Notes under the pieces: generated by a model
Database searches by the model: none
What the model was told of the DNA's origin: nothing
The model's input: only the letters and a program-made list of their open reading frames with translations
Made by a program: the position numbers and the translations under genes
Shown: one piece after another, positions 1 through 64,000 of the stretch
How positions within the stretch are numbered: position 1 is the stretch's first letter
Layout: every line of letters starts with the position of its first letter
From: Ischnura elegans
Taxonomy: Eukaryota > Arthropoda > Insecta > Odonata > Coenagrionidae
Assembly (NCBI RefSeq): GCF_921293095.1
Contig: NC_060246.1
Coordinates: 15,022,001 to 15,086,000, forward strand
DNA: 64,000 nucleotides
Reading direction: 5' to 3'

Positions 1-149
1 AACTTTTATGATGGTAGACTAGTTTCAGATCACCTGCATCATGGGATTTTCCAAGATTTTGAGTAATAATCTTAGTTTATTTCCCTTACCTCCATAATTC
101 TGTCCATTAATATGTGTACTCCAGACCAAAATACTTACATTTGTTGATA

Positions 150-1215
150 GCAACGACAACTCCCTCGTTCACACTAAATTACAAATGCCATAATTCACAC
201 AAAAATAGTCACTTACTTATGCTAACTCATTCACACTTAATTATGGCGTTTCGTTCGTACTAAAAAGCACTCATGACACTAAATTAAAACCCTCGGTTAC
301 CCCGTGCATCAGCGACGTACTTCCCAAACCTACCTTCCCTTACCCCCTCCACCAAATAATACACCGCAATTCACGACACCACTTCTTTCACAAACTATCA
401 GCAATACATTGTATGCTTCACAGATTATGATTGATTCCATTGTCGAATTACAACAGGATGCGAAGGAGCTAAACACAATCAAACTAATTGCATCCAATAA
501 TGGGTACTCCGAATGTCCCCCCTTTCTCCACCTCCACTCTACCACCCCTCTAACGCCTTCAAGGGTATAAATTCTATGTAATGATACTTGTAATTGCCAG
601 ATGATGATACGCTGTATCGAAACCGGTCGCAAATATATTTTATTTTGTGAAACAGCTAAGTCTATTCTTAACCTTTGTGCATTAAATACTCTCATTCACA
701 CTTAATTATATACTCTCAGACACACAAAAAATTACTCCTATCACTTAAATACCACATACCATCAACCACACTAAACTACATCCTCACATCACACTAAATT
801 AAGTACACTCTTTCAAACCAATAAATATATAATATCATCTTCCAAATTGCATTCACACTTTAATGTACACTATATATCATAATAAAAACAGTATCATCGC
901 ACTATATTACGTGCTCGCATTCACACTAAATATATATATACTCTGATCACACTAACCTACGTATACTCATTCACACTTAATTTAATCTCATTCACACTAA
1001 TTAATAGAACAAATCGCCCTAGATTACATACACTAAAATATAAAATATCATGTCAATCATTTAAATGCAGTGATTCACAATTAACCATACATTCTAATAC
1101 ATACATAGCAACACTATCATCACCATAAGTTAAATGCTCTACTTCGTAATAACAAATACAATGTCACGTTGAAAACTTTCTTACATTCACATTCACACTA
1201 CATTACATATTTACA
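150..1215. repeat. Degenerate CATTCACAC minisatellite, block 1
   Basis: The core CATTCACAC followed by TAAATTA-like sequence recurs at irregular spacing, for example around 222, 695, 735, 920, 968, 990 and 1190. Copies differ by substitutions and by spacer length, so this is an old, decayed array. The family continues in a denser block starting near 2515. No coding function is suggested. Confidence 0.75.
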
Positions 1216-2514
1216 TTCATAGCAAACCCTTAAGAAAAATCTACATTGGTTGAGGCTAATGTGCAAAATAAAAATACGAACTTTTGAAATTTATTTCAAA
1301 GAGAAACGCAAAACCATTTATTCGATAAAAAAAGTAAAATAAAATGAAATTTACAATGTCTAGAAATTAAACAATGAAAAAACGTTTCCGTAAATTATAA
1401 AATATAATGTGTACTGTAGAATTCTTATTTCTCACTCAAACAAATAAAATTGGCAGATTTTGAAAGTTATGCGTGGTAGAATATTTTATATATATTCTAT
1501 TGGAAATAGCAAGACCTAAACATTAACAGAAAAATAAAAATACAATTTTTCAGCCGAGCAGATTTAGAAAATAGATTTTTAAAATCATTGTCTCCCTTGC
1601 AATACATGCATAAATACAAATTTTGAAATCAGATATAGGCGCACCATTGATTCATATTGATAAAAACAAGGAAAAAACTGACTATTGAATGATACCAAGT
1701 CCATAGATTTTTGTCGACTAACATAATCAGTTAAAAGTAGACTATTTTTGATTATTTATTACTCAAATAAACCCATGATTTAAGTGGATGATTACTACAA
1801 TAAATTATGGCTCTTTTATTATGTTTAATTGAAGGTAATATGATGCAAAATCAAACAGAAAAATAACCAAGCAATGCTTCGGTAAGCCTTACATAGTATA
1901 AATGGTTAGTTTTAAATTTTTTTTCGCCGAAGCGAATGAAGTGAAGAAACTCTCGAGGTGAAATATTATAGTAAATCATATAATTTTATTGGAATTTTCA
2001 AGGTTTACATAAAAAATTGGTTGGACATTGAATTGAAGTACATTAAGTGACGGGCTATTTTAACAAGTGGAGAAAGAAATTAAATTGAAACAAAAAAAAC
2101 TGAACCACTTACAATTGTGAACAATAGAAATAAATGCGTACACACTCCGATACAAAAGTCACCAACTGCATTAGCCAGCGGAAAGCCATGCGTATTAGTT
2201 CACCGGTTTCACATTTTGAAACCATAAATGTAGTTTGCAAGAAATCAAAGAATTCGGCAAGTTCTGTGAAAGAAAAATTAGCATGAAAAGCTGCCGAGCA
2301 AAATTTCGAAAGTTTGTTTTGAATCACCATGGTAACCTCGTTGGAACATGACTTTCCGCTGTTACACCCCCTCTCCACGTTGAGGACGCAGTTGGATTTG
2401 AGGGGGACATGCACTACTCTACCATCTACTGTCTACGCTACCCAAGATCTACGATAAAAAAACAAGCACTACTTCAGCCATCCCATAACATGGCTTCCTC
2501 CAATGAAAAATAAA
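1216..2514. other. AT-rich spacer between the two minisatellite blocks
   Basis: I see no CATTCACAC units, no recognisable coding sequence and no clear inverted repeats here. An open frame at 2109-2414 on the minus strand has no recognisable domain and looks like chance. Confidence 0.5.
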
Positions 2515-3630
2515 TGGCACTTTCATTCACACCAAATATATTAAACCTTCATTCACACATTACGTAACACAAGGTCATTCGCAATATAAACATCACACCA
2601 TCATTCACGCACATATATCGATAAAAACGCTTAATTATAATAAATAATCCCCTCTCATTCACACTCAATAACACATCCTCACTCACACTAAAGTTAAGAA
2701 CTAAAATCGCACTTCCATTAATATCTCATTCACACCAAATATCATACCATCATTCACACGAATAAAATACCTCATTCACTCTAAATATCATACCATCATC
2801 CACACGAATAAAATACCGCATTCAGACTACATAATATAGCCTTATACACTCGAAAAAATATACATCATTCACACGAAATAACATATATCATTCACACTAA
2901 ATCATATAACCTCATTCACACGAAATAGCATACACCATTCACATCATATAACATTCCACATTCACGCGAAAAACATACCTCATTCACACATATAATCAGA
3001 TCCGTCATTCACACGAAATAACATACTCATTCAGACTAAATAATATACCCTCATTCACACGAAATAGCATACACCATTCACATCATATAACATTCCACAT
3101 TCACGCGAAAAACATACTTCATTCACACAAAAAAATCATAGCTCATTCACACGAAAAAAATACCTCAATCACACGAATTAACATACGTCATTCACACCAT
3201 AGCATACCTAATACACATCATATAATATTTCACATTCACACATAATAACATGCCTCATTCACTAGAATTAGCATACCTCATTCATACGAAATACCTAATT
3301 CACTTCTCATAACATTCAACATTAACACGAAATAGCATACCTTAAATGCACTACATATAATATTCCACAATCACACGAAAGAGCATACATCATTCACACA
3401 AAAATAGCATACCTCGAATTCACACGAAAGAGCATACCTCATTCACACGAAGTAATGCACTTCACACAAAGTAACGACGCCATTCACAATTAATAACACG
3501 CACTCATTCTCCATTAAGCACGTTCTCTAACGAACACTGACTAAATTACTCTCATACAAATATACTAAATACCATTCTCACATTCACACTTGATCTCATT
3601 TTCATACACTAACTTAATCTCATTCACTCA
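2515..3630. repeat. CATTCACACGAAATA minisatellite, block 2, with higher-order repeat
   Basis: About 40 degenerate units of roughly 24-30 bp follow the pattern CTCATTCACACGAAATAACA. A stretch of about 70 bp covering three units occurs almost unchanged at about 2910-2978 and 3050-3119. This gives a higher-order period near 140 bp and means some expansion was by multi-unit duplication. The sequence is purine/pyrimidine-skewed, AT-rich and non-coding. Confidence 0.85.
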
Positions 3631-6600
3631 TTGAAACACAAATTAAATCAAATTCATCAAGAAATACAAAAGGCACATATGCAATCGAAATACGAAACAA
3701 AATATAATCTAAATCTTCAGGCTTCGGATCGCCATTCTTCATCTCTTGAATCTTCATTGGGTCATATGTTCCTATATTGTCTTCATCTCTTGACTCTTCA
3801 GTTCTTCAGTTCTCGATCTACACAATTCGTTTCCTTCTTCATAATTGCTGAGTTCCTGAATCACTTCAATTGGTCAATGTAGAGGCGTTCCACGTTTATT
3901 TCAATCCTAAAGCTGCTTCTTCAATGTCCAACATTGCAAGCTGCCTCCCTTTCTCCCCCTGGTGATAAAACAAATTATCCAATGTACTCATCCATGAGAA
4001 AGAAAGGTCACCTAGTACGGCGCAAAAGTTATTATTCTTGAAATAACCAAATGGTAAAGAATAAGAACATAATTGTAAATAAAAAAGGATTTGACTCAAA
4101 TGATTAAGTTCTATAAATAAACGAATTGGATGTCAAAATTGAAAACATTTATTCCGGGTAGTTGCTGAATTTTAGGTTCCTGCTTAAAGTATATGATATC
4201 TAAAAATATTAATTTTATGATTCTTGAAAACACAAGAAAAACGGAAACAAGGGTAAAAAAATGAACGAAAATCATTTGAAGAAACTAATTTCCATCTAAT
4301 GGGGCTTGCAGGATATCTTTTAGGAAACGTAAAAGAAATATTCTCAGGATTAAATAGAAATGGATTGTACAATGATAGGGGAAAATTCAGCTATAATATT
4401 CATCGATTCGCCTAGACTTTAGGGTTCATATAGTGAAGTAGAAAATAAAATTGACGCATGCAAGGATTAACTGACATCTTTAAAGTTTGAAAAAATAAAT
4501 AATTTGCTATTTTCAAAGAAGTAAACCAACAAAAATGTAGCGTACCGATTGGAAAAATTAAGATTCATTGATACACAGTGGTAAAGTATGATAATCAATG
4601 CAATCTTATGATAATATTACAAAAAAATCAAAGTGCACCAAAAAAACGTAGAAAACAAAAGAATGCGAACATCACGATACTTCCAAATTCACCTATAGTC
4701 ACGTAGATTGCGCAGTAGTAAATTGAAGCAAATAAGATTTTGTGCACGAAAAATCATTTCTTCCTTAGAAAACAAGTCATAAATCATCATCTTGGATGAA
4801 ACGGATATGAAAGATACGACTTTTATGGAAATAAATATTAATTTTTATTGTCCAACTACTGTGTAATTATTAATTTTATTAGTTAAAAACTTCTGAATAC
4901 CATTATCAATGCACGTAAAAATTTAGATTTTGCCAAAAATTAGATGAAGTGATAGGCGTTGTTAGATATTTTCCTGTCCAATATTTTGCGAGATAATATT
5001 AAATTTTATAAGGTTTTTAGAGTTACATCGTATCTGCTCCCGTCATGTGTTTTCAAAAAATTAATGGGGACATCCCATTTTTATACATGAAATTAGGTCC
5101 ATTTATGGCTACAACGAAATTTTTTCTCAACCACAGCAAAAATCTATCTATGAGCACCTCAAATTATCTATTCCGATAACAACTAGACTTTTCGGTCAGG
5201 CACTCCAAAGAGTTCAATTCTCCAGATCAAATTATAATCACGTATACATTTTTTGTCATTCTAATTTCACAAAGCTGGAAGTAATACTCGTACGACTGGA
5301 CAACATTTGATAACTTTCTGCCGAAAACGGAGGAGGAAAGGCTATAACATCACTTGCGACAATGTTTTTGTGAAAATTATTCTTTTTTTTATTTATGATA
5401 CATCGAAGGGAAAATGTAAAGAAATCAGAAGAGCATGCAGCGAACTGGATGAGCTATCTGTAAATGCTGCCGATCTTATTTTTTAAAAGTATGGAAAAAA
5501 CTGAGAAAAAATGGAGCATTTTAATGAAAATTCGTACGTTTCATGGTTCAATGCTAATTTTCATCAGCAATTGATTCAACTGACAGAGTTATTACCAAAC
5601 TTATGTTGGGCTGAATTTCGGACATCCACCCTGGCTGAATGAAAAATACTGAAATTAACGGTAAGCGTAAGGGATACTGCAAAGGAGTTGGAGAGATCGG
5701 AATAATGATTTATTTTTTAAATATTGATGCATCATTAATTAATTCTACTTTCCATGCACTCTAAAAGAAACGAAAAAAATTGAAGAAATGATTGAGTCTC
5801 CGAAAAAAATCCGTTTTTGCCAGCAGTACTTAGTCTCATTCCAAAGGCAGCAGATCAATTGCAATATACCACCACGAGCAAGTGTAAGAAAAATAATATT
5901 ACTGCATGAAACGAGAATAAAAGTATCTTATTTCACTTTGTTAAAGATATTCACATAGCACACTTTTAAAATAATTAACGGACACACAGAAAAAGCGTAA
6001 TAGAATGATTTTCTTACCTTTTGGCGTGGTGTCAGTACAGTATAACATTCCAGATAAGCGCCATTTTTCCTCCAGCTAACTCCATAATCAGCTGCGATGA
6101 CTTGTAGCTGATGAGAGAGAAACGGGAATTGATTTAATATCCGTGTAAAAATTGAAAATTGAAAAGGTGTATGTAAAAGTGATTTAAAGTCATTTCCAAT
6201 TAATAGTTAGTTTGAGTAGTCAACAGGATAAGTGTTATCTACGCGTACAAAGTATTCAAATATATATACAAAAATTAAAAAAAATTATATTCCGAAAAAT
6301 ATAAACTTTTGGAATTTCTTAAGGAAAGAGTCGATTTCATAAATAAGGAAAGGAAATAAATCACGAATATGAATAAATGATTGCACAGACTAATGCAGAG
6401 GTTGAGCATTCAAAAAAGGCTTCAAAAAAATAAAAAAAACTGATCATGACGTATACGTGTGACCCGAGGAAAAAAGATCTTTAAACAAAAGGAATTCATT
6501 TAAATTCATTATTAAGCTCAGAAAATATAAGATGTAATGTATCATGTAATAGACGCAGCAATAGCTAGGGATGGATACGATATTCAAAATAGTATAAAAT

Positions 6601-7070
6601 GCATTACAAATTTTAAAAAATATACATAAACTCAATTGGATACATTAAAAAAGCATAAAAATTGAAAATTTTAAAGGTTGTCGACAAATCATATTGAGTA
6701 CAATTGCATAAGATTTTGTAATTTTAGCGTCGATTTTTGGGTCAATCATGTTCAATTGGCACTCAATTGAAAAAATAGAGATAGATCACATGTGAATTGC
6801 TTAACAAATTGGGGATCTTAATAGTTCATGGGAGAAATTATAAATATTACTGGTACACAAAACATTATAATATTAACCTGACGATGAGATAAAATATATA
6901 ACCAAAACACCATCTGACAGAGAAATAGATAATCATATTTTAAAATTTATTCTTACCGATTTCCATGAGAAGAAATTCCTGGTTAATTTATCTTCTAATC
7001 ATTTTTCAGTTAACTGATGTCTCAATCTTCAGCAGTATTCATATATTCGGCCAAGGGAATATTTTCAGGC
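3631..7070. other. AT-rich stretch with no recognised feature
   Basis: The only open frames are short and AT-driven. I found no domains, terminal inverted repeats or tandem structure on either strand. Confidence 0.5.
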
Positions 7071-7103
7071 TATGAAGAGCGGGTTAGTACATAGAAGGAC
7101 AAT

Positions 7104-7325
7104 AAAAAACCCTTCCCCCAAGAAATCACATACGCCCCACTACAATGCACGGGAAATCACCATGACACAAGGAGGAAATGACTTTTCCATCCAAGTGACA
7201 CAGTTTCATCCCCTCGTAATGCAATGGTTTACAGCGAATGCAAAACCTTGGTTCGACACAAAAAATACTAAAATTAACGCAAGCTAAATATCCTAGCCTT
7301 ACTCGACGCTATTATTCATAGCCAT
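7104..7325. repeat. Direct repeat, copy 1 (about 220 bp)
   Basis: This copy matches 7428-7640 closely. Both start at a CCCTTCCCCCAAG motif, pass through CATGACACAAGGAGGAAATG and CCCTCGTAATGCAATGG, and end near a CCTTACTCGACGC motif followed by a GGCCCAAAA stretch. Small indels separate the copies. An open frame over this copy (7072-7287) is not kept in the second copy, so I treat it as non-coding. Confidence 0.85.
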
Positions 7326-7427
7326 AATGGCCCAAAAGCTAACCTAGTTGTGAAGCTGGGGTCCTCTTCACGTGAAGTTCTGATGACCTAGAGCCTGGGG
7401 AGAGAGGGAGAGAATACATACAAGGAA

Positions 7428-7640
7428 AATAAATGACCCTTCCCCCAAGGAATCGCATACGCCCCACTACAATACACGGGAAATCACCATGACACAAGGA
7501 GGAAATGACCACTTTTTCATCCAAGTGACACGTTTCATCCCCTCGTAATGCAATGGTTTACAGCGAATGCCAAACCTTGGTTCGATCCAAAAAAAATCCT
7601 AGCCTTACTCGACGCAATGATCACGGCCCTAAAGGCCCAA
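7428..7640. repeat. Direct repeat, copy 2 (about 210 bp)
   Basis: Partner of 7104-7325, separated from it by about 100 bp of unrelated sequence. Divergence is low, mainly a 2-bp insertion near 7510 and a deletion of about 20 bp before the CCTAGCCTTACTC motif. The pair may be a local duplication or two copies of a short dispersed repeat. Confidence 0.85.
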
Positions 7641-7859
7641 AATCAAATCTAATTCCTTCGTTTTCTTCTTAGCGATGTCCTCTTCTTTTGTTGTCTTCTT
7701 TATTCTCCTCCTAAATTTGGAGGACACACGAATCACTCCAATCCGTTCGCCGTTCGTTCGATCAAAACGCAATTTTCGCTCAATCGCGCAACGCATTCGA
7801 TAAAACGCAATGTACGCACACATTTCGTATCGCTTTTTTTCTTCGAGATCTCATCGTTG

Positions 7860-9000
7860 TATTCTCTCTTCCATCCTGTAACAGAGCCGATTAGTGCAAA
7901 TCAACATGAAATACAAGTATATTTGTCACCCAAAAATGCATCGCAAAACAAAAAAACATATTCACACACTAAAAATTACTCAAGAAGGTACCATTATCCT
8001 TGCCAACATAAGTTTTTTATTTTAGGCCTCGTTTGTTTTACACTTTGGTACCTTTTCGTATTTTTGGCACCTTTTGTAAATGTTAAATTTTTTCACTATG
8101 CCGTTTTGTGAACTTTCCGTTCACGAGAATTCTCATAAGAGGATCCATTTACTGTATGGGTCTATAACCATATAATAACCTCATCGGTTCTGATTTTACG
8201 AAGAGCTAAATTTAACTCATACCCCATAATACCAAGTCGTTCCTCTTATAATAAATATCTGAGGGAGAGACTTCATTTTACCATCATACCGTGGTATATA
8301 CCAACTATTTTATATTATACCATGTTATTATTTTTGCATTTTATGCCTTGTTTTTTTACACTTTGGTACCTTTTGGTATTTGTTACGCCTTTTGTAATTG
8401 TGAATTTTTTTACCATGTCCATTTGCGATCTTTCTGTTCACGAGAATTCTCATGACAATACCCATTTTCTTTACGAGTCTACACCACATAACCTCATTTG
8501 ATGCGATTTTACCAAGAGCTGAATTCAACTCATACCCTATTACACCAGTTCGCAACTCTTATTAAAAATATTAAAGAGAAGCCATATTTGTAACCTTCAT
8601 GTCTTGATATGTACATCATTCTGTAATGGAGCTGGTTAGTGCACAGATATGTAAAAATCAAATTCGAAGTCACCCAAAAACTGCACCATAAAAACAAATA
8701 AATCATAATCACACACAAAAATATGCTCAACATGGTACCTTTATCCGTCCCAACTTAAGTATTGTATTTTTGGCCTATTTTATTTGCAACTTTTGATACC
8801 TTTTGTATTTATGGCGCCTTTTTAATATTTCACTCTTTTCACCATGTGGTTTTGTGAACATTCCGTTCACGAGAATTCTCATAATAAGACCCATTCACAA
8901 TATGGGTCTATAACCTTATGATAACCTCATCGGATCCGATTTCAATCAAGAGCTGAACTCAACTCATACCTCATAATACCAAGTCCTCCCTCTTGAATTA
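7860..9000. repeat. Three-copy imperfect tandem repeat, unit about 310-430 bp
   Basis: The landmark GTTCACGAGAATTCTCAT occurs at about 8121, 8436 and 8865. After it, every copy runs through GGGTCTATAACC-like, ATAACCTCAT, AAGAGCTGAA-like and CTCATACCCC-like blocks. Another landmark (CTGTAAC/TGGAGC followed by TTAGTGCA) opens the first and last copies at about 7875 and 8618 and is missing from the middle copy, which is shorter. Each unit is rich in TTTTGGTACCTTTT-like motifs. I see no coding sequence. Confidence 0.8.
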
Positions 9001-9599
9001 CTTTGCTCATCACTGAAAACCTCTTCTTGATAGGAGATCCATCAGCCGCAAACACGCCTTCCGTTGTCATAGAAACATCTTGTATCATCTTGATTGTGTC
9101 AGCTTTCTTATTGCTTAAGATAACCGCACGATCTCTTAACTCCTGGTAAACGGCTGTCTTTGTTCACCCTGAAATAAATAAGAAGTCATATTGTAATTTT
9201 GAAATTTATTTTTAACCTATCGGTGAATATCAATATTAATCAATACATTTGAGTTATATGCCAATTGTTATTGCCATTTCATGCTAGTTATTCACATATC
9301 AATTTGTTTTCAATATTTGTTATGCGTTCTCGTAATTTTAATCAACTAAATAGATTGCTGTAATCCATCAAACGACGGAAATAGTCAGGACAATGAAGGA
9401 TGTGTTCAACGCCCCTTGCATAAATATTTCATCTGTTTCCGATTAAAATTAAATTTTCAACAAAAATTTTAATGAAATGCGGTGATAAAAGATTAATAGC
9501 ACACATATTTACAATTGTTGTGAAAGGTTTCTTAGGGAAAATGAAGGTTTACTCTAGGATTTGTAAAAAAAGATATTACCGTAAGTATTTAAAGAGAGA

Positions 9600-9720
9600 C
9601 ATACGGGTGTATGCCGCGTGATGGAATGATAAATGGCCCAAACGCACAGTGGGCTAGAACCGATAAAAAATTTGGCCAAAATCTCAAAATCGATTGTTTT
9701 GAAGTGAGTGTAAATTGAGT
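9600..9720. repeat. Dispersed repeat, copy 1 (pair with 10655)
   Basis: The sequence around GTGTATGCCGCGTGA, followed by a GGCCCAAACGCACAGTGG-type block and CTCGAAATCGA-type block, is shared with 10655-10765. A weaker match of the CACAGTGG portion lies on the minus strand near 27672-27702. The ends of the repeat and its class are not clear. It flanks a LINE fragment on both sides (9905-10330). Confidence 0.6.
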
Positions 9721-9904
9721 GTACATATAGGTAAATTCATCCTCATGCAGTGGTTTCGTTAATAGTGTTATTGAAAAAAGCTGTTATACCATCTTAATTA
9801 ACACTCCTTCACCTCCCATTTGAAGGGTTTCTAAAGATTTTTTCATCATTCGTCATTTCAATTAATTAATTTACTTAACATCTGAGTAACACTGTCTGTA
9901 CACC

Positions 9905-10330
9905 CGTAGCAGTTTTTTTGACTAACCGCGCAGCTTTCCTTTGTATTTTATTCAGTTCGTGGATTATATCTTTCAGCACCGGATCCCATGTGATATCGCT
10001 GCATATTCAAGGTGCGGTCGGACGAGAGCGAAATAGCACCTTCCTTTTACTTTCTCATCCGAAAATCTTCCCACAATACACTTGACGAAACCTGATTTCT
10101 TCAGGGCTGTGCCGCAAATATTCTTTCTATGTGTTCCCCACGAGAGGTTCGAGGTTATCTTAACTTCTAGGTACTTCATTTCGTCTGTTGCTTTTATGTC
10201 AACACCATCCACAGCATGCACATGGTTATCGTTGGACGAATTCGCAAGAAATGTACCACCATGCATTTGATCAGATTAAGTTCGAGTCCCTACTCTTCAC
10301 TCCACAAATAAACGTTGTTAGGAAAAATCT
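9905..10330 (-). pseudogene. Non-LTR retrotransposon, C-terminal reverse transcriptase fragment
   Basis: Reading the minus strand from about 10330, a frameshifted protein shows the region that follows the RT catalytic core. The order is GLELNLIKC, then a YLEVKITSNLSWGTH motif, NICGTALKKSGFVK, the FSDEKVKGRCYFALVRPHLE block, a shifted WDP, and ELNKIQRKAARLVK. This matches Jockey/CR1-like LINE proteins by memory of the family. The catalytic YADD part is absent, so this is a 5'-truncated dead copy. At least one frameshift lies near the HLEYAAI to WDP junction (about 10000). The same family appears on the plus strand at 35180-35725. Confidence 0.85.
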
Positions 10331-10654
10331 TCTACAGCAAATCTTTTAGAATTTAATAAAGTAATTACAGTAATGTTATTGTATTGCAGACCATAGAAAT
10401 AGCCTTAATTTTCCCTAAGAAATCTTCCAAAAACACAGTGAAAAAAATTGTATTCCTTATTATTACATAGCATACAGGATAGTATACTATTTATGTTTCA
10501 ATTATCACGTGTCGTCAAAGCTTTGAAAATGGAATGATAATAAGGATTCATAATTTTTTGCAATGGGGAGATGAATTACACGTCGACTATTATAAATTGC
10601 CTCCGGTAATTTCTTGATTAAAAGCTTTCTTAGCTCACGGTGATTAAAGATAGA

Positions 10655-10765
10655 CAGATGGACGTGTATGCCGCGTGAAGTAAATGGTAAATGGTCCTCA
10701 GACGGACAGTGGCCTAGAATCGAAAAAAGCTGGCCCTAACCTCGAAATCGACGCAAAACCTTATT
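10655..10765. repeat. Dispersed repeat, copy 2
   Basis: Partner of 9600-9720: GTGTATGCCGCGTGA, then GGACAGTGGCCTAGAATCG, then CTCGAAATCGACG. Downstream open frames (10684-10996) overlap in different frames and have no recognisable domain, so they are not called. Confidence 0.6.
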
Positions 10766-11079
10766 ATGCAATCGCTGGGCACTGCAAGAGGTGCAACGAA
10801 AGGCTTTCTTTCTTTGAGTGCATTCCATACACTACTACGGATAATGGACGTGAATCGTGTGCTTCAAGTAGGGAAACGGATTCTTTTATTAACAAAAAAA
10901 AAACTCTTTCAGGCAAGGGCCGTCGATGATCAATGGCCTCCACTTCCTAACCTCTCATACGTATTGAAAGGCCTGCTGACAACGATCGTTTTATAGTAAT
11001 GTACCAAATACCAATTCAAGAGTAAATGCATTTGACATATTGTGCAGCTTAGGAATGATGACGGCACAACATATTGACC

Positions 11080-11255
11080 TAGTAAGTAACGAGGAGGTGT
11101 AAAGAAAAGTTGGAGAAAATAGAAATATTCTAAAAAGCCCTCAGACACATCAATAGGTATGATGTCCTAGTGAAGACAACTGTGGAATGGCAATTGGAAG
11201 GATTGAAAAGCAAAGGACGGCCCCTAATGAATTACAAAAGACAAGTAAGACTAAT
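11080..11255 (+). pseudogene. Possible LINE C-terminal tail remnant
   Basis: Across two frames with an internal stop, the plus strand reads NEEV, KVGENRNIL, and then LEGLKSKGRPLMNYKRQV. In RTE/CR1-type LINEs a block like NEEVL...VGE.R.LL...EGK..RGRPR precedes the C-terminus. The order and spacing fit that arrangement, but the match is short. It could be chance. Confidence 0.4.
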
Positions 11256-11630
11256 ACCACACCCCAACACGCTCACCAAATACCAATTCGTAAACATATA
11301 CAAACAACAAAGCATGATGAATCACCAACAAGGTTACAAAAGAGTATATTACGCAGGGCGTAAAGAAAGGTTGGGTCATTCATGGCTGCCTCCTTTGAGA
11401 AAGGTTGAACACATTGCAACGGTGAGAAGGAGGGCAAGTATGTAACTCTGTTTTCTCCGAAAATGGGAGAAAGGAGATTCGTGAAGCGCCTACGCGAGAA
11501 ATGTCGCCCGCACCAAGTCTCTAGCGCGTCCCGCCGGAGAAAGGAGACAATTTGTCGCCTTCGGAGAATACTAGTCTCCCAACCCAAGTCTGTTACCCCC
11601 CTAAAGCGCCTTCCGGCGCCCCAGACGGCA

Positions 11631-11945
11631 GTCAAAATCCTTGCAAAAGTTTACAGTTTTAAACAGAGACTCGTCCGAGAAGCTATTGTAATATCCAAGG
11701 AAGAAAAGAACAATTTTAACAGGGATACCGGCATTAAAATTAGCCGTACTTGGCATCCCGTAGTGGGAAAAACAATCAGCAACCCCCCCCCCCCAAACTC
11801 TCGCTCCCCTCCCCCCACCAACTGACACAGATACCTATATAAAAGATTTTAAATTCTCTCATCTCTTCATAATCCCTTGAAAAAGCGATCAGCATCTGTC
11901 GGGAAACGTTGGGGCCACCCAAAGAATTGACGCGGCGACATAGCC
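11631..11945 (+). repeat. 5' partial copy of the PLE 3' end (pLTR-like)
   Basis: This segment repeats, with about 90% identity by eye, the last 300 bp of the Penelope-like element at 18541-18838. It includes the coding tail with FKQRLVREAI and SKEEKNNFNR and ends at CACCCAAAGAATTGA. Here it sits just upstream of the PLE's own ORF start at about 11964. PLEs are known for partial tandem copies, where the 3' part of one unit precedes the 5' end of the next (called pseudo-LTR). This is that arrangement. Confidence 0.85.
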
Positions 11946-11963
11946 CATAAGTTTCTAATCATA

Positions 11964-13891
11964 ATGACGAGCACCCGCAAAAGTTTTAACGAAGGATTAC
12001 GACGCCTCTATGGGGAGGAATTCCGACAGCGATCGAAGGAATTCGACAAACTGCGAACCAAGAAGTCATCGCTTCCATGCCAACTGTCTTTTTTCTTCTA
12101 CGTTGCCGAGACTAGCAGATCCTGCCAAATTTTCTGAGACTGCAGCACCGCCTTCGCTCTCGACGCACACCCCGGATTCTTCGCAATGCCAGCAAGCAAT
12201 TACTACGAGCAGCTATTCAAGAGACCCGCCGTGAACTGGACCACGTCGGTAAGGAGCTTTCCAATATACTCATCATTCTCGCCAATGCCATGAAGAAGGA
12301 AGATTTCGAGAGGCTCGACAGGACAGGACGGCATCACACATGATCGCGGTGGCAGAGACTACGAGGGAGAAGCAGAAGAGGAAATTCACAAGATTACGAA
12401 ATTCGCAGAAACCACACAATCCACAATGCGAGGCACAGGTCGTCGTCAACCTCTCAAAACACCCCCTGGACTCGGCCGCCCATTCGATCCTTCGAAAAGG
12501 TTTCAATTACGCGCTGACGCCAAAGAAAATTCCAGTGGAAGAAATCATTAGCGGATTAGAAAGCGCGATTGGCCACTTACCTCCCAGCGAGGCTTACATA
12601 GTTCGACAAGACGCCTGCCGAATCCTCAGAATGAATAAGGAAAATCAGAAGCATAATACCACCATGGCAGAGAGAAAAGCCCTTCGAAAATTGAAAGAAA
12701 ATGACAACACCGTGATTTTACCAGCAGACAAAGGCAACGCGACGGTCGTCCTAGAGAAAGAAGAATATGATAAGAAGATGGAAGAAGAGCTACTTGCGGA
12801 AGGACCGTATCAAAAGATCGACAGAGATCCAACCTCCCGATACAAAAGGATAGTGACAGAAATAATAAAGACTTGTGCACCGGACCCCGCCGAAAGAAGA
12901 AGAATCAGCCCACAGGATCAGAAAACTCCTTGTATGTACGACCTGCCTAAAATTCATAAGGAAGGAGTGCCCCTTAGGCCCATTGTCAGCGCCACTGACT
13001 CATCAACATATAAATTAGCGATATACCTGGCACCGATTTTACAGCCCGTAACAGAAGAGGCGAAATCATACGTGAAAAACTCATAAGATTTCCTTCCGAT
13101 TATTAGTGATATCAAGGTCAAAAAAGAAGACATCCTAGTCAGCTTTGACGTGACATCGCTCTTCACAAATATTACTTGTGGCGAGGCGATAAATGTCATC
13201 AAAGACAGATTCGGAGAAAACATCGCCAAGCAGGCAGAGACTTCCCTCAAGAGCACTTTCTTCCGTTGGAGGAATAATTTTTATCAACAGACGTCTGGAG
13301 CAGCGATGTGTTCCCCTCCTTCCCCATCAATAGCAAACATATTCATGGAACACATAGAAGAAACAGCAATTCAAAACGCCGCCCACAAGCCTTAAGGTTT
13401 GGGCCAGAGATATCGAAGACACTTTTATAATTTGGACGCACGGCAAGGAAAAGCTTCAAGAATTTTATACCTACTTGAACGGGATTAACGACAACATAAA
13501 GTTTACAGTGGAGGTTGAGGAAGACTTCCATTCTTGGACATTCTCGTGGAAAAGAAGTCGGATGGAACATTGGGGCATACAGTGTATCGAAAACCAACAG
13601 CAACAAATCGGTACCTGCACGCTTTATCTAACCATCACCCAGCCCAAATAAATGGAGTGGTCAACGCCTTGATTCACCGCTCCTACACGATAAGTGACCA
13701 GGACAACTTTGCCGAAGAGTGACGGAAGCTAGAGACCATTCTACGGGGAAATGGATTCGACGACAGAGGTAACTCTCGCTCTGTATATAAAGTCACCTAA
13801 AAAAATGAATGAAAAACAACACCGCAGAAGCCGCGAACTCATCCACAAACGACCTCAGCGACCAGAAGAAAGCCTTCCTGCCATACATTAA
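11964..13891 (+). pseudogene. Penelope-like retroelement, N-terminal and reverse transcriptase part (decayed)
   Basis: The reading starts at ATG 11964 (MTSTRKSFNEGLRRLYGEEF) and passes through several frameshifts. A 248-codon open stretch (12340-13083) holds the PLE hallmarks ADKGNATVVL, DLPKIHKEGVPLRPIVS, and an in-frame stop at 13084. After the stop come SFDVTSLFTNI, QQTSGAAMCSPPSPSIANIF (RT motif B-like), a shift to ARDIEDTFIIW, and LDILVEKKSDGTLGHTVYRK with TNRYLHALSNHHP. The catalytic box that is normally YVDD reads DIED here, so the enzyme is dead apart from its stops. The frame runs to KAFLPYIK at 13891, where the TTAA element interrupts it. The endonuclease half continues at 18247. 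Class assignment rests on these motifs. Confidence 0.9.
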
Positions 13892-15625
13892 GGGGGCGCC
13901 CTAGCACGGTCGCGGAAGACGATGCAGACCCTTTCTATTAACCAGTTTGTGCTTCGCTCATTATAGGTACATAGCGGTTTATCGACTCAGAATATTTCAA
14001 AGCTTAAATCTGTGCCTTGAGACAAAGACGGGTCTTTTACCAGGTTTCCTACTGGAGATACTTGACGCTTAATTTCACGAATTTCGATTTTTTTAAATGA
14101 CTATCACCACGTCGCTAAATCGCGTAAAGAAAATTCAACCACCCAAAGCATAATATAATCCTTCAACTACAAGCAAGGACTGCACGTACGCCACACGTCG
14201 TAGATCAAAGCTACAATTTGGGAAATTGTGAGACCTTGCAGCCAGTTTTTCGATAACGCGCAGTCGTTTCGAGTCATCCTAAACACCTTTCCTCCTTCCG
14301 CGAGTCATCCTTCACTTCTTTGCCTCCCCTCCTGGCCCTCCCTTCCGAGGCGCGCAGGCCCTCCCCTCAACAGCAACACCGGCAGGCGGCCCGTTTTCTT
14401 TGCTGCTTGATTTTGAGGTCGCATCGTCGTTCTTTCGTTTTGCGTATTTCTTTTTGTGGAGCGATGGAAGTGTCTAGCAAGCCCCATGGGAAACGATGCC
14501 GTCGAAAAGAATGGAAGCCTTGGAAAAGGAGGAAACAGAGACTTCTGTCAAATTCACATTAATGGATCTCAATAATGTTTTCTTATCTTTTGATAAAATT
14601 ATCAGAAGTGTAAGTTTACAGTTGCGTTTTGTTTAAAAATGAGTAATTTTTAAGAATGCCATAGCAAGTATGAATATGGTTAGATTCCGTAGTAGTGAAA
14701 ATTTCTGTTCTATTGATAGTTTCTATTATTTTGTATGAAACGATGAAATTGGTTTATTTTTTACGTCGTGATAACATGGTGAGAGAAAAACTTCATGTTT
14801 ATTCACATTGCTACGCATAAAATCTTACACCGCATAACAAAAAAATTATCAACTTTGATTCTCAAAAGAGAAATCTTGCACCAACATGCCACCCCATCTC
14901 TCCTATCAAGTTATGTGTCTGAGTATCCAAACCACCAGACCCGATGATTAGATGCGGAAATTTGTTCAGCATTAGTTATAGTTGAGGATATTTCGCTAAA
15001 GATGAGACGACATTACAGTTTTCTACACTTGCATACATTATAAATTCCATATGTGTCATTTTTTGATTTTTTAATGTACAAATTACGATTTTATTCATGA
15101 GATATATGTTACGAACTCGACGATTGCGCTGGCAAGTCAGAAGCTTGTCTCGGATTGGGAGCGGCTGCAAGGAAATAGTTTCTTATTCTTGGAGAACCCA
15201 TATCTTACCGCAATGCACCCGCATTTTGCTAACCACATTCTCCTAGGTCTTTCATAGCTCCCATCAGCTCAAACATTGGAAAGGGCTCAAGAGTGGCGGC
15301 GGGCCAACGCGGTAACCCCTATTGTGACCGTAAACCCTACCTCAGTCTTACAATTTTTATCTAGCGTTTAAAAAGTTTTCTACTAAAAGCATAGCTGTCC
15401 GTTTGTAGAAATGCCGCTAACTGCTTCATTGCCTCGTTATATGAGGGTTTTTGCCATTTTGAGGATCGCTTATCTTCGATACAGGTGATTTCTACGAGGT
15501 GGCTAGCCCGGAGTTTTCCACAAATGCTTCTTCCCCATTGATTAAAAAACATTCCTTTTGCTATTTTACCGAGCAAATTAGTCAACTGTTACTAGTATGT
15601 GTCAAAGGATATCAGTGCTTGTGCT

Positions 15626-15886
15626 CAGTGGCGGATACAGATGGGGGGCGCAGGGGGCGCGCGCCCCCCCCTTGCGGGTCCACATTTATTGCCGAAAATT
15701 GCAAAACCACAATTGTAACTTTTTTATATCATAAGATGGCATTGTCTTTTACATGTTTATAATCACTTTAAATAAAATTTTCATATACTCTGCCTGTGAC
15801 TTGATCATCTTTTATTACGATTAAATTAAAGACAATTCAAAATATGTTGCGCCCCCCCCCTTGAGTTTTTTCTGTATCCGCAACTG
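15626..15886. mobile_element. hAT-like MITE, 261 bp, with 8-bp TSD
   Basis: The terminal inverted repeats are CAGTGGCGGATACAG and, at the other end, the complement of CAGTTGCGGATACAG. The exact duplication CTTGTGCT lies outside both ends (15618-15625, 15887-15894). G-rich and C-rich tracts sit just inside the ends. There is no coding capacity. It is nested in the TTAA element, so it is younger than that insertion or arrived with it. Confidence 0.9.
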
Positions 15887-16150
15887 CTTGTGCTACGGAA
15901 GCGAGGGACCAAGGTCTATTTTCCCTAGAGCGTGAGATTTCAGCATTGAGGACGAACTACCACTACTGGAGGATATCTCGCAACGATAAAAAGGTTGCTA
16001 TGTTTTCCAAGATAAATATCTCACTGATTTCGTGTGTTGTATTATGCAGGGTATAATATTCTAATTTCGATTTTCATCTTTGATGATTCAGATTGCTGAT
16101 ATTTCGGATACGAAAAATTGAGCGAATTAAAGTAACACGGAAAGAAATAC

Positions 16151-16393
16151 ATGACGTTACTTATTGTTAATGGAAGTGGAAATTCGTTGTCCTCAAAACG
16201 TAAATTTGCCGTTCAATATCTTCTCAATAAGTTTAACTGGGAGCAGGAAGTGAAGACGAAGGAAGTAATGCAGAATGTCATGAACAAATACTTTTTCAAT
16301 ACGTATTTCCAGAAATGGGACGAATGCAAGAGAACCAGCGACAGGTTTGAAGTAAAACGTCGATGTTGGTTAGAGAAGGGTATACTCACCTGA
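16151..16393 (+). pseudogene. N-terminal part of the TTAA element's own gene (uncharacterised transposon protein)
   Basis: An 80-codon open frame contains the block RTSDRFEVKRRCWLEKGI, preceded by NKYFFNTYFQKW. I recall a similar arrangement (a variable region, then ...N+T...F...WL...) at the start of uncharacterised transposon-associated proteins seen in insects and cnidarians. In those proteins it is followed by a [K/R]PKKDF...S.RSK+RK block. Such a block follows here at about 16540. The join is either an intron (about 16380-16530) or a degraded stretch. No catalytic residues can be assigned. The family assignment is from memory and has not been checked. Confidence 0.45.
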
Positions 16394-16531
16394 CATGCAT
16401 AATAATCTCCTTGAAACTCCTTGCACAGTTTGTAACCTATTATCGTTTAACATATTCGTATTGGCTTTACTTTCCTCCTAGGCGATTTTATGTCACTATT
16501 GATATCTAAATCCTGGTTTTTATGGGTAAAG

Positions 16532-17059
16532 CAGCAAAGAAAGGCCTAAGAAAGACTTTAAGAGGTCTAGTGATAGGTCTAACAATAAGAGCAGAAAAGT
16601 GACTGGTTTGAGAAAGCAACAGCAGCTGAGCTATCGCTAGCCACATCTGTGACACTGCGCTCGCAAGGGTATGATGCGGCAGCGAAGATAATCACGGAAA
16701 TGATCACGACCACCCCCACCCAAGGGAAACGGATATTACAGGAATGGAGGAAAATACCTATAATTCAAAATGAACTGACGACAGAAGATGCTATTTCGCT
16801 GACTGTTGATGGCAATTTGACAAAATTTCTATCCAAAATTATTCGTAAGACTGCCAAGATCCGTGGGTATCAGCTTTATCCTAGTTATGTAAGGGTTAGA
16901 CGAAAAAAAATCTTCATACCCAGAGGGGACATCAGTGGAAGAAAAAAATTTAAAGTGGACCTTCAAGGGCTTCTGAACCACACAGGCTCGCCCATCATAG
17001 CATCAATGCCAAAATTCAGTTATGATTACGGGGTCAACTTTGCCCTTGAATGCAAATGA
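16532..17059 (+). pseudogene. Continuation of the TTAA element's gene, one frameshift
   Basis: The first frame (16532-16640) reads KERPKKDFKRSSDRSNNKSR and stops. A +1 shift near 16615-16625 continues as TAAELSLATSVTLRSQGYD, AAAKIITEM, then a NLTKFLSKIIRKTAKIRG segment, the YQLYPSYVRVRRKK motif, FKVDLQGLLNHT, and a stop at 17057-17059. The LYPSY and LQ.LL.HT motifs recur in the same uncharacterised transposon-protein family as the upstream block. The gene ends early, since members usually carry a longer C-terminal catalytic region. This suggests the element is an internally deleted, non-autonomous copy. Its function is unknown. Confidence 0.5.
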
Positions 17060-17627
17060 AAACTAGTTGTGGAGCTGGTGAACTTATTCTTCATGTTTTC
17101 TTATGATTTAAATACGTTTGTTAATTTATAATGGCTGATATATGATTTCATGTTTTCCATTGCATTTTCAAAATATAAAATGTTTGCGAGGTGATTTCTG
17201 ATGAATGCTATATCAGAAAAAAAGGATGACACAAAGTTCAACTATTGTTTAAGTACTACTTTTGTCTTGAAATGCAGGTTTCGGCTCTCCCACGGAGTTT
17301 TTTTCATCATGTTCTGTTTTATTGCTTCTTTTCATCGGTGTTAATAAAAAAATATTTCTAGCTCGAACTTAATTAACCATTGCTTTTCGCATCCAAGTGT
17401 GATTTTCAAGCAAGCTATCTGACATATATTGTTACATTTTATTAATAATTGATTATGTTAGTTGAATATATTTCACATAAGTATATATCAAATGAGAAAC
17501 CTCTCCACTTTTCGTTTGCCACCGTATTTCCTTTCCGTTTCGAAAACTGCGAGCGATGATGTCTTCATTACGTAAAATGACTCTACATTTCGTTAAAATA
17601 ACATCATAAACCACAATTCAATGTTGA

Positions 17628-17832
17628 AATTTTATTTTTTTAAATTTTTTTATTCCAAAACCACCGAATATAGCTCAAATTGAGCCATTTTGTATTGAGT
17701 ATTCAAAAAGTTTAACAATTATTTACACGAACAACCAAGCCCTGGATAGGGGAAGCCTACCCAGGCGGGACTCGAACCCGCGATTTCTTGTTTGGCAGGC
17801 GGGGGCATTACCCAGCCGACACCGAGGTCGGC
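17628..17832 (-). mobile_element. tRNA-derived SINE-like element
   Basis: On the minus strand, 17832 to about 17760 reads as a tRNA-like head. It has an A-box-like GGCTGGGTAATG and a perfect B-box GGTTCGAGTCCCG inside a GCGGG/CCCGC T-arm. This is followed by a body of about 100 bp and an A-rich tail ending near 17628. A proper acceptor stem cannot be drawn, so it is a SINE promoter rather than a tRNA gene. The flanks carry an imperfect inverted repeat (CTTCATTACGT at about 17561, ACGTAATGAAG at about 17861), so the SINE may itself sit inside a small MITE. Confidence 0.6.
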
Positions 17833-18246
17833 GGTGTTACGTTGACGACATGCCTGTTCACGTAATGAAGATAACATCGCCAACAATTTCGGAAAAGGCG
17901 CTAACTCAAAAGGACCTTCGCATTCACAGGCCTATTTTTTCAGCTCATGAGAGAGGAACCAGAAGTTGGCTTCTAATATTTTTAATTGGCTCGCCGCCAC
18001 TTAGGTGTCACATATCAACTCCGACTGCGAACCCTGTTCCAACGACCCGTATCAAGTTTATCCTGAGTATCAAATTTCTCCTCGGAGTCGTCGCGGGTGA
18101 AGTTGGGAGGGTAGTTGCCTTCCCCCCCCCCCCCTCTTTCTCTCCCTCGAGGCGCTTCGGCTTCCGTCTCCATATCCCGGCGCTGCGGCTAGAGGCCTTC
18201 GTGAGCCGTTAAATTGGGAAATTCAAACGCTAGGGCGCCCCCTTAA

Positions 18247-18838
18247 GGGGACGACTGACGCAATAGGAAATATCCTACGAAAATTCCAGATGAGGACAAT
18301 CTTCTCGCCTCACATACGGATAAAGTATCTCCTGAACACCGTTAAGGATAGAACTCCACTACAAGTGGAAGGGGTTTACCAAATTCCTTGCCAGACCTGC
18401 GGGAAGAACTATATCGGCGAAAGAGGCAGGTCGGTCAAAAAACGCCTAGTAGATCACGCGAGAGCGATTCGACTGGGACAAACAACCAAGTCCGCGGTAG
18501 CCGAACACGCAGCGCTTGGCCACACCATCGACCTCAAGGAAGTCAAAATCCTCGCCAAAGTTAAAGGTTTTAAACAGAGACTCGTCCGAGAAGCCATTGA
18601 AATATCCAAAGAAGAAAAGAATAATTTTAACAGGAATACCGGCTTTAAAATTAGCCGTAGTTGGCAACCCGTAGTGAGAAAAACAAGTAGCAACCCACCC
18701 CCCCAACTTCCCGCTCCCTTTCCCCCACCACCTGACGCAGATACCTATATAAAAGATTTTAAATTCTCATCTCTTCATAATCCCTTGAAAAAGCGACCAG
18801 CATCTGTCAGGAAACGTTGGGGCCACCCAAAGAATTGA
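18247..18838 (+). pseudogene. Penelope-like element, GIY-YIG endonuclease and C-terminus
   Basis: Open frame from the TTAA junction to the stop at 18836-18838. It contains the GIY-YIG type nuclease core: VYQIPCQTC (a zinc-finger-like CxxC), then GKNYIGERGRSVKKRLVDH, and a downstream AVAEHAALGHTIDLKEVKIL region with KQRLVREAIEISKEEKNNF. In PLEs this endonuclease follows the reverse transcriptase and nicks the target. The canonical YIG tripeptide and the R of the next helix are intact, so this half is better preserved than the RT half. The last 300 bp are repeated upstream of the RT at 11631-11945. It ends directly against LINE sequence at 18839. Confidence 0.9.
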
Positions 18839-19375
18839 CTATATCCTCCCTTTATCCATTTCCCTTTTGATATTTTCTAACTTTCCCGCCCTCATCATAG
18901 TCCTCACATTCCACGCCCCCACATTTATAGCCGACTTCTTCTTCTCCATCTTCTTGGTCTTCCTTTCTTCTTTCTTCATTGCTGCTGCCGCTGATGGTGA
19001 TGATGATAAGTCTCTGCATGGATATCGCATGTTGGCGACCCCGAGGACCTTGCCGACCTCGCTGCCGTGCCCGACACCCGCCCTTTGCGGACGGGTACCG
19101 GGCGATGAAATTCCGAGGCTCATTTGGTTGTACTCCATGTGTTCAGGGAAGAGATAGTTGGTAGGGTTTCCCACTTCCATTCCAACAGTGTTTTTTACGT
19201 GACACCATCACGTGGACTACCTTTCGTCTGGCTCCTACCCTTCGACCTATCTGGCATAGGTGGCCCTACCGGGAATAATTTAGAATTAATCCCGCCAGTG
19301 CAGCTCTGGGGGCCATAGGAACGCGCAAGCCTTTCCACCGCGACAAGGTTGTAGCCCAAGGGAAAGGGAGAAGAA
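18839..19375 (-). pseudogene. LINE 5' end: 5'UTR and start of endonuclease ORF, truncated
   Basis: On the minus strand an open frame (19180 to 18839) ends in the motif INVGAWNVRTMMRAGKL. This is the start of an apurinic-type endonuclease domain in RTE/CR1-like LINEs (usual form WNVRTL...GKLE). The frame is cut off at 18839, exactly where the PLE ends, so only the 5' tip remains. Upstream (19180-19375) is a GC-rich leader with GGCCCTACCGGGAATAA and CGCGCAAGCCTTTCC motifs, found again at 54636-54760. Retaining the 5' tip while losing the 3' part is unusual for a LINE copy. Confidence 0.7.
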
Positions 19376-20794
19376 ATAAGCGGCCATGAATTAATCTACC
19401 TTCAGAATGTTCCCAGGATGCGTCTTTACGAAGTCGGAGTCAACCATTGCGCAATACAGGTACCGTAAAAACTTTTTAACTATTCATATCTGTTTTTCAC
19501 ACACCCATCACGTTATGAATCAGTATCGTCGTAGATGTTTGTTATGGTCGTTACTGTTTTGTTATTGCCATGGAGCGAGTCTGCCTACTCGCATTCTGAC
19601 GTAACAGGGCGTTTTTGTAGCGCGAAAGAATTTAGTAATTTTTTCGAACTTTGAAGCTCCCTAGCAACAAGAATATTGAGAATTATGAAGTTTTATATGG
19701 CATACGTTAATAACTTTAACTTACTTATCTAAACTTGTAAAAAAATTACCTTTTTAATTTTATGAGAGCACCCTAGTTCATGTCAAACAAGAAAGACCTA
19801 AAACTAACCCCTCTCCTTTCCATTTTGAAATCATACCTTCCCCGGTTCGAGAAATCATTCGCTGCTAAGCAAAACGAACTCTTAACAACTCTTTGGAACT
19901 ATATACCCCATCACCATACGCTAAGCACAACGTCTATATAGCCTACGACACAATGCCATGATCATACCGAGAAAATTAATCAGCTGAAACCCCCAAAAGC
20001 GCAGAACTTCCCAGCAGACGGATAAAACAGCTGGGAACTTTTAGCTACGATCAAATTCCGCGAAATTTCAGCGTAGCGTGGTCTCTATAATGGCAGTGGC
20101 GCATTCGATATTCTTTTGCTGTCAAATTGACGTTCTTTTCAACTTTCTTATCATCGCTTTCTTCCTCACACCTTCATTACGTCCCTGATAGTTTGAAGAC
20201 AAAAAGCAGTGTCTAGACAAATGAAAGCGATAAGTTCCTCGGAGCGCAAGGAAGGAGATGAAGTATGACGATGGATACCGCAGCGTTTTTCACATTTTCT
20301 TTTCTTCTCGTGATCTCGTCTTCCGTGATATATGGATGCCACAGAAACTCGACGATTGTGGAATAAACTAATTAAACTAAATCTTCGGAGAGCACCAAGT
20401 CGTCATAGTCAAATTTTGTAGGTAAAAATAAGTGAGCATCAAGAATTTTACTAATCGACGTTCGAAGAAAATTCAACATTTGAGGAATAACCCCACTCTT
20501 CCCCCCCAAAGCTAATTCCTATAGTTACGCCACTGATTCTCGCGATTGTGCCATGGCAACGAACAAGGTAACAACCGGCAGCCCAGCAAGGTCAACTTGG
20601 GTTCATAGCACGTTGGTGAGAAATCTATTAAATGGCGGAATGAAATAGGAAGACGTTCTGCCACTCTGTTATTACACTGGAGATTAATAAAATACATTCC
20701 CCTGAGATCAAATAAAGCATAGAGTAAACCAAGAAAATCCTTTCCATTTTAAGAGAAATCTCCAAGTGAAAATCAGCGTTGGTGTCCAGACAAA
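19376..20794. other. No recognised feature
   Basis: Mixed-composition sequence with only short, overlapping chance frames. No repeat partner was found inside the window. Confidence 0.4.
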
Positions 20795-21027
20795 AGGTCT
20801 GTTCAAACGATACATTAACACGTACGAGTTCATTAATGGCTGTTTGCGTGAATGACTTTCGTGGACCGGAGCGGAACATAAATACTAATGTATGAACCAA
20901 ATCCGAACAGGTTCTATTTTCAGTACATGCGTTCGCACGAGTTAAACGTTCCATTTTCGTGTTAATTCACGAGTTCATACATTCAGACATAAACTCTAAC
21001 ATGTAAAAGTATTGTGTGAACAGGCCT
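20795..21027. mobile_element. MITE, 233 bp, AGGYCTGTTCA termini
   Basis: The left end AGGTCTGTTCAAACGATAC pairs with the right end (complement reads AGGCCTGTTCACACAATAC). The interior includes TACATTAACACGTACGAG and ACAGGTTCTATTTTC, which recur at 39495-39680 in a related, shorter copy. I could not fix a target duplication. Non-coding. Confidence 0.75.
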
Positions 21028-22494
21028 TGAGAAAAAAATCCCTGAACCTTTTTTTTTCATCAATTGTACTGACAGCATTGACGTGAGACATGGACGCAAT
21101 TAGGAAAAGTAGTGATATGACTAAACTAAAAACAAACGTGTTTTCGTACAATTACAAGGTGGACGAACAAAAATCCAATTAAACACGCTCCAATTGGAGT
21201 CCATGCAGAAAAGATCCGTTGGAATATAATAAAATAGAAAGTAAATATCATCGGAAAATTAATCACGATATCCAACTTTGTAAGGTAAGTTATGGCCAAG
21301 GAAAAGTACATGGCAGGAGATATTACTATCGATCAGAGTGAAAGCCTGAAAAAGTATATTTAAACTGAAATCCACAAAAGCCAAGTTTAGACTCGAGAAC
21401 CATAGTTACATAAACTCGTCATGCATTTCTACATAACAGGATGACCAAAAAATGTTAAATTTTATTCATAATACACAATTCGATTAATTTGATTTTATTA
21501 TCTTTCCTCGTATTCTGCTCCAATAGTTCACCATTAACTCAAATTTTGGTGGTGTGATTTTGCCGCGGGGCGATTGTCGTCTTTTTTTGTTTATTTTAAG
21601 TAAGAGGTACAATATCAAAATGATCTTAGATGCTTTTCCGTACAGCATACTTAATTCATAAGTAACTTCGATATTCATGTACTCTTCTGAACCTAGGATT
21701 AGACATGTATCTTTCATTCGGCCATTAAAAAAATCAAAAAAAAGGGAAAAATTAATATTGAGAATCTATTTTCAACGCCAATATGTCGTTCTCTCTATAA
21801 TAATACATTAAAATGTTTGAAAACTGTTTGATGATCCATTGTTGCGGTCGAATAAACAATGAGCAAAACGATATATGACACGACCCAATGGAGTTTCGGC
21901 AGAATTTCATACAAATGATTAAATTTCACATTTCTAGCTTTTTTCGCCGATAGCAAACACCAATCACGCAAGTAAATGCATCAAAAGGAAGTTAATGATA
22001 AATATTCCGTCGAACGTGACGCGATTTTTATGTCAACTCCTCCAATGCACATTTCAACCAAGCATCTGTCACGCATGTAGATGCAACGTAATATATACTT
22101 AAAGATATTTTTACACCCTTACGTATTTGATTTCTTACTGCGATATCCTCGCGAGCGTATTAAATTACTTAATTTTTGTAGTCTAACGTTGTTGTGTAAA
22201 CGTGTCCGGCTACGGTATCTATCGCTTTAGTCTCTATCCTTACGATAAGTGACATATCTTTTTACTGCTGGAAGCTTTTATCATGTATTCCAGTCATTCA
22301 ATTGTTTTTATCTCGATTTAAAATTAATTTACTTCGATTTAGGCATTTCGCGGCAATAAAATTGATTTGGTTCAAATTTACTGACACACTTCCCTTTATA
22401 TTTTCACAAATCTCATCACTTCTCACGAATACTATGTAATTGAATGCGACCTAATTATTTTAATTATGGCATATACCCGAAAGGACGTGAATCA
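21028..22494. other. AT-rich, no recognised feature
   Basis: Nothing beyond short chance frames. No terminal repeats or tandem structure found. Confidence 0.4.
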
Positions 22495-23215
22495 GAAATA
22501 TTCTGTAATGTATGACGCAAGTTTTAGTAATATACATTCGGCGGTTGGCTGAATAGATTGTATTTTTGCACAGACATTCCCTGTCGAAAAGGAAGCGTTC
22601 GGGGAAGTGTCCGGGTAGTGTTGCGGGAGTGTTCAGGAAGCGTTTAACGGTACGTGAACGCTTCCCGGCAGCTTCCCGAACACTTCCTCAACACTACCTG
22701 ACTGTCGACCCTTCGCTTGCCGAACACTTCCTCGCCACTTCGTGGTTGAAACACTTCCCGGACGTTTCCCCGACACTCCCGGAACGCTTCCGAAGCGTGG
22801 GAAACACTTCCTCGACGCTCGCTGGACGTTTCCCCGACACTCGACCGCGACCGTTGTCGACACTCCCCGAACGCTTCCGAAACACTTCCGCGGAAGCGTT
22901 CCAAGTGGGCCATAATCTGCTTCCCGAACACTTCCGCGACACCTCCTCAACGCTACCCCAACACTTGCCCGCCACTTCCCGAACACTCCGTCCGACGCTT
23001 CCCCAACACTTCCTCAACACTTCCGTTTCGCCTGGGTTGGCAAGGTTCTATCGAACATAATTCACGGAATAATTAAGAAACTATGAAGATATTCTAACTT
23101 CATTGGATGAGGAGCATTGTATAATCAGATAGAAAATAGAGAAATAGCCGAAATGCAAGGTCATCCATCGAATCACAGCGATGAATTCTCTTCATGGATA
23201 GATTCGAGGGCGTTT
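22495..23215. repeat. Dispersed repeat carrying the 11-bp array
   Basis: The flanks of the GC-rich array match 33575-33805. Left shared parts are ATTCGGCGG, GGCTGAATAGATT and TTTTGCA. Right shared parts are TTCACGGAATAATTAAGAAA, CTTCATTGGAT and CATCGAATCA-like. The copy at 33.6 kb lacks the array, so the array was inserted or expanded within one copy of this repeat. Confidence 0.7.
22591..23025. repeat. GC-rich 11-bp minisatellite with internal orientation switch
   Basis: About 40 imperfect units of 11 bp with consensus ACACTTCCCCA (variants ACGCTTCC, ACGTTTCC, ACACTCCC). The first five or so units (22591 to about 22645) lie in the opposite orientation (GGAAGTGTCCG type) and the rest in the forward orientation, meeting near 22640-22650. 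Several reading frames are open on both strands only because the unit lacks stop codons. Its GC content contrasts sharply with its AT-rich surroundings. Confidence 0.85.
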
Positions 23216-23439
23216 CAATAAGTCTTTCGAAAAAGGTATAAAAGCAAATTATTTGCGGTCAATTTTTTAACTTTGTCTTTTTTCAGCTCTCTAAAATTTT
23301 ATCAGCATTTTCCTAAACATTTTTAACCGCACAAAAAGTATATTTTCGGGATCTCCTCAAAAAAGGCATTATTTTGGGCGAAGAATTGCTTCCTGATACA
23401 TAAACCTTTGTCTGCTAAGCCATTTCTTCGAGAGTTGCA

Positions 23440-24190
23440 AAATGGGAAAAAGTTATTGAGGGCCAATTTTTGTGAATACGGTGAATAATTTTGTGATAAT
23501 TGGTACTTTAGTTCCGCAGTTTTTTAGCAAATAAAACAGCATAAGTGTGCAACAGTGCATTGCCTTGTAAGAGGAGGACCCTCGGAGGTCAAAAAACCAA
23601 CAATACGGACCTATGAACTGCCTAACCGACTTTGGCACACTTCAAAACCTATGGTTTGACATGTTGGTTGCCATGATGGCCTGACGTTTAACTCTATGAC
23701 CTTTGACCCCCATTGTGACCCTTGGAGGTCAATTTGTGAATAATACGGGTATTTGGACAATACCAATGACTTGGGCACCCTATAAAACCCATGGATCGAC
23801 ACCTTTGTTGGTATACTATTCCGTTTGCCACCCTTATGACCTTGACGGTGACCTTACTGGGTCAACGGTAGAATTTTCGTCAATAAAAGTGTTATTTTCG
23901 GGTTTCTCGGGTCCGAAACCCTGAGAATTGACATCTTGGTCAATGAAATTCAGACATTTTTATATCTCGATTTTTTTAACATTGAAACCCCATAAGGCAA
24001 ATTCAAAATTTTGCTTTGGACCCAAATTTTGAGGTCAAAAGGTCAAAATTGTAAAATTTTGCTTACACTCAACAAAACTTAGGACCTTTTCCCATAAGTG
24101 TGCCAATTTTCATGAACATTGCTCTATGGAAAGTTACTAAAATTACAGGTCAAAAATGACACACGACCCTTGGGACAGTCTGTATAATCT
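23440..24190. repeat. AGGTCA-rich region (clustered nuclear-receptor half-site-like motifs)
   Basis: AGGTCA or its complement TGACCT recurs at least nine times: about 23587, 23698 (inside TGACCTTTGACCCC, a DR1 spacing), 23727, 23837, 23850, 24032, 24041 (AGGTCAAAAGGTCA, DR2 spacing) and 24149. GACCC variants lie between them. The surrounding sentences of sequence are loosely repeated (GACCTT...ATGGTTTGACA; ACCC ATGGATCGACA), so this may be a decayed repeat rather than an enhancer. Confidence 0.45.
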
Positions 24191-24312
24191 AGTTTAAATA
24201 AACAGCAGAAAACGCCTAGGTTTAAGTACTTCTAAGACTTCGAAATTACGAAACTTTCTTCGTGTTGATAAAATATTTAAAAACTAATTTAATGTACGTA
24301 ATGTTAGTAATA

Positions 24313-24973
24313 GGGTGGTTTCCTATTATTTTTTTATTGCCTAAATCGAAAGATTATTACTCCTGGAGTACGTATTTCACGCTTTTAGATTTTTAAATTA
24401 CGATATCTATTTTTCGCGATCAAATGAAAAGTGAAAAATTTCAAGCGCGCGAAAAAGCGACGCTTAAGTATGAATGTCGGGAAGTCTCTCCGCGTGACGT
24501 ATTTCTGGTTCCCCCTCCCGCCCTGCGAGGTGACCTTGAGGCGAGGCTTAGCGGTGATACGACGCAGGGTGCTAGCGGCTAGCCTAGTACCCTGCTGACT
24601 GGTAGCGCTTGGCTTAAATAAGGATTATTAATAACTTATCAAACGAGGAAAACTTTCCGACCTTAGCCAGTTTTAATAAGTGATTGTTAAGACATGTTTC
24701 CCTGAGCTCTGCGCCTCATGCATGCAATGGTAACCTCAGACGACGTATAACTCCTATCTTCTCGTATAGAAACTAGGTCCCTGTGACGTCACGTGGAGTG
24801 GCATCGCATGGGCGCCAATCTGGCCCTTTTCAAATGTGGATAAAAATGGACCATTGCCATTCGTCTGAACTGGGATTTCTAAAACCAAATAATTTGTATA
24901 TTATGAATACACTAATGGTGGGTAAGGAATCGCAATCAATGCCTTTCGTTTTTTTTGATGAAGGAAACCACCC
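24313..24973 (+). mobile_element. TIR element family A, copy 1 (661 bp, TA target)
   Basis: The ends are GGGTGGTTTCCT and its complement AGGAAACCACCC, each bordered by TA. The interior has CTAAATCGAAAGATTATTAC, a CGCGCGAAAA motif, a GTGACGTCACGTGGAGTGG block near the right end, and no coding frame of interest. The TA target and short TIR suggest a Tc1/mariner-related MITE. Related copies lie at 25458, 30316 and 33151. Confidence 0.85.
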
Positions 24974-24979
24974 TATTAT

Positions 24980-25457
24980 TTAAGTGCAATGCACATTTTT
25001 TTTCAGATTTCATTTCTTTTCACCAAATCATTTGATCAATTTTTCGGATGAAATGCATATATTATACGGACGCCCGAAGTTTCAAAATCGAAACCGAGGG
25101 TTTACGATGCTCTTTCTTTTAATTTTCGCCAAAATTAGAGAAATTTGCTCTTGAAATGGATGAGGAGGATTAAACCGTGATGCATTGCACGTGAAACTAA
25201 TAATAGTTTTACTGGAACCGAAATAAGGGAAAGGAAAATGTGAATTGTGAGTTGAAGTGCTCAAAAAAGCTATAGCGAATTCTGCGTGTCCATTTCACAC
25301 CATTCGTCCTTGAACCAAACCACCTTGATCCGCTTCCTGTTTCTTAAACGATCGCTGATAATTTCCCTCTTGATTTTATTTTTTTTCATCTCGGGAAGTG
25401 CCCGTCTCATAGCAACTCATTCGAAAAGTATCATTTCTTCAGCTCAACGGAATCATA
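24980..25457. repeat. Spacer between inverted family A copies, partly duplicated downstream
   Basis: The part at about 25056-25245 (GAAATGGATGAGGAGG, CCGTGATGCATTGCACGTGAA) is a diverged match to 26112-26330 (CAAATGGTGGAGGAAG, CCGTGATGCATCGCATATGAA). Each thus lies on one side of family A copy 2. I see no coding sequence. Confidence 0.65.
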
Positions 25458-26110
25458 GGGTAGTTTCCTTCATCAAAGAAAACGAAAGGCATTGATTGCG
25501 ATTCGTTACCCATCATTAGTGTATTCACAATATAAAAATTATTTGGTTTTAGAAATCCTAGTTTAGACGAATGTTAATTGTCAATTTTAACCTAATTTGA
25601 AAAAGGCCAGATTGGCACCCATGCGATGCCACTCCACGTGACGTCACATGGACCTAGTTTCTATACGAGTAGATAGGAGTTTTACATCGTCTGAGAATAC
25701 CAAAGCATGCATGAGGCACAGAGCTCAGGGAAACATCTCTTAATAATCACCTATTAAAACTGCCTATGGTCGGAAATTTTCCTTTGTTTGATAGGGTATT
25801 AATAACACTTATTTAAGCCAAGCGCTACCTGCTAGCAGGGTACTCTGCTACTTGCTAGCAGCCCACATCGTAGCGGCGCACATATCCTCGCCCCAAGGTC
25901 ACCTCACACGGTGACAGCGGGAACCAGAAATGCGTCACACGGGCTTTTCCCAGCATTCATACTTAGCCGTCGCGTTTTCGCGCGCTTGAAAATTTTCATT
26001 GAATCGCAAAATATAGACATCGTCATTTAAAAATCTAAAAGCGTGAAACACGTACTCCAGGAGTAATAAACTTCCGACTTAGGCAAATAAAAATAATAGT
26101 AAACCACCCT
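25458..26110 (-). mobile_element. TIR element family A, copy 2 (653 bp, inverted)
   Basis: Opposite orientation to the copy at 24313. The ends are GGGTAGTTTCCT and the complement of GGGTGGTTTACT, with TA on both sides. It keeps the internal CCACTCCACGTGACGTCAC block and the TTTCGATTTAGGC-like end (as the complement). The pair forms a large inverted repeat of about 655-bp arms around a spacer of 484 bp. Confidence 0.85.
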
Positions 26111-26330
26111 AATATATGCAATGAGCCATGCACACCCTGGTATTTTAAAATTGAAAAATAAGGTTTTATGTCATCCTGATCCTCTGTTTTCCGCCGAACT
26201 TCGAAGAAATTGTCCTTCAAATGGTGGAGGAAGCAGAGGCCGTGATGCATCGCATATGAACCGTTAGTGAGACCGTAATAGGGCCTGAAGATACAGAAAA
26301 GGTGGCCAAAATTCACTACAGAGTCAACTG

Positions 26331-27944
26331 TCCAAGATGTTATGCAATGTAGGAGTTTAACATTTCAATAAATAATTAAGAGCTTGGGAATTCGGTAGTC
26401 ATTCCACATCCCCCGCACCTCACACGGCTTAATAGTTTAGCTCTAGAATAAGTTTACACGAACTAAGTACAATAGGCTCTACATTTACACTTAATAACTT
26501 ACTACATTTGTCAATACTAACTATAGCTATTATTATCAACTAGTAGCTTATGCTTAGCTAAAGCTAGATATATTTGCATGCTTCTCTTGGCATGTTATAA
26601 CTCTTGCATGAATCTCTCACTACGCTAATATTTCGTTTTCCTATTACTTACTAGAATGTTTATTTGCATGGTATAATGGTCGTGACATGAACCCTTAAAC
26701 CTTTCTTTCATAGCATGTTGATTAACCCAATCCACCAACTGTACTACATGGAATCATTACTTTAATAACTTTCGTCGTTTAAATGCATTCGCCATTTACA
26801 TCCTCTTGAGCAATGTGCATATATAATGAGTTCATTTTTAAAAATGCCTCTTTTAAAAATTTGAAAACGTGTAATTACTTCGGACTCCACCACTCCCAGA
26901 ACACTTCCGCAACTACTACTCATAGCATAGACCCAATCGGCTACGGAACTAAGTATCATTGAGACATAAACAGCAAGACGTAATGTGAATCTAACGATAG
27001 GAAAATATCCTCGCCACGGAGCCCGAAAGAAAACACTCCGACGCGTCGGAAAACACTCGGACGCGTACGATTTTAAATAATTAAGTTCCAAACAAAGTGA
27101 AATATCCAACGGTGTCCCCGAGTCTCTAGGCCCCCGTGTCGCGGAGCCGGGACGTGCAGCGCGATCGAAAAATCGCGTTCATTAATGAAGGGGCAAACTT
27201 TTTTCAAAGATTTTTGCTCCATTCTCTTAAATGATGTCTATTAAATACTCTGAGGAAAAATTGGAGATATGTTTTTTCTTAAACTAAAGATATTGTCTAC
27301 TTTATGTCAAATTTGGCCAGAAAAAAGGGTCCGCCATTTTGCGACATTATACTGCACCAATACTAACCAAAAAGTTAAAAAATAATGGAAAGTGTAGATA
27401 AAGTACCATATTTTTGGAATATAACGTTTTTTACTGCATTAAAATCCTTCAAAACTCTACCAGCAGTTTAACTCCGAAGTTTTTCGGAGAAAAACGAGAT
27501 CGGGCGTGTTTTTGGAAATTTGGTCATGTTTGATCCCCTGTATCTCAGTAACGGATTAGATATAGGAGAAATAACTTATTATACCGTGATCACCAACTAT
27601 TTTTGAGTATATACGCCAAGTTTCAAGTCACTACCTCAAAAAACGCAATTTTGGACTTTTGTCCAGCTTTTTCCGATTTCAGACCACTGTGCGACGGCCC
27701 AAATGGCTGCAGGGGCGTGAGTTTCTTCAGTGCATTCCATCCGATAATATTAATTTCGATTGGGCATTCGATCTTGGAGTTAGACTCCTGCTTCGGTAGC
27801 TCTGTCGCGTCCGTCCTCGTCGGCTCTTGGTGCCGCGAAGGCTAAGGATGCAGTAGAAACCACCACCGCCGCAGAAACCCGGAGAAGACAGCTCATTGGC
27901 TGGGAGCTTCGATCAAGAGTATATAAGAAAATTCCGCGTTGCGT
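26331..27944. other. No confident feature; possible old repeat at 27190-27700
   Basis: The stretch 27190-27700 has the look of transposon interior (for example CCGCCATTTTGCGAC and CACTGTGCGACGGCCCAAAT). Its CACAGTGG part weakly resembles 9640 on the opposite strand. No ends were found. The rest is AT-rich. Confidence 0.35.
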
Positions 27945-28398
27945 TGCTAAGGATGCAGGTTGCTTCATGTGCCAACCTCCCACGTTTTCACCGACCCGAC
28001 TACATCAGTTAAGTGGGAGTCATTGCTGTCTACATATTATTGAAGACAAAAGAACACTCGAGTAATACGAAAAAGAACGTGGTGGACATGAATAACAGTC
28101 CGGAATATTTTTCCAAATTCTTCTTGAAATGAGATTTTGTTTCGAATGACGATATCAGCGGAAAATATAATGAATTTACGCCATTCAAAATTTTATAAAC
28201 CACAGCAGTGATTAATATGCGTTAGAGTGGGTAAGAAAAATATGGTACTGCCATCATATACTTCGGAGAAAACTTTTTTCCGGAGAAACTTGGATCTCAA
28301 ACTTCAAATTGCTGCCGTGAAAAATCATCTTCCTTGCCACTAAGCCAACTCACTCACTGCTTTCAATAGTGTTTCATTACGAACTTTCCAAAGTGTCT
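27945..28398. repeat. Tandem duplication, copy 1
   Basis: Starts at CTAAGGATGCAGGTTGCTTC and runs through ACCGACCCG, ATCAGTTAAGT, AATACGAAAAAGAAC, GAAATGAGATTTTGTTTCGA, GGTAAGAAAAATATG and GCATTACGA-like blocks. The same order is found at 28415-29450, where it is interrupted by a hAT element. This copy is uninterrupted and serves as the empty-site reference. Confidence 0.85.
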
Positions 28399-28672
28399 TT
28401 GTGCCGTGAAGGCTAAGGATGCTGGTTGCTTCATGTGCCATACTTCCAATTTTTCACCGACCCGGCCCCATCAGTTAAGTAAGTCTCGTCGGTGTCTACA
28501 TATTACTGAAAACAATTGAGCACTCGGGTAATACGAAAAAGAACATGATGGACATGATTAACTGTATCGAATATTTCCCTAATTCTTTTTGAAATGAGAT
28601 TTTGTTTCGAATGACGATATCCGTGGAATGCAAAATGAATTTTCGTCATGAAAAATTTTGTAACGAGAGCAG

Positions 28673-29263
28673 CAGGGCCGTTTTAAGGTCATCGTAGGCA
28701 CTTTCAATGCCCTCCCCGACTTCATTTTTAATATTTTTCAAAAATGCACCCACACTTCTTTTGCGATTTGAAATCTAAATAAACTTTCCGCATTGTTAAT
28801 TATTCTATGCAGACTCTATGCAGTTATGATGTAGTGATTCCGGTGATACATAATGCGCTTCGCATTCGTTGTTTATTGTTAATCGTGTGTTTCTTTTTCT
28901 TAAAAACTTTAAAGTAAGTTTCCTTTTCTAAACTCAAATTGATAAAAACGCATCCTCGGTCAACGATGGGACAAACACGACTATCCTCCTTCGCATTACT
29001 TTCAATGGAAAAGGATTTGATGAGGGAAATGACATTGGAGGACGCCATATGTGACTTTACTAAGACAAAGAGCCGAAAAGCTAAAACATACTGTAATTTA
29101 CAGATCTTCAGCACTGCTGCTTGACTTTATATATATATAGTTACTTTGATACAAACATTATTAAATTTTACTGGCATTCTGAACTTGTTTTCACTTTATG
29201 TTCTGGCTTTTGTGGGCCCTATAGGCACAGTGCCTACTGTGCCTAATTGATGAAGCTGCCCTG
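28673..29263 (+). mobile_element. Truncated hAT transposon, 591 bp, 8-bp TSD (7/8)
   Basis: The termini are CAGGGCCGTTTTAAGG and the complement of CAGGGCAGCTTCATCA, and both ends also carry a GTAGGCAC motif a little further in. The flanks are GAGAGCAG (28665-28672) and GACAGCAG (29264-29271), one mismatch in eight. hAT elements duplicate 8 bp and usually start CAGGG. Inside is the last exon-sized piece of a hAT transposase (28918-29124). The rest of the gene is deleted. Confidence 0.85.
28918..29124 (+). pseudogene. hAT transposase C-terminal dimerisation domain remnant
   Basis: The frame reads KLIKTHPRSTMGQTRLSSFA, then LLSMEKDLMREMTLEDAI and DFTKTKSRK before its stop. This is the conserved hAT C-terminal pattern: a (K.LR.TM.Q.RL..LA) helix, LLSIE, a run of charged residues, then an I..FA..K.RK end. 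The catalytic DDE/RNase-H core and zinc finger are missing, so the remnant cannot transpose. It shows that this small element derives from an autonomous hAT by internal and 5' deletion. Confidence 0.85.
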
Positions 29264-29691
29264 GACAGCAGTGCTCAATATTCGTTGAAAAGGGTAAGAA
29301 AAATATGTTCCTGCCATCTTAAGCCTCAGAAAAAAATTCTTCGGAGAGGTTGGAATCATCCGAATTCATATTGCTACATCATCTACTTAACCGCCAAGCC
29401 AGCATACTAACTGATTCATATAGTGTCGCATTACGAGCTTTCCTAAGTCATGCAAGGGAACGAACCAGTTCTCTCTTGTTTATTAAGAAAACTATTTTAA
29501 ACACACAGTGGCATCATTTGCAGTTATGTTGCGGCGGATATTTGTTGCATACGAGGGGAATACGGAAAAATAGCGTTAAAACATCGTTTTACGTACGATG
29601 CGATATCTAAACACGAGGAGAATTTCAAATTTAGCGTATTTTTTCTATTTAGAATGTCTACCAAACTCCACACGATTAAGGATTACAACAT

Positions 29692-30183
29692 GGTCATAGC
29701 CAGGGGGGGGGGATCAAAGGGGATCTAACTCCCCCCGAAATGAAAAAAATAAATAGATACTTTATGCTCGCTTGGTGCTCACACGACGATATTATATAGC
29801 GGCGCAGGGACATCTAATAGTCCAATGCGACTCAAGTCAATAATTATCTAAGCGAATTTGTAGGTGCAGTGTGCGTAGTTGTAGTGCAGTGTGTGAAATG
29901 ATAGTGCTGTGGATTAGTAGAGAGGTGAGTGACCTATAAGCCTCCTGAGGGACCGTAGAATTGACATCGACACCGAGGAGTTAATTCATTTGGTCGCTGC
30001 AAAAAAAAGCTAGAAGGTTAAGTTCAATTTTATAATAATATTTTTGTTTTCCTTTTAAGGGTTTATAATAAATATGTATATATAACCGTATACGCTATTT
30101 TATTTATCTCATAAAAATAATTTCATGTTTGCCTACTATTCCAATTCCCCCCTTCCCCCCGAAAAGTTTGTCTGGCTACGGCC
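29692..30183. mobile_element. MITE-like element with GGYCRTAGCCAG termini
   Basis: The left end GGTCATAGCCAGGGGGG pairs with the right end (complement GGCCGTAGCCAGACAAAC), both followed inside by G-rich tracts. Length is about 490 bp. No target duplication could be fixed. No coding sequence. Confidence 0.55.
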
Positions 30184-30315
30184 TTGGAGTGCAATAAAGA
30201 GGAGTGAAATAAAGAGATTTCAAGATAAGATACCACACATCTTCGGTCAGTATACTCCACTTCGATCTGATTTCTGAAGTCCGTAATACGAGACAAAATA
30301 TCTTAGCATATAATA

Positions 30316-30982
30316 GGGTGGTTTCTCATTATTTTTTTAATACCTAAATCGAAAGATTATTACTCCTGGAGAACGTATTTCACGCTTTTAGATTTTTTGA
30401 TGACGATATCTATTTTTCGTGATTAAATGAAAAGTGAAAATTTTCAAGCGCGCGAAAACGCGACGGCTAAGTATGAATGATGGGAAAAACCCGTGTGACG
30501 TCGTTCTGGTTCCCGATGCCGCATTGTGAGGTGACTTTGGGTCGAGGCTCTGAGCGCTGGTACGACAAAGGATGCGATAGCAGGTAGCAGAGTACCCAGC
30601 TACCATGTAGCGCTTGGCTTAAAAAAGGATTATTAATACCTTATCAAACGAAGGAAACTTTCAAACCTGACGCAGTTTTAATACCTAGGTGATTATTAAG
30701 AGATGTTTCCCTGAGCTCTGTGCCTCATGCATGCATTGGTAATCTCAGACGATGACAAACTCCTATCTACACGTAAAGCATGTAGGTCCATGAGACGTCA
30801 CGTGGAGTGGCATCGCATGGGCGCCAATCTGGCCTTTTTCAAATGAGTATAAAATTGACCATTAACATTCGTCAAAACCGTTATTTCTAAAACCAAATAA
30901 ATTGTATATTATTGATACACTAATGGTGGGTAAGGAATCGCAATCAATGCTTTCGTTTTCTTTGCTGAAGGAAACTGTACCC
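30316..30982 (+). mobile_element. TIR element family A, copy 3
   Basis: Same order as 24313-24973, including CTAAATCGAAAGATTATTAC, the CGCGCGAAAAC motif, CTGAGCTCTGTGCCTCATGC and GACGTCACGTGGAGTGGC. The left end is GGGTGGTTTCTC after TA. The right end has decayed (GGAAACTGTACCC). Confidence 0.85.
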
Positions 30983-31300
30983 GATTACGTAATCGATCAA
31001 ACTTCCTCGCATCGCTTTCTAAAAAATCGATTTTTTTAAACCAATAGCACCGGTATATAGCAAAAGGGCGAATCTACTGTTGCTGATTAAATATATCAAT
31101 CAATCAATAGCAGTTGAGCGTGATTTCACGCTCTCCGTCATAGCCAACGCGTGCATGCCCATTGCTAATTCGTAGGTTGAACTCTCGCAGCGACATGAAC
31201 TATTATTTCGACCTGCGACTCGATCAAGTAAAAATATTTTTTACATTGCGCTTAACCATGATACTTATCAGATAAATAAATACGGAAAATTTTGATGAGT

Positions 31301-31839
31301 CCATCTTCTATATTATGTCTACTGTATAGATACCTTTTCTCAACTTGTACGCAACCAAACTCTACAAATGAGGTACCAAAATGCACAGAATTTATCAGAG
31401 AAAATGCGACGGCATATCTTACTTCCTAAATATTGCTATTGTTTCCTTATACTGGTTTTTAAATAATAAAAAAAAACAAAAACCGGTAAATATTCCTGAC
31501 GTTAACGGCACACAAACTGATACATTTGTTCATTTGCAAAAATATCTCGCATTCTTTAAATAAATTTTATCAAAATGTGGCTGATTCCACATTCAAGTCT
31601 CCTATTAATACGTAAGTATGAGTCATCATGTGCGTTTAACAGAGGATAGTGTAATTACTTCCAATGTTTTGCATAAAGAGGTCCTCACACCTCAACTTGT
31701 ACATGAACATTCCAATTAAATTTGTACACAAGACCCTGTCTTTTTTTCTACATTTTAAAATTAGAAACGCGCCTATCCCTCTGTGGACCTGCATTGAAAA
31801 GAGCGGGGGAAGCCCGCTGGGAGCGGGCGCAGCACGCTC
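31301..31839. repeat. Dispersed direct repeat, copy 1 (539 bp)
   Basis: Close to 51837-52387, about 90% identical by eye. Landmarks are CAACTTGTACGCAACCAAAC, AATGAGGTACCAAAATGCAC, CCTGACGTTAACGGCACAC, GATTCCACATTCAAGTCTCC and a GC-rich end GGGAGCGGGCGCAGCACGCTC. An open frame of about 60 codons starting MHRIYQRKC is kept in both copies, but identity is high across the whole repeat, so this is not evidence of coding. Confidence 0.85.
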
Positions 31840-32210
31840 GTCTTATTTATACCACCAGCATTGATTACAGAGGTTTACCAACATAGTGGGGAAATGAAAT
31901 CGTTTCGATTTAAAAGCATGATGAATCCTATGTGTGCATATACCAGTAGTTTTGGGTACAGCTATTTTTATAGCGAAAGCGTTGCAGTCCTCGAATATAG
32001 CACTACGCTAACACTAGCTTCCCTATCGTGTTTCGATTTTCGCAGTTCCTTGCCCCTCGGCGTATCATTAACCCATTGGAGCATAAAGTTATTTTTGCCA
32101 AATATTCATTTCAAAAGTAATTATTCCGGTTAATAAGGTTCATTTTAACTTATTTCTGCAATTTTTAAAATCAATAGTTTAAATTATACAGCCTCTCCGA
32201 TATATCGGAC

Positions 32211-32529
32211 CAGGGGCGCAGCTAAGAGTTAAGGCTAGGGGGGGGGGGGGGGGGGGTTTAAGGCGCAACTAATACTGGGGGGCTTGGGGGTATTGCATAC
32301 CCGCCAGGGTAAGCGGGAGGTGCGGAGGCCTTCCGCCGGAAAAAAATTAAGATAAATGGTTTAAAATGGTGATTTTTACGGTCTTCTGAGGGATATTTTA
32401 TTGATCATCACCCTATTCTATAAGCAATATTAATCCAATTAAGTAAAATAGATTTGACTTAAAAATTTCTGTGAGCTCTGGGGGGGGGGTGGTTTATCCA
32501 CCAAACCCCCCCCCCTCGCTGCGCCATTG
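32211..32529. mobile_element. hAT-like MITE, 319 bp, with perfect 8-bp TSD
   Basis: TATCGGAC lies directly outside both ends (32203-32210, 32530-32537). The termini are CAGGGGCGCAGCTAAG and the complement of CAATGGCGCAGCGAGG. Long G runs (near 32239-32259) and C runs (near 32505-32516) sit inside. Non-coding. A partial inverted copy lies at 52419-52524. Confidence 0.9.
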
Positions 32530-33150
32530 TATCGGACTGTCAGTTTTCAGTGTTGATTACAGATTCAAAATAGTACGGAAAAACTTGATAATATGGAAAA
32601 TATAAAAAGATCAACCTATGGAAGAAAAAGGAGATGAAAGTTATCAACATACTAAGCAAAATACTGCAATAAAAAATAATTTACTTACCCCCGTGCGGGT
32701 GACTGAAAAGTCTTTCAATTCCATGTCTATACATAAATGCTTCTCAAGTCGATAAATTCAACGAGTCAACTAAAATATTAGCGGAACGGTGAAGAAAGAC
32801 ATCCATTTGAACTTAATATAGCATCAAAATGTAGCGCATGTCAATTAGAGCCCAGAAAAAAAATTAAATTCGCGCATCCAATATGTCGGACGCTGTGCAC
32901 TAATGGGTTAAGTTACTAATTGGCAAGATCATAATCGGCACGGTATCCATTGGCGATGCGGGTCCAGATTGTCGCGTGAACAGCTGTCTATCATTATGTT
33001 TCTGCAAGCGAAAATGCTACCTTTGATTGACATTCATCATCAATTTGAAAGAAGTTTACCGCCCAAAGTGCATACGCTTGAAAAATGTTCGGGAGCGGTG
33101 CAGGAAATTTAATGCTCGCCGTCTCAACGTTCACGAAATTCATTGGAATA

Positions 33151-33408
33151 GGGTGATTTCCTATTATTTTTTTACACTGCCTAAATCGAAAGATTATTAC
33201 TCCTGGAATACGCATTTCACGCATTTAAGGTTTTTTTATGACGACATCTATTTTTCGTGATTAAATGAAAAGTGAAAAATTTCAAGCGCGCGAAAAAACG
33301 CGACGGCTAAGTATGAATGATGGGTAAAGCTCCTGTTGACGTATTTCTGGTTCCCGATGTCGCATTGTGAGGTGACTTTGGGGCGAGGATATGTTCGCCG
33401 CTGCGATG
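33151..33408 (+). mobile_element. TIR element family A, copy 4 (5' fragment)
   Basis: Starts GGGTGATTTCCT after TA and follows the family consensus to GGGGCGAGGATATG and TCGCCGCTGCGATG, where it stops abruptly. A 20-bp perfect hairpin begins at the next base. Confidence 0.85.
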
Positions 33409-33453
33409 CTTGGTACTTTAGTGGGCCTCCAAAAGGCCCACTAAAGTACCAAG
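33409..33453. repeat. Perfect 20-bp hairpin at the family A breakpoint
   Basis: Arms CTTGGTACTTTAGTGGGCCT (33409-33428) and its exact complement (33434-33453) around a 5-nt loop. It sits exactly where family A copy 4 is truncated. A rho-independent terminator is not relevant in this genome. Confidence 0.9.
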
Positions 33454-33574
33454 TAAACGAGACTCAAGCCAGGTGACCAAATTAGTACTTATATAGTAAT
33501 AGCAGCAAGTGCGATAGCACGCAATGCCTTGGAAGGGATAGTATGACAAGTATTCTCTTAAATATGACGACCTT

Positions 33575-33805
33575 TGTTAGTTGTATATATATTCGGCGGC
33601 TTGCTGGATAGATTTTCTTCTGCAAAGGCATAGGAAAGACTCCAATAAACACTACTCACGGGATAATTAAGAAATTAAAGCAAACTTCTTCATTGGATTG
33701 GGATCACTATAAACTCAAACTAAAAAAATAGATAAATACCCGCCACGGAAGATCATTCATCGCATCAAAACAATATAACAAATTCTATTCTCCGATAGAT
33801 ATACT
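33575..33805. repeat. Dispersed repeat, array-free copy
   Basis: Matches the flanks of the 11-bp array: ATATTCGGCGGCTTGCTGG, TTCTGCA, CTCACGGGATAATTAAGAAA, TTCATTGGATTGGGAT and a CATCGCATCA block. No GC-rich minisatellite lies between the two halves, so this gives the pre-insertion state. Confidence 0.7.
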
Positions 33806-34689
33806 ATGTATTACGTCACTCATTTCTTATTCGCCAGATGTTGATTCGTAACTACGTCTTTTGAAATTAAAAGGACACAAAATTCACACAAAAAGACACA
33901 AAATATGGATATATGTAAAGCGTTACTCATTTTTATTGCGTAAAATATTGGTTCGTAACTAAGTCTATCGAACTTAAAACGGCACAAAATGTACATCACA
34001 AAAGTAAATGTAATAAATTTACAAGCAACTTAGCATCATTATTCTATGACCTCATTATTGATACAAAATTTCCGCGCATGAAATAAGTCGAGAATATAAA
34101 ATAAATTTCAATAATAAAGTATGGATTTAAAAAAAATAGAAAACGCTCACGGTAAAATATTAACCAGATTTCTAAGTAACGTTGCCTCCATCATTATAAT
34201 TATATAATTTTTGACGTGCCACGTATAATATATGCACATATAATACTTATCTCCTCGCAAATAAAACATATTACTATGATTAGTCCTGTTTCTATGAAGA
34301 AATTCCTGAATAGTTTTGTGTGTTGTGTGATGATGCATGGATGTAATTGTGGACACTAAGAACGATATGGATGACATAAGTAACCAAATTTAAACTTGCA
34401 GGAATTTAATTTTGGAGTATAAGTACAACAACAAGGTGGACCTAAAGAAAACTAACGGAGCAAATACCAAATGACGTCCAATTTGTAAAATAATTTATAA
34501 AAAAAATATGAAAATAAGAATGTATTTGATTTAACGCAATCACCGCCTAAAAAAGTGGAGGAAGCTAAAAATGACAGAACCGTTTTCATTACGATAGTAA
34601 CCAAAGCAAAGGTGTCCATGGGCCACAAAAAAATATCTAATCAAATTAATAAAGAGCATTGATGTACGATATATACGGGAGTATATACG

Positions 34690-35140
34690 CATATCCCAAC
34701 TGAAAGCACAATTCATCTGTCACTCACAAGGCAATATGTATAATGACAAAGAGTATTAAAGAAGAAATAAACTATTAAAAAAACAAATGACGATTGTGAA
34801 CTTCATACGTAAAAGTTTTTGCGGTCTGACTTATTTGCACTACGAACTATAGAAGGAAAAATGAAGAAATGTTTGAAAATGAAATTATGTTTGTAGTCAT
34901 GGCATCTACACCAAAACAACCTTTAAAAGAACACAGAAAGACCTACAGTCACAAGTCTTTGGAACCAGCAACGCTTCGCGAAAGACTAAAATCCAGTCGA
35001 TTAACTGTAAAGGTCAGCGTTTCTCTATCACAGAGGTGTAAGCAACCAAGTTAGAATCATTTGAATCATATTTTCAACCATATTTTGCAGAACATTGTGT
35101 TTTCTTTTCTTACTACGCAGACAATCAGAGGGGCAAGTCG
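34690..35140. repeat. Local duplication, copy 1
   Basis: Matches 35750-36190 in order: CAATTCATCTGTCACT, ACTATTAAAAAAACAAATGACG-like, CATACGTAAAAGT, GAAATGTTTGAAAAT, GCTTCGCGAAAGACTAAAAT, CAACCATATTTTGC and GAACATT. About 75% identical by eye. The small open frame at 34869-35054 is not preserved in the other copy. Confidence 0.7.
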
Positions 35141-35179
35141 TGTGGAATTACTTGAACTCAAGGAATACTTGAAGCAGAG

Positions 35180-35725
35180 CTCTGAAGAAATTAGGATTCG
35201 TAAAGCGTATTGTGGGAATATTTTCGGATGAGAAAGTAAAAGAAAGGTGCTATTTCGCACTCGTCCGACCGCACCTTGAATATGCAGCGATATAATATGG
35301 GATCCGGTGTAGAAAGTCTTAATCCGCGAACTGAATAAAATACAAAGGAAGGCTGCGCGTTTCGTCAAAAACTGCAACGAGCGTACAGACTGCGTTATTC
35401 AGATGTTAAGCGAATTAGGCTGGGAACAGCTGGAGACTCGGAGGCTGCGCACTAGGCTTAGATTGCTTGAACAATTGAGAATGGATATCTTTAAGAGCGA
35501 CACGGAGAACATAATATTAGAGCCACACTATATTTCCAGCTCCGATAGAATCGATAAATTAAGAGAGATGTTTTGCCGAACGGATAGATATGGGAATTCG
35601 TTTTTCTCACGAACCATTAAGGATTTTAATTAAGGCTAGTCTTAATTTCGCTACAGCATTTTCTTTGTTTGTGTAAAAGTTTGGTGTCCTAACACCCCCT
35701 GCCACACGCGTTTCTCATAACAAAA
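35180..35725 (+). pseudogene. Non-LTR retrotransposon 3' end (RT C-terminus and 3'UTR)
   Basis: Same family as 9905-10330, here on the plus strand and longer at the 3' end. It reads ALKKLGFVKRIVGIFSDEK, VKERCYFALVRPHLEYAAI, then (frameshifted) ELNKIQRKAARFVKNCNE. A clean frame at 35403-35633 follows, with LSELGWEQLETRRLRTRLRL, LEQLRMDIF and TDRYGNSFFSRTIKDFN before the stop. The conserved TIKDFN end and a following short 3'UTR with CCTAACACCCCCTGCCACAC mark the element's true 3' region. It is 5'-truncated, as is usual for LINEs, and dead. It lies between the two halves of a local duplication (34690, 35750). Confidence 0.9.
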
Positions 35726-35749
35726 GAAAGAGTAATAGTCCATTTTTAG

Positions 35750-36240
35750 CATAAAAACAGAGAAAATAATAGTTCAAGAGAAAGCAAAATTCACCTGTCA
35801 CTTACTCAGGCCCCATCTCTTCATTTAGAGTACTAAAGAAGAAATAATTCGTAGAAAAATAAAAAAATGACGATTGAGAATTCCATACGTAAAAGTGTTT
35901 GCGATAGAAATGAGAATCAAATCTAACAATGATTCAAAAAACGAAAGAAATATTTGAAAATACAGTTAAGTTTGGAGTCATGTCTACAGCAACAAGGTCG
36001 ACCTTCAAGAGAAGAAGAACCTAAACCAAGCAGTGTTTTCAATCGGCGAAGCTTTGCGAAAGACTAAAATTCACGTCAATAAATTTGAAGGTCAACGTCT
36101 CTCTTTCGTATAGGAATAAGCAGACAAGGTATCTTCATTCCATCGTACTCTCAACCATCTATTTTGCTGAACATTATGTTGACTTTTTTATTGCGGAGGC
36201 AATGAACTCCAAATCTGGAATTTGCGACGGAAGAATGCCC
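35750..36240. repeat. Local duplication, copy 2
   Basis: Partner of 34690-35140, beyond the LINE fragment. The duplication period is about 1.05 kb including the LINE. Confidence 0.7.
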
Positions 36241-37446
36241 GTTAGAATGACTTTGTAAAAATATAAAGTGACGGTAGGTGTCTTGCAGTGTTAATGAAAA
36301 CAGATGAATAGGTTGTTTGGGAGTTAAGCTTGTACATCTATAGCAAGGATCTCCCAATGACAAAGAATCTTTAACTTATTCGATAACAAAATGCATTCGG
36401 AAGAAGTAAAAGTTATGTTAGGAGCCTTCGCCATACTTTCAGACATTCAGTAGAGATAGACGCAAGATCTTATGAAAATGTATATCCGTTGCGAAGAAGG
36501 GAGTTCATTAAAGGCTAATGAGTAGGTTTTCAGTAAATGCCAACTAGACAAGACTATTTAAATTACTTTATCACGTTAACATTTCATCTAATAACAGCAG
36601 GCGAATCAATAAGTAGCATTGAGGCATAAACGTGTTAATTGTCAGCAAGGAAACAATCCACTGTCCCCAAATAATAACAACAGCGAAATGAATATGGTCA
36701 ATCCTTCACCAAGTGTAAACACACCCAGAATATCGCTCAAAAAGCCCATTCTTAAGACGCTAATATCCATGACGAATACTCAAGTATAGATCAAGTTTTA
36801 GAAGCCACTATGGTCTAAAATGATTTATTTTGAAACTAGTTAAATAAGTTAGGGAAGTTTAAAAACTCCGCCACCTCCATCTTGAGATCTACAGAAAAAA
36901 CCTAAACGCACACAGTTCTATCGATCTCATTTAGTAATTTTCCCTGTAATTGTTTCTAATAATTCCATTCACGGACGAACAAGACAAAGAAAAATAAAAT
37001 CTACAGTTCGTAGACTAAAGCATATAATCCCGTCCATGTAAAAAAACAATTGCTTCAATTTCAAGTAAATATTAACATACCAATGGCAACTTTTTGGCAC
37101 ATAACATAATGAAACATTGTGTAATTGTAGAAAAAATGAAATGTACTTACCATTTCTCCCCTCAGGATCTCTCTCCGACGTAATATAATTCCCAGAAATC
37201 CCACTCGTATAACTGACCAGCACTATTTTCACGCGGAAACAATTTACTGGAAATAATAACAAATAGACACATATTAACATAATGCTATCATAACGCACGA
37301 AAAAAGAGTACAGTATGCACAAGATCTGAATAATTATCTATTATCGAAGTAACGACAGGCTATTGTGAAGACGGAAAAGTTTATGTTGGAAATTAAAAAT
37401 TAGTGAGAATGATAGTTAATCCACTTAATTATTCAATTCTTATTAA
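36241..37446. other. No recognised feature
   Basis: AT-rich sequence with chance frames only. It ends at a good splice-acceptor-like sequence (TTATTAATTGCAG at about 37438-37450). Confidence 0.4.
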
Positions 37447-37893
37447 TTGCAGCAGTCGTGTGATTCAACGGTAAAGAAGAGAAAATTAGCGAAGAAAAAT
37501 GAAAAGTCTTTTGTCGGTTGCATTCAGACGAAATATTCGAATAACTACGATAAATTTAATCAATCACTACTGCTTACCGAAGACAAAAAGGAGAGAGACG
37601 TCTACTTTAAATATCAACGCGAAATATATTTTGTAATGAGTCAAGTGAGATCTCCTCATAATCTCTCGCGATTGAAAGCATCTAAGTGTAGCAGTCGGCG
37701 GTCAAATGGGGTAGCCTTGCGAGAATTCCATCACCTCGGTGACAAGCCCCATAAAACTCGGAATATTCTTGCGGCAATGGCTACGAAGACGAGAATGCTA
37801 GATCATAACAATTGCTTCCACCAAACGATGGGGGACGAATTCCTTCATGTAAGCTATTCTCAAAACCTCTTAAGAAATCACCGGAGGAGTTAG
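37447..37893 (+). CDS. Orphan 148-codon open frame, possible exon
   Basis: An open frame on the plus strand begins right after a splice-acceptor-like tract (TTAATTGCAG) and runs to a stop at 37891-37893. The protein is basic, with KKRKLAKKNEK near its start (nuclear-localisation-like), a SSRRSNG stretch in the middle and a His-rich C-terminal half. No known domain is recognisable. For this AT-rich window the length is above the usual chance frames, but that is the only support. It may be a remnant of a mobile element gene. A second small frame follows at 37949. Confidence 0.3.
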   Translation: MQQSCDSTVKKRKLAKKNEKSFVGCIQTKYSNNYDKFNQSLLLTEDKKERDVYFKYQREIYFVMSQVRSPHNLSRLKASKCSSRRSNGVALREFHHLGDKPHKTRNILAAMATKTRMLDHNNCFHQTMGDEFLHVSYSQNLLRNHRRS

Positions 37894-37948
37894 TTCGTAT
37901 GACCTTAGGGGAAAGCACTTCCTAAGGAATTCACATATTATCGCAATC

Positions 37949-38080
37949 ATGTCTAATCAATCAGAATCCGCCTTAGAGAAAATAAGATCGCAATATGACC
38001 AATGGATCGCTGCAACGGACAATTTACGAACATCTGATATGCGAGACATTCTGACGACATTACTGAAACTAGATCACTAG
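37949..38080 (+). pseudogene. Short open frame, possible coding remnant
   Basis: A 43-residue frame starts MSNQSESALEKIRSQYDQW and continues IAATDNLRTSDMRDILTTLL before a TAG. The composition (mixed, amphipathic, no AT-driven K/N/I/F bias) looks more like real coding sequence than most frames here. After the stop, downstream frames continue for a short way and then break. No family is recognised. Confidence 0.3.
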
Positions 38081-39494
38081 ACATCGCACTCAATTGATGA
38101 ACAATTTAGACGCATCTCCTTTCGAAATAGCAATCGAACATATGAAAGCGAATAAACGGTGAATGTAAGGGAAAAATTGGAAATCGAAAAAAGAAAATAT
38201 ATCCCCAGTAAAGTCCTATAGTTTGGCAGGAACAATGGAAACACAGTAATCACTGGCTAATATATCACAATTAGGCTACCTTCAAACCTTTGAGGTTCTT
38301 TGCATGGGGTAATAAAAACAATCAAAGGCGGGATAAACCACAATAAAGCAGAGAAATTCGCGAATTATTATAAGCACTTATAAAAGCAGATTCACCGATA
38401 TATTAAACACTAAAATGATATAGCAATGACATATGCAAAACACGGGGAAACTAAAAACTTATGAATGGCTTGCTTACTTACGTCTTAACTACACGGCGGT
38501 TAGCAGGTAACTGAGAAGGATAGGAACTCCGTGGATGCGATTCGTCACAGGAGTGAAGGACGTTTATGACGTCACGAAAATTTGAGTCTCATTTATTTCG
38601 TAAAAAAATAAAAATAGAGTATCAGTGTTTAGATAATAAGTACTAAAAATTTTAAATTAATTTTTAAATGTAATATTTTTTAATAAATTTATTTAGTATA
38701 AGTTGAAAAACTATTACGCCACTTTTTTATCAACGCCACCAAACACCAATTGGCTTTTGTTTTCCTGACGTAACGTCTGCTTTCCTTGTTATGCGGAACA
38801 AGTTCGGCTGTCTCAGTGTCTGGGCCCTTTCGACTCTCCGACGGTTTGTAAATGCTCTATTCAACTGTAAGCGTCTCCTCATCCCATTTTCGAATCCTCC
38901 CCACCTCCTGAGTTTCCTCCCCCACCCACAACTCAACAATCTTCTTAACCGTCATCACACCATATGACTCGTTATCTTACGTGTCATTTCAAACTGCTTG
39001 CACACTGCTATGGCGTAATATTTTCTACATCAACGGACAACTGTTTCTAACTCCATTGACGTCTGTATGACGACCCAATGGCTACACGCATGCAGAAACG
39101 TGATTATTTCACTTACACACAGAGTTTGCTGGAGAAATTTAAAAACAGTGAAATAACGTGTGCATGAGAGGTCAGAGTTGGAAGAAAACCTGGTGCAAAC
39201 AGCGGCTTGCTGGGACGACATTAACGTGATTTTCAGTATTTGGGAACGTGAGTAAAATATTATTATTAATGTGTATGATCATTATAATTGCCATTGTATA
39301 ATATGCATTTCATTGCTTGATTCGTCGTTGTTTGGCTAATATCCATCAAAATACAATAATATGGTCAACTGTTGGGATCTTATGATTCAATTTGCTGAAC
39401 TTTTTGACTTGACAACACATCACAAATATCTGGCCGCCCTGCGTTTTATCAGCGGGAAAATCGGTTTCCGTTCAAACGGTTTGTCTTTTTTAAC
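38081..39494. other. No recognised feature
   Basis: Mixed sequence with chance frames only. No terminal repeats or tandem arrays seen. Confidence 0.4.
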
Positions 39495-39680
39495 GCATAT
39501 TTAAACGGTACATTAACACGTACGAGTTAATGCGTGAATGCTTGGACGAATTTGGTCGATATGAACGGAACATTTACGAATGAGTGAAAGTAATTATGAC
39601 AGGTTCTATTTTCTGTAGTTGCATTCGCTTAAGTATTTTACACGGTGCATTTTCGTGTTCATTCAGGCGTTAAAAAACAT
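39495..39680. repeat. Copy related to the AGGYCTGTTCA MITE
   Basis: Shares TACATTAACACGTACGAG, GCGTGAATG, CGGAACAT, ACAGGTTCTATTTTC and CATTTTCGTGTT in the same order as 20795-21027. Its ends are decayed. Confidence 0.7.
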
Positions 39681-39911
39681 TAAGACGTTTAGTCGTAGTG
39701 GTTGATGTTCCGTGAAAACAGGATGTAATTGTCGGTCTCTTGTGTGTATTTTTACAGGCATAAATTCTTCACCGCTGTTTTTCCGGGAAATGATCCTAAG
39801 GTTCATCTGCTTTACTGCTTGCAGAGAATTGGGGGTATGGAATGAGCTGTTGAAGTGGTTTATCCTCTCCATGTTTACGTCTATCCATAGCAACCTTCCC
39901 TTTGAGGCAGC

Positions 39912-40091
39912 CAGGGGCGGATCCAGGATTTCTTTCTGGGAGGATTTTGGTCAGGGGGGGGCACAAGGATACCTCGTCATACAAAACGAACGAAATGATA
40001 ATGGGACCGTATTAAAAATCTAGCATATTTTTAAGGGTCTGGGGGAGGGGGGGTACGTGCCCCCGTGCCCCCCCCCCTGGATCCGCCTATG
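39912..40091. mobile_element. hAT-like MITE, 180 bp, with perfect 8-bp TSD
   Basis: GAGGCAGC flanks both ends (39904-39911, 40092-40099). The termini are CAGGGGCGGATCCAGG and the complement of CATAGGCGGATCCAGG. The internal block ATAATGGGACCGTATT recurs in the composite element at 62049-62589. Confidence 0.92.
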
Positions 40092-41693
40092 GAGGCAGCC
40101 ATTGAGAGATCGATGACATTATAATTATATTCGCGTAAATCCCCTCAAATACAGTTCTATGCCCCTCCGCAACAATTCAATGCCGCACTGTGAGCTGCTA
40201 TGTCAATGGTCATCCCTCGTAAATATTTCATAAACTTATCGAGTTGCATTGGATAGATTATCGATATTGTTTTTCACAATTCAGTCCCATAATATATTAC
40301 AAGTACGTGTGCATATCAACGCTTTTAAATGATTTAAATTTTTAAATGCTTTTTTCTCTCAATTAAATCAATTCTCGGATATACTACCTGTAAACGTAAA
40401 AAACGCAAGTGACCACGTAAAAAATGTGGTCACTTATTGACATTTTAGATTACCATTACTTTGTTTAATCATCTTATGAATATATTTCTAGCAATTGATG
40501 TAGATAACGATAATTCTATAAAATTTAATCCAGCTATCGGTTTCGTGCAAGGTCTAATACTTATATCTACTTCCAAAAACGTTTCTAATGCTGTATTTAT
40601 TCTTTGGTGTAATTTTACAGTGATGCTGTACCATTCGTTTTTCCTGGGCATTGATCCTGGTGTTCGTCTGAGCTGCTATCACGGATATGAGAAATAAGCA
40701 AGGAGAAAACATGGTGTTCACATTTGGTACGAGTATGCCATCGGAGCAGAAATTCGCGGGAAATAATTGTAAACACGTGAGTAAAAAAATGATATTTTCA
40801 TCTGAAATTGCAATCTACACAGGGGTGCCAACCCCCCCAACCCCATAGCAGTACTACAACTCACCCTCTCTGACGACGCAATCCTCCGAAAACAGATGCG
40901 ACCAACCACGGGTGTCGGTAACAGGGGTCATAACCCCCCAAAATTTATCTAAAACAATTTATTTTTATTGGTCCCACAATTTTTGTATCCTTGTAAAGAA
41001 GTAATGAGAGTATAGAGGGAGTTACTTGGCTATATTACGAACGCCAACATACTACGGTAGATCAGATAATAAAAATAAAATAAGAGTTATAGACTGCGTA
41101 GGACACATTGATTCAGAATGTCGGTTTTTCCACGATAGATAAGACGAGACTATAAAGGCAGCGTTAGGACTTACTTAGAAATAGGTTTAATTAACTTATA
41201 TTGTAGACTACTAACGTATTGTACTCCTTAATACATGCTTCTGAATATTATTATTATTTCTAACAGCATTCTTTGCACATTATTAAAATTAAAAGCGTGC
41301 TTATACGTGAATGCCCGCGGAGCAGAAATTTTTATATTTCACTTCCATGTTAATTCTTTTCATTCGCATGTTTCACTATTTGCTGAAATTAACAGGAATA
41401 TTCGTGATTATGTAAGTGAAAGAATTAGATTCCGTGTAGTTAAAAGTGAAACTGCAATTTTTATACGGGTTCCATCCCCTCCCTGTCTCCAAGACGACTG
41501 ATCGCCCTCCCAAACCTCACGACTAATGCCACAACAATAAAACAGATGCGAATCGCCTCCGTAGTTTTTAATTCGTGTTTCAATAGGCCTACTATTTGCA
41601 CATATGTGATATTAGTGTTCGTCTGGGCTGCTGCCAAAATCCAATTAAAGCCTAATTATTAAAATTTTAAATACTTTTTTCTCTCAAACCCGG
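40092..41693. other. No confident feature
   Basis: Contains a 10-bp-stem hairpin near 40399-40429 (AAGTGACCAC and GTGGTCACTT) and a C-rich stretch near 40805-40945. Otherwise AT-rich with chance frames. Confidence 0.4.
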
Positions 41694-42555
41694 GTGTACA
41701 TTAGGGCGGATCGGAAAAATCGATTTGTTTCAAATCCATCTGGCCCAATGAAAAAAAGTTGTGGGACCGATCAAAAATAAGGCCTGAAAAATTTGAGACC
41801 TCTAGGTGAACCCCTGACCCTCGCTCAAATGCAATTTAGGGGGGGATGGTCGAAATTCGAAAAATATGGTATTTTATGGTCATTTCCTATAGATTTTGCC
41901 GAGTTACTGCCCTCTTGGGCTAAAATTTCGTGCATTTTGATGTATCTGCCACCGTTTAGCCACAAAATGCCTAATTTGAGTCCGCGTCCGCGAAGAAAAT
42001 ATTCCAACGCCCACGCAGCGTCGCGGATACAAGAGCCGCAGGCCGATCCCCTCCCCTCCCCGCTCGCTTCTACCCCTCCCACGCCTCCAATACAGCAAAA
42101 TTCATCCTGCGTATGCTGCTAGGAGGTCGTTTATCTTGGATAATATAAATCGGAGGATGGTAGAAGGTAATAAAGGAAGCTTAGTGAGACGACTTGTCCC
42201 TTATTAGGCGCCTCGTCGGGGTTAAACAAATCGATGTTACCAACTTTTAGAGAAGTGATGAAATATTTTTAGATCCGAGAACGCAGGAAAGGAGCCTACG
42301 GTCCATGAAAAGGCCTCTCGAGTGGCTATAAAGGTGTGCGAACTATGGTGACGCTTCCCTTCCATTATGTGTGTGACTAAATGGATTTAGCGGTACAACA
42401 GGAAGTACTAAAACTTACGGAAAATGCGAATAGGCCAAAAGTAGGGTTTTTGCTTAAGTACAAACCTGAAGCCTTTTTTAAGAACATTTGAAATTATGCG
42501 ATATTTTTGCGTGTAAGTACAAGAAGGAGCATAATGTTCCCCCCAATGAAGAAGT

Positions 42556-43223
42556 ATGTTGAGAGACCAGCGGACGAAACTAAAGATGATGGCTGCTGGA
42601 TTGAGTCCTAAAGAAACTCGACAATTGAGGAAAAAAAGAGAATCGTCGGAGAGTGTTGAGTCGACATCGTCAATTCTTGTATGGGAAAATAGTATCAAAA
42701 ATTTTCTTCATCAATTCATCCGAAGAAAATTAAACTGTAGAGAAATCATCCGATTTTTATCCCTACGTTCCTCATCAAATAAAAATTCAGGGCTAAACTC
42801 AAACTGGAACTTCTGCGTGGAAAATGCGTCTGTCAAATGTGATAGAGGTATATGCAAGGACCAAGAAACAGCAATGATCGTCCCCGCAACTTTAGTTGAC
42901 GCAAAAATCATAACTTCGTAAGATACATCCAAGGTAGTGTGCAAGAATTACTTATGTATACAGAAAAAGATGCTAATTATTGTGAATACGAAAAGAGAGG
43001 TATCAAAGGGTGTCATCAAAGGGCTACAGTTTGATGGAGTGAAAGACTATACTTTTGTCTGATGAAAAAAGGCAAAAGGACTTATCAATCCAAGTTTAGA
43101 GGGGAATGTGTGATGTTAGTTGAAGAAACAGGGTCCCACTTTTGGGGGTTTGCCTCCCCCGTCGGAGGATTAGCAAAAGTTATAAAATCTGCGATTCTCG
43201 ATTCCTTTCCAAGTGAAAATTAG
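42556..43223 (+). pseudogene. Broken gene inside the long-arm element (transposon-protein family)
   Basis: The frame from 42556 runs to 42921 (starts MLRDQRTKLKMMAAG, ends PATLVDAKIITS). Past its stop, the same frame continues to about 43055 with KGVIKGLQFDGVKDYTF. A shift then gives 43062-43223: QSKFRGECVMLVEETGSHFW, GFASPVGGLAKVIKSAILD. By memory, uncharacterised transposon proteins of insects and cnidarians share this order: a ...LVDAGII block, GLYFDGRKDKTL, then ...EPGS.Y.GHVTP....K.I..SI. The invariant downstream GCDGT...NTG block is not found here, so the gene is 3'-truncated. Two frame breaks make it non-functional. The family link has not been checked. Confidence 0.55.
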
Positions 43224-43328
43224 ATACACAAAATTAAAAAGGATTTGAATGCGATGGTACCAAGTGAATACCGCCCAAAAAGGAGGTATCATCCCTATGC
43301 TACAAGCATAATTCCAACATCCCTTGCT

Positions 43329-43455
43329 ATGTGAGTAAACTCTTCTCGGGATTCCCACCGGGTTAATTTTTCCATAATGGCAAACGTTTCAAGCTCCGAC
43401 TCGGGGCTCATCATCAGGGATTAATTTCGATGAATCCCGAGAAGAGTTTACCCAC
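43329..43455. mobile_element. Palindromic mini-element, about 125 bp
   Basis: GTAAACTCTTCTCGGGATTC near the left end is inverted at the right end (GAATCCCGAGAAGAGTTTAC). The centre, read on the minus strand, contains CCTGATGATGAGCCCCGAGT followed by CGGAGCTTGAAACG. It interrupts the broken gene of the long-arm element, so it arrived after that element. Confidence 0.75.
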
Positions 43456-44578
43456 ATCATTCGCCGGGAAAGCATCAAATCATATTTCATCCCTTACAGA
43501 GGTCTATTTGCTAATTGCACTAAGTTGACTTACATTTGCGACATAAACATTGGGAGGGCAATATAAGGACCGAATTTGCGTTGTTGCAAGGATGCGTTTG
43601 GCGGCCGATCCGAGATTTTTTAAACGGCTGGATTTTAATATCAACTTTAAGGACTACTCGCTGATGACATATTGGAGAGAGACCACAGTAATAATTCCAA
43701 CCATCCGGCTATATCTGACCTTAGTGCTGTGGATTTTCAAAAATTTCTTGATGAACGTTCAAATTTGAAGTTAAATATTTCGTTTTATTATACATACTTA
43801 CGGACGAGAGATTCGTGAAGAACTTCACCAAAACTTTGTTGACAACAGCGAAAGACGAGGAATGAGAAATACAGATTTGAAAGAAGGTAATTGAGTAATT
43901 CATTCGTGATTGTTCCTCCACAGACGATGCTGAAACATTAAATATTAGTTAGACTAACGAATAAAGACACACTTGGTGTAAATTTTGGTGCATTTGGCGC
44001 GTGGGAGAGGCTTGTGGGGAGGGCACGCGAGCGGCTTTCGCACAAAATCCATTTAATCACATCTGTCGGACAATGCCGAAATTGGAGCGCATATCCGAAG
44101 TTCGCACACCGCCACCCAGCCACTCGAGAGGCCTTTCCATGGACCGTAGGCTCCTTTCCTGCGTTCTCGGATCTAAAAATATTTCATCAGTGGGAGGGGT
44201 AGAAGCGAGCGGAGAGGGGAGGGGATCGGCCTGCGGCTCTTGTATCCGCGACGCTGCGTGGGCGTTGGAATATTTTCTTCGCGGACGCGGACTCAAATTA
44301 GGCATTTTGTGGCTAAACGGTGGCAGATACATCAAAATGCACGAAATTTTAGCCCAAGAGGTCAGTAACTCGGCAAAATCTATAGGAAATGACCATAAAA
44401 TACCATATTTTTCGAATTTCGACCATCCCCCCCTAAATTGCATTTGAGCGAGGGTCAGGGGTTCACCTAGAGGTCTCAAATTTTTCAGGCCTTATTTTTG
44501 ATCGGTCCCACAACTTTTTTTCATTGGGCCAGATGGATTTGAAACAAATCGATTTTTCCGATCCGCCCTAGTGTACAT

Positions 44579-45188
44579 GGACAAAACCCTTCAACTGTAT
44601 CCTTATCTAAGCGTCTTCTTTCAAAAAAAAAAGTTTTCATCTTCTTTCTCGTCATTACTTACGCAGCTCCTTGTCAGAAAAATACGTTATTTTTAAAATC
44701 ATTCGTTTATCTGTAATAGCTTTCTCTCGTTGTAGGGGGTCTGCTCCCCCCAGACCCTCTTCTCCCCTCCGAAAAAGTCCTCTGATCTTTTCCGGTCACT
44801 CCGCCAGCTTTGACAATTATTGTTAGACGCTTAAGACGCTTTCCACAAGAAAGAAGCCATCTCGTAAGTTCCGATAATCGTTTGATACTTTCGCAATCAC
44901 CACAAGGTGCTTCCACAGGTACACCATCGAACTCACTTGACACTATATGCACCATGCGCTAATCCAGAGATTTCCAAATACGGATTGTTTTATTAATCCA
45001 CATTCACTATTCACCACGAAAGATTAACACCTTATAAAACTGTAAAACACTTCCTTCATGCTATCAGAACACTTTATATAATAATTTCTTCACTAGACAG
45101 AAAAGGCACACTCAGGAATAGAACTCAACACTCTCGTCACACGGTTACCGAGCAACTGAACGATATTCAGAGTCGCTTCGCATAGTCG
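44579..45188. other. No recognised feature
   Basis: An open frame on the minus strand (44707-44955) has no recognisable domain. Nothing else is seen. Confidence 0.4.
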
Positions 45189-45284
45189 ATGCGATATTTT
45201 TTCTCCACCCTCAACTCTGAATTGCGTCATGCCGAAGGCCTAAAGACGAACGATCCATTCCTACGGTTCGTACGTGACCACAGT

Positions 45285-45412
45285 TCACTGCATTTTAAGC
45301 AAACATTGAAGAAAATGCGGCCAGCCGAACGGCAGTTATTCGCCATGTTAACCGCGCGAGTGAAAACATTAGCGATCATTCACGATGACTTCGTACGGGA
45401 TCTACAGTGATT
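45285..45412. repeat. Short direct repeat, copy 1 (pair at 45700-45790)
   Basis: The part TGTTAACCGCGCGAGTGAAA and CATTCACGATGACTTCGTAC is matched by TTGTAACCGCTCGTGTGAAT and TATTCACGATGTCTTCGTGT at about 45727-45780. The open frame across this copy (45189-45410) ends in a basic helix-like region (KKMRPAERQLFAMLTARVK), but I do not recognise it. Confidence 0.5.
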
Positions 45413-45699
45413 CTTTGGGTATGTGTAATGCTAATCTACGCACCTCAGTGATTGTGGTATAGCAAATAGGGTTAACATTTATCTCATGTTTGGTGAAGAT
45501 TCGAAATATCCGTGCTTAAAACTTCGAAATAATAGTAAATAATGGAATAAATAGCATTCGACACTCCCATTAGAACCACTCCGGCATATTTGCACACCTA
45601 TAAGCTTCCCATAAACAAACACAAATTCGAAATCCCAGGCGTTCTGCCGCTTTCACGCAGAGAAAATCCAACAAGATAAGATTTTTCTGCGAGGACGTA

Positions 45700-45790
45700 G
45701 CGAGTTGAACTGCAGTGATGCATCGTGTTGTAACCGCTCGTGTGAATGCTAGCGATTATTCACGATGTCTTCGTGTACGGAACCCAGAGA
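45700..45790. repeat. Short direct repeat, copy 2
   Basis: Diverged partner of 45285-45412, without the open frame. Confidence 0.5.
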
Positions 45791-45924
45791 AATATTTCCC
45801 ATTGAACGCACTGCCAAATAGTTTTTTTAAAAAGGGGATTGCATGAGTTAGACCTCCCCATGGGAGAATGATTATTTATCAATCGGTCGATTCGTTAACC
45901 ATAAATATCTTCATCAATTTAATC

Positions 45925-46235
45925 ACCGCGGATCTTACAGTAACAAGATTTTTTTGACAGATTTCGTCATAGATAATTGTGGAAATTCGCAATTACCCCG
46001 AACCATAAAAGACTTTAATGAATGCTGGTCGTAAATTATTTTTCTCGAGCATTTCCTTTTTATATAATTAAATGCTTGGATTCCCTGAACAATTGAGAAT
46101 GGATATCTTTCATTGCGACATAAAGAACCGTATGATATTTACAGGTCCGAAAGAAACGATAATATAAGAAAGATATTTAGCTGAACGGATATATATGGGA
46201 ATTTGTTTTTCCTCAACTAAGCATAGCAACGGGTG
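45925..46235 (+). pseudogene. Two LINE C-terminal tail fragments
   Basis: First fragment (about 45960-46035): NSQLPRTIKDFNECWS followed by a stop, matching the TIKDFN end of the LINE at 35633. Second fragment (about 46082-46225): EQLRMDIF then (shifted) a RYGNLF-like end, matching 35470-35610. Both are very short. They are in tandem in the same orientation but in the wrong relative order for a single copy, so they are separate or rearranged insertions. Confidence 0.6.
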
Positions 46236-46572
46236 ATTCGTGTGTTGACAATAAGTGCTATCAATTGACCAGCCCCATGACACTTCCTATCCCACTCCAT
46301 TGGGAAACCATGGTCTTTTATTGAAGTCGTTTCCTCAACCTGCCGCACGTTTGCCGGGGCGGCGCCACGTATTCTGGAGGGCAAGAATTAGCGGGTAAGT
46401 TAATTTCCGTATTGTTGAGCGCATACTACAGGTGAGTGGAAATAGTCATTTTTGTAATTAATTAAGATTTAGTTTTCATTTATTTTCGAATTTTAGTCTT
46501 CTGCATTATTTCCTTATTGTTCTACATTAATATTTCGTGGATATATATCGCGGATTTACTGAAAAAAGGAAA

Positions 46573-46674
46573 ATGCCGTGGACGTGTGTGGTACCGCGTT
46601 GCACCACTGGTTATGGCCACAAGACTTCGGGGATTTCGCTTTTTAGAGTCCCCAAGGACCCTGAGAAGCGATGA
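46573..46674 (+). pseudogene. THAP-domain start (zinc-coordinating DNA-binding module), truncated
   Basis: The frame reads MPWTCVVPRCTTGYGHK, then SLFRVPKDPEKR and a stop. This is the start of a THAP domain: Met, then C..P.C (first two zinc ligands), then the SLFRFPKDPE-like turn. The remaining ligands (C...H) and the AVPTLF-like box are missing. THAP modules occur in P-element and Kolobok-type transposases and in host proteins derived from them. Whether this was part of a transposon or of a host gene cannot be decided from 33 residues. Confidence 0.6.
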
Positions 46675-46699
46675 AATAGCTGTACGATTCCTTTTCTTG

Positions 46700-48325
46700 G
46701 TGTGCTAAAGCTCCAAAATTTATACATATTTTAAATTACAGGTTCTGCTGTTCCAGTGGTCAATGTCATTCACAGTGGAGGAATGAAGTAACACTGAGAA
46801 AATGCAAGATGTGCGACGGCTTTCATCAACTATTCATCATTCTCTCCGACTAAATTGAATCACTTAGAATGATTAGTAATTAGAAATAGAAATTAGTAAT
46901 AGAAAGAATTAATAGAAATGTTAAATTGTGAGTACTCAAAATTTATTTTTCATGACATTACCTTGCATTGATTGTATAAATAATCTCAGTTTCAATAGCA
47001 TTGTGTAATCATTCTGGATATGTAGATTTGATGTGTGTGTACAGTATATAAGTTGGAAAAATGTGAATCGTTTTCATTCTTAATACCTCTTTCGATGATT
47101 TCTTTTAATGCAGCTGTTATCGATGGTGCGTGCAACTCTCATGAAAAGTACATTTACCGCGTATTAGCAGTATTAGCCTGTGGTTTTGTCGTACTAATCA
47201 TCTTATTTTTGGGCGAGGGATAATATTTCAGATTTGCCAGCACCTGAAAGTGATCAGACATCCGCAAATCCCTCGGATTATATCCATTGCACTGTTTTCG
47301 TGGAAGTTTATTCGGAAATTATTTGCAAAATCCCTTTCGTTCTTATCTTTCATATGGTATTTTACTTCCTTAAATCTCAAATTATTCCTTTGGTGAGTAG
47401 GCAAGCATCGTTATAAAATTGCCTTTAACGGTAATAATGGTACTTCCGGAAATTATTCACCCTGTTCAACGATTAAATATGCCTATTCTATACCCGCAAA
47501 ACGTCCCTAGGATAGAATCATTTTTTTAGGTTTGCTCTGCCCTGCCATTATTATTATCACTTGATCGAGACTCAGGAGATTAAAAACATTAACATACGTC
47601 ACTTCATAAGAAGTATTTCACTTCGGCCTTGGTAAGAAGCCGTTTGCGTTTCTGATATTATATTAGTTATTACTGTTTGAAAGCAAGGAATAACATCTGC
47701 ATTCTTATAAGGCCGTGGAAACATGCCGATGAGCTCAGAGGCAATGGTGCGTACGTAGCTTCTATGACAACTTATATTAACGTTTACCACAAGATAGCTA
47801 TAAATAATTATTTCCTTAAAAATACCTTTCCTCACTACATAAGGTTTTAACTGCTGACAATCTTTCGTTATGGCTGTAACTGATTTTACAAAGGTATGGA
47901 AGCAGACGAAGCTGAAATCCAACGCCTTCCATTTTATTAATAGTCACGCATGAGAACGATTTCTACGTATTTTTCGCTATAAGATGTTAAGTGCATATGA
48001 ACTTGTTAACTAGTAACCACTGTCGATGTGTTTATATTCATTTTTGCCATAAATTAGTTCATAATTACTGAAGTATTGTATATAGATACGTAGGAAACTT
48101 GCCCTTCAGGATAGGTGGCGCCCCTACCGGCCTCAACGGGAAACGGCTTCATTAAATGACCATGCCTGAACGGAGAGTGTCCAGACCTTCTCATATTCTA
48201 AGACCGTGCAATTGACATACAAAAACATTGCGCAATGGCAACTGCGTTTCAATTGACCAAACAGAACTAAAAGAAAACTATAAACAAAGCGTATAGTAAA
48301 ATTAATGATGCTATAACTTAATGTT
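46700..48325. other. No recognised feature
   Basis: Open frames at 47035-47223, 47234-47416 and 47599-47922 (minus) have no recognisable domains. No terminal repeats found. Confidence 0.4.
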
Positions 48326-48329
48326 ATTT

Positions 48330-48430
48330 ATCATTAATGCCAGTCGTAATTTCATTGGAGTGTTGCCCTTTTTCATCTGTAATCGGCTTTTGTCTTAACA
48401 CCCCCTTCCACACGCCATTTTGTGGCGGCT
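48330..48430 (+). repeat. LINE 3'UTR-like fragment
   Basis: Shares GCCAGTCGTAATTTC, CTTAACACCCCCTTCCACAC and CATTTTGTGGCGGC with the 3'UTR of the LINE at 35640-35725 (GGCTAGTCTTAATTTC, CCTAACACCCCCTGCCACAC). Confidence 0.5.
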
Positions 48431-49325
48431 AATTCCGTGGTAGTATGTAGCGGTATTGACTGATATCTCCTGTGATAGGTTTTCAGGGACATTGAATGTA
48501 ATTGCTCATTGACCTATCACTTTCTGTATCATCATTCGGTCATTCACATTGACTGCAGTTTTTTTCAAATCGCGCTTATTCCGTCTGTTTCTGAATTTAG
48601 CCCTGTCATTCAATTTAAATACGAGCGTGGCGTTACGATCGATGTGAGCAGCCGTGCTTTCTGATTGGCTGAAGGACCGTGCCAGCGATGGGAAAAGGGG
48701 CGTGCCCAATGAAGGGAATAGGGATGGAATTGCCATCCCTATGGAGCATAGGCGGAAAATGGTGATATAAGCAAAATGGTCATTTTTCCACTATCACTTT
48801 TGCGATCATTAGAGCGATCATTTTAGCCTGTCCCTCGAATAGGATGGAAAAAATGATAGTTTCATTCAGGCTTTCGTAAAAAAAAACAATAAGAATGGTA
48901 AGAAAATAAAAACTCTGCGAAAGAAATCCCGAAATAATAAATTTTCACCTGCGAACATCAATAGCCTCCATTTCAATCGTAAACTCATTGACGATTTTTT
49001 TTCGCGATAATTCCGAGTCGACTCATTTTTGGAGGAAAAAAAATTTTTAATTATTAAGTATATAAACCATAAAAAAACCTTCATCAATTTAATCACCGCG
49101 AAAGCCTCCGTAAAAGTTAACTATTAGCTACGCCACGGCGAACTTTCCACTTTCAAAATTGCCATAAAAAGTGTTATTGGTTCTCTTGGATATCACGCAA
49201 TTACTAATAACACTTCTTTTTTAAAGAGCGCGAACCGGGACTGATTTAATGTTAAATGTAAGGAACATATGGACCAATTGGATAGATATTGTGGAGTGTA
49301 TTCATTGAAAAACAGCGCTTGTAAG
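48431..49325. other. No confident feature
   Basis: Contains a short hairpin near 48718-48742 (ATAGGGATGG and CCATCCCTAT). Otherwise AT-rich. Confidence 0.4.
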
Positions 49326-49331
49326 GGTTTA

Positions 49332-49610
49332 TACGTGTTGCAGACGGGAATAAGTTTTGAAATCAGGAAGAAAGAACATTTAAGTGCTTACAAAAATAAC
49401 AAGGATGAAAAAAGTAATTTTGCTAAACATTTAATTTGAAACTGCCATAGGAACGATTTCAATATGAATATTTTAAAATTTTGCAATGACCGCCGTGAAC
49501 TGGACTCTTGGGAGCAGTTAGAAATATTAAAAATTATTGAAATTCAGGACATTACTCTTATAAATGAATATAATTTCCCATCCTTTTCCCCAATCTGGCG
49601 TCCGTTATAA
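49332..49610 (+). pseudogene. GIY-YIG endonuclease remnant, second Penelope-type family
   Basis: The frame reads YVLQTGISFEIRKKEHLSAY, then KSNFAKHLI, a TGA stop, NMNILKFCNDRRELDSWEQL, EILKII, and ends at a TAA. PLE-type GIY-YIG domains normally show YIGQTGRSF..R..EH...., FA.HL....H, and ...I...LE..EI. The order and spacing fit. The conserved G of YIG and the R after G..F have been lost (YVLQTGISF), so the nuclease is dead. It differs in sequence from the PLE at 11.6-18.8 kb, so it is a second family. Downstream (about 49664-49695) is a CCTGAAGATGA...GAAAC stretch like the ends of such elements. Confidence 0.75.
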
Positions 49611-50860
49611 AATTCATCACGTAACTAGGTAACAAGAATAAGATAAACAAATCATAATTTGCGCCTGAAGATGATATGATAACTCATTGAAACCCGGGTC
49701 GTAATATCGAGTAAATGCTCTGTAATAAAGAAATTGTTTAATATCCAGGAAAACTTATAATGGAATAGCACAAAGTTAATCAAGAGTTAATGAATTTTGT
49801 TGAGTGTTATTGCATTGGTGGCCAAATATTAGCCTTTACTTTTAAATTCAGCACCTTTCCTAATAATGGGAATGAAAATCAAATCGGTGGAAAGTTTATT
49901 TGCTTTCAATTGAAGCAAGAACCACATTGGGAAACTTTCGTGGCTTATTATCGGGTCGCGCGGCTGCCAATATATATTTCCCATCCATAAAGAAAAAGGT
50001 GTAAGTTCGCGAAAGATTTTTATTGTGAAACATACAGTAAAGATCCATAGATCAGTAAAGATCAGACCTTTCTTTCCATACACGTATTTTTCGATCGCGT
50101 CTCGTCACCCTCATAAAGATTTTTTTCCACTTCGTGAAAAAAATAGTAAACCTTTCGATGTTCAATTATTTATTATATGAAAAAGTTATTAAAATTAATA
50201 TATTCTTACGTATTATTCTTAGGAAACGTTAATTCCTTCAGAAATTATGCTTACAAATCAATAAAAAAACAAGCTTATCGACTCACGAGAGAAAGTAAAG
50301 ACTCGATTTTTGCGTAAATTCCGATTGGAATTTTTTCTCATTTTTAACGGCTTCTGGTGACTTTATGGATGAACCCAATATTTAAATAGCCATAGTTCCT
50401 CAATCCTTAGACATTGTATTATCATACTGCTCAATTTTTACTTTACAAAATTATATTGAAAATTTAGGGTATTGTGAATGTTTTTTTGATTTCCGTCACC
50501 ACTGTTAGCCGTAGAGGAGTAGAGTGGCATGAAGTAGGGTAAAAAATAGCATTTTGGCCAAAAATTATAATTGTATTTCGTATATACGTATATTAGGGTG
50601 ATATAGTAACTTGACTTTTCTGATGCTGCCAACACCCAAGCCTCGCTTCCATAGAAAAACATGCTCCATATGTATCATCTGATTGTTTCCTTTCTTCTAT
50701 GAAGTATCGCCGTATCTAACATAAAAACTTCTTTTAATTTCTGTGAACGCTTCGCATATTTCTCTTCAAACTTTCCTCCAAATATCGAAGCAAAGGAATT
50801 CTTAAATCAAAATGCGAGGGCCGTTTCTTTTTTCAAACTCCGATAGCTCAGCAAAAATTT
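49611..50860. other. No confident feature
   Basis: AT-rich. A short minus-strand string (MFFYGSEAW near 50650) recalls LINE proteins but is too short to call. Confidence 0.4.
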
Positions 50861-50868
50861 AATACAAG

Positions 50869-51128
50869 CAGAGGTGCCGACTTGCAAAAAATATTGGGGG
50901 GCCCAAACCGGGGACCTTTCCCCGGTAAATTTTATAAGTAGTGAATTTTAAGTTTTTTAAGCATTTTAGAAGAGTCATGTGATCAACATTAGAACCCTGA
51001 TCACTCGAATCTCGATATCTGGACACTCCGGGGAAAATCGACAAGCCTGGCACATTTTTTCCTCACATCTGTAACGAATTTTTGGGGGGCCTCGGGCCCC
51101 ATCAGGCCCCGTGGAGTTGGCGCCACTG
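50869..51128. mobile_element. hAT-like MITE, 260 bp, with perfect 8-bp TSD
   Basis: AATACAAG flanks both ends (50861-50868, 51129-51136). The termini are CAGAGGTGCCGACTTG and the complement of CAGTGGCGCCAACTCC. The interior has a pair of GGGGGGCC tracts. Non-coding. Confidence 0.9.
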
Positions 51129-51136
51129 AATACAAG

Positions 51137-51836
51137 CGACATGCGGGTACTGCGCAGATAGGACAACTGCGCGTCCTCCATACCACACGCTCAAGTCATT
51201 TCTGACCGTAAGTTGTTAGTTTGAGGTTACTATAGCAATCTAATTAACCTCTTGCGCTGTAATGAAGAGTTTAGCTCGTCATAGAATTTTCATAATTTTA
51301 GCACTATTTAGAGGAGCAATATAATTATTTTTAAGCTTAAAAATTTTAAAACATACATCGTATGCATAAATAATTAGTAAATCATGAAAAATGATGCATT
51401 CGATTGGGTTTAAATGATTTTATTCCACTAGCGATAGCTGAGTTCTTCATGTTTAATGATCACATTTTATTTCACGGTTCTGCGTGAATTACAAATTACA
51501 AAGTGTCATTTCATAGCCTAGCATTTAAAAGAGAACCACAGAAAAAAATCAATAGAGAATAGGGGTGCGATATTCGGAAAACAAATCGCATTGGAAGGGG
51601 TAATAAGTACACTGCCTCGATTGAATCTCCCGCCAAGAGTGCACTGCGGAGAGACAGACAGATAACTCAGCAAATGGCTTCAGCGCTGACTTCCCTTGGC
51701 CTTTTTGCAATACTTTCCGTTTTTGATTTCTGCAGAAAAATCTTATTAATTAATCTCCTGTGCTAGGTTATCAGAGTCTGATACGGCCCTCGCTCGAAAA
51801 TATCCCTCGGAAATCCGTAAAACTCGCCATTTTGAA
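51137..51836. other. No recognised feature
   Basis: AT-rich, with chance frames only. Confidence 0.4.
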
Positions 51837-52387
51837 CCATCTTCTTTATTATTTCTACTGTATATATACCTTTTTCTCAACTTATACGCAACCAAACTCT
51901 ACAAATGAGGTACCAAAATGCACAGAATTTATCAGAGAAAATGCGACGGCATATCTTACTTCCTAAATATTGCTATTGTTTCCTTAAATTGGTTTTTAAA
52001 TAATAAAAAAAAACAAAAAAAACAAAAACCAGTAAATATTCCTGACGTTAACGGCACACAAACTGATACATTTGTTCATGTGCAACAATATCTCGCATTC
52101 TTCAAATAACTTTTATGAAAATGCGGCTGATTCCACATTCAAGTCTCCTGTTGATACATAAGTATGAGTCATCAGGTGCGTTTAAAAGAGGATAGTGTAA
52201 TTACTTCCAATGTTGTGTTTAAAGGGGTCCTCTGACCTCAATTAGTACATGAACATTCCAATTAAATTTGTACACAAGACCCTGCCTTTTTATTTCTACA
52301 TTTTAAAATTAAAAACGCTCCTATCCCTCTGTGGACCTGCAGTGAAAAGAGCGGGGGAAGACCGCTGGGAGCGGGCGCAGCACGCTC
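51837..52387. repeat. Dispersed direct repeat, copy 2 (551 bp)
   Basis: Partner of 31301-31839. It differs by point changes and a 9-bp insertion in an A-rich run near 52015. The same GC-rich end (GGGAGCGGGCGCAGCACGCTC) closes it. Each copy is followed at some distance by a member of the CAGGGGCGCA MITE family. Confidence 0.85.
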
Positions 52388-52418
52388 TTGTATTTTAAAA
52401 TTCCTCAATTTATTAATC

Positions 52419-52524
52419 TCGCACCTACCGCTTATCCTGGTGGGTATACCATACCTCCACACACCCCGGTATTAGTTGCACCGTAACCCCTCCCCCCCAG
52501 CCTTAATTCCTAGTTGCGCCCCTG
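52419..52524 (-). mobile_element. Partial copy of the CAGGGGCGCA MITE
   Basis: On the minus strand it starts CAGGGGCGCAACTAGGAATT, then AAGGCTGGGGGG, GGTGCAACTAATACC, and ATACCCACCAGGATAAGCGG. These match the first 110 bp of 32211-32529. The other half is missing. Confidence 0.85.
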
Positions 52525-53086
52525 TTCCGTACGACAAGAAAGAAGAGTCTCTTGGGGCTCAGTACGAACAGCAGTCATACTAAGACGAACACTCCTCCGT
52601 CTAGTAAGGGTTAAGCAGTTATTCTTATTATTTTGTAATATCATTTAGCAACACCTGTGACTCAGTTATTACATACACAAAAGCCTGTCGTCAAAAAATA
52701 TTCCTCGAATATCCCACAATGGTTCGCAATGTCACTGGGACGAAATAGGAATATATGGGGATCAAAATGGGATATTCCTGGAATATCCTCTGCTGTGAGG
52801 GTCGGTGGTATCGCGTGGACAAAACCGATCTTCTTTGGGATGGACTTTCCGCCTGAATGCATGGCTATACAACAAGGGGGAGATGTCTTCGGTCCTTAAA
52901 AAGGGCCTTCAGCGATCGAGAAGGCGCACGTAAGGATGAAGAACTCCAGGAACCGGTGGCAAGAGCCGGAAAACCATACGCGTCCAGGGTTTCCGGCAAA
53001 ATCTCCAGAATTTTGAAAAGACACTGAATTGAATCCTTCTTCCGGCCCTGTAGCTGTTTATACCCATTGAACGGGTTTCCAGTATT

Positions 53087-53657
53087 AAGTACTCGGCAGT
53101 AACAATTGACGATTTCTTAAATTGGAATCAACATACAACAGCCTCACAAATGTTATGCGTCACACACTGGCAAATTTTTATTTCATCAGAAATAAATGTC
53201 CTGAAAGCTTTCTAAAGATCTCTTTATAACGCCTTAGTAAATACCAGACTGAGCTATGGCCTTTTTTTGTCGGGATGGCGCATATTTAAACTCCTTGAAA
53301 CCCGCCGTTTTTTTAGAAAAAAGAATTGTACGTATTGTTTTGAAAAAGGACAGATTTGAAAGATCCTTCCCACTTTTTCTTCCCTTGCGTTTGCTTCCGT
53401 CGAGGCATCTATATATTTATTAGGTCCTGCGATGTTTTGATGCTGGAAGTGGCAACTCTAAAATATTTCAGTCCCTGCCTTCTCCCTTTACCCTGCGTAA
53501 AATAAGTGTGCCCTTAACACAACCAAATTTGACTTTGTTTAAAAGATGTTTTTTGCACGTAGGACCAAAGGTTTTTAATCTGTTACCCCAGTCGTGCTTA
53601 ATTTCAAAGTCTTTGAAAAAGTTTTTGCAAAATGCACATTCTTGGCTCCTAACTTAA
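53087..53657 (+). pseudogene. Second LINE type: RT C-terminal region, decayed
   Basis: With several frameshifts and stops, the plus strand reads KYSAVTIDDFLNWNQH, NFYFIRNKCPESFLKI, NALVNTRLSYGLFLSGWR, and finally GPKVFNLLPQ followed by SCLISKSLKKFLQN and a stop. This is the typical Jockey/CR1 pattern after the RT core: a (KYLGV.ID..L.W..H) box, a (Y.ALV.SRL.YG...WG) box, and a C-terminal G.KLWN.LP...K......F+..L. It differs from the LINE at 9905 and 35180. The element is 5'-truncated and non-functional. Confidence 0.85.
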
Positions 53658-53794
53658 GAAAGTGTAGAACAAATATTGTTATAAGATATTGATGTAAATG
53701 AATTATAAATACTACTATGGTAGTTTTTTTCATGTATGAACTAAAGCTTGGTCAGTATAGATTATCAAGGTGACACAAAATGAGCTACCCCACA

Positions 53795-54005
53795 CAGAAA
53801 ATAAACATCTATAAGATATCTACAGATAGATAAATAGTTATCTAATAGACATCTATTATAGATATATTATTGTCAAAATAGCAGCAGTTCTAATAGATAT
53901 CTACGGTAGATGTCTATTAGATATCTACTCTAGATGTCTATCAGATATCTACTGTAGATTGCTATTAGATATCTACTTATCTGTTTTATACTTATCTATA
54001 TCTAC
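53795..54005. repeat. AGATATCTA-type palindromic minisatellite
   Basis: Units of about 22 bp such as TAGATGTCTATTAGATATCT, and shorter ATAGATATCTA units, repeat across the region. Each core (AGATATCT) is itself a palindrome, so strands can pair within and between units. AT-rich, non-coding. Confidence 0.85.
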
Positions 54006-54635
54006 AAAAAAAATTCTCATGCCTATGCTTAATGCAATTAACATTAGTAAAAATATTGTCGCCGTATGATCAAAATGAAAACTACAAAAAAAATGCCGAG
54101 ACATGGCATTGAGCTTGTGCTCCCCATTTCATAGCCAAACACACTGACTACTACACCAACTGATCCTGATGTCCAGGATGCACTATTTTGGGATTATATA
54201 ACGATTGTTAAAAATACCACTGGGAAATTAATTAATTACAGCTAAACTAAGGCCCATTCAATGGAACCACTATCAGCTCAGAGATGTGTTCGCCATTCCA
54301 AATGCTGTAAAAAATATGGGATTGAAAAAGGCTGAGCAAGGTACGTGGTCTCCCCTTGTCAGTTAGGGGAAGAATAATCTTATGTAATTATAATGATGAT
54401 AATATAATGGAACGGCAGCTAGGGAGAACGGACGATTGCTGACGTCATGCAGTTGGCATCGTTCGACACGTGGAAAAATGTTGAAGTCCGCCATCGCTCG
54501 AGTATAAAAACCAAAGAAGTTGTTTTAAAACTTAATTTTAGTCATGGTTTGCCTTCCTTTGTCCGCCCGATAACGACTTAACTTTGCCATAAAACGCGCC
54601 TACCTCTCCAACCTTCTGAAACTTTTCCATTTTTT
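54006..54635. other. No confident feature
   Basis: AT-rich. A TATAAAA-like motif lies near 54503 after a GC-richer patch (GACGTCATGC), but no gene follows that I can recognise. Confidence 0.35.
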
Positions 54636-54760
54636 GGCATGGGCGGTCCTACCGGGAATAATTTAGAATTAATCCCGCCAGTGAAGCTCTAGGGTCATAG
54701 GAACGCGCAAGCCTTTACAACACGACCAGGTTGTAGCCCAAGGGAAGGAAACTCAGTTAC
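54636..54760 (-). repeat. Copy of the LINE 5'UTR seen at 19180-19375
   Basis: Shares GGGCGGTCCTACCGGGAATA-like, TTTAGAATTAATCCCGCCAG, GGAACGCGCAAGCCTTTACA-like and AGGTTGTAGCCCAAGGGAA with 19256-19370. Orientation is the same as that copy. No endonuclease coding part is present here. Confidence 0.8.
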
Positions 54761-54827
54761 CCCACCAATAATAATAAAGTCGAAAACAAATCAAATGTAA
54801 AAAAAATCATTCGTCGCCTCATCATCA

Positions 54828-54876
54828 TCATATATCAGAAGCAACAGATTTCCTTTTTCCTTTCTGTCCTCCCCCT
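54828..54876 (-). pseudogene. Diverged second copy of the last eL37 exon
   Basis: On the minus strand, after a CTCTCAG acceptor, the sequence reads (in the phase of eL37 exon 3) RGGGQKGKRKSVASDI and a TGA. The real last exon reads [19 protein letters not shown]. The KSVAS coding block is identical in DNA (AGGAAATCTGTTGCTTCT). The splice phase, acceptor and stop are compatible with use as an alternative 3' exon. A decayed partial duplication explains it equally well. Confidence 0.5.
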
Positions 54877-55135
54877 CTGAGAGGCACAGGCGTATAAGTC
54901 TCAGACTTGGTTCCCGGCTCTAGAGTTGTATCCTCGCGGGGCCCACCCTGGGACCCCCAAATCCACTGACCCATAAACATCACCAAATGTTAAAAATATG
55001 AAGCCATAAGGTAAAAAAATGAAATGAATTCAATGACACCTAATGGGAATGTATTGGCAAAAATAAATCCCACCAATCATACATAGTGACAATAACACTT
55101 TACAGTGAAAAACAAAATGTATAGCTTTTAAATTA

Positions 55136-55141
55136 TTTATT
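55136..55141 (-). promoter_or_regulatory. Polyadenylation signal of eL37
   Basis: AATAAA on the minus strand, starting 23 nt after the eL37 stop codon. The short 3'UTR is normal for ribosomal protein genes. Confidence 0.75.
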
Positions 55142-55163
55142 CACTTAAATTGAAATCATATGT

Positions 55164-58100
55164 TTATGAAGAAGCAACAGATTTCCTTGGTACAGGCTTT
55201 CCACCCTCCCTGAATCCATTCCTGAAAGATAAAACAGCCAGTTTTAACACACATCACAGGAGTACATTTACATAAATTTAAATCTTACACATTGATACCC
55301 ATAAAAAATTGTGCCCATGCAGCCATCTCCTTTGATTTCAGCAGCACAGACTCCCTATAACCCTTATACTGCCACTAGGCTGATATATCGGCCCTGGCTA
55401 GTTGAGTAAAAACTGCCAAGGGTCGATTTATCAGCCCGACTTTTTTTTTCGTGATTGTGGCCTTTTCAATGGCTGTAATTTAAGTAAACCCCCATTATCT
55501 ACAGTTATAAGATATAAATATATCTTAAGTATTGGGAAAAAATCTACATGTATTAAATAAAATTAAGTAGCTGAAAAAATTAGAAATCTGAAATGTAGCG
55601 AATTCCGAAAAATAGCCTTGGCAGTCTTCCCACATCCCACTTGAAATGGGCTGGCAGTTAACGGGTTTAATAGCATGATGTTCAGTCAATTCAGAGTTTA
55701 ACAAAATTCTTGAAAACTCAAGAAAGCTCGGCTTATATCGCCTCAGATTTATCAAATGAAAATGCAACGATTACTTCTTGATTGCCGACAGAGTTTTACG
55801 ATCGTTCATCATACTACTGTGTATATTAAACTGTCCACATAGTCATATCATGGTGATAATATATCGATGTGAAAATACTTTTGTACTATTATTGCAACCG
55901 GTCTGCTATCGTAAGATTTCCATTGGCTATAATCTTATTAATTACCAGTAGAAGGGAAATGGATATTTTATACTTGTAAAATGTTATTTTCGGCTAAGCT
56001 AGTTGCACAACTTATGTATAGCCGTGGTGATTGACAATTTTTCCTTGGGAAAATATATTCAAGGCATATTTTCACTATGCCTTCTCATAATGATAGAATA
56101 AAGGCTTATTGTGTTTGTTTGCGATATTTTATGTTAACGTAACAATGATCATGACCGAATATTTCACCAAATAGTTAGCATTGACTCTTATGGGATTATG
56201 AATGTTTTGGTCAAAGTATGCATGGCTAGGTATTGCCGAACAATGTGTATTCTTAATGGCCATTACTCCAAGAAAATTTTATTTTTGGAGAGCCGAAAAA
56301 AATTTAGAAATTTATCTGAACTAGCCCATCATGTTTAAAAACAATTTCAACTACGTGACAATCTTCTGAATTATGGAAAGTGTGCTGTATAACTCCCCTG
56401 TATTAAAATTGTAAACAAAATTAACATGTTGCTAGTTCTGCCATTCTTTGGGCGAGGCGCAATGCTTTATTAAAAATCACTACGTGAAGGCTACTTCAAT
56501 CCACAATGCAGCATTAGTGTCTTGGCATATTAGTCATTCCACAATGTTTACAATGCAATCATTAGTTAAAAACCAACCAGATTTTGCCAACAGTCACAGA
56601 AGATTGTAATAGGAGTACATATAGGCCTCTGAAAAGCACTTTGATTATACAAAAGAAGTTGACTTTGGAGCTGGTTTTAATGTGAGCTTCAACAACACTT
56701 GCTTGCTGTGAAAAATTGAATTAATTCAATCTCTCAGTGCTTCGTCCCTAAGACTAGTTCGAATAGTTGAGACCACAGCTCTACAGACCAAGCCAGTGCA
56801 CATGAATTCCACATTTTCTGAGTCGAGGTGGACAGTTCCTTTCGACAATTGCGATACTTCGATCAATTTAAATTAATTTTCCACACCATGAAACCAAAGC
56901 AAACACAGGCCACCACATGTTTCATACAGGGCTCTTCCGTACCCTCACCCCACTTGGTCTTTCCCGACTGAATGACTTTTAAATGGCCAAATGATCTAAT
57001 TGCTTAGCGCTACCATAAAAAGGATGGGTAATTATGTTCTTTCCGGGCACGCGTCTTTTTGTGATTTTTTTTCATCCAATACAATCATAACAGTGTCCTG
57101 ATTACGAAAATGATATTTTTTTGTGGCGGAATAGCCGGCAAATTACCTAAAAAGCAAAAAAATCAGGGGGAAAAAATTCCATAAAAAGTAGTCATTTGGG
57201 TACTCAAAATGTTTGTAATATTATGGAAAACACAGTTATGCAAATATGTTTTAAATCGAATGTAAAATAAGCTCATTATGACGTATTACAAGCTGGAACT
57301 ACTTTCTGGTACTGCACCACGCGCAGCGATTCCTTGACATTTCGACCCGCCCACCTAATTTTGCAAATGCCACCATAAACCCGTCTGTCGGAGTCAGTCT
57401 ACACATAAATAAGAAAGAAGCCGCGCCTACGGCGTGGCTTCCGCCGTGCGCTACCCAACCCACCCCCTTGGTCCGTCGACCGCACACTGTGATTTAGCCA
57501 AGAATCGCTACGCGCGGTGCATTACTAGAAAGAAGTTCCAGTTTGTAATGCGTGATAATAAGCTATTTTACATTCGATTTAAAAAATATTTGCATGACTG
57601 TGTTTGCCATAATATTACAAACATTTTGAGTAGTACCCAAATGACCACTTTTAATGGAATTTTTTGGTCCCCGATTTTTTCCCTTTTTAGGTAATTTGCC
57701 GGTTTTTCCGCCACAAAAAATTATCATTTTCGTAATCAGGACACTGTTATGAATGTATTGGACGAAAAAAATCGCAAAAAGACGAGTGCCCGGAAAGTAC
57801 ATAAATACCAAAGGATGCACTCAGAGGAAGTTTATCATTCTAACTTTACAGAGGGAGGAAACATTTTGCTGCTACGAGTAATGATGTCATGGACATACCT
57901 GAAGCGCCTCCTCACAATCTTCAGGTAGCGCATCCTGCCAGTGCCAGTGGTCTTCCTCCTCTGTGCCTTGATGCTCCAGTTGTCTGCAGAGAGATACACA
58001 ACAGTGAGTACTAAGATAGCATTCCAGATTTTCACAATAAAACTTAAATCAAAATACCACTTTACATTGCAGTTAATTTATACTTTTGGGGATTGTCAGA

Positions 58101-59919
58101 TCAAAATACACTTCTTGAAAACACACATTCCGTGGCATGTATGTACCATGAATTGCCAGAGATAACTTTAGTTCGCAGAGTGCAAACACATGAGATACTA
58201 TCACGTTCAAAATATTCTGTACTCGAAAATGAGAATAAATGAGGGTTTTCACATTTCAATGTGAGTCAAAAGAGTATCCCCTCTTAACTAACACCTCACC
58301 CCCCCCCCCCCCCCTCCCCTGCACTAACACTACCCACCACCTCGTGATAACTAATTCCAATACCTTTACACACAAGTAGCGCCCCTAGTAACATATGTGT
58401 TGTAAATCAAGGAATACTTAAATTACTGCAGTGGAGACAACTTCATATTTATTTATTCCAACTATATATAAACATTAATTATAACTCACAACTCCTTGGC
58501 ATAACAATAAGATCAACAACCCATTCAAAACAATTACCAATTGCCATGTTACCTGAGATACATAGAAACAGACTACCGCATTATTTACTTCTGTATATAG
58601 GTATACGAAACATTGAAAGTTAAGTAAAACTATACAATGACTTCATCTTCTGGTTGATAATAAAGGGAAACTGTAATGAGACTGAAGTTTGGTGAAAATA
58701 TAACAAAATTGGCCGTTCGATAATACTGAAGCCACCAAAAAAAGTATTTCAAAATTAAAAATAAAGCGCAACATTTAAAACGAATTTCATTCACTGAGAA
58801 TGCCCCAGGCACCCATAGAGTATTTTCCACAGTTAGAAATTTGAAAATGGATCCAAGTCCTGAGGTTTTTCAATGACATGTGCACCATGAATTAATACTA
58901 ATACCATACATTCGTAATACAAGGTAGGTACATTCAATACAACAGTTATTGAACAGCAATATCAGTGTTAGTATTCATACTGGAATATTTAAATTTCATT
59001 ACGAACTTCTATATTCCAATACTATTTCCTTAACTGCTTGAGAGGCAGTTTACATTGCTGTGAGAAAGTATATAAACATGTGGTCCCATGAGATGTCAAT
59101 GAAATACAATTCCCCACTTACAGAGATGCTAACGGTAGCGAATTCAGCCCTAAGTAAATCCTTAATTTGCAACGTTATCGACCGCCAACTAACCAACACA
59201 AATAATGACACGTTATGAATCACCGATACCATTAAACAGAAATTATCATTAATTTCTAAAACACCCAATTTCAGTTGAAAAATGAATAAAAGATCATGGA
59301 AACCACAATAACCATTTACGAAATAGTGGAATGTATTTGTTTATTCCCTTATGTAATAGAACGCGCGATTTCCTTTGCGATGCAACTGCATACTGCAATT
59401 GCTTACTACGAATGCAACCAGCACATGACAATTTCAGATGGCTAAAAGCAGGACGACAGATTGTTCACTTCATTTGCGATGCATCGCTTTTAACGTAAAA
59501 AATGATGATTTCCAAAAATACTCACAGTGCCTTAGTTTCCTACTGGGATATCCACATTGCGCACACTTTGACTTCTGAATATGGTAAGACGACCTTCCAC
59601 ACCGCCGGCAAAGGGTGTGTGTCTTATTACGGCGTTTACCAAAACTTGATGTTCCTTTCGTCTGTAAAATAATGTGACAATGATTAGTAAACCAAGTACA
59701 GGAGAATGTTCTTACCAGCGAGAAACAATTCCCGGAACATACTTGGGAGGAGGATACACATGGGTCAAAATTCAAAATAATTAATAGGTTGGCATAAAGA
59801 TCTGGATTTATTTTAATGAAATTCTATGACCTAAATAATAGTGAAAGAATTAAACTGCTCAACATATAGATGAAAGCAATTCTGTAAAGATTCCAATTCA
59901 CATTTACGGTACTCACCAT
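55164..59919 (-). CDS. RpL37: 60S ribosomal protein L37 (eL37), four exons
   Basis: Minus-strand gene. The coding exons are 59917-59919 (only the ATG), 59526-59661, 57899-57983 and 55164-55221. All introns are GT-AG, in phases 0, 1 and 2. The protein is 93 residues: [18 protein letters not shown], then the zinc-ribbon [20 protein letters not shown] (four Cys in two CxxC pairs), [35 protein letters not shown] and an end in VASS. Length and motifs match eukaryotic eL37, a zinc-binding protein of the large subunit near the exit tunnel that binds 5.8S/28S rRNA. Exon 1 carrying only ATG is a known arrangement in ribosomal protein genes. No stop or shift is seen, so it is probably functional. Intron 3 holds a 783-bp foldback MITE, and a second version of the last exon lies 290 bp downstream. 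Confidence 0.97.
55222..57018. other. Most of eL37 intron 3, 3' side of the MITE
   Basis: AT-rich, no coding sequence and no snoRNA with clear C/D or H/ACA boxes recognised. A GGCTGATATATCGGCCCTGG stretch near 55378 is notable but unexplained. Confidence 0.4.
57027..57809. mobile_element. Foldback MITE, 783 bp, with 8-bp TSD, in eL37 intron 3
   Basis: AAAGGATG flanks both ends (57019-57026, 57810-57817). The arms of about 290 bp are inverted copies (57027 to about 57315 and about 57520-57809) around a GC-richer centre of about 200 bp. The termini read GGTAATTATGTTCTTTCCGG and the complement of GGTATTTATGTACTTTCCGG. No transposase is encoded. The 8-bp TSD fits hAT, P or Merlin. The class cannot be decided. 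Confidence 0.9.
57984..59525. other. eL37 intron 2
   Basis: AT-rich intron with a 16-nt C run (58299-58314). No other feature seen. Confidence 0.8.
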
Positions 59920-59939
59920 TTTCGATGAACTTGCCTTGT

Positions 59940-60010
59940 GGCCGAGAAGCGCTAAACCCGGCAGACGGCAGGACAATCGCACTTCCGCTGCGCCGCGCAA
60001 ACTTCCGGTA
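59940..60010 (-). promoter_or_regulatory. eL37 promoter with TOP-like start and ETS-like sites
   Basis: On the minus strand, GCGCTTCTCGGCC at 59952-59940 contains a pyrimidine tract (CTTCTC) 30 nt before the ATG. This is typical of 5'TOP starts of ribosomal protein mRNAs, which put translation under TOR control. Upstream are ACCGGAAGT (60009-60001) and AGCGGAAGT (59989-59981), ETS/GABP-type sites common in ribosomal protein promoters. No TATA box is seen. The exact start site is inferred. Confidence 0.65.
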
Positions 60011-60081
60011 GAAGATTGAACTCCGTAATGCGAACCGCAAATATTTCCGCGGGAAAAATGAAATGGAATGCTATCCACCAC

Positions 60082-61180
60082 ATTGATTATGCATTCCGAT
60101 TTCTCCCATTCACATTTCTAAGGCTGCTTCAGAGGTATTTAAATCGTTCGATGGGGAAAGAGGCGAATAGGAAGATTAACTGAAAATGGGAGAATCATAG
60201 CGGTACCGAAACATTTTGTGACGCTGTTGTATACATTTTAAACATGTCCTCTCTCTCTCATGCCGCGCACTCCGAACAAATCCATTTCTCCATTTAAAAT
60301 AAAATTCACCTCGTTTTGACAATTTTGCACTCTCGGATATTTATTGTCCGTATTCATGGCTGGTTATTCAAATCCTGCCCCTTAGCCATTTAACCTATAA
60401 TATAGATTAGATTCTTATCTGCCTGCACACTGTCACTGTGAGTGAAAAAGCTATCACTCCTCACTTCACAAAAATTCAAATTTTCGCTATAGCTGCTTCA
60501 CCAGCCATTGTATTTTAGTTTTGTATTGTACCTTCGCATCAATTTTCTGCCTTCTTTCTAGCTAGTGGCTCTGGCAAGTGTCACATGGGTGGGCCATGCA
60601 GGCGGGCCTAACCTCGAATTAACGTGGATAAATACGTCATAAAATCCACTTCGAGTGTATTTGTTTTATGTTTCGTAGTTAATATGGACAAAACATAATT
60701 TTACAGAAAATTAATGGAGTGGTTTTCTAAATTCCATATGTATACAATTTATTTTAATTTCATAGATAAAGTTTTGGCACTCAGACAGCGTTCAAATTAT
60801 CTGAAAGATGTTTTAAAAACATAACTTATTCTAAGGTATATACATATCATGGCCATAGTAAAAATGTCTTCTTATTTCAATAAGATTTTTTAACACTTTT
60901 GTGCCGAACGTCAGATATAGCTGCTTCAAGTGTTTTTTCATTATTATCTTAAGTATTTTCATTCGCAGAAGACCTAACATCGGATATAAGTCATTGATTT
61001 TTCAACACAAACGACTGGACGTCGGCTATAGCTGATGCAGGGAAGGGAAATGACCAGTGAGGTGGCAATTGTCGGATGCATTCAGGCTCGGCCTTACACC
61101 CAGCTTAGGGAGACTTTATAAGAGCCACTCCTCTGCAATTAAGCCCAATGTTGGGATTAAGCGATGATCCATTTCTGCAG
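60082..61180. other. Intergenic; weak repeated TATAGCTGCTTCA motif
   Basis: CTATAGCTGCTTCA (about 60488), GATATAGCTGCTTCA (about 60915) and CTATAGCTGATGCA (about 61026) recur, each in two of three cases after an ACGTC. This may be a decayed short repeat. No genes seen. Confidence 0.35.
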
Positions 61181-61208
61181 TGAGTGGGAGGGTTAACCCT
61201 CCCACTCA
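61181..61208. repeat. 28-bp perfect palindrome
   Basis: TGAGTGGGAGGGTT joined to its exact complement, centred on GGTTAACC. CTGCAGTGAG (61175) and CTCACTGCAG (about 61221) form a further, looser inverted pair around it. Confidence 0.9.
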
Positions 61209-61629
61209 TTTATTATCACCCTCACTGCAGGAATCCGTTTTGAAGTGCTTATATTGTCAATGGTTTCTGCAATGATACATTTTGTTGGATACCACAGTTT
61301 TCCCATCGTTTGATATGAATTATTCATTTAATTCTGCACGTAAGAAAAATATATAATTTGCATGTTACAAATAAGGAACTTCTGGGATTAGTCTGAGTAC
61401 CTTGTGTTCACTAACTTAGTTGCTATCAACGCTAGAATTCCATTTAAAGTTCCACACTGCTTAAAAAATTCTTACATAAATTCTTCTATTCGGGGGAAAC
61501 AAAGCAAGGAACAAGTCCAAATGCTCACACAAAACCAACTCAACTTTATTCCAACCAAGTCGTACCCTCCTATTCCACTACCCAACTATGACTGCCTCCC
61601 CAATGCGCTGTAAGCCCACGTCCGTTGAG

Positions 61630-61735
61630 TCGCCAGGAGAGCTTGTTTCCCAAGCATCTCTTCCGATGACAAGAGCAACGTGCTGATGGCTGTGCTTCGG
61701 GCAAAGCCCGTTTCGAGGCGGCTCTCCATCATCTT
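61630..61735. repeat. Sequence repeated inside the composite MITE
   Basis: GAGAGCTTGTTTCCCAAGCA, TCTCTTCCGATGACA and GTGCTGATGGCTGTG, then CCCGTTTCGAGGCGG, recur with a few changes at about 62352-62437. No domain is recognised in any frame. Confidence 0.8.
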
Positions 61736-62048
61736 GCAGCTATTAATAAACTTAATGAAAGCCACGCTCACAAATATTTGGATAAAAAAACTGGTAATGA
61801 AATAAGTTGACCGGAGACTCATACTAAGATAAGGTTAAGGGGTTCTAGTACAGAGGCTGGAGTAACAGCTAAGTGCGCCGTTGTGTCCCAAATCAAGAGA
61901 GATGAGAATACCAGGGTAACTTCACCCCAAAAAAAGAGATCCATACAGAGAGGTTTAAAAAATTCTTATGCTACATGTCCTCATCTTGGCACCAGCGGGA
62001 AAGGGTTAATGGGCTTCAGCAGTTATTCTCTTCACTTTTGCATCTGGC

Positions 62049-62589
62049 CAGGGGCGGATCCAGGATTTCTTTCTGGGGGGGGGGGGAGCACAAGCAAGGC
62101 CGTACACAGGATTTAGTTCAGGGGGGGGGAGCACAAGGTTACCTCGTAATACAAAATTAACGCAATGATAATGGGACCGTATTGAAAATTTTGCATATTT
62201 TTTTAAGGATCTGGGGGGCAAGTGCCCCTGTGTCCCCCCTCCCCTCTAGGATCAATAAATTGTAATGAAACCAAAAAACTAGTGAAGTATTCCACGTCAA
62301 CATTTAGCTCAGAGGTCTTCCACCTTACATTCCCACTCCCTCGTGTCACCAAGAGAGCTTGTTTCCCAAGCATCTCTTCCAATGACAGTAGCAAGGTGCT
62401 GATGGCCGTGTTTCGGACGAAGTCCGTTTCAAGGCGGTATCCAGGATTTTGTTCTGGGGGGGTGCAAGGATACCTCGTAATAAAAAAACGTATGCAATGA
62501 TAATGGGACCGTATTGAAAATCTTGCATTTTTTTTAAGGGCCTGGGGGGAGGGCACGTGCCCCTGTGCCCCCCCCTAGATCTGCCTATG
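62049..62589. mobile_element. Composite hAT-like MITE, 541 bp, with perfect 8-bp TSD
   Basis: CATCTGGC flanks both ends (62041-62048, 62590-62597). The termini are CAGGGGCGGATCCAGG and the complement of CATAGGCAGATCTAGG. Two units related to the 180-bp MITE at 39912 (both with ATAATGGGACCGTATT) lie at its ends, 62049 to about 62250 and about 62437-62589. They enclose about 185 bp that is also found at 61630-61735 and, inverted, at about 62880-62972. So two MITE units and the sequence between them appear to have moved as one. Confidence 0.85.
62253..62343. repeat. Inverted repeat arm 1
   Basis: CAATAAATTGTAATGAAACC, AAAAACTAGT, CATTTAGCTCAGAGGTCT and CCTTACATTCCCACT. Its complement lies at about 62880-62975. 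Confidence 0.8.
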
Positions 62590-62879
62590 CATCTGGCCGT
62601 TTCCTTGTAGTAGCGAGTGATAGTCAATGGACGTTTGCTGTTGGGCTGTATCTCCATTCCCGGATTCTAACTGCTGTGGATCCCATCAGTGAGTTATACG
62701 TGTACTTCATTCTGTGCAATGTACCCACTGATGGGTCCTGCCTATTTTCATCTTCTTCTCTGCCTAGAGGTGACGCCACAGTAGGTGGCCTCCCGCCAAT
62801 GGGAGGGTGGGCCTGGGGAGTGAAGGAGAGGAGGGGAAGGTGAGAGTAGGTGGAAGGGGAGGAGTAGATAAAGGACACG

Positions 62880-62975
62880 AGGCAGTGGGAATGTAAGGCA
62901 CACGAGAGACCTCTGAGCTAAATATTGACATGGAATATTCGACTAGTTTTTCGGTTTAAATACAATTTATTGATC
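62880..62975. repeat. Inverted repeat arm 2
   Basis: Complement of 62253-62343 (AGTGGGAATGTAAGG, AGACCTCTGAGCTAAAT, ACTAGTTTTTCGG, ACAATTTATTG), with about 540 bp between the arms. Confidence 0.8.
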
Positions 62976-64000
62976 CTCTTCCAAATTACTATGCATTCCA
63001 GAACCTGAAATACTTTATTTCCTGAAAGATTATTTCACCTGTCCTCGATAATTTCTCAAGCTTTGAAAAAAAGATATTCTATCAGAACTGAACTCCCTGC
63101 AACATCACATACATCGCGCTACACAAAGGAGAGTTGAATTGAGGCACACTGCACAAAGTGCGAATTGCACTTGAAGAGGGAGTCACATGTGGAGGGAAAA
63201 TCGTGACTCCTTAAACGTGACTCATGAGTCACTCCACACTTTCTGTAGAGTAGTACATTTGTACTCACTTGCTCGCAGTACCTGGCCCTGGTTGGGTTTC
63301 ACTCCAGTACATATGATTATTCATTTACATTAACGCTTTTATTTAATAAATTTCTTCTTTATGGCCTGGGGTACTATTCAACCACACTGTGCCTAAGTCC
63401 CTTATTATTGAATTTAGTCAAATGATAAAAGAGAGAATATCATGTTTTCATTTTCCACTAAAATATCTGCTGAAAATTTCCAAAAAAAAAAGGAATCAAT
63501 CATACAGTATTTATAAATTTATTTCAAATATGGTGGATTAAAACAATGATATTAACAATTTTCAAGAACAGAAGCATCATAGTTTATAAAAATATTCTCC
63601 AATAAATACTCTCAGCACAAAATCATCATTGGTGTGAATAAATATAGACATTCCTAATCAGTAATCTTCTCCAGAGCCAATGGCAATGGATACCACTCAA
63701 CGACAACATTGCACTCCAACCCAATATCCGCATTTTAGTTCAGCTCAATGGGAAAAATACCTAAAAAATTAATGCAGGGAATACATGCAGACTACAAAGC
63801 AGCAATACATACACATATAGGTACATACATATGTACAAACTTTTTAAAATATCCTTCACATATCCACGCCATATTATCACAGATCAAAATTTGTTTGAAA
63901 AGTGAACTTCAGGAAAACAATAAAATGAGGCAGGGCAACACAATTGCAAGCGAATTATGATGTAAGGAAGGCATGTCGTCATCTCCAACTGGTGAGTATT
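62976..64000. other. No recognised gene
   Basis: AT-rich. Contains the 16-bp palindrome GTGACTCATGAGTCAC at 63217-63232. Open frames are short and without domains. Confidence 0.4.

Follow-up and report, generated by a model that had tools for sequence, protein, structure and literature searches.

Does a GC-rich array of 11-bp units, the first of which face backwards, belong to the place where it lies, or did it arrive there as a mobile unit? The array in question lies in a 64,000-nucleotide stretch of the Ischnura elegans genome (C1:15022001-15086000), to which we refer as the window. The original prediction for this locus described a GC-rich array that switches orientation, could fold into a strong hairpin and is inserted in a repeat whose other copy lacks it, and suggested a mobile or rapidly amplified unit of an undescribed type.

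An 11-bp array within terminal inverted repeats

The array and its orientation switch are real. An 11-bp period runs across 22591-23024 (to ~23024/23025), the lag-11 identity of the right arm is 0.476 compared with a maximum of 0.378 among 2000 first-order Markov controls, and the GC content is 0.59, compared with 0.31-0.46 in the window (per 2 kb). The left arm consists of five inverse-oriented units at 22591-22644, the number that had been predicted. For the opposite orientation ~35 units had been predicted; ~30 direct units are recognisable in the right arm, as far as 23024-23025, and an extra inverse unit lies among them at 22892, so that the array has more than one orientation switch. The predicted extent, 22591..23025, describes the array well, but the actual unit of interest is slightly wider (Table 1).

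The predicted hairpin potential was also borne out: compared with dinucleotide shuffles, 22580-23060 folds with a z of -5.5 and 22586-22703 with a z of -5.1. The first 62 bases of the wider unit match the reverse complement of its last 62 at ~80% identity. Thus, terminal inverted repeats are present, and the inverted start of the array is part of the left one; its five inverted units pair with the units that close the array on the right. When the units of the two arms were compared in mirror order, as a single inverted duplication might leave them, the centre-adjacent placement scored best at 45 and the second place scored 44.

Table 1. Coordinates of the element, its repeats and its host repeat in the window
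Feature	Position	Strand	Basis
Full-length 458-bp copy of the non-autonomous transposon, with ends CCCTGTCGAAA ... TTTCGCCTGGG	22579..23036	+	Boundaries common to 42 distinct insertions; excision fit to empty relative
Left 2-bp target site duplication copy, TT	22577..22578	.	Perfect 2-bp duplication in 42/42 insertions
Right 2-bp target site duplication copy, TT	23037..23038	.	Perfect 2-bp duplication in 42/42 insertions
Left terminal inverted repeat, ~62 bp: CCCTGTCGAAAA, then inverse-oriented 11-bp units	22579..22640	+	Alignment with right end
Right terminal inverted repeat, ~62 bp: last 11-bp units and TTTCGCCTGGG	22975..23036	-	Alignment with left end
Site at which the units change from inverse to direct; middle of strong potential hairpin	22645..22655	.	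Fold z -5.5, -5.1
Subterminal array, ~30 direct 11-bp units and one inverse (22892); consensus roughly (C/G)AAC(A/G)CT(T)CC(N)	22656..23024	+	
Older repeat hosting the insertion, left part	22496..22578	+	Matches 33548-33631
Older repeat hosting the insertion, right part	23039..23203	+	Matches array-free copy
Related older-repeat copy without the element (empty site)	33548..33800	+	Similarity to both flanks

A coding role of the array was rejected: one forward-strand frame is free of stops, as is the case in 24.8% of 1000 Markov controls, and Pfam gave 0 families for the array frame. Rfam gave 0 matches in the window. The array had no match in plasmids or phages, window positions 20000-27000 had none in plasmids, the left-flank pattern had none in viral contigs, and viral relatives of one window frame were not found. 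A second array of the same kind was not found within the 64-kb window, in which two other tandem arrays occur, one at 2721-3456 (23/70/139-bp, AT-rich, with CATTCACAC units) and one at 53814-53982 (24-bp, largely self-complementary).

Arrays of the same period were also seen outside the insect. The idea that 11-bp arrays of this motif are generally favoured was rejected, as three-unit scans in viral contigs found 4 stretches at period 11, 4 at period 10 and 10 at period 12. Four bacterial contigs (L026, L025, L028 and L031; Prevotella, Pedobacter, Prevotellaceae and a bacterium) carry short 11-bp arrays whose motif is similar and which have inverted units no more than 200 bp away; in L026, direct and inverse arrays face each other across a spacer, and by their flanks all four are unrelated to the window. 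Such nearby inverted units accompany 4 of 17 period-11 arrays, which were found by motif, compared with 0 of 14 period-10/12 arrays, which are viral only. Two viral contigs, L002 (~1516-1720) and L014 (~702-870), share a region with an 11-bp array, GGAAGCG(CA/TT)GC, of 17 and 14 units, respectively, so that array length differs between related contigs. By eye both arrays end in two inverse units, a feature above background in one test and not in a stricter one.

Dispersed copies and an empty site define the element

We searched the genome (1.72 Gb, 110 contigs) for other copies. The 12-base word CCGAACACTTCC occurs 598 times, compared with 348 for its reversed control, and spacings of 44 and 204 bases between occurrences recur among the matches listed. 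In a DNA search with 22540-23060, the best 40 of 266 candidates scored include the window itself, and the other 39 of these show 99-100% identity over ~458-479 bases, that is, over the element and at most ~20 bases beyond it. The fetched loci comprise 42 distinct insertions (window included), all of exactly 458 bp from CCCTGTCGAAAAGGAAG to TTCCGTTTCGCCTGGG, with differing flanks. Every one of the 42 is bordered by a perfect 2-bp duplication and none by a 3-bp duplication. The duplications comprise twelve dinucleotides: TT, AT and TA (7 each), TG (6), GT (4), AA (3), CT and CA (2 each), and TC, GA, AG and AC (1 each).

The array therefore belongs to a mobile element, as had been suggested: its copies are dispersed, share boundaries and 2-bp duplications and are nearly identical, and there are a longer relative and an empty site. 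A rapidly changing tandem array is not supported, all 42 copies being 458 bp long. The genome search that had been proposed yielded many copies, with the inverted start in those examined. The same flanking repeat did not recur elsewhere, and since the flanks of the 42 insertions differ, the older repeat is a chance landing place of the window copy. A lack of other arrays, or unrelated flanks combined with the lack of an inverted start, had been named as signs of a one-off local expansion; other arrays do exist and do have the inverted start, while their flanks are indeed unrelated.

The window also holds an exact empty site. As predicted, the copy of the flanking repeat at 33.6 kb lacks the array: 22496-22577 matches 33548-33631 and 23054-23203 matches 33648-33800, at 69-73% identity, with 476 intervening bases in the array copy and 16 in the 33.6-kb copy. 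Excising 22579-23036 while keeping one TT gave a score of 194 against the 33.6-kb copy, joint first among 625 cuts; the only two ties were the identical cut shifted inside the TT duplication.

The true boundaries were taken from the other copies, and two readings of the single window copy proved wrong. A 5-bp target duplication, TCGAA, is near chance, 5 bases being shared by 1347 of 5000 random strip pairs. A 9-bp duplication, TGTCGAAAA/TATCGAACA, is likewise near chance: strip pairs agree at 7 of 9 positions in 690 of 3000 cases, and when the left word is kept constant, 230 of 3000 right strips do so. Growth of the array from a seed at 33.6 kb was also rejected, as a direct unit-like word occurs in 82 of 2112 random strips and an inverse one in 564 of 2112.

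How recent is this spread? Among the 42 copies, 33 share the sequence of the window copy (which is one of the 33), seven have one difference and two have two; this amounts to 11 substitutions over 19,236 bases, 5 of which are one shared variant, an identity biased upward because most copies were drawn from the best-scoring matches. Among 13 copies chosen for their internal spacing, no difference is seen in 7, and 1-2 in each of the other 6. Across the genome there are 236 left ends that fit CCC[A/T]GTCGAAA[A/C]GGAAGCGTT with one mismatch or none, and 0 that fit its reversed control. One hundred of the 236 were listed, all exact, 70 of them in the CCCTG form of the short element and 30 in the CCCAG form; extrapolating from these values, the short form is probably present in well over a hundred places. 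The near-identical copies and the 236 left ends together indicate that the family spread recently.

Other elements were noted in the window. One at 24308-26119 has ~670-bp inverted repeats (~85% identical) around 470 bases, with two more single arms at 30311-30987 and 33147-33406. A ~2.9-kb element at 41695-44577, which looks young, has ends TGTACA(C/T)TAGGGCGGATCGG and inverted arms that are 99% identical over at least 388 bp. A 783-bp element at 57027-57809 has ~300-bp inverted arms; AAAGGATG borders it on either side and, by eye, forms an 8-bp target duplication. Fragments at 13087-13395 and 18101-18838 resemble a Penelope-like retroelement; they include a match to reverse transcriptase that falls short of the curated cut-off (E 3.6e-5) and a weak one to GIY-YIG (E 0.042).

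A longer form shares both ends

The genome also contains a longer form of 1060-1167 bp with the same kind of ends, its termini being CCC...GGG as in the short form. A 2-bp duplication is present in 5 of 5 of its copies, and a sixth locus (L110) reads TT...TT by eye. Bases 1-202 and ~282-458 of the short form are common to both forms, at ~91-94% identity in four of the five copies and at 86-91% over similar stretches in the fifth (L072). In all five mapped long copies, the units change from inverse to direct orientation beyond the left terminal repeat.

What lies between is a middle of ~530 bases that is less GC-rich and is too small for a transposase of the length found elsewhere in the genome. 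ARAGORN found no tRNA in it, and Rfam gave 0 matches in the two longer-form loci scanned (L074, L076). One further locus, L109, has a left end with different neighbouring sequence; no matching right end was found within 4 kb, and no transposase-like open frame was seen there.

Relation to known transposons

We compared the element with known systems as they are described in the source papers. Its CCC...GGG termini, its 2-bp duplication without a fixed sequence (42/42 short copies, 5/5 long) and its terminal inverted repeats are those of TRC-type elements, and its subterminal 11-bp units occur in both orientations, as do the subterminal repeats of CACTA elements. Animal TRC elements start with CCC and make 2-bp duplications (PMC1636069). 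SmTRC1 and its animal relatives resemble the window element in these two respects and in having internally deleted copies, and the 54-bp terminal repeat of SmTRC1 is similar in length to the ~62-bp imperfect repeat here; the 2-bp duplication is found in only 7 of 14 SmTRC1 copies (PMC1636069). The terminal repeat of an Aedes TRC element begins CCCAGTCAAC, which resembles the CCCAGTCGAAAC of the window element (PMC1636069). Unlike SmTRC1 and TRC elements, the copies seen here are without transposase and their body is almost entirely 11-bp array; the likeness in sequence lies in the ends (PMC1636069).

Other comparisons point in the same direction. A Hydra TRC element starts with CCCAGCCAACATTGAC and has 2-bp duplications, and Spongebob / EnSpm-4N1_HM has short non-autonomous forms of 433-496 bp in three insects (PMC4298943). 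Spongebob / EnSpm-4N1_HM shares with the window element the CCCAG end and 2-bp duplication (Hydra copy) and the short non-autonomous size, but differs in sequence past the first bases, and the two are likened by description only (PMC4298943). Subterminal repeats in direct and inverted orientation occur in CACTA elements, and plant CACTA elements of the En/Spm type have, next to their ends, blocks of closely spaced short repeats in both orientations, as here; they differ in having a 3-bp duplication and CACTA ends, whereas the window element has 2 bp and CCC (PMC8978399). A point against a CACTA assignment is that, according to one recent paper, the majority of CACTA-related lineages have CA..TG termini, a rule that the CCC..GGG ends do not fit (PMC12730594). 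A literature search yielded no paper linking 'CMCWR' with CACTA.

We conclude that the window copy is very probably a young non-autonomous cut-and-paste transposon of the CACTA/EnSpm superfamily, within its animal TRC branch, and that this short form was probably reduced from a longer one. CACTA/EnSpm is the most likely superfamily judging from the ends, the duplication and the repeats. An undescribed type is not supported, as TRC-type CACTA/EnSpm transposons have ends, target duplications and subterminal repeats of this kind; compared by published descriptions of its relatives, the element most likely represents a new, recently amplified family of a known transposon kind.

Candidate transposases and alternative origins

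Transposase_21 has 26 matches in the genome, all above cut-off, and none in any of 14 control genomes; the open frames at these matches reach 882 aa without stops. At four of these 26 loci (L111-L114), read as 7-8-kb stretches, CCC[A/T]GTCGAAA is absent. Six further loci lie in the part of the genome that the listed exact left ends span, and none of these listed ends is within 100 kb of them, a check that would miss more-mismatched ends. Thus, no transposase gene with the element's ends was found among the 10 of 26 loci checked.

In two of the four loci read, short tandem repeats lie downstream of the transposase frame (L111, 5565-5967; L114, 6600-6796), and short subterminal arrays may be common to Transposase_21 elements in this genome. 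L114 has an 817-aa open Transposase_21 frame at 2657-5110 and, 1.5 kb further on, its array of ~18 palindromic 10/11-bp units, TATACAAATTG, which stops 13 bases before a possible GGG end. This array is an AT-rich counterpart of the one in the window; the left end of the L114 element was not found in the stretch read. Separately, 15 of the 26 Transposase_21 matches lie on C13, C14, C16 and C17 (21.3, 18.8, 11.1 and 10.3 Mb), which make up ~3.6% of the genome; these may be micro-, sex- or supernumerary chromosomes, or contigs of different origin.

That no partner transposase with the element's ends was found among the loci checked would also be in keeping with a non-autonomous element of another superfamily with 2-bp duplications, possibly an undescribed one, moved by a transposase unrelated to Transposase_21; the PHIS and Plavaka lineages also show such duplications (PMC12730594). 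We regard this as unlikely. The CCCAG ends match published TRC ends (PMC1636069, PMC4298943), while PlavakaA has TGT..ACA ends and PlavakaB CATCA..TGATG ends, and PHISTA and ESTA use TA only, compared with the twelve dinucleotides found here (PMC12730594).

The architecture of the element raises a further alternative, a foldback element of the FB/Tm1 kind, related to Mutator, in which composite inverted repeats are built of short tandem motifs in unequal arms. Such composite repeats are indeed found here, with inverse and direct short units, unequal arms and a strong fold. Tm1 carries a motif of ~14 bp in varying, unequal numbers and has small copies (PMC3169594), and in both Tm1 (PMC3169594) and Tetris (PMC4079207) tandem motifs lie inside inverted arms. 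However, target duplications are 9 bp in Tm1 (PMC3169594) and 8-10 bp in Tetris, whose repeats are ~220 bp (PMC4079207), compared with 2 bp in 42 of 42 insertions here, and the window element ends CCC...GGG. Membership of the foldback group is refuted by the 2-bp duplication and we consider it very improbable; the likeness in architecture remains.

A minisatellite with an inverted start, grown in place by slippage and hairpin-primed copying, might account for the period-11 tandem structure, the imperfect units and the hairpin centre, but it is refuted for this locus by 42 dispersed near-identical copies of fixed 458-bp length with target duplications and by the exact empty site at 33.6 kb, and its probability is negligible.

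Discussion

If the window element is a TRC-type transposon, its movement can be pictured as follows. A transposase supplied in trans from elsewhere would recognise the CCC[A/T]G... ends, and probably the 11-bp units too, and would cut and join these ends to produce the 2-bp target duplication. The units, which face backwards in the left terminal repeat and forwards elsewhere, most likely serve as subterminal binding sites for the transposase. Loss of the middle of the longer form (~1.06-1.17 kb, same ends) probably gave rise to the 458-bp form; little besides ends and units would then have been left, and the recent spread would have followed. The array owes its striking look to this reduction of the element to ends and repeats.

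It is possible, if doubtful, that an element stripped to its ends and ~35 putative binding sites became the family's most successful member because it attracts more transposase per base than its source, which it might even starve of enzyme. Were this true, the near-identical 458-bp copies would come from a binding-site parasite whose burst is recent or still under way.

What seemed an odd GC-rich array is now recognised as an element that moved recently, for which exact ends, target duplications, a longer relative and an empty site can be given. More generally, a tandem array found within one window can represent a transposon that is dispersed through the genome. Given how similar the copies of this element are, individuals are expected to differ in their insertions. 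Because its body consists almost wholly of candidate binding sites, the element offers a compact natural test object for the subterminal repeats of animal CACTA transposons.
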